From Deltaproteobacteria bacterium (GTDB taxonomy: Bacteria; Myxococcota_A; UBA796; JAFGLY01), in contig JAFGLY010000072.1 in the NCBI GenBank assembly GCA_016927815.1, positions 1 through 44,147 of the forward strand: a stretch of 44,147 nt of DNA, given 5' to 3'. A program made the translations under genes and the position numbers. Below the pieces are notes generated by a model, which saw only the letters and a program-made list of their open reading frames with translations, did not search any database and had not been told where the DNA came from. Of the stretch, positions 1 to 44,147 are shown piece by piece (within the stretch, counting starts at the first letter, position 1; the number at the start of each line of letters is the position of its first letter).

Positions 1-426
1 GCCCGCGAAGGCGATCCCCACGGGCACCACCCGCATGACGGCGCCGCAGCCGTCCGACTCGGGCACGCCGCTCGCCCGCCAGTCGCGCCCCGCACGGAAC
101 GCTCCGGCGCCCCGCAGACAGGTGCCGCCCGGCGCGGTGGATGGCGTGAGGGGATCGTCCAGCCAGCGGACGAACGCCTCCCCCACAGAGGCGCCGAACC
201 GGTCGTCGTCGAGCGGGCCCGGCGGCTGGGCCAGGACGGCGTCTGCCAGGTACAGCGCCATGTGCGTGTCGTCGGTCCAGCAGAAGGAGCCGGCCGAGGT
301 GGACACGGGCTGGGTGCGGACCTTTGGGCCGGACTCGAACTCGAGGGTGCGGCCGAAGGCGTCGCCGCAGGCGAGACCCAGGAAGGCACCGGCCGCGCGG
401 TCGGCGAAGGAAGGATCGAGGTGCAT
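1..426 (-). CDS. ADP-ribosylglycohydrolase (DraG family), 3' end cut by window
   Basis: The first 142 codons of a protein that continues beyond the window edge. The N-terminus reads as a DraG-type fold: GAFLGLACGDAFG near residues 13-25, then WTDDTHMALYLADAVL around residues 50-65, whose TDD supplies metal ligands in this family, then a GGTC motif and a GCGAVMRVVPVGIAF helix near the cut. Family members hydrolyse ADP-ribose from arginine or related sites on proteins, or from small molecules, with two Mg ions. The ATG at 424-426 follows a strong GGAGGA Shine-Dalgarno sequence with 3 nt spacing. It lies 28 nt behind the hypothetical gene 455-1126, so the two are probably cotranscribed. The substrate cannot be told from the sequence. 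Confidence 0.88.
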   Translation of the reverse strand, partial: MHLDPSFADRAAGAFLGLACGDAFGRTLEFESGPKVRTQPVSTSAGSFCWTDDTHMALYLADAVLAQPPGPLDDDRFGASVGEAFVRWLDDPLTPSTAPGGTCLRGAGAFRAGRDWRASGVPESDGCGAVMRVVPVGIAFAG

Positions 427-454
427 GGTTCCTCCGATGCGTACGGATGGAGAT

Positions 455-1126
455 TCAGTTCCACGAGGGGGTCTGGGGGACCAGGGACAGGCAGAAGCCG
501 GTCGCCTCCAGCCAGTCCCGATCTCCCTCCCAGAAGGAGAGACCGGCACGGTCTGGCCAGCGCAGGTCCGCGTGATCGCGATCGGTCCGAAGGACCAGAT
601 GATCGGCGATGGACAGGTCGGCTCCGAATGGGATCCCAGCGACCGGCCCATCCCCAGCGCCCACCCTTTCGGCGGTCACGACGACAAGGGCGGAGATCCG
701 TGTGCCTCCAGCGAGGAGATCGGCGCCGTCCAGCGGGCGGGGGACGAGGGGATCGTCCACCACCGGGATCGGAAGGCCGACACCCGGGAGGACGACGTAG
801 CGGATCGGCTCCGCGCCCCGGGAGGGACGCAGGCCCACCACCTCCCCCCAGCCACCCCGCATGGCGACCCACCAGCGGAAGCCGTCGAGGAAGGCCTCGA
901 ACACCTCGGGGGGGAGGAGCCGGTCGATGCCGTACCCGAAGCGTCCGATCCGCACCCGGACACCCTTTGCCGAGACTCCGAGGGATGCGCTCCGGCTTGG
1001 TTGGCCAAGCCAGCAGGTAGGCGTATCGCGTTGATCGACGCCCACGATGACCTTCACGTGGGAACCGAACCGCGCCTCGACAGCGTGGACGATGGGTGTG
1101 AGCGACGACGTGCTCGCAGGTGCCAT
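455..1126 (-). CDS. Hypothetical protein, probable partner of the ADP-ribosylglycohydrolase
   Basis: A 223-residue soluble protein that I do not recognise. There is no signal peptide or membrane segment. It is rich in Trp, Gly and Pro, with a central stretch FRWWVAMRGGWGEVVGLRPS and a C-terminal SFWEGDRDWLEATGF. The ORF is open further upstream to 1285, but the ATG at 1124-1126 is preferred because a purine-rich GAGAGGG lies just before it and the upstream extension is Arg-rich and compositionally like non-coding sequence. It precedes the DraG-type gene by 28 nt on the same strand, so it may share a substrate or regulate that enzyme; that is inference only. A good promoter lies at 1270-1298. 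Confidence 0.7.
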   Translation of the reverse strand: MAPASTSSLTPIVHAVEARFGSHVKVIVGVDQRDTPTCWLGQPSRSASLGVSAKGVRVRIGRFGYGIDRLLPPEVFEAFLDGFRWWVAMRGGWGEVVGLRPSRGAEPIRYVVLPGVGLPIPVVDDPLVPRPLDGADLLAGGTRISALVVVTAERVGAGDGPVAGIPFGADLSIADHLVLRTDRDHADLRWPDRAGLSFWEGDRDWLEATGFCLSLVPQTPSWN

Positions 1127-1269
1127 GTGCCCTCTCTCATGGTCGGGTCTGACCCGCCGGCATTGCCACCGTGCCCACGAGGCGGGGGTCGGTTGGCTGC
1201 GCGTCATCGGGCCGGTCCCTCGGCGCATCTTCATAAGGCGAAACGGATGGGTTTCTGAGAACTGACCTT

Positions 1270-1298
1270 TCCCTAACCGTTCCAACTCGTGCTGTCAA
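1270..1298 (-). promoter_or_regulatory. Sigma70-type promoter for the hypothetical/DraG operon
   Basis: On the minus strand TTGACA (1298-1293) is followed after 17 bp by TAGGGA (1275-1270). The -35 is a perfect consensus; the -10 matches only in part. Predicted transcription start is near 1263, which leaves a leader of about 135 nt before the ATG at 1126. I see no known riboswitch motif in that leader. Confidence 0.55.
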
Positions 1299-1386
1299 GG
1301 GCGCAGCCCCCGACGGGTTGCCTGGGATCGCCCCGCTGGGGCCCTCCCTCACCCGGGCGCGAAGCCGATTGCTCCGACGCCAGCGC

Positions 1387-1692
1387 TCAGGACTCCCCAG
1401 CCTTCGGCTCCGACACCATCGTGCGCACCCGGTGGGCGAACGCGCGGGCGAATGGCCCATGGCTCCGTCGGGTGATCGGGTGTCGATCGCCGTGGCCGTG
1501 GACGCCCTTGAAGAGGACGTGGCAGAGCACGAGCAAACCCACCGCCTGGAGCCAGGTCAGGACCGGAAGGCCGAAGATGGCGGGCATGAGCCAGTTCCAC
1601 AGCAGCATCACGACCAGCCCGAGCAGGCCGGCCAGCGCGGCGAGTCCGGCCGTGCCCAGGGCGATCCAGCCGATGATCTTGAAGATGCGCAT
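1387..1692 (-). CDS. Small two-helix membrane protein paired with ECF sigma factor
   Basis: A 101-residue protein with two hydrophobic helices, about residues 8-31 (Ala/Gly/Leu rich) and 45-62, joined by a short loop WNWLMPAIFGLP, and a basic cytoplasmic-looking tail. It starts 12 nt after the sigma factor stop, so it is almost certainly in the same operon. From memory, small proteins with this WNWLMP...FGL...WQA-GLL signature recur next to ECF sigma factors in many Gram-negative genomes, usually annotated as hypothetical. By position it could be a minimal membrane anti-sigma factor or a sigma-regulated envelope protein, but it has no zinc-binding anti-sigma motif and no periplasmic sensor domain. 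Function unknown. Confidence 0.8.
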   Translation of the reverse strand: MRIFKIIGWIALGTAGLAALAGLLGLVVMLLWNWLMPAIFGLPVLTWLQAVGLLVLCHVLFKGVHGHGDRHPITRRSHGPFARAFAHRVRTMVSEPKAGES

Positions 1693-1704
1693 CTTCGGTC
1701 TCCT

Positions 1705-2238
1705 TCAGGAATCGTCGGTGAGCAGCCCGCTTGCGGCGAGCTGCCGTCGAATGCGGTCCATGGCCCGCTTCTTGCGTGCCATCCAGGTGCCCATCGGTAC
1801 GCCGGTCTCGTCCGCGAGCTCCCGGAACGTCCTGCCCTCGAGGGCGTTGGCCACGAAGGCCCGGCGCTCGGCGGGGGGCAGTGCGCGCACGGCCTGGGCC
1901 ACGGCGTCCATGACGTGTTGGTGCTGGAGTGTGGCCTCGGGATCCGGGCATCCGGCGACCAGGTCGAGCATGTCCTGGGCGACGGCGTCCCGCGTCCGGC
2001 GTCGGCGGTCGGATCGGAGGAGGTCGACACACCGCCGTGCCACGAGCGTGACGAGCCAGGCGCCGAGGCGCTCCACGCCCCCGAGGAGGCAGGGTGTCTC
2101 GACGAGATCCAGCAGGACCTCCTGGACGGCGTCCTCTGCGTCCTGGGCCGAACCCGTCAGCGCCCGTGCCCGCCCGGCGAGCCTCTGCCCGTGCTCGGTG
2201 AGGAGCAATGCCAGGGTCGGCTCGGCGGCGGTGTCCAC
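1705..2238 (-). CDS. ECF-type RNA polymerase sigma factor
   Basis: A 177-residue two-domain sigma factor. Region 2 occupies about residues 8-80 with the characteristic DAEDAVQEVLLDLVE helix and the WLVTLVARRCVDLLRS core-binding and -10 recognition segment. Region 4 is at about 110-165, with LPPAERRAFV and a helix-turn-helix GRTFRELADETGVPMGTWMARKK that reads the -35 element. Length is normal for an ECF factor. It directs RNA polymerase to a stress or envelope regulon. No classical anti-sigma gene is adjacent; the only tightly linked gene is the 101-residue membrane protein 12 nt downstream. A methyltransferase gene lies 40 nt upstream on the same strand. Confidence 0.92.
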   Translation of the reverse strand: MDTAAEPTLALLLTEHGQRLAGRARALTGSAQDAEDAVQEVLLDLVETPCLLGGVERLGAWLVTLVARRCVDLLRSDRRRRTRDAVAQDMLDLVAGCPDPEATLQHQHVMDAVAQAVRALPPAERRAFVANALEGRTFRELADETGVPMGTWMARKKRAMDRIRRQLAASGLLTDDS

Positions 2239-2278
2239 GGAGGGTGCCCTTCCTTGGAGGGGTCAGCGTGTGCGGGGA

Positions 2279-2899
2279 TCAGACGTCGGCCGGGGAGTCC
2301 GGCCGCGTGGCGTGGGCGATCCAGTGCGATCCGTCCCCCTTTACCGTCCGCACGACGAATCCGACGGCGGCCAGGCGGCGGCCGATCTCGGCGGCGTCCA
2401 TGGGCCCGTGTGCGCCGCGAACATGGACGAACCGGCTGAATCCCCACCACCGGCGGCTCGCGAAATCCTGGAGCACCAACGCGCCCCCCGGGCGCAACAG
2501 GCGCCAGGCCTCGCGGAGCACGGCGTCCGGGTCGGGTACCTCGTGCAGCAGGCCGCTGGCGCACACGAGATCGGCCTCGCCCGAGGGCAGGCCGGTGTCG
2601 TCCACGGGAGCGAGGACGGTGACGATGCGCGGGGCGACATCCAGGCGGACCGCGGCGGCGTCGAGCTGGCTCAGCATGTCCTTCGACGCGTCCACGGCGA
2701 TCACCCGACGCGCGCTCCGGGCCAGGTGGAGGGTGAGGAAGCCGCTGCCCGCCCCGAGATCGACGGCGGACCCGCCAGGGGGCGCTACGCGGTCCAGCAG
2801 GTACAGGAGGGCCTGGTCGCGGCGTCTGCGACGCTCGGAGAGGAAGTCCCGACCGGCGACCCATGCCCAAAGGCCCGTCCAGGACGTGATGGCATCCAT
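2279..2899 (-). CDS. Class I SAM-dependent methyltransferase
   Basis: A 206-residue protein with a complete Rossmann methyltransferase core. Motif I is VDLGAGSGFLTLHLA (residues about 46-60), the acidic end of strand 2 is VIAVDAS, motif IV is ADLVCASGLLHEVPD, and the LLRPGGALVLQDF segment precedes strand 5. This layout (Methyltransf_11/25 type) is typical of small-molecule or lipid methylation; the substrate is not evident. The ATG at 2899 follows GGGAG at a suitable distance. It is the first gene of the run methyltransferase - ECF sigma - membrane protein, with 40 nt to the sigma gene, so it may belong to the same regulated unit. Confidence 0.88.
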   Translation of the reverse strand: MDAITSWTGLWAWVAGRDFLSERRRRRDQALLYLLDRVAPPGGSAVDLGAGSGFLTLHLARSARRVIAVDASKDMLSQLDAAAVRLDVAPRIVTVLAPVDDTGLPSGEADLVCASGLLHEVPDPDAVLREAWRLLRPGGALVLQDFASRRWWGFSRFVHVRGAHGPMDAAEIGRRLAAVGFVVRTVKGDGSHWIAHATRPDSPADV

Positions 2900-3010
2900 G
2901 TTCGACTCCCGGGCGCTGGGGGCGACCTGTGTGAGCTTCCGTCGCCTCCCAGCCTCACCCTCCAGTCGTCACCGCTGCCGCTCCTATTGCCGGGCCCCAC
3001 CGGAGCGGGG

Positions 3011-4951
3011 CTACAGCGTCATGAGCCGCCGCCGGGGGAAGTAGCCGATCTCCCGGTCGTGCAGGAGCTGGTTCCCGAGGATGCCGTCCACGTCGGTGGA
3101 AGCGAGCAGGTGGGACAGGGCGTCGGGCAGGACGCCGCATCGCACGGCAAGGCTCACGGGGCCCAGGGAGATGTCCACGTCGCGGGTCTCGACCTGGAAG
3201 GTGCCGAGACCGGGGTAGAAGTCGGTGACGGTGTCTGCGGGCGGGAACCCGTCGAGCAGTTCGGGCCGCAGGTAGGAGACCTGGGCGCCGAAGTCGAGGA
3301 ACATGCGGCGGTCTTTACCGCGGACAGAGGCGTGGACGACGGGGAGGGCGAAGGCGGTGTCCAGTCGGACGGACGCCCCGGCCCTGTCCAGCTCGCCGGA
3401 CCACACCCTGGCGATCCCCCGGTGCCCGTCGAGGATCCAGTCCAGGCGTCCGATCACGTCGGACCCGAGGAAACCCACGCACCGGACGCCGAGGAAGCCG
3501 GACAGCGAGGCCGCGGTGAGGCCGAGGAGCGTGTCGGGCATCGGGAACCGCTCGCCGGCGATCCTCACCGCGCCCGGCTGGCCGAAGGACGCCGGAGAGC
3601 CGGTGTCGAGCATCCACAGGTCGCCGTCCACCTCGAGGAAGAGGTGGCCGTTGAGGAACGGGAGGGGGTGGGTGGCCGGACCGCCCCCGGCCCAGGGGTC
3701 GACGCGCCTGCGGAAGCCGTCCTCGGCGTGCCCCGTGCTCATGGCCTTGGCGGCGAAGAAGGCCTGCTTTCGGAACGACTCGTCCTTGGGCGCCCTGAAC
3801 GCTCGAGCGTCCTCTTGGAGGGTGCTCGCCACCTCCCGGAGGACGGCGTCCTCCCCGGCGTAGCTCTTGACCTTCCGGGCCACGCCGAGGAGTGCCTCCG
3901 AGGCCTCGGCGTACCGGCCGTTGCGGTTCAACTGGACCGCTTTCTCCCGGGCGAGGGAGGCATGGCGGGCGGCCACCACCCGGTCCACGTCCACCGCGCG
4001 GGGCTGGGCGTCGTTGGCCTTGTCGTCCGCGTAGAGGAACGTGACCTCGTCCGCGGCCTTGCCGAGCGCCGTCTCCCGGTCGTGCAGCACGAACCGGACC
4101 GTGACCTGGGCCCCGGCGGCTGCCGGGGTGAACCCGAGCCGCACCGGGATCTGCAGCTCCTGGGCCGAGACGAGGTCGGGCAGCGCGATCCGCCACCCCG
4201 CGCCCTCCCGGCGGCAGATCCACGGCCCCACCACCTGGGCCGTGACGCCGTCGGGCGCGGCCACCTCGAGCACCACGTCGCGGGCCGTGATCTCGAGGGT
4301 CTCGCCCAGCTCGCGGGCCATGATCCCGGGGATCTGCTCGGCGTTCCCGATGTACTGGAACGCCCCGCCGCCCGCGTCGGCCATCCGGCCCAGCAGGGCT
4401 TCGTCGAACCCCGCGCCGATGCCGAACGTGGAGGTGGACACGCCCCGGCTGCGCAGCGCACCGGCGTGGCGCTCGAGTTCCTCCGGGGAGGTCACCTCCA
4501 CGTTGGCGAGGCCGTCGGTGAGGAGCAGGCAGCGGGCGACCGAGTCGCCGGGGTCCGGCGTGCCCACCGCCTGGCAGCCCGTCAGCCAGCCGCGGTACAG
4601 GTTGGTGGTGCCACGCGCCTCGATCTCGCGCAGGCGCTGCGAGGCGGTGCGTCGGTTCGCGTCGGTGGCCGGGACCTCGCTCTGTACGACGTCAATGACG
4701 TCGTCGAACACGACCACCGTGAAGCGATCGGAGTCGGTGAGCCGGGTGAGGGCGAGGTCCACGGCCTCGCGGGCGAGTTCGAACTTGCCACCGGCCATGG
4801 AGCCCGACCGGTCGAGGACGAAGGCCACCCGCACCGATACGCGGGGGCGGCTACCCTCGGCACGGGGCGCCCGGATCGTGGCCAGCACGAAGCGGTGGCA
4901 GGGAGAGGAGGTTCGGACGAGGGTCCGATCGGCGGCGAGGTGAAGGGTCAT
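3011..4951 (-). CDS. VWA-domain protein fused to a two-lobed aspartic-protease-like domain
   Basis: A 646-residue protein without a clear signal peptide. Residues about 40-220 form a von Willebrand A domain with a complete MIDAS: DRSGS at 47-51, a Thr in RGTTNLY, and LLLTDGLAN. A beta-rich middle region and a helical linker follow (to about 420). The C-terminal 200 residues resemble a pepsin/retropepsin duplication: LWMLDTGSPASFG (Asp 449) with a downstream VGFLGSDVIG, then MFLDFGAQVSYL (Asp 553) with VDGILGNQLL. The second lobe has DFG instead of D-T/S-G, so catalysis is uncertain. The start overlaps the MerR stop by an ATGA, indicating translational coupling. I know of no named family with this architecture. 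Confidence 0.85.
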   Translation of the reverse strand: MTLHLAADRTLVRTSSPCHRFVLATIRAPRAEGSRPRVSVRVAFVLDRSGSMAGGKFELAREAVDLALTRLTDSDRFTVVVFDDVIDVVQSEVPATDANRRTASQRLREIEARGTTNLYRGWLTGCQAVGTPDPGDSVARCLLLTDGLANVEVTSPEELERHAGALRSRGVSTSTFGIGAGFDEALLGRMADAGGGAFQYIGNAEQIPGIMARELGETLEITARDVVLEVAAPDGVTAQVVGPWICRREGAGWRIALPDLVSAQELQIPVRLGFTPAAAGAQVTVRFVLHDRETALGKAADEVTFLYADDKANDAQPRAVDVDRVVAARHASLAREKAVQLNRNGRYAEASEALLGVARKVKSYAGEDAVLREVASTLQEDARAFRAPKDESFRKQAFFAAKAMSTGHAEDGFRRRVDPWAGGGPATHPLPFLNGHLFLEVDGDLWMLDTGSPASFGQPGAVRIAGERFPMPDTLLGLTAASLSGFLGVRCVGFLGSDVIGRLDWILDGHRGIARVWSGELDRAGASVRLDTAFALPVVHASVRGKDRRMFLDFGAQVSYLRPELLDGFPPADTVTDFYPGLGTFQVETRDVDISLGPVSLAVRCGVLPDALSHLLASTDVDGILGNQLLHDREIGYFPRRRLMTL

Positions 4952-5559
4952 GGCTCGGGGTCTCCTGACGGGTCTGGGAAGAGGACTGCCTGGATCCCGG
5001 CCATCGGGTCGAACAGCTCGCGGCCGAACCGGACGAGCTTGCGCAGGCGACGCTGGTCGGGTGGGGAGAGAGGGCGGCGGACGTGGATCTCCACGTCCTG
5101 GGTGAGGACGTATCGATCCCAGGGGACGGGGGCGGGGAGATCGGGCTCGGTCAGGACGGCGGACGACCGGGCCGGCGCCGATGTCCCCTGCTTGAGGGCG
5201 GTCTCCTGGGTGCGGACCGCCAGGAGGCGTTCGGCGTACTCGGCGGCCGACTCGCGTTGCCCGGTCCCCGACTGCTTCTGGGCCTCCACCTCCTGCCGCG
5301 TGGACACGAGCAGCGCACGGATCTCCTCCGGCGCGAGGTCTCGGAGGCGCTCTCGGATGTCCGAGAGCGGCATCTTCAGCTCCTGCAGCGACTGGATCAA
5401 CAGGAGCCGGTCCAGGTGCTCCGGGCCGTAGCGGACACCTCGGCCCAGCCCGGGGCTGGCCAGCAGCCCCTCCTGTGTGTAGTACCGGATGGTCCTGGTG
5501 GTTTCGCCCGCGAGGACCGCCAGGTCCTCGATGGTGTACCGGTCCGGGTCGTTCATCAT
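4948..5559 (-). CDS. MerR-family transcriptional regulator
   Basis: A 203-residue regulator. The N-terminal winged helix-turn-helix is typical of MerR: DRYTIEDLAVLAGETTRTIR, then YYTQEGLL and a GVRYGPEHLDRLLLIQSLQEL wing, then a dimerisation helix (LSDIRERLRDL). The C-terminal half (about 130-203) holds W-RY and VEIHVRRPLS and ends in a segment naming no known ligand; there is no cysteine cluster for metal sensing. Two adjacent ATGs (5557-5559, 5554-5556) are possible starts; both lie just after a near-consensus promoter with no ribosome binding site, so I chose the first as a leaderless start. Its stop overlaps the VWA gene start, so it probably controls that gene together with itself. Confidence 0.88.
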   Translation of the reverse strand: MMNDPDRYTIEDLAVLAGETTRTIRYYTQEGLLASPGLGRGVRYGPEHLDRLLLIQSLQELKMPLSDIRERLRDLAPEEIRALLVSTRQEVEAQKQSGTGQRESAAEYAERLLAVRTQETALKQGTSAPARSSAVLTEPDLPAPVPWDRYVLTQDVEIHVRRPLSPPDQRRLRKLVRFGRELFDPMAGIQAVLFPDPSGDPEP

Positions 5560-5595
5560 GACAGCAAAAATAGCCACTGCGGGCTGAACTGTCAA
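5559..5595 (-). promoter_or_regulatory. Near-consensus promoter and palindromic operator of the MerR-VWA operon
   Basis: On the minus strand TTGACA (5595-5590), a 17-bp spacer and TATTTT (5572-5567) lie directly before the ATG at 5559. The predicted start point is at about 5560, so the message would be leaderless. An inverted repeat TGACAG / CTGTCA (5559-5564 and 5589-5594) brackets the spacer and -10, a likely operator for the adjacent MerR protein. Confidence 0.7.
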
Positions 5596-5639
5596 GTTGT
5601 GAGATCCGATCGAGCCTCCTGCCCGACGCGGCCCCGTGC

Positions 5640-8600
5640 CTACGTGCCGCCGAGCGCCTCCACACGCACCCTCGAACCGTCGGGGGCCTTCTCCACGAGG
5701 ACGTGGCAGGGGATGACGCGCCCGACGGCCTCGACGTGGCTGATCAGGCCCACCTGCCGGTTCGCGCCGATCTCGTCCACGACCTGGAGGGCGCGGTCCA
5801 TGGCCCCGGCGTCGAGGCTGCCGAAGCCCTCGTCGATGAAGAGGGTGTCCAGTTCGATGCCGCCTGCGCGCTCCTGGATGACGTCGGCGAGGCCGAGCGC
5901 GAGCGAGAGGGAGGCGAGGAACTTCTCGCCTCCCGAGAGCGTGCGGACGTCGCGCCGTTCCGCGGTGTGCGCGTCGAAGACGTCCAGTTCCAGGCCCGAG
6001 CGCTTGCGGCGATCACCGCTCTCCGGCTTGAGGACGAACGTGTAGCGGCCCTCGGACAGCTTCTGGAGGCGCCCGCTGGCCCTCGCCAGCACCCGATCCA
6101 GCCACCAGGTGAGCACCCAGGTGGAGAAGTCGAGCCGCCGGGCGTTGCTCCCCTCCAGGTCGCGGGCCAGCGCGAGGAGGCCGGCGGAGTGCTCGTGCAG
6201 CGCCTCGATCTCGGCGAGGATCTCGTCGTGCCGGGCCTTGACCCTGCGGAGATCCGCGACCCGGGCCTCGGCCCGGGTCCGCTCCTCGGTGGCCGCCTTG
6301 CGCACGGTCTCGGCCTGGTCGCGTTCCGCTTCCAGGGCCGGCAGGTCGGGTGGTGGCCGCCCGCCGATGGCCTCCTCCAGGTCGACGATGCGGGCATCGA
6401 CCCCCGTGAGGGCATCGGTCCAGTCCTTGACGGTGGCCTCGATCGCCGCTTCGGCCTGGGACGGGAGCTGGGCCTCGCGGACCTCCTCGGCCGACTCGAA
6501 CCCCTGCTCTGCGAGGACTGCGTTCAGGGCCGCGCTGGCCTCGACCAGGCGCTGCTCCGCCTTGGCGAGATCCGTCCGGGTGCTCTCGCAGGACGCCCGC
6601 CGGCCGGCCAGGTTCCGCTCGTTCTCCTCCCATCGGGCCCGGGTCTGGGCCGCCGCGGCTCGGCCCGCCCGGATGCGCGCCTCCAACGCGTCGCGGTCCC
6701 GGCGGGCTGCGTCCAGGGCCTCGCAGGCCTCTTCGACCTCGCCCACGCGTGTCCGGGCTGCCTCCAGGGCGCCCCGGGCCGCGGCCTCGGCCTCGCGCAC
6801 GGAAGCGAGCGCGGCCTGGGCCTGGGCGTGGGCGCTTCGAACTGCGGCCACGGCCTCCTCCCGCGCCCCTCGCGTGGCGAGCAGGCTCCTCATCGCCTCG
6901 TCCTCCGCCTTCAAGCGGGTCTCCTCGCGCTCGGCCTCGATCCTGGCCTCTTGCCAGGCGCCGGGACTCGCGTACCCGGCCGCCCCCAGCCGACCGAGCG
7001 CGGTCTCGGCCTCCTCGGCGCGCAGGTCCCGTTCCTTGCGGGCCGCGGACAGGATCTGCTCCTGCGCGGAGCGCTCGGCCCGGGCCGACTCGAGCCGGGC
7101 CTCGGCGTCGGTGACCGCAGCGCGCAGATCGTCGGGGGGAACCTCGCCGGTGGCCGGACGGGGGTGGTGGGTGCTGCCGCATACGGGACAGGGTGCGCCC
7201 TCCTGCAAGGCCGCGGCGAGGCGCACCGCGGCCTGGGCCTCCAACCGTGCGCGCGCGGCGTCGAGGGTGGCCGTGGCGGCCTCCACCTCCAGGTGGGCCC
7301 GGATCCGACCCTGCTCGGCCCGCTCGAGGTTCCGGGCCAGCTCGGCCTCCCCGGTGGTGGCCCACCGATCGGCCTGGTCGGCGGGGGGCCTGAGGGCCTC
7401 GATGGACAGGACCCGATCGTGGACGACCTGCAGCGCACGGGTCGTCTCCTCGTGGGCCTGGGACACGCGGGTGAGCCCGGTGAGCGCCGTCTCGGCCGCC
7501 ACGACCCCGAGGACCAGCGCGTCCCGCCGCTCGGCCGCGGCCGTGGCCTCGAGGTCCAGGCGTCGGACCTCCTTGCTGGCCTCGTCGAGGGCGGACAGGT
7601 CTCCGATCCGGCCGCCGAGCGCATCCACCCTCCGGTCGTCCTCTCGGAACCCGGCCTCCTGGGCCTCGAGGGCCTCGAACGCGGGGCGCAGCCCCCCTTG
7701 CTCGGCCTCGAGCCGCCGGACCTCCCCCGCGAGGGTCTCCAGCGTCTGCCGGGCGGTCGCGCAGTGCAATCGCAGCGTGGCCTCGGCCTCGACCGCGGCC
7801 ACGGCGCGCGTGGCCCGTCGGCTCGCGTCCAGGCGCGCCCCGGCGGCGGTCACCTCGGCGCGGCGTCTCTCCAACTCGGCCCGCACCTCCACGGCGGCTG
7901 CGAGCGCCCCGAGGCGCTTGGCCAGCGTGATCGCGGCGTCCAGCGCACGGGTCGCCCTCGTCGCGGCCGCCGAGTGGTCGACCTCGATCGCCCGGGCCTC
8001 CTCCACCGCTGCGAGGAGCCGGGCCTCGGTGTCGGGGAAGGCGTCCGGATCGAAGTCCTTGCGGACCTCCTCGAGCCGCGCCTGCTTCTCGTCCACCTCC
8101 TTGCGGACCTGCTGGGATCCCTCCCTCGCCAGCCGCGTGATCTCCCGGTGATCCGCCGTGGGAAAGGCCTTCTCGAGGATCTCAGACCGCTCGGCGGTCT
8201 CCATCTCCAGGAACCTCTGGAACTCGCCTTGCGGCAGCACGAGGATCTTGGAGAACTCGTCGTGGGTCAGCTTGAGGATGTCCTCCTCCAACCTTCGATC
8301 GATCTCGGCGGGCTTTGCGGCCACGGGACGGCAGGCGCCGGAGGCGTCGATCTCGGACAGGCACACCGAGGACTCCACCACCACCGAGTCCCCCCGCTTC
8401 GCCCGGCGGGGCAGGTAGGGTGCGCGGACGATCTCCCAGGTCCGGCCCTCGCACCGGAACCGGAACCGGACCCGCGTGGGCGCGAGCGGCCCGGCGAAGT
8501 GCGATCGCACGCTGTTCCGGTCGCGGGTACCGAGCGGCCGACCGTACAGCGCGAAGGAGATGGCGTCGAAGAGGGTGGTCTTGCCCGCGCCGGTGTCGCC

Positions 8601-8696
8601 GCTGATCACGAACACCCGATCGAGCCGCCCGAAGGGCACCACCTGCCGGTCGGCGTAGGGGCCGAAGCCTTCGACCTCGAGCTCGAGAGGGTTCAT
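5640..8696 (-). CDS. sbcC: SbcC, ATPase subunit of the SbcCD (Rad50-type) nuclease
   Basis: A 1018-residue SMC-like ATPase. Walker A is GDTGAGKTT at residues 33-41, the Q-loop is LVLPQGEFQRFLEM, and two long Ala/Glu/Arg-rich coiled coils flank a zinc hook CPVC at about 503-506. The C-terminal half carries the signature LSGGEKFLASLSLALGLA and Walker B LFIDEGFGSLD. With SbcD it forms the Mre11-Rad50-type complex that cleaves DNA hairpins and processes blocked double-strand ends in the cytoplasm. The ATG at 8696 overlaps the sbcD stop by 4 nt (ATGA), so the two are coupled. Length matches the family. The ORF is open far upstream, but that extension only shadows sbcD. Confidence 0.97.
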   Translation of the reverse strand: MNPLELEVEGFGPYADRQVVPFGRLDRVFVISGDTGAGKTTLFDAISFALYGRPLGTRDRNSVRSHFAGPLAPTRVRFRFRCEGRTWEIVRAPYLPRRAKRGDSVVVESSVCLSEIDASGACRPVAAKPAEIDRRLEEDILKLTHDEFSKILVLPQGEFQRFLEMETAERSEILEKAFPTADHREITRLAREGSQQVRKEVDEKQARLEEVRKDFDPDAFPDTEARLLAAVEEARAIEVDHSAAATRATRALDAAITLAKRLGALAAAVEVRAELERRRAEVTAAGARLDASRRATRAVAAVEAEATLRLHCATARQTLETLAGEVRRLEAEQGGLRPAFEALEAQEAGFREDDRRVDALGGRIGDLSALDEASKEVRRLDLEATAAAERRDALVLGVVAAETALTGLTRVSQAHEETTRALQVVHDRVLSIEALRPPADQADRWATTGEAELARNLERAEQGRIRAHLEVEAATATLDAARARLEAQAAVRLAAALQEGAPCPVCGSTHHPRPATGEVPPDDLRAAVTDAEARLESARAERSAQEQILSAARKERDLRAEEAETALGRLGAAGYASPGAWQEARIEAEREETRLKAEDEAMRSLLATRGAREEAVAAVRSAHAQAQAALASVREAEAAARGALEAARTRVGEVEEACEALDAARRDRDALEARIRAGRAAAAQTRARWEENERNLAGRRASCESTRTDLAKAEQRLVEASAALNAVLAEQGFESAEEVREAQLPSQAEAAIEATVKDWTDALTGVDARIVDLEEAIGGRPPPDLPALEAERDQAETVRKAATEERTRAEARVADLRRVKARHDEILAEIEALHEHSAGLLALARDLEGSNARRLDFSTWVLTWWLDRVLARASGRLQKLSEGRYTFVLKPESGDRRKRSGLELDVFDAHTAERRDVRTLSGGEKFLASLSLALGLADVIQERAGGIELDTLFIDEGFGSLDAGAMDRALQVVDEIGANRQVGLISHVEAVGRVIPCHVLVEKAPDGSRVRVEALGGT

Positions 8697-9832
8697 CGGG
8701 TGCCCTCCTGGAGCCCGGACCGGATCCGGTGGAACGCCCGGAGCACCTCGTCGGGGGGAGGGCCTCCGCGCAGGTGCCGCTCGAAGTCGAGGAAGTCGGC
8801 CTCCAGATCCTCCCGGGCCCCGGTGCGGTCCCGGTTCGGCACCCCGCCGGCCGGCCCGGTCTCCACGGGGTTCAGGAGGTGCATCACGTGGGGGAAGCGG
8901 CTGCGCAGGAGCGCCATGGGCTGCCCCACCCGGAAGGGCCGGGTGAGGACCACCAAGAGGTAGTCGTCGCGGAAGGGCTCGTACACCGGAGAGACGAGGA
9001 GATCCTCGAGTTCGCCCGTCAGGACACGCATGGCGCGGGGCGGTTGGAGCCGATGCGGCACGACCTCGGGCCTGCGCCCGGCCCGCGCCTCCACCGAGAG
9101 GATGGCCTTGGGGGCGTCCACCTCCGAGAAGGCGTAGGGCATTAGGGAGCCCGAGTACCAGGCGTTGGGCGCCGCCTGCTGAGTGCGGTGCAGGTGCCCC
9201 AGCGCGGCGTAGTCGAACCCCTCGAGGAGCGCGGGGTCCACGTGGGCCGCCTGGCCGACCAGCACGCGCTCCGAATCCGAGGGCGTGCTGCCCGCCGTGA
9301 AGCAGTGGGCCACCAGGACCTGGGTGTGCCCGGGAGTCTGTCGTGTGCGGATGGCGGCGATGGCGGCGGCGAACGCGGACGCCTGGCCAGGGGCTTCCTC
9401 CCCTGCGTGGGACAGCGCACCCGGCCAGAGGAAGGGAAGGGGCCAGACCTCGGCGAACTCGCCCTCCGGGGTGCGGATCCGGACCGGGACCTCGAGGTCC
9501 CCGACGTCTCCCCGCACGTGGACGCCCGCGCGGGCGAGCAGGCCGGACGACCACGCGAGGCGGGCGCCGCTGTCGTGGTTGCCGGCGATGATCACCACGG
9601 GCAGGGCCGGGGCGGCATCGCGGATCGTGGTGAGCCACCGACCCAGCTCGACGACCGCCTCCTCGGGCGGGATGCAGCGGTCGAACACGTCGCCCGCCAC
9701 GACGAGCAGATCGTACGGCTCTGAGGCCGCGATCTCGACGATCCGGTCCAACACCTGCCGCTGATCCCCGAGTAGAGAGCGCTCGAACAGCACCTTCCCG
9801 AGGTGCCAGTCGGAGGTGTGGAGGATCCGCAT
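8693..9832 (-). CDS. sbcD: SbcD, nuclease subunit of SbcCD (Mre11-type)
   Basis: A 379-residue metallophosphoesterase. The five nuclease motifs are visible: HTSDWHLGK at residues 5-13, GDVFD around 47-51, GNHDSG at 84-89, VAHCFTAG, and ALGHLHR. These ligate two Mn ions in the Mre11/SbcD family. The protein supplies exonuclease and hairpin endonuclease activity and is driven by the SbcC ATPase. It ends in an ATGA overlap with sbcC and starts 13 nt after the stop of an ABC transporter ATPase gene on the same strand, so repair and export genes seem to share a transcript. Confidence 0.96.
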   Translation of the reverse strand: MRILHTSDWHLGKVLFERSLLGDQRQVLDRIVEIAASEPYDLLVVAGDVFDRCIPPEEAVVELGRWLTTIRDAAPALPVVIIAGNHDSGARLAWSSGLLARAGVHVRGDVGDLEVPVRIRTPEGEFAEVWPLPFLWPGALSHAGEEAPGQASAFAAAIAAIRTRQTPGHTQVLVAHCFTAGSTPSDSERVLVGQAAHVDPALLEGFDYAALGHLHRTQQAAPNAWYSGSLMPYAFSEVDAPKAILSVEARAGRRPEVVPHRLQPPRAMRVLTGELEDLLVSPVYEPFRDDYLLVVLTRPFRVGQPMALLRSRFPHVMHLLNPVETGPAGGVPNRDRTGAREDLEADFLDFERHLRGGPPPDEVLRAFHRIRSGLQEGTR

Positions 9833-9845
9833 CGGCAGGCCGGAC

Positions 9846-10532
9846 CTACCGCCGCTCGTCTCGCGCGATGCGACCGTCCTGGAGTTCCACCACCCGACGA
9901 GCGGCGTCGAGCACCTTGGGATCGTGGGTGGCGAAGATGAAGGTGACGCCGTGCTCCTCGTTCAAGCGCCGCATGAGGGCGACCAGCTCGACTCCGGTGC
10001 GGCTGTCGAGGTTGGCCGTGGGTTCGTCGGCCAGCACCAGCGCGGGGTCGGCCACGATCGCCCGGGCCACCGCCACGCGCTGCTGCTGGCCGCCCGAGAG
10101 TTCGTTGGGCCGCCGATGGGCCATCGTCTCGAGCCCCACCTCGGCCAGCACACCGGTGACCCTCCTGCGTCGCTCCTCGGCGGACACCCCGCGCATCAGG
10201 AGCACGAACTCGGCGTTCTCGTAGGCCGTGAGCACGGGGATGAGGTTGTAGGCCTGGAACACGAACCCGATCCGCTCGAGGCGCAAGCTCGACAGCTCGT
10301 CGCCGCTCATCGCGCCCAGGTCTTGTCCGTCCACCTGTACCGATCCGGAGGTCGGCGCGTCCAGCCCGCCGATGACGTTGAGCAGGGTGGTCTTGCCCGA
10401 CCCCGACGGTCCCATGAGCGCCGTGAACTCGCCCTTTTCCACGTCGAGGTCGATGCCGGCCAGGGCCTGGACCGGAATCCCGGTGGTGTTGTACGTCCGC
10501 GTGACGCCGCGCACCGAAACGATGGGGGGCAT
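9846..10532 (-). CDS. ABC transporter ATP-binding protein (LolD/MacB type)
   Basis: A 228-residue nucleotide-binding subunit of the LolD/MacB/FtsE class. Walker A GPSGSGKTT is at 41-49, the Q-loop region reads IGFVFQAYNLIPVLTAYEN, the signature is ELSGGQQQRVAVARAI, Walker B is LVLADEPTANLDS, and the H-loop is FATHDP. In this class ATP hydrolysis drives FtsX-type permeases that extract lipoproteins or push substrates in the periplasm (mechanotransmission) instead of carrying them through the membrane. Two FtsX-type permease genes lie immediately upstream (9 nt gap to the nearer), giving a LolCDE-like set. sbcD follows after 13 nt. Confidence 0.95.
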   Translation of the reverse strand: MPPIVSVRGVTRTYNTTGIPVQALAGIDLDVEKGEFTALMGPSGSGKTTLLNVIGGLDAPTSGSVQVDGQDLGAMSGDELSSLRLERIGFVFQAYNLIPVLTAYENAEFVLLMRGVSAEERRRRVTGVLAEVGLETMAHRRPNELSGGQQQRVAVARAIVADPALVLADEPTANLDSRTGVELVALMRRLNEEHGVTFIFATHDPKVLDAARRVVELQDGRIARDERR

Positions 10533-10541
10533 CCGGGCCTC

Positions 10542-11768
10542 CTAGAGGTGGTTGATGGCGGCGACCGGCTCGAGGCGGGACGCCTTCCAGGCGGGGTACA
10601 GGCTGGCCAGCACCGTGAGCAGAACGGCTACGATCGAGTAGATGGCGAACCGTTCCCAGTCGATCGCCGCGTAGGTCTGGGTGGTGACGGCGACCCCGCC
10701 CCAGCTCATCTGTTCGCCCGCGATCGAGGCGAGATCGACGCCCCAGACCAGGAGGGGGACGGTGAGCAGCAACCCCAGCAGGTCACCCGCGATCACCGCG
10801 ACGACGCCCAGCAGCAGCCCCTCGAGGAGCACGAGACGCCGGATCTGCCGGGCCTTCATGCCCACCGCGCGCAGGACCCCGAACTCGTGGACCCGCTCGA
10901 GCACGCTCATGAGCACGGTGTTGAGCACGCCCATGGCGATGATGACGCCGATGACGAGCACCATCAGGTTGGTTCCGTTCGCGTCGAGGCGTACGGAGGC
11001 GACGACTTCGGGCAGGGCGCGCTCCCAGTCCATGACCTCCAGGGGTCGGCCGGCCAGCGCGGCGGCCGCCTCTTCGGCCGCACGGACCGACCTCCGCGAG
11101 TCCGGCAGGTGCACGGAGATCTGGCTCACGGCGTCGTCCAGCTCGAGCAGATCCTGGGCCGCGGGTACGGTGATGAGGGCGAAGGACCCGTCGATCTCGG
11201 CCGCCCCGGTGCTGAGCAGGCCCCGGACGCGAAACAACTGGGAGGCGACGTCCTCCCGTCCCTGCGTCATGAGCACCACCTTGTCGCCCAGGCCGACCGC
11301 GAGCGACTCGGCCGCGAGGGCGCCCAGGACGATATCGTGGTCGTCGGCGAGCCAGGTCCCCTCGACCACCTTGTCGGCCCACTCGCTGACCTCGGGTTCG
11401 AAGGCCGGGTCCACCGCGGTGGCCATGAGACCCACCGAGCCCGAGGGCGACAGGAGCAGCCCGTCCACGAAGATGCGGGGCACCACGGTCGCGCCGGGGA
11501 AGCGGGCGCGGAGCACCGAGGCGACCTCACTGGCCTCGGGCACGGTGATGTCCTGGTCCCGCTCGGCCTGGTACCCCTCGCCCTGCACCACCACGTGGCC
11601 GGCGAGCGAGGCCACTGCGGTCCGGAGCATGTCCTGGTACATGCCGTTGGCCCAGTTGACCGTGACGATCATCAGGGCGAGGCCGCCGGCCACCGCGGCG
11701 AGCGTGATGAGCGTGCGGCGGCGGTTCCTTCGGAGGTTGCGGGCGGCGAGCCGGAGGAGGAGGAGCAT
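10542..11768 (-). CDS. ABC transporter permease, FtsX/MacB family (second permease)
   Basis: A 408-residue permease. The N-terminus is basic then hydrophobic (LRLAARNLRRNRRRTLITLA), giving TM1 at about 20-40; a large periplasmic MacB-like core domain follows (about 40-270), then three C-terminal helices (about 280-395) with the family motif GVLNTVLMSVLERVHEFGVL and a terminal PAWKASRLEPVAAI. The ATG at 11768 is chosen because the homologous N-terminus starts there and it lies 2 nt after the stop of the first permease; the ORF upstream is an artefact. With 11771-13045 and the ATPase it forms an exporter of the LolCDE/MacB kind; the substrate is not evident, but lipoproteins are plausible given the many lipoprotein genes here. 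Confidence 0.93.
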   Translation of the reverse strand: MLLLLRLAARNLRRNRRRTLITLAAVAGGLALMIVTVNWANGMYQDMLRTAVASLAGHVVVQGEGYQAERDQDITVPEASEVASVLRARFPGATVVPRIFVDGLLLSPSGSVGLMATAVDPAFEPEVSEWADKVVEGTWLADDHDIVLGALAAESLAVGLGDKVVLMTQGREDVASQLFRVRGLLSTGAAEIDGSFALITVPAAQDLLELDDAVSQISVHLPDSRRSVRAAEEAAAALAGRPLEVMDWERALPEVVASVRLDANGTNLMVLVIGVIIAMGVLNTVLMSVLERVHEFGVLRAVGMKARQIRRLVLLEGLLLGVVAVIAGDLLGLLLTVPLLVWGVDLASIAGEQMSWGGVAVTTQTYAAIDWERFAIYSIVAVLLTVLASLYPAWKASRLEPVAAINHL

Positions 11769-11770
11769 GG

Positions 11771-13045
11771 TCACACCTTCCTCATGGCGTCGACCGGGCG
11801 CAGACGCGCGGCCCGGAGCGAGGGCCAGAGGCTGGCGACCAGGCACACGCAGATCACCATCGCCAGCGTCACCCACACGGAGTTCCACTCGAAGATCCCT
11901 TTGATCACGGGATCGAAGCGCACGCCCTCGTACTCGAAGCCCTGGCCCTCGCCGACCGAGAGGTCCACTCCGTAGGCCACGAGGTACGCATCGACCGCGA
12001 GGCCGATCACCAACCCCCCGGCGGCCGCGAGGAGCCCGAGCAGGCCGGACTCCGTGAGGATGAGCAGGACCACCTGGCGCGGCTTCAGCCCCAGGGCCTT
12101 GAGCAACCCGAGCTCCCGGGTGCGCTCGAACACCGCCATCAGCATGGTGTTGAGCACGCCGAGCCCGGCCGCTGCGAACACCACGAGCAGCAGGACGATC
12201 ATCATGCCGTCGGTCATGCCCATCATCTGCGCCGTGATGGGGTCGGTCTCCGACCAGCTCCGGATGAGGAGATCGTCTACGTCGGACGGTCCGGCGGCGG
12301 GATCGGCGATCGCCTCCCCGACCACAGCCGACAGAGCAGCGCTTTCCTCGGGATCCTGCCCGAGCACGATGATCTCGTGCACCTGATCTTCGAGCATGAG
12401 AACCTGCTGCAGATCCGCGAGGGGCGCGTAGACCCCGGCACGATCCATCACCGCGTTGCCGGTCCTGGCCGTGCCCACGATCTCGAGCAGCTCGTTCGCG
12501 AGCGAGCCGTCCGAGGCCTGGGTGATCATCACGAGCTCACCACCGACCCCCAGATCCAGCTTCTTCGCAAGCTCCCGGCCCACCACCACCGGGATGGAAC
12601 CCCCCTCGCGCCGCTCGCCGGCCGACAGGAAGCGCCCGGCCTCGATCCGGCCCGAGATGCCCGTGACGGCGTCCTCGCGCGTCGGTTCCACGCCCACCAT
12701 GCGGGCCCCGAGCGAGGTTGCCTGCGTGCCCACGAGCCCGAAGGCCACGAGCCGGCCCGTGGAGGCCCCGGCCTCGGGCCGCGCGTCGAGGCGCTCGAGT
12801 CGACCCCCCGCACCGGGGATGGTGTCGTAGAGCGAGTGGCTGGTCGGATACTCTGGGTGGTGGACCTGCACGTGACCGAGTTGCTGGGTCACGAGCAGGT
12901 CGAACATCTGGCCCATCATCCCGTCGGCGAAGGCCCACATGGCCATGCACAGGGCCACGCCGACCGAGAGGGCCAGGGCGGTGATGAGCGTCCGCCGACC
13001 TTGACGGAACAGGTTTCGCCAGGCGACGGTCAGGTAGAACCTCAT
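11771..13045 (-). CDS. ABC transporter permease, FtsX/LolC-E family (first permease)
   Basis: A 424-residue permease with the same plan as its neighbour: VAWRNLFRQGRRTLITALAL leads into TM1 (about 20-40), then a periplasmic domain (about 45-265), and three helices at the C-terminus with GLGVLNTMLMAVFERTREL and SLRAARLRPVDAMRKV. The two permeases are related but clearly different, as in LolC/LolE heterodimers. Its stop is 2 nt from the next start, so the genes are tightly coupled. The start has AGGG directly in front and GGGGAGG a little further off. It follows the MgtC-type gene by 82 nt; a GC-rich hairpin lies in that gap. Confidence 0.93.
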   Translation of the reverse strand: MRFYLTVAWRNLFRQGRRTLITALALSVGVALCMAMWAFADGMMGQMFDLLVTQQLGHVQVHHPEYPTSHSLYDTIPGAGGRLERLDARPEAGASTGRLVAFGLVGTQATSLGARMVGVEPTREDAVTGISGRIEAGRFLSAGERREGGSIPVVVGRELAKKLDLGVGGELVMITQASDGSLANELLEIVGTARTGNAVMDRAGVYAPLADLQQVLMLEDQVHEIIVLGQDPEESAALSAVVGEAIADPAAGPSDVDDLLIRSWSETDPITAQMMGMTDGMMIVLLLVVFAAAGLGVLNTMLMAVFERTRELGLLKALGLKPRQVVLLILTESGLLGLLAAAGGLVIGLAVDAYLVAYGVDLSVGEGQGFEYEGVRFDPVIKGIFEWNSVWVTLAMVICVCLVASLWPSLRAARLRPVDAMRKV

Positions 13046-13067
13046 CCCTGGAGCCTCCCCGGACAGC

Positions 13068-13083
13068 GCCCCGGCGGCGGGGC
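13068..13083 (-). terminator. GC-rich hairpin between mgtC-type gene and ABC permease
   Basis: GCCCCG (13068-13073), a 4-nt loop and CGGGGC (13078-13083) form a perfect 6-bp stem. There is no T-run, so this may be an attenuating or mRNA-stabilising structure rather than an intrinsic terminator. Confidence 0.3.
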
Positions 13084-13127
13084 ACCGGTCGGCCGCTCCC
13101 GTATCCGCTTCTCCCCCGCGAGGCCCA

Positions 13128-14420
13128 TCACGCCAGCATCGCCACCAGCAGGCCCGAGACGGTGGCGAGACCCAGGCCGGTCCCCACCACGATCCCGAAG
13201 CGCCGTCCCCCGGAGACGAAAGCGATCCCCGTCTTCACGACGCTGTTGGAGACGACGGCGATGGCGATGCCCACCGAACCCGTGGAGAGAGGAAGGATGC
13301 CTCCCCGGGTCTGCTCGGAGATGGAGAGCGTGATGGCGTCCACGTCGGCGAGGCCCGAGAGCGCGGCGGCCAGGAACAGGCCCTGGTCGCCCCACAGGTC
13401 GCGAGCGAAGCGCACCAAGAACAGGATGGCGGCGAAGAACAGCGCGAACTTCAGCGCCGGTCCCACCGAGAACGGGTTTTTGAACGCCACCTGGGCCCCC
13501 TCGCTCGGCCGGGAGCGCCCGGCCCGCACCCACAGCACCCCGGCCGCGCACGCGGCCACCCCCATCATGGTCCCCAGGGGGGCGGCGAGATCGCGGGCCA
13601 GATCGGCGTTCACCAGGAACACCACCACGAGCACCCGCCCGAACATGGTGGCGTTGGCCGCCACGGTCGAGAAGGCGCAGATGGAGGTGAGTTCGGGCTG
13701 GCGGCGAGCGTCGGCGGCCATGGACGCGGTCACCGCGGTGGAGGACGTGAGCCCCCCCACGATCCCGGTGAGACCCAGGCCCCGTCGGGCGCCGAGGATG
13801 CGGGTGAGGAAGTAGCCCACGAAGCCCACGCCCGAGATGAGGAAGACCAGGAGGCCCACCGTGTGGGGATTGAACGCCCCCCAGGGGTCCACCGGCTCGG
13901 CCGGCAGCAAGGGGAGCACGATGAGCCCCAGCACCAGGAGCTTGAGCGTGTCCGTCAGTTCCACCCAGCGCATCTTGCGGATGGTGTCCCAGGCGAAGCG
14001 CTTGGCCGCGAGGATCAGGGTGAGGGCCAGGGCGAGCACCACGGCCGTTCGGGGCTCGGTGCGGCACAGGAATCCCAGGAGCACCGTGCCCAGCGCCGCC
14101 GTCTCCGTGGTGATGCCGATCTGCTCGACCGACGCCCGCCAGTACATGGCCACGACCAGGGCCGTGGCGCCCAGCAGGCCGACCAGGGCGAGCGGAGCGT
14201 AGCGCTCACCCGCCAGGGCCGAGGCGTACCCCACGACGGACAGCACCGCGAAGCTGCGCATCCCGAGGGTCTCCCCCGCGACGTCCCGGTCTGGGTGCGC
14301 GTCCGCCTCCTGTCCCGTCCGGGGCACGACCACCGAGACGGACCGCTCCAGCCCGATGAGGAGACCGATGCCGAGGGCGTATCCGAGCTGGACGAACAGG
14401 TCGGTCAATGGAGGAGCCAT
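13128..14420 (-). CDS. MgtC/SapB-DUF4010 family integral membrane protein
   Basis: A 430-residue polytopic membrane protein. The N-terminal third matches MgtC/SapB: YALGIGLLIGLERS near residues 13-26, GMRSFAVLSVVGYASAL, and TTETAALGTVLLGFL. The rest matches the DUF4010 extension, with about eight more helices and motifs GLTSSTAVTASMA, FSTVAANATMFGRV and GLADVDAITLSISEQT. MgtC-like proteins affect Mg homeostasis and modulate ATP synthase or other membrane enzymes; the role of the DUF4010 form is not established. The start at 14420 has no Shine-Dalgarno, but a promoter ends 6 nt before it, suggesting a leaderless message. It faces the giant lipoprotein gene divergently. Confidence 0.92.
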   Translation of the reverse strand: MAPPLTDLFVQLGYALGIGLLIGLERSVSVVVPRTGQEADAHPDRDVAGETLGMRSFAVLSVVGYASALAGERYAPLALVGLLGATALVVAMYWRASVEQIGITTETAALGTVLLGFLCRTEPRTAVVLALALTLILAAKRFAWDTIRKMRWVELTDTLKLLVLGLIVLPLLPAEPVDPWGAFNPHTVGLLVFLISGVGFVGYFLTRILGARRGLGLTGIVGGLTSSTAVTASMAADARRQPELTSICAFSTVAANATMFGRVLVVVFLVNADLARDLAAPLGTMMGVAACAAGVLWVRAGRSRPSEGAQVAFKNPFSVGPALKFALFFAAILFLVRFARDLWGDQGLFLAAALSGLADVDAITLSISEQTRGGILPLSTGSVGIAIAVVSNSVVKTGIAFVSGGRRFGIVVGTGLGLATVSGLLVAMLA

Positions 14421-14455
14421 CGCGGCAATGTGGCGGCCCTGCCCAGGGGCGTCAA
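14421..14455 (-). promoter_or_regulatory. Promoter of the MgtC-type gene, leaderless arrangement
   Basis: On the minus strand TTGACG (14455-14450), a 17-bp spacer and CACATT (14432-14427) precede the ATG at 14420 by 6 nt. The -35 matches 5 of 6 consensus bases, the -10 only 3 of 6. No ribosome binding site is present, in line with transcription starting at or next to the A of the start codon. Confidence 0.5.
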
Positions 14456-14506
14456 GGGTGGCCGTACGCGAAGCGGACCGCCGCCTGCGAGTGAAAGCCC
14501 GGTGTC

Positions 14507-14536
14507 TGGACGCACCGAACCTTTGCGTGTGATACT
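14507..14536 (+). promoter_or_regulatory. Promoter of the giant lipoprotein operon
   Basis: TGGACG (14507-14512) and GATACT (14531-14536) with an 18-bp spacer; each hexamer matches 4 of 6 consensus bases, and the -10 carries a TGT extension (14528-14530) typical of extended -10 promoters. The start codon at 14564 lies 27 nt further, behind a GGAGG ribosome binding site. Confidence 0.45.
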
Positions 14537-14563
14537 CGGGCCATGCGCTCCTTGGAGGCTCCC

Positions 14564-17500
14564 ATGGTTCGAACGCTGGTCCTCACGTTCTCGGTGCTGA
14601 CCGGATGCAGCCAGACCCTCGAGAGCCCGCGCCCGGCCGTCGACGGCGCGGCGCCTGCGATCGTCTGCAACGATCAGCTCTTCACCACCGTGACCGTCAG
14701 CGGCAGCCGCTTCACGCCGCTTCCCACCCAGACCCTCACCGAGGATCCCCGGCTCGAGATCCCCGCGATCACGCTGGATCTCGTGTCCTCGCTCCACGGG
14801 GGCGCCGAGGACCTGCTCCCCGAGACCTTCGGGCTCGCCGACGACACGCGCTGGCTCGATCGATCCACCATGGAGTTCGACGCCCACCCCGAACTCTCGC
14901 TCGAAAGCGGTGTCTACGACCTGGTCGTGACCAACGTCGACGGCCGGTCGGCCCGAGCCCAGGCCGCGTTCGCGGCCGCGCCGCCGCCAGTGGTCGAGAG
15001 CTTCGTCCCCGATCTGGTCTGCGTGGACCAGGCCGACATCCCCGCGACCGTCTACGGTCAGGGCTTCCTCGCGCTCGAGGGTACCCTGCCCACGGTCACC
15101 ATCGGCGATCTCACGCTCGTGCCCGACGCGGCCGTGGACTGCGTGGACCTGGTCGGGCCCGTGGCCGGCCAGGACTGCGACACGTTGCAGATCACGCTTC
15201 CGCAGCAGTCCCTGGTCGTCGCCATCCACGACGTCAGCGTCACCTCCGCGCCCACGGCCGACTGCACCTCCGTGGAGGAGATCCGCATGGAGGTGGTGCC
15301 GCCGCCCAGCCTGTCCGACATCCAGCCGCTCCTGGAGTGCACGGATCAGGAGGATCAACGCTTCCTGCTCACGGGCGAGTCCTTCCTGGTCCTCGCGGAC
15401 GGCACGCTGCCCACTATCCTGCTGGGCGACTACGCCGCGCCCCCCGACGAGGGCTCGATGACCGGCTGCGAACCGCTCCTGGGCCCCGCCGGGGGCGAGC
15501 TGTGCACCGGCATGACCTTCACGCTGCCCCTCGACACCGTCCCGCCGGGCGTCCACGACGTCGTGGTCACCAACCCGCCGCCCGCCGACTGCGAGAGCAC
15601 CGAGCCCGTCGAAGTGGAGCTCGTGCCGGCTCCGACGATCGCGTCCATCGTCGAGGCGATCGAGTGCATCGACCAGGGCGACCAGTCGTTCGTGATCTCG
15701 GGCACCGGCTTCGTGGTCCTCGAGGACGGCACCCCGCCCACGATCGTCCTGGGCAGCACCGTGCGGTCGCCCGATGCGCTCGCCGGGTGCATTCCCCTGG
15801 AGGGCCCCGCCGGGGGCGAGACCTGCACCGAGATGCAGGTCACCCTGCCCCAGGACGCCGAGCCCCCCGGCGTCCTCTCGGTGGTCGTGTACAATCCGGC
15901 TCCAGCGGACTGCATCAGCGAGGAATTCGTCCAGATCGAGATCGTCGGACAGCCCATCCTCGACGCCATCGAGCCCGAGGTGAGCTGCGTGGACCAGTCC
16001 GACCAGGTCTTCACGCTCAGCGGATCCGGCTTCCTCGTCCTGGAGGACGGGACGCTCCCGACCGTGACCGTGGGTGCATGGACGGACAGCGCGGACGCCG
16101 CCGGCGACTGTACCCCCCTCCTCGGACCGGCGGGGGGTCAGACCTGCCTCACGCTCACCGTGACGCTGCCGGCCGGAGCCGAACCCGAGGGCACCTGGGA
16201 CGTCCGGATCACCAACCCCACCCCCGCGGACTGCCACAGCGAGGAGAGCGTCCAGCTCGAGTTGTGGGCCGCGCCCACGCTCACGAGCGTGGTCGAGACG
16301 CTCGCCTGCGGGGAGCAGATCGACACCACGTTCCTGCTCACGGGCGAGGGCTTCCTCGTGGTGAGCGGCGTGCATCCCACGGTCGCCATCGGCAGCTTCC
16401 TTGCCGAGGCCGACTCGGTGAGCGGGTGCGTGGACACCGGCTCGGTCTGGGTGGACCAGGAGTGCACGGATCTGACCGTCACCGTGCCCGCCGGCTCCCT
16501 CGAGGAGGGCCTGCAGGCGGTAAGCGTGACCAACCCGGACACCACGGGCTGCAGCACCACCGAGGCCGTGTTCGTGGAGGTGGTCGCCCCGCCGTTCGTG
16601 GTCGAGTTCGTCCCGCCGTCCGTGTGCTACGAGGCTCCGGACGACGTCCCGGTCGAGGTGGTGGGGAGCGACTTCCTCGTGCTCGAAGACGGCACCATGC
16701 CCGAGGTCCGGATCGGCGACCAGGTCTTCACCCCGGACGCTTCGGGCGGCTGCACCGCCCTGGAGGGCCCCAGCGGGGGCGAGGTCTGCTCCACCCTCCT
16801 GATCACGGTTCCCGTCGGCACCTGGACCACGGCCGAGTCCATGTCCACCGAGGTCCGGAACCCGGAGCCCGCGGCGTGCGTGTCCAACACGGACGTTCCG
16901 TTCGAGAGCACGCCTCCGCCCACGATCACGGGCGTGAGCCCCGACGAGCTCTGTGACTATGGGTTGACCGTCACCCTCACCGGCACCGACTTCATCGAGA
17001 CCCCCAGCGTGACCTTCAACGGCATCCCGGCCGCCTCGGTCACCTTCGTGGACAGCACCACGCTCGAGGTCACGCTGCCCGAGGACATCGGCGCCGGCGT
17101 GTTCGACATCGAGGTCGTGAACCCGGACGGGTGCGCCGACACGCTGGAGGACGGGCTCGAGATCTTCGCCGAGCCGCTGGTCCTCTACGTCGACCCCGAG
17201 GTCATCTACAGCGGCATCTCCGTGCAGGCGACGGTCTACGTCTCGGGCGTCAACCAGGAGGTCGTGGACGTATCGATCGAGGAGGCCGCGGACGGCACCA
17301 CCACGACCCTCGAGTTCCTCTGGTCCGGCGACGACCCCGACGAGATCCTCGCCGTGGTCCCCTCGGCCCTCGACGAGGGCTTCTTCCACCTCACGGTGGA
17401 AGACGCCGTCGGGTGCCACCCCACGTTGGAGGAGGCCTTCTACGAGGAGGACGACCTCACGGTCGATCTCGAGTCCGTGGATCCGCCCTTCGCCTACACC

Positions 17501-19474
17501 GGGGACTACACGGCCGTGGAGGTCTATGCCGCCGATCCGGCGGCCACCGGCTACACGCAGTTCCAGGACACGCCTCGCCTGTATCTGAACCCGGCCACAC
17601 CGACCGCGGACACCACGGCCACCGAGCTGTACGCGGTGACCTACGAGCAGGCCACGCTGCTCGACGCGATCGTTCCCAGCGGGCTGGACGTGGACACCTA
17701 CGATCTGCTCGTCCTGAACCCCGACGGCTCGGTGGGCCTGCTCGAGGACGCGGTGGAGGTGATGGCCGATCCCATCCCGCGGATCGACACCGTGTCCCCG
17801 GGCTCAGTGGACACCCAGGACGATCACGACGTGACCCTCTACGGGGCGCACTTCGACGTGGCCGGCGTCGAGTTCGAGTGCCAGGACAAGAGCACCGGCG
17901 ACACCTTCACGGCGTCGGGCACGGTCACCTCGTCCTCCGACACCGAGGTCGTCGTCACCATCCCCTCGGCCACGGACGTGCAGTTCGGCAACGGCGTGGT
18001 CTGCGCGGTGGTGCTCACCAACCAGAACGGCGCCTACGTCAGCTACTCGGCGGTGTCGGTCACCAACCCCTCCGCCAACCTCTACTCCATCGAGGTCGGC
18101 ACCGACATGACCACCGGACGCCGGGCCCCCGCGGCCGTGGCGGCCCGGGCCACCCCGAGCGCGCGGTACCTCTACGCGATCGGAGGCGACGACGGCAGCA
18201 GCGCCGGCGCCCTGGACAGCGTCGAGTACGCCACGGTCGACAAGTTCGGCGACCTGGGCGAGTGGACCGAGCTACCCGAGACCCTGGACGCGCCGCTCAC
18301 GCTGGCCGGGGTCGCACGGGTGGGCCGCTTCGTCTACCTCGTGGGAGGCAACGACGGCTCGGGCGCCGTGGACACGCTGTTGCGCGCCCAGGTGCTCGAC
18401 CCGCTGGAAGCTCCCCGCATCGACGACATCGAGGTGGACTACAGCGAGAGCGACGACGGCCTGATGGGTGGGACCTGGATCTACCGCGTGGCCGCCCTCT
18501 TCGACGACACCTACGACGACAACCCGGGCGGCGAGTCTCTGCCGAGCGACCCCTTCGTGATGCGGCTGCCGGACCTGGACCCCATGCTCTACGTCACCAT
18601 CGGGTGGACCGAGGTGGAGGGCGCCAGCGGGTACCGGATCTACCGGTCTCCGGAGCCCGACGCCGGCTCGGGCGCCGAGGAGTGGGTCGTCGACGTCAGC
18701 AGCGGCTCCACCATCTCCTGGCAGGACACCGGTCTCACGACCGACCCCACGGTCCTGCCCCTTCCCAAGGCCTCGCTCGGCCGCTGGGAGAGCCTCGACC
18801 CGATGGGCAGCGCCCGGGAGGGCGCCTGCGTGGGCGTGGGGCAGGATCCGACCGACAGCAGCACCTGGTACCTGTTCGCGGCGGGTGGTCGCGACGCCTC
18901 CGGCGTCGTGCTGGACACCGTCGAGGTGTTCGACTTCATCGTCGTGGAGGAGCACGACCACGAGGGCGGATCCTGGACGACCAGCGCGTACGCCCTGGAC
19001 GTCCCGCGCTGGCAGTGCGCGGGCTGGTCGGTCACCTCGGACCTGCATCCGAACGTGGCGCTCGGGGAGACCTGGTTCTACGTCGGAGCCGGCCTGACCA
19101 CCGGGGGCTCCGTGGACACCACCACCGAGGCCTGGCTCGTGGGAAGCGGCGATTTCGAGGACTACCAGGCGGTCGACGCCATGCGCAGCCGGGCGGGCTA
19201 CGGCTACGGCGCAGCGAGCAACACCCTGTACACCTTCGGCGGCGCTGGGGGAGACCCCGACGCCAGCACCGACTCGGCCCTCATCTGTGCCGTCGGGACC
19301 GGCGGGTGCGCCGGCGGACCGCCCGAGCTCAAGAACTGGAACGCACTCGGGCTCTCGCTCAACGAGAGCCGCTACCTGCCGGGCTCCGCCCAGGAGTCCT
19401 CGGTCTTCTTCATCGTGGGGGGTGAGACCTCGACCGATGCCGCGTCCACCTCGGTGGACTGGGCCAACTACTGA
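14564..19474 (+). CDS. Giant surface lipoprotein with Cys-rich IPT-like repeats and kelch-like C-terminus
   Basis: A 1636-residue predicted lipoprotein. The signal sequence ends in the lipobox LTGC (Cys 15). Residues about 40-1175 are a chain of about eleven IPT/TIG-like beta domains. Domains 2-7 share a tight consensus of about 107 residues: C-x-DQ at the start, GFLVLEDGTLPTVTVG, GC-PL-GPAGGE-C, then a V-NP-PADC segment, with four Cys each. Domains 8-11 are more diverged. Residues about 1180-1636 are kelch-like (YLYAIGGDDG, FVYLVGGNDG, LYTFGGAGG, FFIVGG) interrupted near 1285-1400 by a fibronectin-III-like segment (YRVAALFDD, GASGYRIYRS). The ATG at 14564 has GGAGG 6 nt ahead; an ATG 21 nt upstream lacks one. 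It probably sits on the cell surface and is followed after 9 nt by a beta-barrel gene. Confidence 0.93.
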   Translation: MVRTLVLTFSVLTGCSQTLESPRPAVDGAAPAIVCNDQLFTTVTVSGSRFTPLPTQTLTEDPRLEIPAITLDLVSSLHGGAEDLLPETFGLADDTRWLDRSTMEFDAHPELSLESGVYDLVVTNVDGRSARAQAAFAAAPPPVVESFVPDLVCVDQADIPATVYGQGFLALEGTLPTVTIGDLTLVPDAAVDCVDLVGPVAGQDCDTLQITLPQQSLVVAIHDVSVTSAPTADCTSVEEIRMEVVPPPSLSDIQPLLECTDQEDQRFLLTGESFLVLADGTLPTILLGDYAAPPDEGSMTGCEPLLGPAGGELCTGMTFTLPLDTVPPGVHDVVVTNPPPADCESTEPVEVELVPAPTIASIVEAIECIDQGDQSFVISGTGFVVLEDGTPPTIVLGSTVRSPDALAGCIPLEGPAGGETCTEMQVTLPQDAEPPGVLSVVVYNPAPADCISEEFVQIEIVGQPILDAIEPEVSCVDQSDQVFTLSGSGFLVLEDGTLPTVTVGAWTDSADAAGDCTPLLGPAGGQTCLTLTVTLPAGAEPEGTWDVRITNPTPADCHSEESVQLELWAAPTLTSVVETLACGEQIDTTFLLTGEGFLVVSGVHPTVAIGSFLAEADSVSGCVDTGSVWVDQECTDLTVTVPAGSLEEGLQAVSVTNPDTTGCSTTEAVFVEVVAPPFVVEFVPPSVCYEAPDDVPVEVVGSDFLVLEDGTMPEVRIGDQVFTPDASGGCTALEGPSGGEVCSTLLITVPVGTWTTAESMSTEVRNPEPAACVSNTDVPFESTPPPTITGVSPDELCDYGLTVTLTGTDFIETPSVTFNGIPAASVTFVDSTTLEVTLPEDIGAGVFDIEVVNPDGCADTLEDGLEIFAEPLVLYVDPEVIYSGISVQATVYVSGVNQEVVDVSIEEAADGTTTTLEFLWSGDDPDEILAVVPSALDEGFFHLTVEDAVGCHPTLEEAFYEEDDLTVDLESVDPPFAYTGDYTAVEVYAADPAATGYTQFQDTPRLYLNPATPTADTTATELYAVTYEQATLLDAIVPSGLDVDTYDLLVLNPDGSVGLLEDAVEVMADPIPRIDTVSPGSVDTQDDHDVTLYGAHFDVAGVEFECQDKSTGDTFTASGTVTSSSDTEVVVTIPSATDVQFGNGVVCAVVLTNQNGAYVSYSAVSVTNPSANLYSIEVGTDMTTGRRAPAAVAARATPSARYLYAIGGDDGSSAGALDSVEYATVDKFGDLGEWTELPETLDAPLTLAGVARVGRFVYLVGGNDGSGAVDTLLRAQVLDPLEAPRIDDIEVDYSESDDGLMGGTWIYRVAALFDDTYDDNPGGESLPSDPFVMRLPDLDPMLYVTIGWTEVEGASGYRIYRSPEPDAGSGAEEWVVDVSSGSTISWQDTGLTTDPTVLPLPKASLGRWESLDPMGSAREGACVGVGQDPTDSSTWYLFAAGGRDASGVVLDTVEVFDFIVVEEHDHEGGSWTTSAYALDVPRWQCAGWSVTSDLHPNVALGETWFYVGAGLTTGGSVDTTTEAWLVGSGDFEDYQAVDAMRSRAGYGYGAASNTLYTFGGAGGDPDASTDSALICAVGTGGCAGGPPELKNWNALGLSLNESRYLPGSAQESSVFFIVGGETSTDAASTSVDWANY
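15020..16951 (+). repeat. Six tandem Cys-rich domain repeats inside the giant lipoprotein gene
   Basis: In-frame repeat units begin at Cys codons 15020, 15338, 15665, 15986, 16307 and 16625, with the next domain's Cys codon at 16952. The period is 318-327 bp (106-109 codons). Units 3 to 5 are the most alike, down to GPAGG and PADC blocks. Confidence 0.85.
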
Positions 19475-19483
19475 GGAGGACGC

Positions 19484-20137
19484 ATGCACCCGCTCCTGTG
19501 GACCGCGTTCGCATGGATGCCCGCAGCCTTTCCGGCAGATCCCGCCGGGACGCCCGCGGCGTCCCCCTCGGAGGCCGTGCCGGTGCAGCGCACGGGCGTG
19601 GCGCCCCTGGTCGGCCTCCAGGTCGGGGGCCACTTCAGCCTCACCCCGCTCGAGGCGTTCGTCCTGCCCCGCCTGGAGCTGGGGATCGAATTGCCCTGGG
19701 CCCAGCGCCGCTTCCGTGTTGCGCTGCTCTCCGCCTGGACCCGGCCGGCCGCTTCGGGGGAGGACACCGACGATCGCGTGCCCGAGGGGACCTGGAGCTG
19801 GGACCTCACCCAGACCGAAGGCCTCTTCGCGCTCGGCGCCACCGTCCGGATCCCGGAGATCTCGGACCGCTTCGTGCCCGAGATCACGGTCGGGCCGCAG
19901 CTCTACCTGCTGCGAACCCGCGTCGAGGGGGAGGCGAGCGGGGCCCCGTTCGGCGAGAGCGTGGAGCAGTACACGCGGGTGGGGTTCCTCTCGTCGCTCG
20001 GCGTCGCCACCGTGCTCGGCCCCGGCGAGCTGGGACTGCAGCTCGTCTTCTCGCTCTCGGAACTCGACGGCCGGGTCACCGGGGACAGCAGCACGATCGC
20101 CCTGGCGCCGCTGCTCGGCTACCGGTTCGTCCTCTGA
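19484..20137 (+). CDS. Probable outer-membrane beta-barrel protein
   Basis: A 217-residue protein with a short hydrophobic N-terminus (WTAFAWMPAAFPADPAG) that may be a signal peptide. The rest alternates hydrophobic and polar residues in strand-length blocks (VGLQVGGHFSL, LPRLELGIELPW, FRVALLSAW, LFALGATVRI, VPEITVGPQLYLL, VGFLSSLGVATVL, GELGLQLVFSLSEL), and the last residues read LAPLLGYRFVL, ending in an aromatic-x-hydrophobic pattern usual for beta-barrels. Family not recognised. It starts 9 nt after the giant lipoprotein gene, with GAGGAGG ahead of the ATG, so the two are very likely cotranscribed and could interact at the outer membrane. Confidence 0.78.
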   Translation: MHPLLWTAFAWMPAAFPADPAGTPAASPSEAVPVQRTGVAPLVGLQVGGHFSLTPLEAFVLPRLELGIELPWAQRRFRVALLSAWTRPAASGEDTDDRVPEGTWSWDLTQTEGLFALGATVRIPEISDRFVPEITVGPQLYLLRTRVEGEASGAPFGESVEQYTRVGFLSSLGVATVLGPGELGLQLVFSLSELDGRVTGDSSTIALAPLLGYRFVL

Positions 20138-20141
20138 CGCT

Positions 20142-20185
20142 CGCTCGGCATCCTCCGGCGTGGAATCCCGAGGCCCGGCCGAGCG
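20142..20185 (+). terminator. Nested stem-loop after the lipoprotein/beta-barrel pair
   Basis: CGCTCGGC (20142-20149) pairs perfectly with GCCGAGCG (20178-20185). Inside it CCTC (20152-20155) pairs with GAGG (20170-20173), and GG/CC pairs continue past one mismatch. It starts 4 nt after the stop codon. There is no T-run behind it, so it may end transcription with factor help or protect the 3' end. Confidence 0.4.
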
Positions 20186-20215
20186 TTGGGAGGTCCTTCT
20201 GGCTGGAGGCCCGTC

Positions 20216-21367
20216 ATGGACGTTGGTGCATGGATCGAGCGTGCCAAGGAGATGGGTGCGAGTGACCTGCACCTCGAACCCGGCCATCCCGCGACGTACC
20301 GGATCCGGGGGGCCTTGAGATCCTCGGGCGATCGCCTGGGTGGCGAGGCGGTTGCGGCGCTGGCCCGAGGGCTGCTCGGAGAGGCGGCGTGGGGAGCGTT
20401 CCTGGAGCGGGGCAGCGCCGACCTCTCCCGCACGATCCACGGGGTCCGCTGCCGCGTGAACGTGCTCCGGAGCGCCCGGGGCGCGGGCCTGGCCATCCGG
20501 CTGCTCCACGCTCCGGCTGCGACGCTGAAGAGCCTCAACCTGCACCCCGACCTCCTCCAGCTCGTGCGGCCCACCCACGGCCTCGTGCTGGTGGCCGGTC
20601 CGACCGGGGCCGGGAAGTCCACGACCGCGGCCGCCCTCGTCCAGGAGATCAACCTCGCCGAGAGCCGGCACGTCATCACGCTGGAGAGCCCCATCGAGTA
20701 CACCTTCTCACCGCGGCGCTCGCTCGTCCGGCAGCGCGAGGTGGGCCGGGACACGCCCTCGTTCGCCCAGGGTCTCGTGGACGCCATGCGCGAGGATCCC
20801 GACGTCCTCCTGGTGGGCGAGATGCGGGAACCCGAGGTCATGCGCCTGACCCTGAACGCTGCCGAGACCGGGCACCTCGTGCTCGCGACCGTGCACTCGG
20901 CCACGGTGGCCGAGGCGCTGCAGCGCATCGTGGCGTCGTTCCCCTCGGAGATCCAACCGGGCGTGTGCGCCCAGCTCGGCGACTGCCTGGTGGGGGCCCT
21001 GGCCCAGCGCCTCGCGTGGCGGGCCGACCCGGGCCTGCGCGTGCCCGAGTGCGAGGTGCTCCTCGGGAGCACCGCCGCCCGGTCCGTGGTGCGGCAAGGC
21101 CACTTCTTCAAGCTCCCGACGGTCATCGAGAGCGGCGGGGCCGAGGGGTGCTGGAGCTTCGCGCGGTACCGCGCCTGGCTCGATCAGAAGCAGGACTGGG
21201 TGCGCCCGGCCGTGGACGCGGCCCCCGATCCGGAGGAGGAGGCCGGGAAGGTGCTCCTGCCCCCGGCACCGCGACCGAAGCCCCCGGAGGACGGCGTGCT
21301 GGACCTGGATGGCGAGGCGGCCGACCTGGACGCGGCCATCGAGGCACTGGAACGTCGCGGGCGATAG
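20216..21367 (+). CDS. PilT-like type II/IV secretion-family ATPase
   Basis: A 383-residue hexameric-ATPase-type protein. N-terminal residues 1-100 match the PilT N domain (ASDLHLEPGHPATYRIRG). Walker A is GPTGAGKST at 128-136, the Asp box is VITLESPIEY (Ser where PilT usually has Asp), Walker B is DPDVLLVGEMRE, and the His box is GHLVLATVHSA. After the core there is a Pro/Glu-rich tail of about 55 residues. PilT proteins power pilus retraction and twitching; no pilus genes are nearby, so it may serve a pilus encoded elsewhere or another surface apparatus. The ATG at 20216 has GGAGG 6 nt ahead, better than an upstream TTG at 20186. Confidence 0.92.
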   Translation: MDVGAWIERAKEMGASDLHLEPGHPATYRIRGALRSSGDRLGGEAVAALARGLLGEAAWGAFLERGSADLSRTIHGVRCRVNVLRSARGAGLAIRLLHAPAATLKSLNLHPDLLQLVRPTHGLVLVAGPTGAGKSTTAAALVQEINLAESRHVITLESPIEYTFSPRRSLVRQREVGRDTPSFAQGLVDAMREDPDVLLVGEMREPEVMRLTLNAAETGHLVLATVHSATVAEALQRIVASFPSEIQPGVCAQLGDCLVGALAQRLAWRADPGLRVPECEVLLGSTAARSVVRQGHFFKLPTVIESGGAEGCWSFARYRAWLDQKQDWVRPAVDAAPDPEEEAGKVLLPPAPRPKPPEDGVLDLDGEAADLDAAIEALERRGR

Positions 21368-21387
21368 CAGGGCGCTCGCTGGAGATC

Positions 21388-22383
21388 ATGGATCCGCCCC
21401 GGTCATCTGCAGCCACCCTCCTCGCGGCCCTCGTGGCGGCCAGTGCCCTGGGCTGGCCGGTCCCGAGCGCCCAGGCCTACGAGTCCGACCAGTGGACCGA
21501 TCGCGACCAGCCGCTGGCCGACGCCCTCCCGGCCTCCAACGCCCGGGCGGACGAGATGCTGGCCGTGGCCCTGGACCAGGCCAACCGACGGACGCAGTGC
21601 GAGGGCACGGACGAGGAGATGAGGCACCAGCTCGCCCGCGAGATCGACCGGATCTTCGGCGACCCCGCGCGCGTCCCGGCCCGCGGCAAGCTCCCCCCCA
21701 TGGTGATGGGGGCCTACGCGGCCTGGCTGGAGAGCGGCCCGATCGACCGGCGCACCTTCTCCGAGCGCCAGGACATCTACTCGCGCGTTCGGTTGCACGA
21801 GAACATGCTGCTCAAGGTCTTCGGACCCGCCTCCACGATCCGCTTCGGAGACACGCTGCTCGGTACCGACAAGATCGATCACTTCCTGGTGCAGGGCTAC
21901 CTGTACTTCCGCCGCAGCCGGGGCGGGAACCACACCGAACGTGCCGTGCGCTGGGGGACCCGGACCGAGTGGAAGGTCTGGGGGGTGCGGTCCACCGATG
22001 TGTTCTCGTTTGGCGACCTGGCGGCCAACTTCGACGGCTACCTGTTCTACGCCACGCTCCTCGAGGAAGGCAGCCTGGTCCGGCGCCGGGAGGACGGGTG
22101 CGTGGAGCAGGTCCGGCCCTGGGACTGGGCGGAGTGGGTGGACTGGCGCTACGACGAGGTCCTGGACCCCTCCTGGTACGCCCCCCCGGTGGACGAGGTC
22201 CTCCGGCAGTACCTCGTGGCCCACGCGGACGAGATCTGCCCCCAGTGGCACGAGCTGGACCTGGCGAACGATCGGGACCGCTGGCGCAGGTTGTGGGAGG
22301 AGGTGCCGCCGTGGTTCGTCCACCCCGTCCCCAGCCGAGAGGATCCGTTCGACCTCTCGGGGCTCTGCGGGCCGCCTCCCTGA
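21388..22383 (+). CDS. Secreted protein of unknown function with DKIDHF motif
   Basis: A 331-residue protein with a signal peptide (LLAALVAASALGWPVPSAQA, cleavage after about residue 30). The centre carries LLGTDKIDHFLVQGYLYF and VFSFGDLAANFDGYLFY, a pair of blocks I recall from periplasmic or lipoprotein hypothetical proteins of deltaproteobacteria and Bdellovibrio-like bacteria; it resembles the D-K-x-x-H-F motif of DUF2279-type proteins but I cannot assign it with certainty. The C-terminal third is rich in Trp, Asp and Pro. It starts 20 nt after the PilT-like gene, with GGAG just before the ATG, and its stop lies 7 nt from that of the convergent dehydrogenase gene. Confidence 0.82.
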   Translation: MDPPRSSAATLLAALVAASALGWPVPSAQAYESDQWTDRDQPLADALPASNARADEMLAVALDQANRRTQCEGTDEEMRHQLAREIDRIFGDPARVPARGKLPPMVMGAYAAWLESGPIDRRTFSERQDIYSRVRLHENMLLKVFGPASTIRFGDTLLGTDKIDHFLVQGYLYFRRSRGGNHTERAVRWGTRTEWKVWGVRSTDVFSFGDLAANFDGYLFYATLLEEGSLVRRREDGCVEQVRPWDWAEWVDWRYDEVLDPSWYAPPVDEVLRQYLVAHADEICPQWHELDLANDRDRWRRLWEEVPPWFVHPVPSREDPFDLSGLCGPPP

Positions 22384-22390
22384 TCCGCGA

Positions 22391-23848
22391 TCAGATGCCT
22401 CCGAGACAGACGTACTTCACCTCGAGGTACGCCTCGATCCCGTACTTCGAGCCCTCTCGTCCCAGGCCCGACAGCTTCACGCCCCCGAAGGGCGCCACCT
22501 CCGTGGACAGGATGCCGGTGTTGACGCCGACCATGCCGCTCTCGAGGGCCTCCGCGACCCGCCAGATCCGGCCGAGGTCCCGGCCATAGAGGTAGGCGGC
22601 GAGCCCCCAGGGGGTGTCGTTGGCCAGGCGGATCGCCTCGGCCTCGGTCTCGAACCGGAGCACCGGGGCCACGGGTCCGAACGTCTCCTCGCGGGTCACC
22701 CGCATCTCGGGAGTGACCCCGGTGAGGACGGTGGGGTCGTAGAAGGTGCCGCCCAGCGGGTGACGCTGCCCGCCGGTGACGACGCGAGCGCCGCGGGCCA
22801 CCGCGTCCGCCACGTGGGCCTCCACCCGGGCGAGCGCATCCCGATCGATGAGCGGCCCCTGCTCCACGCCGGGCTCCAGGCCGGGGCCCACGACGAGGCG
22901 GGCCACGCGAGCGGCGAGACGCTCCACGAATGCGTCGTGGACGGTGTTCTGCACGAGAAAGCGGTTTGCACACACGCAGGTCTGGCCCGAGTTCCGGTAC
23001 TTGGAGGCGAGCGCGCCCTCCACCGCGGCCTCGAGGTCGGCGTCGTCGAACACCAGGAACGGCGCGTTGCCCCCCAGTTCCAGAGAGACGTGCTGCACGT
23101 TGCCGGCGGCTTGTGCCAGGAGCGTTCGGCCGACCTCGGTGGATCCGGTGAAGGTGATCTTGCGGACCAGCGGGTGGGAGGTGAGCTCCGCGCCGATCGC
23201 CGTAGCAGGCCCGATCACGACGTTGAGCACTCCGGGAGGCAGGCCGGCGCGCTCGGCGAGGGCCGCCAGGGCCAGCGCGGTGAGCGGCGTGTGCGAGGCG
23301 GGTTTGGCCACGACCGTGCAGCCGGCGGCCAGGGCCGCGCCCGCCTTTCGGGTGAACATGGCGGCTGGGAAGTTCCAGGGGGTGATGGCCCCGACCACGC
23401 CGACCGGCTGCTTGAGGACCACGATCCGTCGATCCGGCCAGGGCGAGGGGACCACGTCTCCGTAGACCCGTTTGGCCTCCTCGCCGAACCACTCCAGGAA
23501 GGCGGCGGCGTAGGACACCTCCCCTCGAGCCTCCGCGAGGGGCTTGCCCTGCTCGGTGGTCAGGATCCGGGCGAGGTCGTCCCGGGCGGCCACGACGAGG
23601 TCGAACCAGGCCCGGAGCAGGGCGGCCCGGTCGTGCGCGGGCCGTTCTCGCCAGGGGCCGAACGCTCGGTGAGCGGCCTCGACGGCCAGGCGCACCTCGG
23701 AGACGTCGAGCGAGGGCACCCGGGCCACGAGGCGACCGGTGGCGGGGTCCGCGACGGGCAGCGTGTGGCCGGCACGAGCCTCCACCCAGGCGCCGTCCAC
23801 GAAGCAGCGTGTCCTGAGGAGATCGGGATCGACGAGGCCAGGGATCAT
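22391..23848 (-). CDS. gabD: Succinate-semialdehyde dehydrogenase-type aldehyde dehydrogenase
   Basis: A 485-residue aldehyde dehydrogenase with strong GabD-like features: PWNFP (Asn 159), KPASHTPLTALALA (Lys 182), FTGSTEVG, ELGGNAP (general base Glu 257) and GQTCVCANR (catalytic Cys 291, followed by the second Cys seen in GabD enzymes). It would oxidise succinate semialdehyde, or a similar short semialdehyde, to succinate with NAD(P), feeding the TCA cycle. The length is standard. The ORF is open to 24130, but the ATG at 23848 follows AGGAG with 6 nt spacing and begins the conserved domain. A small lipoprotein gene is divergent 52 nt away. Exact substrate is inferred from motif likeness. Confidence 0.9.
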   Translation of the reverse strand: MIPGLVDPDLLRTRCFVDGAWVEARAGHTLPVADPATGRLVARVPSLDVSEVRLAVEAAHRAFGPWRERPAHDRAALLRAWFDLVVAARDDLARILTTEQGKPLAEARGEVSYAAAFLEWFGEEAKRVYGDVVPSPWPDRRIVVLKQPVGVVGAITPWNFPAAMFTRKAGAALAAGCTVVAKPASHTPLTALALAALAERAGLPPGVLNVVIGPATAIGAELTSHPLVRKITFTGSTEVGRTLLAQAAGNVQHVSLELGGNAPFLVFDDADLEAAVEGALASKYRNSGQTCVCANRFLVQNTVHDAFVERLAARVARLVVGPGLEPGVEQGPLIDRDALARVEAHVADAVARGARVVTGGQRHPLGGTFYDPTVLTGVTPEMRVTREETFGPVAPVLRFETEAEAIRLANDTPWGLAAYLYGRDLGRIWRVAEALESGMVGVNTGILSTEVAPFGGVKLSGLGREGSKYGIEAYLEVKYVCLGGI

Positions 23849-23900
23849 GGCGGGCTCCTGATGTCGAGGGGTATCATGGCATCGACCCCGGGAGGCCCCC

Positions 23901-24470
23901 GTGCGTCCGACCCCTTCTTCCTGCCTTGCGTTCCTCGGCGCCTGCCTGATCGCGGGCTGCAACCGAGGCACCGTCGACGACACCGCTGGAGGCGGGCACG
24001 CGTGGGATCCCGAGTCCACGCTCTGCGGCACCGTGGAGATCGCCGACACCGGCTGTGCGGAGGAACCGTTGCCCGCCACCGTGGGCGTGTGGACGGTCCG
24101 GGCCGGATTCTCCGCCTGCGTATTGGACACCGCGGAAGGGGACTGGGTGGACGAGCGCGTGGCCCAGCCCGAGGTGGACGAGGACGGCTTCTTCGAAGCC
24201 CGGGTGGACCCCGGCGACTACGGGGTGGCGGCCTATACCGATCTGTGCGAGGACTGCCGGCCGGTCACGGTGGACGGCCAGGGGTGCACCCAGGTGGCGC
24301 TCGTCCTGCACCGCCCCGTGGAGGCCGGGGGGTTCGGCACGTCCTTCCACCGGCCCGGAAGACTCAAGGAGAGGGAGGCCCGAGCGCCCTACTTGGCCGC
24401 CGAGGCCTCTTCGGAGGCCCCCTCGAGGGGCGCGGCCGGCCGCGAGACCTCCTCCAACCAGGCCAGGTAG
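23901..24470 (+). CDS. Small lipoprotein with carboxypeptidase-regulatory-like fold
   Basis: A 189-residue predicted lipoprotein starting at GTG with GGGAGG 5 nt ahead. The lipobox is LIAGC (Cys 20), followed by a short polar linker. Residues about 40-145 have the look of a small beta-sandwich (LCGTVEIADTGCAEEPLPAT, DGFFEARVDPGDYGVAAYTD, CRPVTVDGQGCTQVALVLHR), with Cys pairs that may form disulfides. The last 45 or so residues are basic and low in pattern, and the final 82 bp lie antisense to the end of the radical SAM gene. That tail may be readthrough after loss of the original stop. Function unknown; surface or periplasmic. Confidence 0.72.
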   Translation: MRPTPSSCLAFLGACLIAGCNRGTVDDTAGGGHAWDPESTLCGTVEIADTGCAEEPLPATVGVWTVRAGFSACVLDTAEGDWVDERVAQPEVDEDGFFEARVDPGDYGVAAYTDLCEDCRPVTVDGQGCTQVALVLHRPVEAGGFGTSFHRPGRLKEREARAPYLAAEASSEAPSRGAAGRETSSNQAR

Positions 24471-25846
24471 GGCCGGTTGCGGCGCTGCCAGGTGCGGTTG
24501 AGGTTGCGGGCGTAGAGCACGAGCGCCACACCGGCCCAGTCGCCGGCCAGGGCCCGGCGGGGGACCTCGCTCCAGGCGTAGAAGCGGTCGTGCCCCACCA
24601 TCTGCCGCCGCTGCAGCTCGGCCGGCGTGCACCCCTCGGGCCGGAAGCAGACGTGGTGGGCGTCGAAGAGCGACCAGTCGTGGGTGATCAGGCGGCCCTG
24701 GGACTCCACCTCGTCGCCCCAGCGGCTGCCGGGCAGCGGGGTGAGGATCATGAACTGGACGCTGTGCACCCGGTGACGACGGGCGAAGGCGACGGTGGCC
24801 TCCACGATGTCGTGCGGCTCGTTGTCGAACCCGAAGATGAACATCCCGTGGACCTCGATGCCGCGATCCGCGATGCGGTCGAGGAACGTGGCGGTTTCCG
24901 AGACGCGCTGCTGCTTGTGCACGGCCTCCAGGCTCTCCGGATGGACGGATTCCAGGCCGAGGTAGAGGGTGCCGCAGCCCGTCTCCCGCATCTCGTCGAG
25001 CAAAGCCGTGTCGCGGGCCACGTCCGCACGGACCTGGGCCGACCAGTGCGTCTTGCGGGGGAGCGAGCGGATGCCTGCCAGGAGGGCCCGGACCCTTCGT
25101 GGATCCGCCGCGAAGTTGTCGTCGTAGAAGAAGAAGTGCGTGTGGGCGAGGTCGTGGCGGGCCATCTCGGCCACCACCCGCTCCACGCTCCGGTACCGCA
25201 CGCGCCGGCCGAAGGTGGTGGTGACCGTGCAGAAGGAGCAGTCGTAGGGGCACCCCCGCGAGGTCTGGATGGGAACGATTCGGTACCCGTGCAGGCTCCG
25301 CGACTCGTGGTGGCCGTGGACCAGGTCCGGGTCGGGATCGGGCCAGCGGTCGAGGTCGGGTTCGAGCGGGGCGATGGGCGCGTGGACGGGCGCGCCGTCC
25401 TTCCGGCGCGACAGGCCGGGGATGCGGTCCAGGGCTGCCTCGCGTGCCTCCTCGGGCAGGCCCAGGGCCTCGACCAGGACCGGAAGCGTGGCTTCGGCTT
25501 CGCCGCGCAGCACCCAGTCGGAGTGGCCGAGGGCGTCGTCCGGACGGTGCGTGGGGTGGGGACCGCCCATCACGACGGGGATCCCGAGGCCGCGGACACG
25601 GTCGGCCAGGGCGTAGGAACGCCTGGCGGTCGACGTGATGGCAGAGAAGCCCACCAGGTCGGCGCGGGCCACGACGTCCCAGTCCAGGGGCGCCACGCTT
25701 TCCACGAACACGGACACCTCGTACCCGAGGTCCCTTAGGAGGGTGCCCAGGATCACGACCCCCAACCTGGGCATGGGGAAGCGGCTGAAAATGTGGGAGT
25801 CCTCGGGACGAGGCTCCACCAGGACGATGCGACGGACAGGTGGCAT
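24389..25846 (-). CDS. B12-binding-domain radical SAM protein
   Basis: A 485-residue protein. Residues 1-120 form a cobalamin-binding-like Rossmann domain (PMPRLGVVILGTLLRDLGYEV, VGFSAITSTARRSYALAD, VVMGGPHPTHRPDDAL) but lack the DxHxxG cobalt-ligand motif, as in many of these enzymes. The radical SAM cluster motif is RGCPYDCSFC with Cys 199, 203 and 206. Downstream features include FFYDDNFAADPRRV, GCGTLYLGLESV and GMFIFGFDNE, normal for this TIM-barrel group. Relatives include hopanoid and lipid modification enzymes, but the substrate here is not known. The ATG follows GGGAGG with 5 nt spacing. Convergent overlap of 82 bp with the small lipoprotein gene. Confidence 0.92.
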   Translation of the reverse strand: MPPVRRIVLVEPRPEDSHIFSRFPMPRLGVVILGTLLRDLGYEVSVFVESVAPLDWDVVARADLVGFSAITSTARRSYALADRVRGLGIPVVMGGPHPTHRPDDALGHSDWVLRGEAEATLPVLVEALGLPEEAREAALDRIPGLSRRKDGAPVHAPIAPLEPDLDRWPDPDPDLVHGHHESRSLHGYRIVPIQTSRGCPYDCSFCTVTTTFGRRVRYRSVERVVAEMARHDLAHTHFFFYDDNFAADPRRVRALLAGIRSLPRKTHWSAQVRADVARDTALLDEMRETGCGTLYLGLESVHPESLEAVHKQQRVSETATFLDRIADRGIEVHGMFIFGFDNEPHDIVEATVAFARRHRVHSVQFMILTPLPGSRWGDEVESQGRLITHDWSLFDAHHVCFRPEGCTPAELQRRQMVGHDRFYAWSEVPRRALAGDWAGVALVLYARNLNRTWQRRNRPYLAWLEEVSRPAAPLEGASEEASAAK

Positions 25847-25904
25847 GTCGGCCTCCCGGGTCCGCCGGTCGTTTCCGGCGGAACGCGATCCGCTTCACCT
25901 CGGG

Positions 25905-25963
25905 GCGTCACGGAACCTTCACGGCGAGCGACTCGGGTGGCCGAACTGTCACGGATTGTTCAC
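25905..25963 (+). promoter_or_regulatory. Four Pho-box-like half-sites ahead of the two-component genes
   Basis: Two pairs of 7-bp direct repeats: GCGTCAC (25905-25911) with CCTTCAC (25916-25922), and CTGTCAC (25946-25952) with TGTTCAC (25957-25963). Within each pair the half-sites are 11 bp apart, one helical turn, as expected for PhoB/OmpR-type regulators. The second pair closely resembles the known Pho box and sits about 9 bp before a weak -10-like GATACA (25973-25978). The GTG start follows at 25987. A radical SAM gene begins divergently at 25846. Confidence 0.6.
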
Positions 25964-25986
25964 GGGCGGCCGGATACAGGCGCCCC

Positions 25987-26901
25987 GTGCGTGCCACCCC
26001 GCTCCTCATCGTCGTTGGCGTGGTCTCGACCGTCGTGCTCTCCGCGGTGGGGATCCTCATCCTCGTCTTCTCGAGGAGCGGGTTCGACATCGCCTCGGGC
26101 GTGCTCGTCCTCATCTTCTCGACGTTCATGCTGGTGGGGCTCCTCGTCGGCATGGTGCTGCTCCGGCGATCCCTCCAGGTGCGTGCGCTGCAGACCGACT
26201 TCGTGTCCAAGGTGTCTCACGAACTGCGCACGCCGCTGGCCTCCATCCGGCTGTTCGTGGACATGCTGGCGGACGGACGGACCGACCTGGAGAAGCAGCG
26301 GGCCTGCCTGGAGGCGTTGTCGGCCGAGACCTCCCGGTTGACGAGGCTCATCGAGCGGCTGCTCTCCTGGGCGCGCATGGAGTCCCGGCACCGGACCTGG
26401 GACCTTCGACCCGAACGCGTGGACACGCTGGTGGCCGAGGCGCTGGCCCTGGTGGACCCCCAGGTGCGCGAGAGCGGCGTACGGGTGCGGTTCGAGCTTC
26501 CCGAGGACGTGCCGGCCGTCCGTGCGGATCGCGTGGCGCTGGTCGACGCCCTGCTCAACCTGATGCGCAACGCCGTCAAGTACGGAGGTTCGGGTGGGGT
26601 CCTGATCCTGCGGGTGCGGCCGGAAGGTCGGCGCAAGGTGGCCATCGACGTGGCGGATCACGGGCCGGGCATTCCCCCGTCCGAGCGACGCCGCGTGTTC
26701 GAGCGGTTCTACCGAGGCAGCGCGGCCCGGAGCGCCCGAGGGATCGAGGGGCACGGCCTCGGGCTGGCCATGGCACGTCTGGTGGTGCGCGCCCACGGGG
26801 GGCGGCTCCACCTGGCGAGCCGGGAAGGGGAGGGCGCCTGTTTCACCGTGGTGCTGCCGACGCTTCCCGCCGAGACGGCTCTGGAGGTACCTTCGGGATG
26901 A
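25987..26901 (+). CDS. Membrane sensor histidine kinase
   Basis: A 304-residue kinase. Two helices at about 5-30 and 35-58 are separated by only a few residues, so it has no periplasmic sensor domain and probably senses membrane state or a partner. The HisKA dimerisation helix has KVSHELRTPLASI with phosphoacceptor His 78. The ATPase domain has an N box LLNLMRNAVKYG, a G1 box VADHGPGIP, an F box RFYRG and a G2 box GHGLGLAMARLVV. The GTG start at 25987 lacks a clear ribosome binding site. The stop overlaps the response regulator start (ATGA). Without a sensor domain, phosphate sensing through PhoR is only suggested by the upstream Pho-like sites. Confidence 0.92.
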   Translation: MRATPLLIVVGVVSTVVLSAVGILILVFSRSGFDIASGVLVLIFSTFMLVGLLVGMVLLRRSLQVRALQTDFVSKVSHELRTPLASIRLFVDMLADGRTDLEKQRACLEALSAETSRLTRLIERLLSWARMESRHRTWDLRPERVDTLVAEALALVDPQVRESGVRVRFELPEDVPAVRADRVALVDALLNLMRNAVKYGGSGGVLILRVRPEGRRKVAIDVADHGPGIPPSERRRVFERFYRGSAARSARGIEGHGLGLAMARLVVRAHGGRLHLASREGEGACFTVVLPTLPAETALEVPSG

Positions 26902-27581
26902 GCGACGACATCCTCGTCATCGAGGACGACCCCCACCTTCTCCTGGGCCTCGCGCTCCACCTGGAGCAGGAGGGGTACCGGGTCCGGACCGCGAACGACG
27001 GTCCCCGCGGTCTCGGCGAGCTGGCCCGGGAGCGGCCCGATCTCGTCCTGCTCGACCTCATGCTGCCCGGCGTGGACGGCCTGGAGATCCTGCGGCGGAT
27101 CCGGAGCGAGGATCCTGTCCTTCCCGTGGTCGTGCTCACCGCGTTGGGCAGCGAGCACGACAAGGTCCGCGGCCTGGATCTGGGCGCCAACGACTACGTG
27201 ACCAAGCCGTTCTCGGTGGGGGAGTTGCAGGCGCGGATCCGGGCCGTCTTGAGGGCCTCGCGGGCCCACGAGCCCGTGGCGGAGACGGTGATGCGCGCCG
27301 GGGAGATCGAACTCGAGCCCGAGACGCGCCGGGTGAGGGTGGCGGGCGAGGAGGTCGCGCTGTCCGCGAAGGAGTTCGACCTGCTCCGGTTCTTCATGGA
27401 GCGCCCCGAGCGGGTGCTGACCCGGGCCCAGATCCTCACGGGCGTCTGGAGCTGCGACTACGAGGGCACGGAGCGCACGGTGGACAACGTGGTGTCTGCG
27501 CTGCGACAGGCGCTGGGCGAGGACCTGGCGCGCAGGCACCTCGCGACCGTCTGGGGCGTGGGGTACCGCTTCGTGCCCTGA
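26898..27581 (+). CDS. OmpR/PhoB-family response regulator
   Basis: A 227-residue regulator. The receiver domain (1-120) has the acidic pair in VIEDDPH, phosphoacceptor Asp 53 in LLDLMLPG, Thr 81 in VVLTALG and Lys 103 in VTKPFS. The C-terminal winged helix (130-227) carries EVALSAKEFDLLRFFM, VLTRAQILTGVW and a recognition helix ERTVDNVVSALRQALG, and closes with TVWGVGYRFVP. It is translationally coupled to the kinase by an ATGA overlap. This class binds direct repeats spaced by 11 bp, and exactly such repeats lie in front of the kinase gene, so autoregulation is likely. Confidence 0.95.
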   Translation: MSDDILVIEDDPHLLLGLALHLEQEGYRVRTANDGPRGLGELARERPDLVLLDLMLPGVDGLEILRRIRSEDPVLPVVVLTALGSEHDKVRGLDLGANDYVTKPFSVGELQARIRAVLRASRAHEPVAETVMRAGEIELEPETRRVRVAGEEVALSAKEFDLLRFFMERPERVLTRAQILTGVWSCDYEGTERTVDNVVSALRQALGEDLARRHLATVWGVGYRFVP

Positions 27582-27672
27582 CGGGGGTCTGCCCGACGGC
27601 TCGGCGGCGGGAAGGCCACGAGGGCGCCCGACGGGCTACATGCACGACCCCGGACACCCGAGCGAGGACCCC

Positions 27673-28980
27673 ATGACCCCCACCTACGAGTCCCTGGGCG
27701 AGATCGACCCCCGAGTCGCGGCACTCATCGAGAGCGAGGAAGCTCGCCAGCTTCGTTCGATCCGCCTCATCCCCTCCGAGAACCACGCCTCTCCGGCCGT
27801 CCGGGCGGCGCTGGGCTCCGCGTTCACCAACAAGTACGGCGAGGGCTACCCCGGCCGGCGCTACTACCAGGGTCAGGAGTTCGACGACGCCCTGGAGAGC
27901 GAGGTGATCGCGAGGGCGAAGGCGCTGTTCGGCTATCCGTACGCCAACGTGCAGGCCCTCTCGGGCGCACCCGCCAACCTCGCGGTGTACTCGGCCTTCA
28001 TGAAGCCGTACGGTGGCCGGATCATGGCCATGCGGCTCGACCACGGCGGACACCTCACGCATGGCAGCCCGGTGAGCGTCACCGGCCAGTGGTGGGAGAT
28101 CCATCCCTACGGCTGCAACGAGCACGACGTGCTCGACATGGACGCCATCCGGCGCCAGGCCCTCGAGATCCGGCCGGACGTGCTGGTGTGCGGCTACACC
28201 GCGTATCCGCGCACCATCGACTTCGAGGCCTTCGGGGCCATCGCGAAGGAGGTGGGCGCTCTCTCGCTCGCCGACATCTCCCACATCGCCGGCCTCGTGG
28301 CCGGGGGCGCGCACCCGTCGCCCTGGCCGCACATGGACGTCGTCACCTTCACCACGCACAAGACGCTCCGCGGCCCGCGCGCGGCCGTCATCCTCTCCCG
28401 TGAGCAGGCCCACGCCGAGGCCATCGACAAGGCCGTGTTCCCCGGCCTCCAGGGGGGGCCTCACTTCGCCACCATCGCGGCCATCGGCGTCTGCCTCGCG
28501 GAGGCCGCCACGCCAGCGTTCCGCCTCTACGCCCACCGGGTCGTGGACAACGCCCGAGCACTGGCCGCGGCCCTCGTGGAACGTGGATTCCACGTGCTGT
28601 CGGGTGGCACCGACAATCACCTCCTCCTGGTGGACGTGCGCAAGAGCCGCAAGCTGCCGGGCAAGCGGGCAGCCGTGGCCCTGGAGCGGGTGGGCATCGA
28701 ACTCAACTTCAACACCGTGCCCAATGCATCCGAACTGCAGAAGCCGCTCTTCCCCGACGGCATCCGGATGGGCACGCCCTCGGTCACCACCCGAGGCATG
28801 ACCGTGGCCGACATGCCCCGCATCGCCGAGTTCATCGATCGCGGGCTCGCGCTGGTCAAGAGCGGACGACTGGCCGAGGGAGAGAGCATGTGGACCGACC
28901 CGGATGCCCGCGACACGCTGCGTACGGAGGTCGAGGCCTTCGCCTCGGGGTTCGCGGCGTTCCAGTACGAGGCGGGGTGA
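27673..28980 (+). CDS. glyA: Serine hydroxymethyltransferase
   Basis: A 435-residue PLP enzyme that interconverts serine and glycine with tetrahydrofolate, the main source of one-carbon units. Motifs: LIPSENHASPAVRAALGS near the N-terminus, NKYGEGYPGRRYYQG, the DHGGHLTHG loop, and TTHKTLRGPR with Lys 230 as the PLP Schiff base. The C-terminal segment GTPSVTTRGM binds folate and substrate. The length is typical of the bacterial enzyme. The ATG at 27673 has GAGGA ahead and matches the family N-terminus; an upstream ATG at 27640 adds 11 residues without support. It follows the response regulator by 91 nt and may have its own promoter. Confidence 0.96.
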   Translation: MTPTYESLGEIDPRVAALIESEEARQLRSIRLIPSENHASPAVRAALGSAFTNKYGEGYPGRRYYQGQEFDDALESEVIARAKALFGYPYANVQALSGAPANLAVYSAFMKPYGGRIMAMRLDHGGHLTHGSPVSVTGQWWEIHPYGCNEHDVLDMDAIRRQALEIRPDVLVCGYTAYPRTIDFEAFGAIAKEVGALSLADISHIAGLVAGGAHPSPWPHMDVVTFTTHKTLRGPRAAVILSREQAHAEAIDKAVFPGLQGGPHFATIAAIGVCLAEAATPAFRLYAHRVVDNARALAAALVERGFHVLSGGTDNHLLLVDVRKSRKLPGKRAAVALERVGIELNFNTVPNASELQKPLFPDGIRMGTPSVTTRGMTVADMPRIAEFIDRGLALVKSGRLAEGESMWTDPDARDTLRTEVEAFASGFAAFQYEAG

Positions 28981-29010
28981 TCCCTCCGGGGAGCGCCTGC
29001 ACCTCTACGT

Positions 29011-29039
29011 GTGTCGAGAGATCCCCTCCGGCCCGACAC
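29011..29039. repeat. Inverted and direct repeats downstream of glyA
   Basis: GTGTCG (29011-29016) pairs with CGACAC (29034-29039) across 17 nt, and the 10-mer CGAGAGATCC occurs twice (29015-29024 and 29039-29048). It lies 30 nt after the glyA stop and could be part of a transcript end. No T-run follows. Confidence 0.35.
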
Positions 29040-29135
29040 GAGAGATCCGAACGGTTCCGAAGGTGCGGCCGTCCACCGGGCTCGATGGTGGTCAGGCCGC
29101 GCTACTCGCCAGCTTCCGGCGGGTCCAGGCCGCCA

Positions 29136-29163
29136 CTGACAAGGGGGCCGGACATCCTGTCAG
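29136..29163 (-). terminator. Weak stem-loop at the end of the HAF-repeat gene
   Basis: CTGACA (29136-29141) pairs with TGTCAG (29158-29163) across 16 nt, and the stem takes in the stop codon (29160-29162) of the minus-strand gene. Possible terminator or 3' end structure; no T-run. Confidence 0.25.
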
Positions 29164-30137
29164 GGGCACTTGGTGGGCGAGAGCTTGAGACCCCGCCAGC
29201 CACTCTCGGCGAAACCGGAGATGTCCCCCGAGGCGCTGATGCCAGTGAACGCGACGTCGGAGTAGCCAGCCACTTCGACGATTTCCATGTCCTCGGCCCC
29301 GTCCCACAGGAAGGCGCCGGTGGAGAGCACGGACCAGTCCGAGCTGTCGACCTCGTAGTAGTACCCGGCCACCTGACCCCGACTGTTCACGCCATCGGCG
29401 TAGTAGTAGTAGAAGCTGTCCTCGTCGTAGGTGGCGTAGGTCGAGAGTTCTCCATGGGAGTCGAGGTAGAAGGCCGCGCCGTAGGACAACCCCGTCTCGT
29501 CGGTGCCGCCGACGATACCCGTGACCGTGCCGTTGTTGGCGATGGAGAGGGCGAGCACCCAGTCGGCGCCTTCCACCTCCACCGCGTTCACCACGCCCTT
29601 CGCGTCCACCGTCCAGGAGTGGTAGCCGCACCAGCTCTCGGCGCACCAGGAGTAGCCCACGATCGTACCGGCGTTGTTGATGTCGGTGGCGGCGAAGTCG
29701 GTGGTACCTTCCACCGGGTTGTCGAGCACCGTGGTCACGCCGTCTTCGTAGATGAAGCCCACGGACCCGAGGCCGGAGTCGGACGAGCCCCACGCGGGGC
29801 CCACCACGACGCCGGAGTCGTTGATGCCCGGCCAGGCGACGGCGACGTAGCCCTCGGGCGGCTCGAAGGTCTCGATCTCTCCGGTGGCGGCGTGGTAGAC
29901 GGCGCCGTTCTGCGGGCTGTCCATGGTAAGGAGATCGGGCGTGCAGGTCTCGTCCAGGACGTAGTTGCCGACCATGTCGCCCGAGGCGTTGATGTCGCTC
30001 CACGCGGTGGAGGGGATGTAGCCCTCCTGGACGTTGATCTCCTCGATCACGTAGCAGGTGTCTCCCCCGGCGCGGGCATCCGCGGCAAGGGTGGACAGAG
30101 CCAGGGCGACCAGCCAGATAGCGGATTTCGCGTGCAT
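29160..30137 (-). CDS. Secreted HAF-repeat protein
   Basis: A 325-residue protein with a cleavable signal peptide (LVALALSTLAADARA, cleavage near residue 23). It carries about six copies of a motif with Asn/Gly and hydrophobic-Gly pairs, e.g. SDINASGDMVGNY, PGINDSGVVVGPA, TDINNAGTIVGYS, LSIANNGTVTGIV, DGVNSRGQVAGYY, TGISASGDISGFA. This is the hallmark of the HAF family of probable extracellular repeat proteins, which are likely propeller-like and of unknown role. It is acidic and very rich in Tyr and Gly. GGAGGAAG precedes the ATG. The divergent lipoprotein gene lies 449 bp away. Confidence 0.85.
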   Translation of the reverse strand: MHAKSAIWLVALALSTLAADARAGGDTCYVIEEINVQEGYIPSTAWSDINASGDMVGNYVLDETCTPDLLTMDSPQNGAVYHAATGEIETFEPPEGYVAVAWPGINDSGVVVGPAWGSSDSGLGSVGFIYEDGVTTVLDNPVEGTTDFAATDINNAGTIVGYSWCAESWCGYHSWTVDAKGVVNAVEVEGADWVLALSIANNGTVTGIVGGTDETGLSYGAAFYLDSHGELSTYATYDEDSFYYYYADGVNSRGQVAGYYYEVDSSDWSVLSTGAFLWDGAEDMEIVEVAGYSDVAFTGISASGDISGFAESGWRGLKLSPTKCP

Positions 30138-30586
30138 TTTCTTCCTCCAGGTTTGGGGACTGCCGTGTCCCGTCTGTGTATTGACCGAAGACGAAATGGG
30201 AAAAAAGACTGATGTGAGCGGTCACCTCCTTCAGCCGCCGTCGTCGACGGCTGCGAACGAGGGAGCTCCTTCCAAGAGCGGAGCGTTGGGGAGGGACGGG
30301 CGGACCACGGCTGCTCCGGGTGTTTCCGGGTGGTGGTGGAAGATAGGGTCCATCGCCCTGTGCAGTGCATCGAGGGGGCTCGAGGGTTCGGGCGAAATGC
30401 GATCCCGTCCCAACCCATGCTCCCTGTTGCGGTCTCGACGTGCTCGAAGCCGCAGCAGACGTGATCGGGGAACGGCAGGATCGCCTCAGGCAGGGTGGCC
30501 GGCAACACGGCGTCACCCTTGCGAACGCCACCACGAACCCGAGTGCGTTCCTCTCCGGCGAGACGACGCGGTACAATCGGATCACC
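30138..30586. other. Intergenic region between divergent secreted-protein genes
   Basis: No convincing gene is seen in these 449 bp; the short open frames have no codon or composition support. It holds a short A-rich patch (30201-30206) that is unusual for this DNA, a near-perfect palindrome CCGTCGTCGACGG (30238-30250), and at its right end a TACAAT box for the lipoprotein gene. Regulatory sites for both divergent genes are likely. Confidence 0.5.
30572..30577 (+). promoter_or_regulatory. -10 box of the Asp-repeat lipoprotein gene
   Basis: TACAAT matches 5 of 6 consensus bases and ends 9 nt before the ATG at 30587. A -35 is not obvious (TTCCTC at 30548-30553 is a poor match). No ribosome binding site lies between, so the transcript may be leaderless. 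Confidence 0.4.
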
Positions 30587-31528
30587 ATGCAGCCGGTTTC
30601 CCACCTCGTCCTCGTCGCCTTCCTCCTCGCCGCGTGCGGGAGCGGACCGGCTGCCCCTCGGTGGTCCTCAGCCACCGACCCCACGGTGGTGCGGCCCGGG
30701 GAGGACACACAGGAGACCGCCCCGGACACCGCGGAGACCGGGCCCGACACGGGCGACACCGGCGATGCGCCCGACGACGTCTACGCCGACTGTACGGTCA
30801 CGCTCACCTATGACTACCAGCTCGACGGAACGCCGGACGAGATCATCGTCACCACCTTCGACTCGGAAGGCCACCGCGTGATCCTCGCCTACGACATCGA
30901 CGGAAGCGGTACGCTCGACGACGTGTACGCCTTCACCTGGGAGGACGGCCTCCAGGTGGCCTCGACACGCGACCTTCCCTACGACGGCGTCGTGGACGAG
31001 ACCTGGCGCTGGATCTGGGCCGCCGGCCTGTGCGTGGAGGAGGACCACGACGGGGACGCGGACGGGAACGTGGACACGCGCACCACGTGGTCCTACGCGA
31101 AGGACGGCCGGGAGGCCGGCGCAGAGGTCGACCATGGCCCGGACGGCGTCGCGGACGAGGTGTGGACCTGGGTCTGGTTCGAAGACCCCCAGGGCACGCT
31201 GGAGACCCTCCTCGAGGACACCGACGCAGACGGGGACACCGACGTGATCGAGACCTGGCGCACCGACCCCGACGGCCGCCTGGTCCTCTACACGTACGAC
31301 ATCGACGGCGACGGAGTCTGCAACTACACGGAGACCTCCTCCTACGATGCCGCCGGTCGCCGTGAGTGGCGCGACATCGACTACGACGCCGACGGCACAC
31401 CCGAGATGCGGTACCTCTTCGAGTACGACCGGTACGGGCGGGTGTCGGCCTGGGATCTCGACTGGGGCGTGGATGGCGTGGCTGAAGGACGTGCCGTCCA
31501 CGTGTGGGACTGCGCGTGGGAGACCTGA
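30587..31528 (+). CDS. Lipoprotein with tandem Asp-rich/YD-type repeats
   Basis: A 313-residue predicted lipoprotein with lipobox LAAC (Cys 17) and a long linker rich in Asp, Thr and Gly (ETGPDTGDTGDAPDD), the kind seen in surface lipoproteins of Myxococcota-like bacteria. The rest is built from about seven or eight units of 25-30 residues mixing Ca-loop-like DxDGxGxxDD motifs (DIDGSGTLDD, DGDADGNVDT, DTDADGDTDV, DIDGDGVCNY) with YD or YDxxGR ends (YDIDG, YDAAGR, YDRYGR), reminiscent of YD/RHS repeats and thrombospondin type 3 loops. Probably a Ca-binding surface protein. The ORF is open upstream, but the ATG at 30587 is the one that gives a signal sequence. Confidence 0.82.
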   Translation: MQPVSHLVLVAFLLAACGSGPAAPRWSSATDPTVVRPGEDTQETAPDTAETGPDTGDTGDAPDDVYADCTVTLTYDYQLDGTPDEIIVTTFDSEGHRVILAYDIDGSGTLDDVYAFTWEDGLQVASTRDLPYDGVVDETWRWIWAAGLCVEEDHDGDADGNVDTRTTWSYAKDGREAGAEVDHGPDGVADEVWTWVWFEDPQGTLETLLEDTDADGDTDVIETWRTDPDGRLVLYTYDIDGDGVCNYTETSSYDAAGRREWRDIDYDADGTPEMRYLFEYDRYGRVSAWDLDWGVDGVAEGRAVHVWDCAWET

Positions 31529-31587
31529 CCGCGGTGACGGCAGCGGGTCGGTGCGTCCCGGCATAGGAGGAGGGCTGGAGCACGGCC

Positions 31588-32304
31588 ATGGCCTCGGATC
31601 CCCAGGAACCCGCCGGCAACGGACGCGCCCGGCCCATCGACCTGCGCGTCCGGCGACAGGCGGGCGTGGAACTGCGCTACACGCTGCGGTTCACCGTGCT
31701 GGACGGCCGCGGCCTGGTCATGCTGGACAGCGACGTCCTGGTCCACGAGGCGGACCTCCGCACCAACGGGATCCTCACGGACCTGGAGCCCGACCAGGTC
31801 CTCTCGGGCCAGTTCGTGTTCGTCTCCTCGTCGGGTACCGAGAACCGGAAGTACCGCACCTGGGACCGGGATCGCGCCACCCTCGAGGCGTTGCCCCCCG
31901 GGTCCAACTGGACCCACGTGGAACCCACGCCGGTGAGCGAGGACCCCTTCTTCATCCTCGACACCGACAACATGGACATCCCGTTCCCCTGGCGCGACCT
32001 GGTCCCGTCCGGTCCTGAGGGAGCCTCGAACACGGGCAGCGACAGCCTCCCGGAGATCGGGGCCTCGGGCCTCCAGCTCCTGCCCACCGATCCGGACGAG
32101 GAGACCACGTCTCACCAGAATCCGTCCGCGCCTGCGCCATCGGAGGCCCCCGCCCCCACGCGCGAGCAGATCGCCTTCCAGGCGGTCCGCTACCTGAGGG
32201 ACGAGCTGGTCCGGGAGCGGGCGGAACGCAGCCGCCTGGAGGGGGAGATCCGCCGTCTCGAAGAGGAGATCCGCACGCTTCGCCCAGACCGCGACTCCCG
32301 TTGA
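31588..32304 (+). CDS. Hypothetical protein with C-terminal coiled coil
   Basis: A 238-residue soluble, acidic protein that I do not recognise. Residues about 15-150 look like a beta-rich domain (VELRYTLRFTVLDGRGLVML, VLSGQFVFVSSSG, DPFFILDTDNMDIPFPW). A Pro/Ser/Thr-rich linker follows (about 155-190), and residues about 192-238 form a charged coiled coil (LRDELVRERAERSRLEGEIR...). There is no signal peptide. AGGAGG lies 16 nt before the ATG, GGAG about 8 nt before it. It may act as an oligomerising adaptor. mutA starts 91 nt downstream, but a GC-rich palindromic gap separates them, so a functional link is not shown. Confidence 0.75.
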   Translation: MASDPQEPAGNGRARPIDLRVRRQAGVELRYTLRFTVLDGRGLVMLDSDVLVHEADLRTNGILTDLEPDQVLSGQFVFVSSSGTENRKYRTWDRDRATLEALPPGSNWTHVEPTPVSEDPFFILDTDNMDIPFPWRDLVPSGPEGASNTGSDSLPEIGASGLQLLPTDPDEETTSHQNPSAPAPSEAPAPTREQIAFQAVRYLRDELVRERAERSRLEGEIRRLEEEIRTLRPDRDSR

Positions 32305-32395
32305 TCGTCGGCACCGGCACGGGCGCCCGCCGGGCGCGTGAGCTAGGACACCGATTCCCCCGGGGGCCTCGCGCCCGTCGCGTCCCAGGTGCTCC

Positions 32396-34459
32396 ATGGC
32401 CGGACCCATGACCCCGTTCCCCCCCCTTCCCCGGACCGACTGGCTGAAGGCGGTCGAGGCCACCTTGAAAGGCGCTCCGTTCGAAAAGCGCCTGGTCTCG
32501 CGCCTCGTGGAGGGCATCGACCTGGAGCCGCTCTACACGGAGGAGGACCTGCCCTCGCCCGATCCCGCCGGGTTTGCGGGCCGACCTCCGTACACGCGCG
32601 GGACCGCGCCAACCCTGCCCGAGGGCGGGTGGGAGATCCGCCAGGAGTACGCGGACGGGGACGTGGCGGACGTGAGGCGCGCCGTGGACGCGGACCTCGC
32701 ACTGGGGGCACGGGGCTTCCTCGTCCGGCTCGACGCGGCGGGTCGGGCCGGTCGAGACTGGACCCCCGATCTCTCGGGCCGCGACGGCGCGTCGGTGGTC
32801 GACGTCTCGGACGCGAGAGTCCTCCTCGAAGGGCTCGACCCGGAAGTGGCGATCGCGATGGATGCCGGCGGTGCGACGCTTCCCATGGCGGCTTTGCTCC
32901 TGGCTGCGGCGGGCGACCGATCGGCGCGGATGCGCGGCGCCCTCCACGCGGATCCGATCGCCGCCCTGGCCCAGGACGGCTCGCTGCCGTTCTCCCTGGA
33001 TCGATCGCTCGCAGCGCTGGCCGACCTCGCCGCGTGGTGCGCCGCCCGCGCCCCGGGCGTGCGCGCGGTCGGGGTATCCACCGTGCCCTGGCACCGGGCG
33101 GGCGCCACGGTCGTGGACGAGCTGGCCATCGCGTGCGCCACGTCGGTGGGCTACCTGCGTGCGCTCCTCGGGGCGGGTCTCGACCCGGACACGGCGGCCC
33201 GGCAGTTCGCGTTCACCTTCCCGGTGGGCCGCGACCTCTTCCTGGGCATCGCCGCGCTGAGGGCGGCCCGGAGGCTGTGGCACCGGATCGCCACGGCGAG
33301 CGGCGCGGGCGACGACGCCGCGCGCATGGTCCTCCATGCGCGCACCTCGCCGTGGACGACCACGGCGCGGGATCCGTGGGTCAACGGGCTACGCGCCACG
33401 ACCGAGGCGTTCGCCGCCGCCACGGCCGGGGCCGACTCGATTTACACCGGCCCGTTCGACGAGGCCCTGGGCCCGCCGGATCCGCTCGCCCGTCGCGTGG
33501 CGTGCAACACCCAGGTCGTGCTCCGGGAGGAGGTCCACCTGCCGGCCGTGACCGATCCCGCGGGCGGCTCGTACTACGTCGAGACGCTCACGGCGCGGGT
33601 GGCCGAGGCCGCCTGGGCCCGGTTCCAGGCGCTGGAAGCGCGCGGGGGCATGCCGGCGGTGCTCCTCGACGGGACCCTGGCCGCCGAGGTGGCCGAGGCG
33701 GCAGAGCGGCGCCGCCGCGCCCTCGCGACGCGCGCCGAGGCCATCACGGGCGTCTCCGAATACGCACTCCTGGACGAGGCGATGCCGGACCGCAGGGTCG
33801 CGTCCCGCCCCATGGCCGCTCGCCCGGTCGCCAACGCTGCAGCCGGCCCGGGGCCGAAGGCCCTGGCGCTCCCGCCACCGGACGGTCGTGGCACGGCGAC
33901 GGCGGCTGCCGTTGCCGCCGCAGGGCGTGGATCCACGCTGGGGGCCCTGACCGCGGCCCTGGCGGGGGACGACCCGCCCGCACGGGTGCCGCCGCTCCCG
34001 GCCTGGCGGGCCAGCGAACCCTACGAGGCGCTGCGCGACGCCTCGGATCGCCACCTCGCAGCCACCGGCGCCCGGCCACGCCTCTTCCTGGCCAACCTGG
34101 GTCCCATCCTCGACCACAAGGCGCGAGCGGGCTTTGCCGTGCCCTTCCTCGCGGCGGGCGGGATCGAGGCCATCGAGAACGACGGCTTCGCCACGCCCCA
34201 GGCCGCCGCGGAGGCCTTCGCCGCGAGCGGCGCTGCTGGGGCCGTCGTGTGCGGCACCGACGCGGCCTACCTGGAGGTCGTGCCCGTGCTCGCCCCCCTG
34301 CTCAAGGCCCGAGGCGCCCTCCTGGTGGCCGTGGCCGGACGATCGAGGGACGCGGAGGCCGCCTGGCGCGCCGCGGGGGTGGATGCCTTCCTCTTCCTGG
34401 GGTGCGACGTGGTGGAGACGCTCGCATCGTTCCATCGAATCCTGGGGGTGCGGCCATGA
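32396..34459 (+). CDS. mutA: Methylmalonyl-CoA mutase small (beta) subunit
   Basis: A 687-residue subunit of the heterodimeric mutase. The TIM-barrel substrate domain is recognisable ([69 protein letters not shown] in two parts, [12 protein letters not shown]). The C-terminal flavodoxin-like domain has [13 protein letters not shown] instead of the DxHxxG cobalamin site, so this subunit is structural and non-catalytic, as in other dimeric mutases. With MutB it converts (R)-methylmalonyl-CoA to succinyl-CoA. Two ATGs, 32396 and 32408, are possible starts; neither has a strong ribosome binding site. The stop overlaps the mutB start by ATGA. Confidence 0.93.
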
Positions 34460-36609
34460 GAACGCTGCCGGACTTCGCCACGCTCCCACTGGAACCCGCT
34501 GCCGCCGTCTCAGCCCCCGAGCCCGGCGTCCCGGCCGGTCCCACGTGGGCCACCCCGGAGGGCATCGCCGTCCGATCGACCTGCACCTCGGCCGATCTCG
34601 AGGGTCTGTCCCACCTGGGCACCTGGCCGGGCCTCCCTCCCTTCGTGCGCGGCCCCTACGCCACCATGTACGTCACGCGGCCCTGGACCATCCGGCAGTA
34701 TGCCGGGTTTTCCACGGCCGAGGATTCCAACGCCTTCTACCGGCGCGCCCTCGCACAGGGCCAGAAGGGGCTCTCCATCGCCTTCGACCTCGCCACCCAC
34801 CGCGGGTACGACTCGGATCACCCGCGGGTCACCGGAGACGTGGGCATGGCCGGCGTGGCGGTGGACTCCATCCTCGACATGCGGATCCTCTTCGACGGGA
34901 TCCCGCTCGGCGACATGTCGGTGTCCATGACCATGAACGGCGCGGTGCTGCCGATCCTGGCGCTCTACATCGTAGCGGCCGAGGAGCAGGGCGTGCCGCG
35001 GGGGCGGCTCGACGGCACCATCCAGAACGACATTCTCAAGGAGTTCATGGTCCGCAACACCTACATCTACCCGCCGGGCCCCTCCATGCGGATCATCGCG
35101 GACATCTTCTCCTTCATGGCGAAGGAGATGCCGCGGTTCAACTGCATCTCCATCTCGGGCTACCACATGCAGGAAGCCGGGGCGACCGCGGACATCGAGC
35201 TCGCCTACACGCTCGCGGACGGCGTGGAGTACGTGCGCACCGGTCTTGCCGCGGGCCTCGACATCGACGCCTTCGCCCCGCGCCTCTCGTTCTTCTTCGG
35301 TGTGAGCACGAACTACTTCATGGAGGTGGCCAAGCTGCGTGCGGCCCGGCTCTTGTGGGCCACGCTCCTGGCCCCCTTCGGGCCGAAGGACCCCCGCTCC
35401 CTCTGCCTCCGGACCCACTGCCAGACGTCCGGGTGGAGCCTCACGGCTCAGGACCCCTTCAACAACGTCGCACGCACCTGTGTCGAGGCCATGGCCGCGG
35501 TGCACGGGCACACCCAGAGCCTGCACACCAACTCGCTCGACGAGGCGCTCGCCCTGCCGAGCGATTTCGCGGCGAGGATCGCCCGCAACACCCAGCTCTT
35601 CCTCCAGCAGGAGACCGGGAGCTGCCGCGTGGTCGACCCCTGGGGAGGATCCTACCACGTGGAGCGTCTCACGCACGATCTCGCGTGTCGGACCCTGGCG
35701 CACATCGAGGAGGTGGAGGCGCTGGGCGGCATGGCGAAGGCCATCGAGACCGGCTTGCCCAAGATGCGGATCGAGGAGGCTGCCGCCCGGACGCAAGCGC
35801 GGATCGACGCCGGGATCCAGGCCATCGTGGGTCTGAACCGCAACCGGGTGGCGGACGAGCCGCCCCTCGAGGTCCGGAAGGTGGACAACTCGGCGGTGCT
35901 GGCGGCCCAGCTCGCGCGTCTGCGGCGCATCCGGGCGGAGCGTGACCCGGCGGAGGTCGAGCGCCGGCTCGGAGCCCTCACGCAGGCCGCGGACACGGGC
36001 GAAGGCAACCTCCTGGCCCTGTCGGTGGAGGCGGCCCGAGCCCGGGCCACGGTGGGCGAGATCAGCGAGGCCCTGGCCAGGGTCTTCGGCCGGCACAAGG
36101 CCGAGACCCGCCTGGTCCAGGGGGTCTACGTCACGGAGGCGGGTGAGGCCATGGACGAAGTCCGACGCGTGCGCGCCCTGGCGGAGGCGTTCGAGGCCCA
36201 AGAGGGACGCCGGCCGCGCATCCTGGTGGCCAAGGTGGGACAGGACGGCCACGACCGGGGTCAGAAGGTGGTGGCCACCGCCTTTGCGGACCTCGGGTTC
36301 GACGTGGACGTGGGCCCACTGTTCCAGACCCCCGAGGAGACGGCTCGTCAGGCGGTGGAGAACGACGTCCACGTGGTGGGCGTGTCCACCCTGGCCGCCG
36401 GGCACCTCGCGTTGGTGCCGCGACTTCGGGCCGAGCTGGAGGCCCTCGGGCGGCCCGACATCCTGATCGTGGTGGGCGGCGTCATCCCGCCGGGCGACCT
36501 GGACGCGCTTCGTGCGGCGGGCGCCGCGGCCGTCCACGGGCCCGGGACCGTGATCCCCGAGGCCGCGCGCGCGCTCCTCGAGCGGATGCTCTCCGGGCGC
36601 GGAGCCTGA
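34456..36609 (+). CDS. mutB: Methylmalonyl-CoA mutase large (alpha) subunit
   Basis: A 717-residue catalytic subunit. The N-terminal barrel carries [52 protein letters not shown] and RCHCQTSG-like [16 protein letters not shown] motifs of the active site. The C-terminal B12 domain has GQDGHDRG, with His 599 as the lower cobalt ligand, and a [10 protein letters not shown] loop. It catalyses the adenosylcobalamin radical rearrangement of methylmalonyl-CoA and succinyl-CoA in propionate metabolism. The start overlaps the mutA stop (ATGA) and meaB follows after 5 nt, so the three form one operon. Length is normal. Confidence 0.97.
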
Positions 36610-36614
36610 TCCGC

Positions 36615-37622
36615 GTGGCCCCGGCGCCGTCGGTCGAGGCGATCGCCCAGGGCGTGCTCGGCGGCGACCGGGCACTGCTCGGCCGGGCCATCACGCTCGT
36701 GGAGAGCCGGCTTCCGGGGCACCGCATCGAGGCCCAGGCCCTGCTCGAGCGCCTCCTGCCCCATGCGGGGCGCTCCGTCCGCGTGGGGGTGAGTGGCGCG
36801 CCCGGCGCGGGCAAGAGCACCTTCATCGAGGCGCTCGGATCCATGCTGCTCGACCGCGGGCACCGGGTGGCGGTGCTGGCGGTCGACCCCTCGAGCTGCC
36901 TGTCCGGGGGCTCGATCCTCGGAGACAAGACCCGCATGGAGCGCGTGGCCACGCACGCCAACGCCTTCGTCCGACCCTCGCCCACGGGCGGTGCGCTGGG
37001 CGGCGTGGCCCGGCGTACGCGCGAAGCCGTCCTGGTCGTAGAGGCCGCGGGATACGACGTGGTCCTCGTGGAGACCGTGGGCGTGGGGCAGTCCGAGACG
37101 CTGGTCGCGGACATGGTGGACTGCTTCCTGGTGCTCCTCGCGCCCGGGGCAGGCGACGAGCTGCAGGGGATCAAGCGGGGCATCCTCGAGCTGGCCGACC
37201 TCGTGGCCGTGAACAAGGCCGACGGCGATGCGAAACCTGCTGCGCTCCGTGCGGTGCGGGACTTCGAGGCCGCGCTGCGGTACGCCCGGCCCCCGGATCC
37301 CGACTGGCGGACCCCCGTGCTGCCGGTGAGCGGCCGTACTGGCGAAGGGTTGGTGGAACTCTGGGAGCAGGTGGAGGCGCACCGGCGGATCCGCGAGGCG
37401 AGCGGGGCGCTCGAGCGCCGCCGTCGCGACCAGAGCCTGCGCTGGCTCTGGGGACTGGTGGAGGAGGGGCTGCTCGACGCGCTCCGGGCCCACCCCGAAG
37501 TCCGCGCCCGCCTGCCGGACCTCGAGGCGGACGTGCTGGCGAGCCGCATCCCACCCGCGCTGGCCGCAGAGGCCCTCCTCAGGGCCTTTGGCGTGACGCC
37601 CGGCAGTGGGATGGGGGGATAG
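36615..37622 (+). CDS. meaB: MeaB/ArgK-type G-protein chaperone of methylmalonyl-CoA mutase
   Basis: A 335-residue GTPase of the SIMIBI class. Walker A is GAPGAGKST at 61-69, then VDPSSCLSGGSILGDKTRM, the switch region VETVGVGQSE, and the guanine-specificity motif NKADGD. The C-terminal helical arm mediates dimerisation. The protein protects and reloads the mutase with adenosylcobalamin, and its position 5 nt after mutB supports this role. It starts at a GTG. Cys replaces the usual Pro after VDPSS (S-x-F in many homologues), a minor difference. The end is Gly-rich and only 10 nt from the next start. Confidence 0.95.
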   Translation: MAPAPSVEAIAQGVLGGDRALLGRAITLVESRLPGHRIEAQALLERLLPHAGRSVRVGVSGAPGAGKSTFIEALGSMLLDRGHRVAVLAVDPSSCLSGGSILGDKTRMERVATHANAFVRPSPTGGALGGVARRTREAVLVVEAAGYDVVLVETVGVGQSETLVADMVDCFLVLLAPGAGDELQGIKRGILELADLVAVNKADGDAKPAALRAVRDFEAALRYARPPDPDWRTPVLPVSGRTGEGLVELWEQVEAHRRIREASGALERRRRDQSLRWLWGLVEEGLLDALRAHPEVRARLPDLEADVLASRIPPALAAEALLRAFGVTPGSGMGG

Positions 37623-37632
37623 AGGGATCGCC

Positions 37633-38736
37633 ATGGCGATCCCCTCCACCGGATCGGCGCGGCGGGCGTGGCTGGCCTTCGGTCTCGTGCTCCTGGCCTG
37701 CCTGGGCGCCGTGGGCGCCATCCGGGTGCTGAGGGCCGAGCGCAGCCACCCGTCCACCCCGACCCAGCGCGACCTGCAGCTCCGCGACGGGCTCCCGGTG
37801 GAGACCGCACCGGTGGTCCGCACCCACATCGAGACGTCCCTGCGCCTCTTCGGGATCGTGCGCGGCACCCGGCAGGCCGAGGTGGTGTCTGCAGTGCCCA
37901 ACGTGCTCGAGCGCCTCCACGTCGCGGTGGGGGACCGGGTGGCCGCGGGCCAGGTGGTGGCCTCCATGCGCGAGGTGCCGTTGACCCCGCTGGGGTTCCA
38001 GCTCGAGCCGCTGGCGGCCCAGGACCGCACCCTGCAGGCGGAGCTGGCGCGCATCCAGACCCTGCACGCCCAGGGTGCGGTGACCGACAGCGAGCTCGAC
38101 CGCCTCCGGGCCCAGGCGGAGGCCACCCGGGCCCAGAAGCGGGCTGCCGAGGCGGCTGTCCACGTGGTTTCGCCCATCGCCGGCACCGTGACCCGCATCG
38201 ACTTCCAGCCCGGGGACATGGTGCCCAACGATCGTCCGCTCCTCCAGGTCGCCGATCTCACCACCGTGGGGGTGGACCTGCTGGTGGAAGCCGGAGACGT
38301 GGCCGCCCTCGCCGAAGCCATGCCCGTGACCGTCACCACGGCCGCGCTTCCGGGCCGGTCGTTCCCGGGCACCGTGACCGAGCGATCGCTCGGCGCGCTG
38401 CCGGGACTGGGCCAGTACCGGGTACGGGTCCAGGTGCCCAACCCGGACCTCGCTCTGCTCCCGGGGTTTCCCGCGGAGGTGACGGCTCGGGGGGGCTCGG
38501 GGGTCCCGCGCCTGGTCGTCCCGCGCCGGGCTTTGGTGACGGGGGACGGGTCGAGCGCCGTCTGGGTGGTCGGCCCGGGCGATCGTGCCGTTCGCAAGAC
38601 CGTCGTCCCCCAAGAGACCGACGGCGTCCGCGTGGCGGTGGACGGGGACCTCCGGGAGGGCGACCGGGTGGTCACCCTGGGCGCCGCGGACGTCCAGGTC
38701 GAGGGTCAGCCGCTCCTCTTGATCCAGCCGGGGTAG
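37633..38736 (+). CDS. RND efflux periplasmic adaptor (membrane fusion protein)
   Basis: A 367-residue adaptor with one N-terminal helix (residues about 10-30, AWLAFGLVLLACLGAVGAI). The lipoyl-like halves are at about 60-110 (LHVAVGDRVAAGQVVASM) and 175-200 (VVSPIAGTVTRIDFQPGDMV), joined by a short helical hairpin with QGAVTDSELDRLRAQAEATRA in two pieces. Beta-barrel and membrane-proximal domains follow. It bridges an inner-membrane RND pump to an outer-membrane channel. The pump gene follows after 6 nt; no TolC-type channel is visible here. The ATG at 37633 has GAGGG ahead and is preferred over one at 37606 that overlaps meaB. Confidence 0.9.
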   Translation: MAIPSTGSARRAWLAFGLVLLACLGAVGAIRVLRAERSHPSTPTQRDLQLRDGLPVETAPVVRTHIETSLRLFGIVRGTRQAEVVSAVPNVLERLHVAVGDRVAAGQVVASMREVPLTPLGFQLEPLAAQDRTLQAELARIQTLHAQGAVTDSELDRLRAQAEATRAQKRAAEAAVHVVSPIAGTVTRIDFQPGDMVPNDRPLLQVADLTTVGVDLLVEAGDVAALAEAMPVTVTTAALPGRSFPGTVTERSLGALPGLGQYRVRVQVPNPDLALLPGFPAEVTARGGSGVPRLVVPRRALVTGDGSSAVWVVGPGDRAVRKTVVPQETDGVRVAVDGDLREGDRVVTLGAADVQVEGQPLLLIQPG

Positions 38737-38742
38737 CGGCCC

Positions 38743-41700
38743 ATGTGGCTGTCCCGCCTGTCCATCCGGAAGCCGGTGCTGGTGGTCATGACCATCGGCT
38801 TCTTCGTGGTGTTCGGCCTGGTCTCCTGGCCGCGTCTTCCCGTGGAGCTCCTCCCCGACGTCCACGTGCCCTACCTGCTCGTGACGGTGATCTACCCGGG
38901 CGCCAGTCCCTCCGACGTGGAGAACGCCGTGGTCCTGCCGCTCGAAGATCGGCTCGGCCGCGTGGGCGGCCTGAAGAAGCTGCGCTCCACGGCCCGTGCG
39001 GACGTGGGCACGGTGCTGCTCGAACTCGCGGACGGCACGGACCTGGACCGTGCCCGGGAGGAGGTGCGAGGTCTGTTGCAGGATCTCGACACCGCGCTGC
39101 CCTCCGAAGCCTGGAATCCCCGGATCCAGGAGGTGGACCTCAACGCGGTGCCGGTCCTGCAGCTCGCACTCTCGGGTGGGGGGGGCGTGGCCGCGCTCAC
39201 CGACTGGGCGGACGACGTGCTGGTGCCCGCATTGTCCCGGCTGGACGGCGTGGCCTTGGTGGAGCTGGTGGGCGAGCGCCGCCGGGAGGTGGCCGTGGAG
39301 GTGGACCAGGCCCGCCTGCTGGCCCACCACCTCACGCTGGGCCACGTGGTCCAGGCCGTGCGGAGCGCCGGAGTGGACGTGCCCGCCGGAACCCTGCTCG
39401 CCCGAGGACAGGCCTTGCCGGTCCGCCTCGCGGGCGCCTTCCGCGGGGCCGCGGACGTGGCCTCCGTGCGGATCCGCGCCCCCACGGGCGAGGTGCTGCC
39501 GCTGTCGGCCGTGGCCGACGTGCAGGAAGCCCTCTCTCCGGAGACGACCCGGGCGCGCGTGCAGGGCCGACCCGCGCTGGGCGTGGCGGTCCACGCCCGC
39601 CCGGGGACCCACACCGTCGCCGTGGGGGAGGCACTGGACGCCGAGCTGGCCCTGCTCACGCTGCCCCCCGGGGTCACGCTCGAACGGATCCAGGACGCGG
39701 CCGCCCCGATTCGGGTCTCCATCCGCGATCTGTTGTGGACGCTCGCCCTGTGCGTGGTCCTCACCGCGGGCGTGCTGGTCGTGTTCCTGCGCGACTGGCG
39801 CGGCACGGCCATCGTGGCGCTCGCCATGCCCGCCTCCCTGGTCGGGGCCCTCACGTTCATCCGTCTTTCGGGCTTCAGCCTAAACTACATGACGCTCATG
39901 GGCCTCGCGATCACGGTGGGGACCCTGGTGGATGCCTCCATCGTGGTGCTGGAGTCCATCGCGGTCGAGGCCCGGACCGAACCGGACGGCGCCATCGCCG
40001 CGGATCGGGGTACCGGGAAGGTCGTGCTGGGCGTCACGGGCTCCATCGCCACCAACGTCGTGGTGTTCACGCCCATGGCCTTCATGGAGGGGATCGTCGG
40101 CCGGTTCTTCACCCAGTTCGCCGCGACGATCGTGTACGCCACGCTCCTGTCGCTGCTGGTCTCCTTCACCCTCACGCCCATGCTGGCCGCACGCCTGTAC
40201 GGGCGCAGCCGAGGGATCGGAGGTTCCACGCGAGAGTCGGGCGCTCTGGCCCGGGCGTGGGACCGCGCCTGGGACGCGACCTGCCGCGGCTACCGGTCCC
40301 TCCTCGGCTGGTGCCTCCAGCGGAAGGCCGCCACCCTGGCCGCCCTTTCAGCCGTGCTGGTGGCCACGGTGATGCTGCTCGGACCCATGGTGTCGCTCGG
40401 GTGGTTCACGAATCCGGACCAGGGCTTCTTCCTCTGTCTGTTGAGAATGCCGCGCGACGCCGACCTGGACCTGACCGAAGCCGCGGTCCGGCGCGCGGAG
40501 GGGGTGCTGCTGGCTCGTCCGGAGGTCCGAGCGGTCTACGGGGAGGTCGGCCGCTATCGCACGCTGGCCGGCGCCCTTCCGAGCCGCCACCGGGCCGAGC
40601 TCCAGGTGGTCCTCGACCCCGAGCGGGCCTATCGGCGCACGGCCGAGGTCATGGAGGCGATTCGGCCGCACCTTTCCGCCGCGGTTCCCGGGGCCGCGAT
40701 CGTGCTCAAGGAGCTGGGTGGGGGCGAGACCGCCGTTCGGGAGGATCTGCTCGTGGAGGTCCTGGGAAGCGATCCGGACGCGCTCTCGATCGTGGCGGAT
40801 CGGGTGGTCGAGGTGCTCGATGCCCAGCCGAACCTGGTGGACGTGGACCGATCCGGGGACGAGCGCACGCCCGAGGTGCGGGTCCGCCCCGACCCCGTAC
40901 GCCTCTCCAGGGCCGGGCTCACCACCGCGGACCTGGGGCGCCTGATGCGAGTGGCCATCGAGGGGGACGCCCAGGCACGGGTACGGCGGGGAGAGGAGAC
41001 CGAGCCCGTCCGGGTCCGCCTGGCGGGGGCCGACCGCCGGGACGCCGCGTCCATCGGGGCCATCACGGTGCAGACCGCGTCGGGTGCCCAGGTGCCGGTC
41101 CGGGAGCTGGCCGAGGTCGAGGAGGTGGAGGGGCCGTCGTTCCTCATGCGCCAGGACCGGGCGCGGCGGGTGGGGGTGACGGCCAACCTGGCCTGGGGCG
41201 CCATCGGCGACACCGCGGCGGCGGTCGAGGCCGCGCTCTACGATCCGGCCCTGCCGGAAGGCATCACGGTGAGGGTGGGCGGCGAGGAGGAGCAGCGCGT
41301 CGAGGCCGAGCGGGAGATTGGCAGGGCCCTGGCGCTGTCGGTGATGCTCCTCGCCATGCTCCTCGCGATCCTGCTCGAGGACCTGCTCCACCCGTTCACC
41401 CTCCTCTCCACGCTCCCGCTCGGGCTGGTGGGCGTGCTGGTGGCGCTCGCGGCCACCGGGGTGGATCTGGACATCTTCGGGATGATGGCCCTGGTGATGC
41501 TGGTGGGCATCGTGGTGAACAACGCGATCCTCATGCTGGAGGGCACCCGGCACGCGCGGGCCGCGGGCCTGGGCCTGGAGGCGGCCCTGGCCGAGGGTGG
41601 GGTGCGGCGGCTCCGGCCCATCCTCATGACCACGCTCACCGCCTCCGCGGGCATGTTGCCGCTCGCCTTCCGCATCGGCCAGGGAAGCGAGATCCGACAG

Positions 41701-41820
41701 TCCATGGCCATCGTGGCCATCGGCGGACTCGCGGTGTCGTCCGTGCTGGTGCTGGTGGCGATGCCCGTGGTCTTCCTCCTGGTGGAGCGTCTGCGGGCCC
41801 GCTGGACGAAGGGGACCTGA
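38743..41820 (+). CDS. RND family efflux pump, inner-membrane transporter
   Basis: A 1025-residue AcrB/MdtB-type pump with the usual 12-helix plan and two large periplasmic loops. The N-terminus LSIRKPVLVVMTIGFFVVFG and the early motif YPGASPSDVENAVVLPLED are standard. Helix 4 reads GLAITVGTLVDASIVVLESI, with one Asp (397) in the proton-relay position where AcrB has two. The second half has GIVVNNAILMLEGTRHARA and RLRPILMTTLTASAGMLPLAF. It would export hydrophobic or amphiphilic compounds by proton motive force. The substrate is not predictable. It is in one run with the adaptor and, unusually, with mutAB-meaB. Confidence 0.94.
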   Translation: MWLSRLSIRKPVLVVMTIGFFVVFGLVSWPRLPVELLPDVHVPYLLVTVIYPGASPSDVENAVVLPLEDRLGRVGGLKKLRSTARADVGTVLLELADGTDLDRAREEVRGLLQDLDTALPSEAWNPRIQEVDLNAVPVLQLALSGGGGVAALTDWADDVLVPALSRLDGVALVELVGERRREVAVEVDQARLLAHHLTLGHVVQAVRSAGVDVPAGTLLARGQALPVRLAGAFRGAADVASVRIRAPTGEVLPLSAVADVQEALSPETTRARVQGRPALGVAVHARPGTHTVAVGEALDAELALLTLPPGVTLERIQDAAAPIRVSIRDLLWTLALCVVLTAGVLVVFLRDWRGTAIVALAMPASLVGALTFIRLSGFSLNYMTLMGLAITVGTLVDASIVVLESIAVEARTEPDGAIAADRGTGKVVLGVTGSIATNVVVFTPMAFMEGIVGRFFTQFAATIVYATLLSLLVSFTLTPMLAARLYGRSRGIGGSTRESGALARAWDRAWDATCRGYRSLLGWCLQRKAATLAALSAVLVATVMLLGPMVSLGWFTNPDQGFFLCLLRMPRDADLDLTEAAVRRAEGVLLARPEVRAVYGEVGRYRTLAGALPSRHRAELQVVLDPERAYRRTAEVMEAIRPHLSAAVPGAAIVLKELGGGETAVREDLLVEVLGSDPDALSIVADRVVEVLDAQPNLVDVDRSGDERTPEVRVRPDPVRLSRAGLTTADLGRLMRVAIEGDAQARVRRGEETEPVRVRLAGADRRDAASIGAITVQTASGAQVPVRELAEVEEVEGPSFLMRQDRARRVGVTANLAWGAIGDTAAAVEAALYDPALPEGITVRVGGEEEQRVEAEREIGRALALSVMLLAMLLAILLEDLLHPFTLLSTLPLGLVGVLVALAATGVDLDIFGMMALVMLVGIVVNNAILMLEGTRHARAAGLGLEAALAEGGVRRLRPILMTTLTASAGMLPLAFRIGQGSEIRQSMAIVAIGGLAVSSVLVLVAMPVVFLLVERLRARWTKGT

Positions 41821-41835
41821 ACCGGTCCATCCATC

Positions 41836-41852
41836 TCGAGCGACGCGCTCGA
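41836..41852 (+). terminator. Perfect stem-loop after the RND pump gene
   Basis: TCGAGCG (41836-41842), loop ACG, CGCTCGA (41846-41852): a perfect 7-bp stem 15 nt after the pump stop codon. No T-run follows, so its terminator strength is uncertain, but the position fits the end of the long mutA-to-RND transcript. Confidence 0.45.
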
Positions 41853-41912
41853 AGAGGCGTGGCCCACGGTCCCGGTCGGGATTACCCCAACCCTCGACTC
41901 CGGAGGTGCCTC

Positions 41913-42326
41913 ATGGCCCATGTGCTCCTGATCGATGACGACGCGGACCTCGTCTCCGTGAACCGCACGGTCCTCGAAGCCCTCGGACACCGCGTGAGCG
42001 TGGCCTACTCGGGCCAGGAGGCCTGGGATCACCTGGCCACGCTCGCACCCGACGTGCTGGTCCTCGACTGCATGATGGAGGAGTTCACCTCCGGGTTCGA
42101 ACTGGCCCAGGAGATCGCCCGCGTGTACCCCCGCCTGCCCATCATCATGCTGACGGCCGTGAGCGAGCAGATGAGCAAGGCCTGGACCTTCTCCCCCGAG
42201 GAGGACAAGGACTGGCTGCCCGTGGCACGCTTCCTGGAGAAGCCCGTGACGGGTGAGGATCTCGACGGGGAGATCCGAGAGCTGCTCGAACAGGTGTCCT
42301 CCGCGTCCTCGAAACACGGAACCTGA
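41913..42326 (+). CDS. Stand-alone response regulator receiver protein
   Basis: A 137-residue single-domain receiver. The acidic pocket is LIDDDADL (residues 6-13), phosphoacceptor Asp 52 in LVLDCMMEEF, Thr 81 in IIMLTAVSE, and Lys 110 in ARFLEKPVTG. A segment SKAWTFSPEEDKDWLPVA sits between Thr 81 and Lys 110 and makes this region longer than in CheY. There is no output domain, so it must act through a partner protein or phosphorelay. No kinase is adjacent. CGGAGG precedes the ATG. The treT gene starts 56 nt downstream. Confidence 0.92.
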   Translation: MAHVLLIDDDADLVSVNRTVLEALGHRVSVAYSGQEAWDHLATLAPDVLVLDCMMEEFTSGFELAQEIARVYPRLPIIMLTAVSEQMSKAWTFSPEEDKDWLPVARFLEKPVTGEDLDGEIRELLEQVSSASSKHGT

Positions 42327-42382
42327 GGGCACGCGCACGCGGGCCGTCGAAACGGACCCGGCAGCGGCAGGAGGGTTTCGAC

Positions 42383-43879
<1,497 letters not shown>

Positions 43880-43901
43880 CGCGCCCCCCGGCCCGCGACG
43901 C

Positions 43902-43944
43902 GAGCCGTCCTGCTTCCGCTCCAGCCGGAACGCGGGCACGGCTC
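43902..43944 (+). terminator. Nested stem-loop downstream of treT
   Basis: An outer 7-bp stem GAGCCGT (43902-43908) / ACGGCTC (43938-43944) encloses an inner 5-bp stem TTCCG (43914-43918) / CGGAA (43926-43930) with a 7-nt loop. It begins 23 nt after the treT stop. Probably a transcript end or stabilising structure; no T-run. Confidence 0.45.
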
Positions 43945-43946
43945 CG

Positions 43947-43977
43947 TTGACGCCAGGCTCGCCGGACGTTCTATGAG
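43947..43977 (+). promoter_or_regulatory. Possible promoter of the last, truncated gene
   Basis: TTGACG (43947-43952) matches 5 of 6 -35 bases. A -10 is less clear: TATGAG (43972-43977, 19-bp spacer) or TTCTAT (43969-43974, 16-bp spacer). The start codon is at 44070. Confidence 0.35.
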
Positions 43978-44069
43978 ACACGAGCCTTCCCGAGTCGACC
44001 CGCGGGTCTCCTCGGTGGCCTTTCGAACCCTCCGAACCCCGACGATGCGCTCAGCACGAGGAGATCGCG

Positions 44070-44147
44070 ATGCAGGTTCCGATCCCGAGACGCGCGTGGC
44101 TGGTGGCCGCCGGTCTGGGGCTGCTGCCGACAGCGGTGCAGGCCGCA
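44070..44147 (+). CDS. Start of a secreted protein, cut by window edge
   Basis: Only 26 codons are visible. They form a signal peptide: a basic N-terminus (PRRAW), a hydrophobic core (LVAAGLGLLP) and an AVQAA cleavage-type end. GAGGAG lies 6 nt before the ATG. The mature protein is outside the window. Confidence 0.75.
   Translation, partial: MQVPIPRRAWLVAAGLGLLPTAVQAA

Follow-up and report, generated by a model that had tools for sequence, protein, structure and literature searches.

The gene at positions 3011 to 4951 of the window (the whole 44,147-nucleotide stretch of DNA analysed here) encodes a protein of 646 residues, which we consider best explained, with reasonable though not high confidence, as a true fusion, end to end, of two probably cytoplasmic proteins with separate genes elsewhere, the protease-like part of the fused protein being somewhat more likely weakened than not. 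The first part is a complete VWA protein of a MerR-VWA cassette and the second a compact bilobed aspartic-protease-like domain (Table 1). Several of these elements are of kinds already known, namely VWA proteins, MerR-VWA pairs (from public-record annotation), two-lobed bacterial aspartic-protease-like proteins (L064 and 9iy9), and vWA proteins that carry C-terminal effectors. In the open-access literature, outside which most subscription papers lie, we found neither the compact 222-residue family nor its fusion to a VWA protein described, and no function given for the MerR-cassette VWA family.

Table 1. Parts and motifs of the fused gene, with the overlapping regulator gene, in window coordinates
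Feature	Residues	Position	Strand	Basis
Fused gene (VWA cassette protein, linker, and compact bilobed aspartic-protease-like domain)	646 aa	3011..4951	-	Open frame; codon-usage gene call
Complete MerR-cassette VWA protein (VWA, beta-rich middle, helical tail)	1-416	3704..4951	-	Relatives in class end at ~416-425
VWA domain	42-208	4328..4828	-	Pfam PF00092, E 1.5e-14, above cut-off
MIDAS DRSGS, with T116 and D146 elsewhere	47-51	4799..4813	-	Conserved in alignment A8
Linker without start codon	417-427 (11 residues)	3671..3703	-	Codon list
Compact bilobed aspartic-protease-like domain	428-646 (219 residues)	3014..3670	-	AlphaFold2; Foldseek; stand-alone homologues of ~222-230 aa
Lobe 1 active-site loop D449-T-G-S	LDTGS 448-452	3596..3607	-	D-T-G invariant in 16/16
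Lobe 1 hydrophobic-hydrophobic-Gly turn GFLGSD	493-498 (FLG 494-496)	3458..3475	-	Sequence and alignment
Lobe 2 active-site loop D553-F-G-A	LDFGA 552-556	3284..3295	-	D-T/S-G-A in all 15 relatives
DxxPxxGxF family signature, lobe 2 strand-turn-strand	577-585	3197..3223	-	D577, P580, and G583 in 16/16; F585 in 15/16; strands in model
Lobe 2 hydrophobic-hydrophobic-Gly turn GILGNQ	623-628 (ILG 624-626)	3068..3085	-	Sequence and alignment
MerR-type regulator, overlapping the fused gene by ATGA (4 bases)	203 aa	4948..5559	-	Pfam MerR_1, E 2.2e-17; gene order as in relatives and plasmids

The fused gene and the location of its product

An earlier, sequence-only reading of this stretch had described one uninterrupted frame with a VWA domain, an intact MIDAS, and two D-x-G loops, each followed by a hydrophobic turn, and our analysis bore out each of these points. 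The frame runs on the minus strand from an ATG at 4951 to a stop at 3011 in both the open-frame listing and the codon-usage gene call. The VWA domain scored 55 bits against PF00092 (cut-off 23.8), and the complete MIDAS motif DxSxS...T...D (D47, S49, S51, T116, and D146) is present and is invariant in alignment A8. The loops at D449 and D553 likewise lie at the residues that had been named, and the GFLGSD and GILGNQ turns are present.

No signal peptide or membrane segment was apparent in the 646-residue protein: the highest hydropathy over 19 residues was 1.47, at residue 475, and the N terminus has no hydrophobic stretch. The earlier reading had remarked on this absence as odd; the absence holds, but it is not odd, as the stand-alone relatives of the second part and the MerR-VWA proteins also have none. 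Known bacterial pepsins lack a signal peptide as well (PMC2761423). Because both parts and their relatives are without an apparent signal peptide, the fused protein is probably cytoplasmic.

The compact protease-like family and its active-site residues

Stand-alone proteins of ~222-230 residues were found by a phylum search with the C-terminal part. A scan of bacterial genome contigs with the single protein gave no match, and the scan with an alignment gave seven loci, with further stand-alone copies in MAGs labelled Planctomycetes, Blastocatellia, and Proteobacteria; more members came from the phylum of the Blastocatellia genome. The family is present in at least 12 other genomes, with strong matches in 6 of 379, 6 of 247, and 1 of 246 genomes of three phylum samples, each count including its seed genome. 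This compact protease-like family is rare and falls below the Pfam cut-off. The closest relative of the fused domain is L124, with 50% identity. A candidate second copy in the genome of the window itself (C87, L004) was rejected as a chance match in a gene of another family. No match for the protease-like domain was obtained in phage records, plasmid records, or viral contigs, and a phage or plasmid origin of the domain was rejected on that ground.

We looked for a conserved neighborhood of the stand-alone genes and found none. An ADP-ribosylglycohydrolase gene lies at window positions 1-426 (minus strand), and in L085 two such genes (3789-5934) precede the stand-alone gene; a link to ADP-ribose biology was rejected because other stand-alone loci have no such neighbor, and the co-occurrence in the window and L085, two unrelated loci, is probably coincidence. 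In G379, two compact two-lobed genes stand in tandem (L120, 5443-6817), and a third copy is on another contig.

Across 16 homologous proteins, residues D449, T450, G451, P453, D553, G555, A556, Y560, D577, P580, G583, G606, and G626 are invariant, both catalytic Asp residues thus being kept in every member. The second loop reads D-T/S-G in 15 of the 16 and D-F-G in the fused window copy only. The Phe after the second Asp had been pointed out in the earlier reading as non-standard; it is indeed there, but it is a change of the fused copy (1 of 16) and not a family trait. With respect to the D-T/S-G pattern that clan AA proteases have in both loops, the fused copy carries it at D449-T-G and not at D553-F-G. 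The Phe codon is TTC, which has no Thr or Ala codon one base away and one Ser codon (TCC) at that distance, and a single sequencing error may therefore have produced the Phe from an ancestral Ser, a Thr origin by this route being excluded.

The Thr of the second-lobe loop forms the fireman's grip. Judged from the conserved residues, the stand-alone family is probably an active protease, whereas for the fused copy we lean slightly toward an attenuated or non-cleaving, peptide-binding version over a normal protease, because Phe replaces the Thr or Ser of the second loop. The main competing account is that the fused domain retains full aspartic protease activity in spite of its D-F-G and that the VWA part only selects the substrate, which might be a client of the cassette or the MerR regulator itself. 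In its favor, neither Asp has been lost, the first loop still reads D-T-G-S, and the hydrophobic-Gly turns of both lobes and the DxxPxxGxF signature are intact; a single chain, unlike HIV protease, also does not need the Thr contact to keep two monomers together, such that the effect of losing this Thr may be smaller here. Full activity nevertheless appears doubtful, given that all 15 relatives have Thr or Ser at this place, that Phe is bulky and unable to form the hydrogen bonds of the grip, and that HIV protease loses virtually all activity when the corresponding Thr is changed to Ala, partly via lost dimerization (reviewed in PMC7212762). The retained Asp pair and the family signature argue against a simple decay into a pseudo-enzyme.

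The VWA part and the MerR-VWA cassette

Matches to the fused protein at E <= 1e-25 were present in 35 of 67 genomes searched in the class, and all except the window copy were confined to residues 1 to ~427. All 12 aligned VWA relatives end at one point, shortly past residue 416, and 27 of the 29 non-window loci of a wider set end near residue 416-430; the other two (G117 and G242), which are more distant, bear an unrelated tail of repeated beta-domain. Within the stretch examined, none of these 29 loci showed a match to the protease-like part. Of the 12 VWA relatives, 10 have a MerR gene immediately upstream, and one of the remaining two has its VWA gene cut by a contig end; most loci of the wider set also have a MerR gene in that position. 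The window follows this arrangement, with a MerR gene directly upstream on the same strand, and departs from it in the length of the VWA protein (646 aa instead of ~420 aa).

The same two-gene cassette was found on plasmids of Deinococcus, Picosynechococcus, Synechocystis, and Haematobacter, the upstream gene of the Haematobacter plasmid being annotated only as helix-turn-helix. The MerR-cassette VWA family is widespread: its profile matched at E <= 1e-60 in 114 of the 379 genomes of the phylum, with presence of the MerR gene shown for only part of these. No VWA relatives were found in viral contigs. PADLOC gave no match for the VWA part or the protease-like part, and its "mad1" match of the MerR gene was rejected because it spans the helix-turn-helix region only.

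Further variation was seen around this cassette. The VWA protein behind the MerR gene on plasmid pSYLA of Synechocystis PCC 6714 (L093, 3246-5653) ends in a macro domain (E 7.8e-37), which makes it another type of C-terminal fusion within the MerR-VWA cassette, and the VWA protein on plasmids of Synechocystis PCC 6803 is likewise annotated as macro domain-containing. In L158 (G117) and L160 (G242), a small beta-rich unit (KLRVKV-SDGFDP-FNVQFPRSLRQEGARYLVE) occurs twice and makes up the tail of the distant VWA relative, and no MerR gene was detectable upstream of either. In L053 (3560-6771) and L054 (4822-8033), inspection of the sequence by eye placed a MoxR-like AAA gene and a second CoxE/VWA-like gene tail to tail with the MerR-VWA pair.

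A further reading, compatible with the fusion explanation, takes the cassette as a mobile stress or defense module with exchangeable C-terminal effectors, the protease-like domain being one of these. The macro-domain protein of Synechocystis and the third kind of tail in G117 and G242 both fit such exchange, the occurrence of the cassette on plasmids, beside recombinases and toxin-antitoxin-like genes, fits mobility, and C-terminal effectors are common on the vWA proteins of MoxR-vWA conflict systems (PMC7159879). We nonetheless regard this reading as unlikely, as 27 of the 29 relatives have no C-terminal addition, PADLOC recognized neither part, and none of the nine proteins checked within positions 1-14408 of the window is a MoxR AAA+ ATPase (ADP-ribosylglycohydrolase, sigma factor, methyltransferase, MerR, SbcC, SbcD, ABC ATPase, permease, and MgtC/DUF4010). 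Elsewhere in the window, a probable lipoprotein of 1636 residues with one TIG domain is encoded at 14564-19474 (plus strand), with a type II/IV secretion ATPase gene nearby at 20216-21367, and a methylmalonyl-CoA mutase pair followed by a MeaB GTPase gene occupies 32396-37622 (plus strand).

The joint between the two parts

The VWA relatives end where the linker starts, and the stand-alone protease-like proteins start at the position of residue 427-428 and finish together with the window protein; judged from these alignments, the joint coincides exactly with both gene boundaries. Codons 417-440 contain no ATG, GTG, or TTG, the next in-frame start being a GTG at residue 441, and the second part is therefore not also made separately from its ancestral start. 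GC3 is 0.94 on both sides of the joint.

The earlier reading had proposed that a metal-dependent binding module was joined to a protease or pseudo-protease module, and the relatives, in which the two parts are separate genes, support such a joining; two genomes of the phylum, G251 and G298, have both the VWA gene and the protease-like gene, on separate contigs. Homologues with the same two-part layout, which it had suggested looking for, did not turn up: the strong matches in three phylum samples (379 genomes from the phylum of the window, 247 from that of G382, and 246 from that of G381) included no second VWA-protease-like fusion, and the non-window strong matches lie in open frames of 227-388 aa. 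The fusion was seen in one genome only, an assembly of 216 contigs.

Among the outcomes that would undo it, that reading had also named parts that are normally separate genes and were joined here by an assembly error. Half of this applies: the parts do normally occur as separate genes, yet the joint does not have the appearance of such an error. An artefact of assembly or sequencing, in which the stop codon between an adjacent VWA gene and protease-like gene was lost by error, would account for a fusion confined to one draft genome and for parts that are separate wherever else they are found. It would, however, require two losses, that of the first gene's stop and that of the second gene's start, and with this start codon missing, a simple misassembly or lost stop is unlikely. 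There is no frame shift, codon usage is uniform, and the order of the flanking MerR gene is intact, all of which makes an artefact improbable and leaves a genuine fusion as the preferred explanation.

The predicted fold of the protease-like domain

The fold prediction that the earlier reading had proposed as a check was favorable. Residues 428-646, modeled with AlphaFold2 from a seven-sequence alignment, gave a two-lobed aspartic protease fold with high confidence (pLDDT 92.3, pTM 0.88). The full-length model was poor outside the C-terminal domain (pLDDT 63, pTM 0.44; residues 389-422 below pLDDT 50), its VWA part being poor because the model was built without VWA homologues. The top Foldseek match of the C-terminal model in the PDB was 9iy9, a Bacteroides fragilis endopeptidase (E 2.2e-8, TMq 0.66, both lobes aligned), and proteases of pepsin and retropepsin type dominated the top of the list, including single-chain HIV protease (E ~1e-6), renin and pepsins (E ~4e-6, both lobes aligned), and plasmepsins; most matches were aligned across both lobes. 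At the Asp loops, the family profile matched both ASPRV1, a retroviral-like protease, and the B. fragilis endopeptidase. Two clan AA features, the two-lobed aspartic protease fold by predicted structure and Foldseek and a hydrophobic-hydrophobic-Gly turn in each lobe, are thus present.

Single-sequence searches were weaker. Residues 428-646 scored 20.4 bits against Asp_protease_2 (PF13650), below its cut-off of 24.3, a weak match that is nonetheless well beyond chance given the residues invariant in 16 homologues, and L124 scored 23.1, also below; pepsin family A1 (PF00026) gave no match up to E = 1, NCBIfam none for the C-terminal part, and the search of PDB chains with the single C-terminal sequence none. 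Although these sub-threshold scores and missing matches would suit a domain that is not protease-derived, such as another beta-rich binding domain with D-x-G motifs, that reading is largely refuted already and highly improbable in view of the confident fold, its top matches, the profile matches at the Asp loops, and the Asp residues invariant in both lobes.

The phrase "duplicated pepsin-like domain" in the earlier reading needs amending. There are two lobes, but they form one bilobed domain that is already joined in the stand-alone relatives, and no duplication took place here. When the profiles of the lobes were compared, only 18 columns around D-T-G aligned, scoring 23.6, while the best of 100 column shuffles reached 20.8. 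On this comparison the lobes appear to share little sequence beyond the motif, as in pepsins, whose lobes have little sequence in common outside it (PMC2761423).

Comparison with known systems

Among known proteins, the B. fragilis putative endopeptidase 9iy9 is the nearest bacterial aspartic-protease-like chain, giving both the best fold match and the best profile match in PDB sequences. Unlike the window domain (219 residues, without a signal peptide, and joined to a VWA protein), it has 420 residues and is named as exported, and the two are 11% identical. Bacterial pepsins (MEROPS A1, shewasins) are similarly bilobed, with one Asp per lobe, hydrophobic-hydrophobic-Gly turns, and no signal peptide (PMC2761423), but the window domain has no pepsin Pfam match, is much shorter, and reads D-F-G in its second loop. 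In lobe size and sequence, it comes nearest to the Asp_protease_2/retropepsin type, as represented by the bacterial retropepsin-like proteases RloA/RimB and APRc. RloA enzymes are, however, one-lobed and homodimeric (PMC12239564), whereas all complete members of the compact family carry both lobes in one chain. Tethered HIV protease dimers (1hvc, E ~2e-6) also hold two retropepsin lobes in a chain of ~200 residues; these were engineered, while the window domain is natural and its lobes have diverged. The tandem Asp_protease_2 protein L064 (310 aa, from the same taxonomic order; E 1.4e-28 in two stretches) again has two lobes in one bacterial chain, but it looks exported (a lipoprotein-like N terminus, by eye), is longer, and lies well within Pfam, where the compact family is below the cut-off.

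For the first part, the MerR-VWA proteins on the Deinococcus, Picosynechococcus, and Synechocystis plasmids share the MerR gene directly upstream and the same VWA protein over residues 1-416, and differ in that they stop at ~416 or bear a macro domain (Synechocystis). The MoxR-vWA ternary conflict systems resemble the fused protein in having a vWA protein with an effector fused C-terminally (PMC7159879), but the window vWA gene has no adjoining MoxR gene; the main text of PMC7159879 makes no mention of pepsin, aspartyl, or MerR.

Proposed working and significance

A VWA domain with an intact MIDAS binds a divalent metal and, through the metal, a partner peptide or acidic residue. In the fused protein, which would be under the control of the overlapping MerR gene, the MIDAS of residues 1-416 would most likely hold a divalent metal and engage a client protein through a peptide or an acidic side chain. 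Residues 428-646 would form a compact single chain with lobes of ~105 residues each, amounting to a naturally tethered retropepsin dimer, with D449 and D553, one from each lobe, facing one cleft in the predicted fold; the DxxPxxGxF strand-turn-strand is possibly the flap of lobe 2. In MoxR-vWA systems, the vWA protein captures the substrate peptide, often with a C-terminal effector (PMC7159879), and by analogy the VWA part may place the client beside the protease-like cleft via the flexible linker.

A broader interpretation, which we put forward only tentatively and rate as a minority possibility, is that the MerR-VWA cassette is an undescribed regulated module in which a VWA scaffold bears varied effectors (macro, aspartic-protease-like, and repeated beta-domain), and that the 222-residue family is a natural minimal single-chain aspartic protease near the hypothetical step from one-lobed retropepsins to two-lobed pepsins. 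At ~222 residues, the stand-alone family, which is probably cytoplasmic, is compact enough to count as a natural equivalent of the engineered tethered HIV protease, and it bears on the origin of two-lobed pepsins from half-size ancestors, a question posed in PMC2761423. The compact stand-alone protein should be easy to express and assay, and the fused copy offers a natural experiment in which the family fold is joined to a VWA scaffold and has Phe in place of one active-site Thr.
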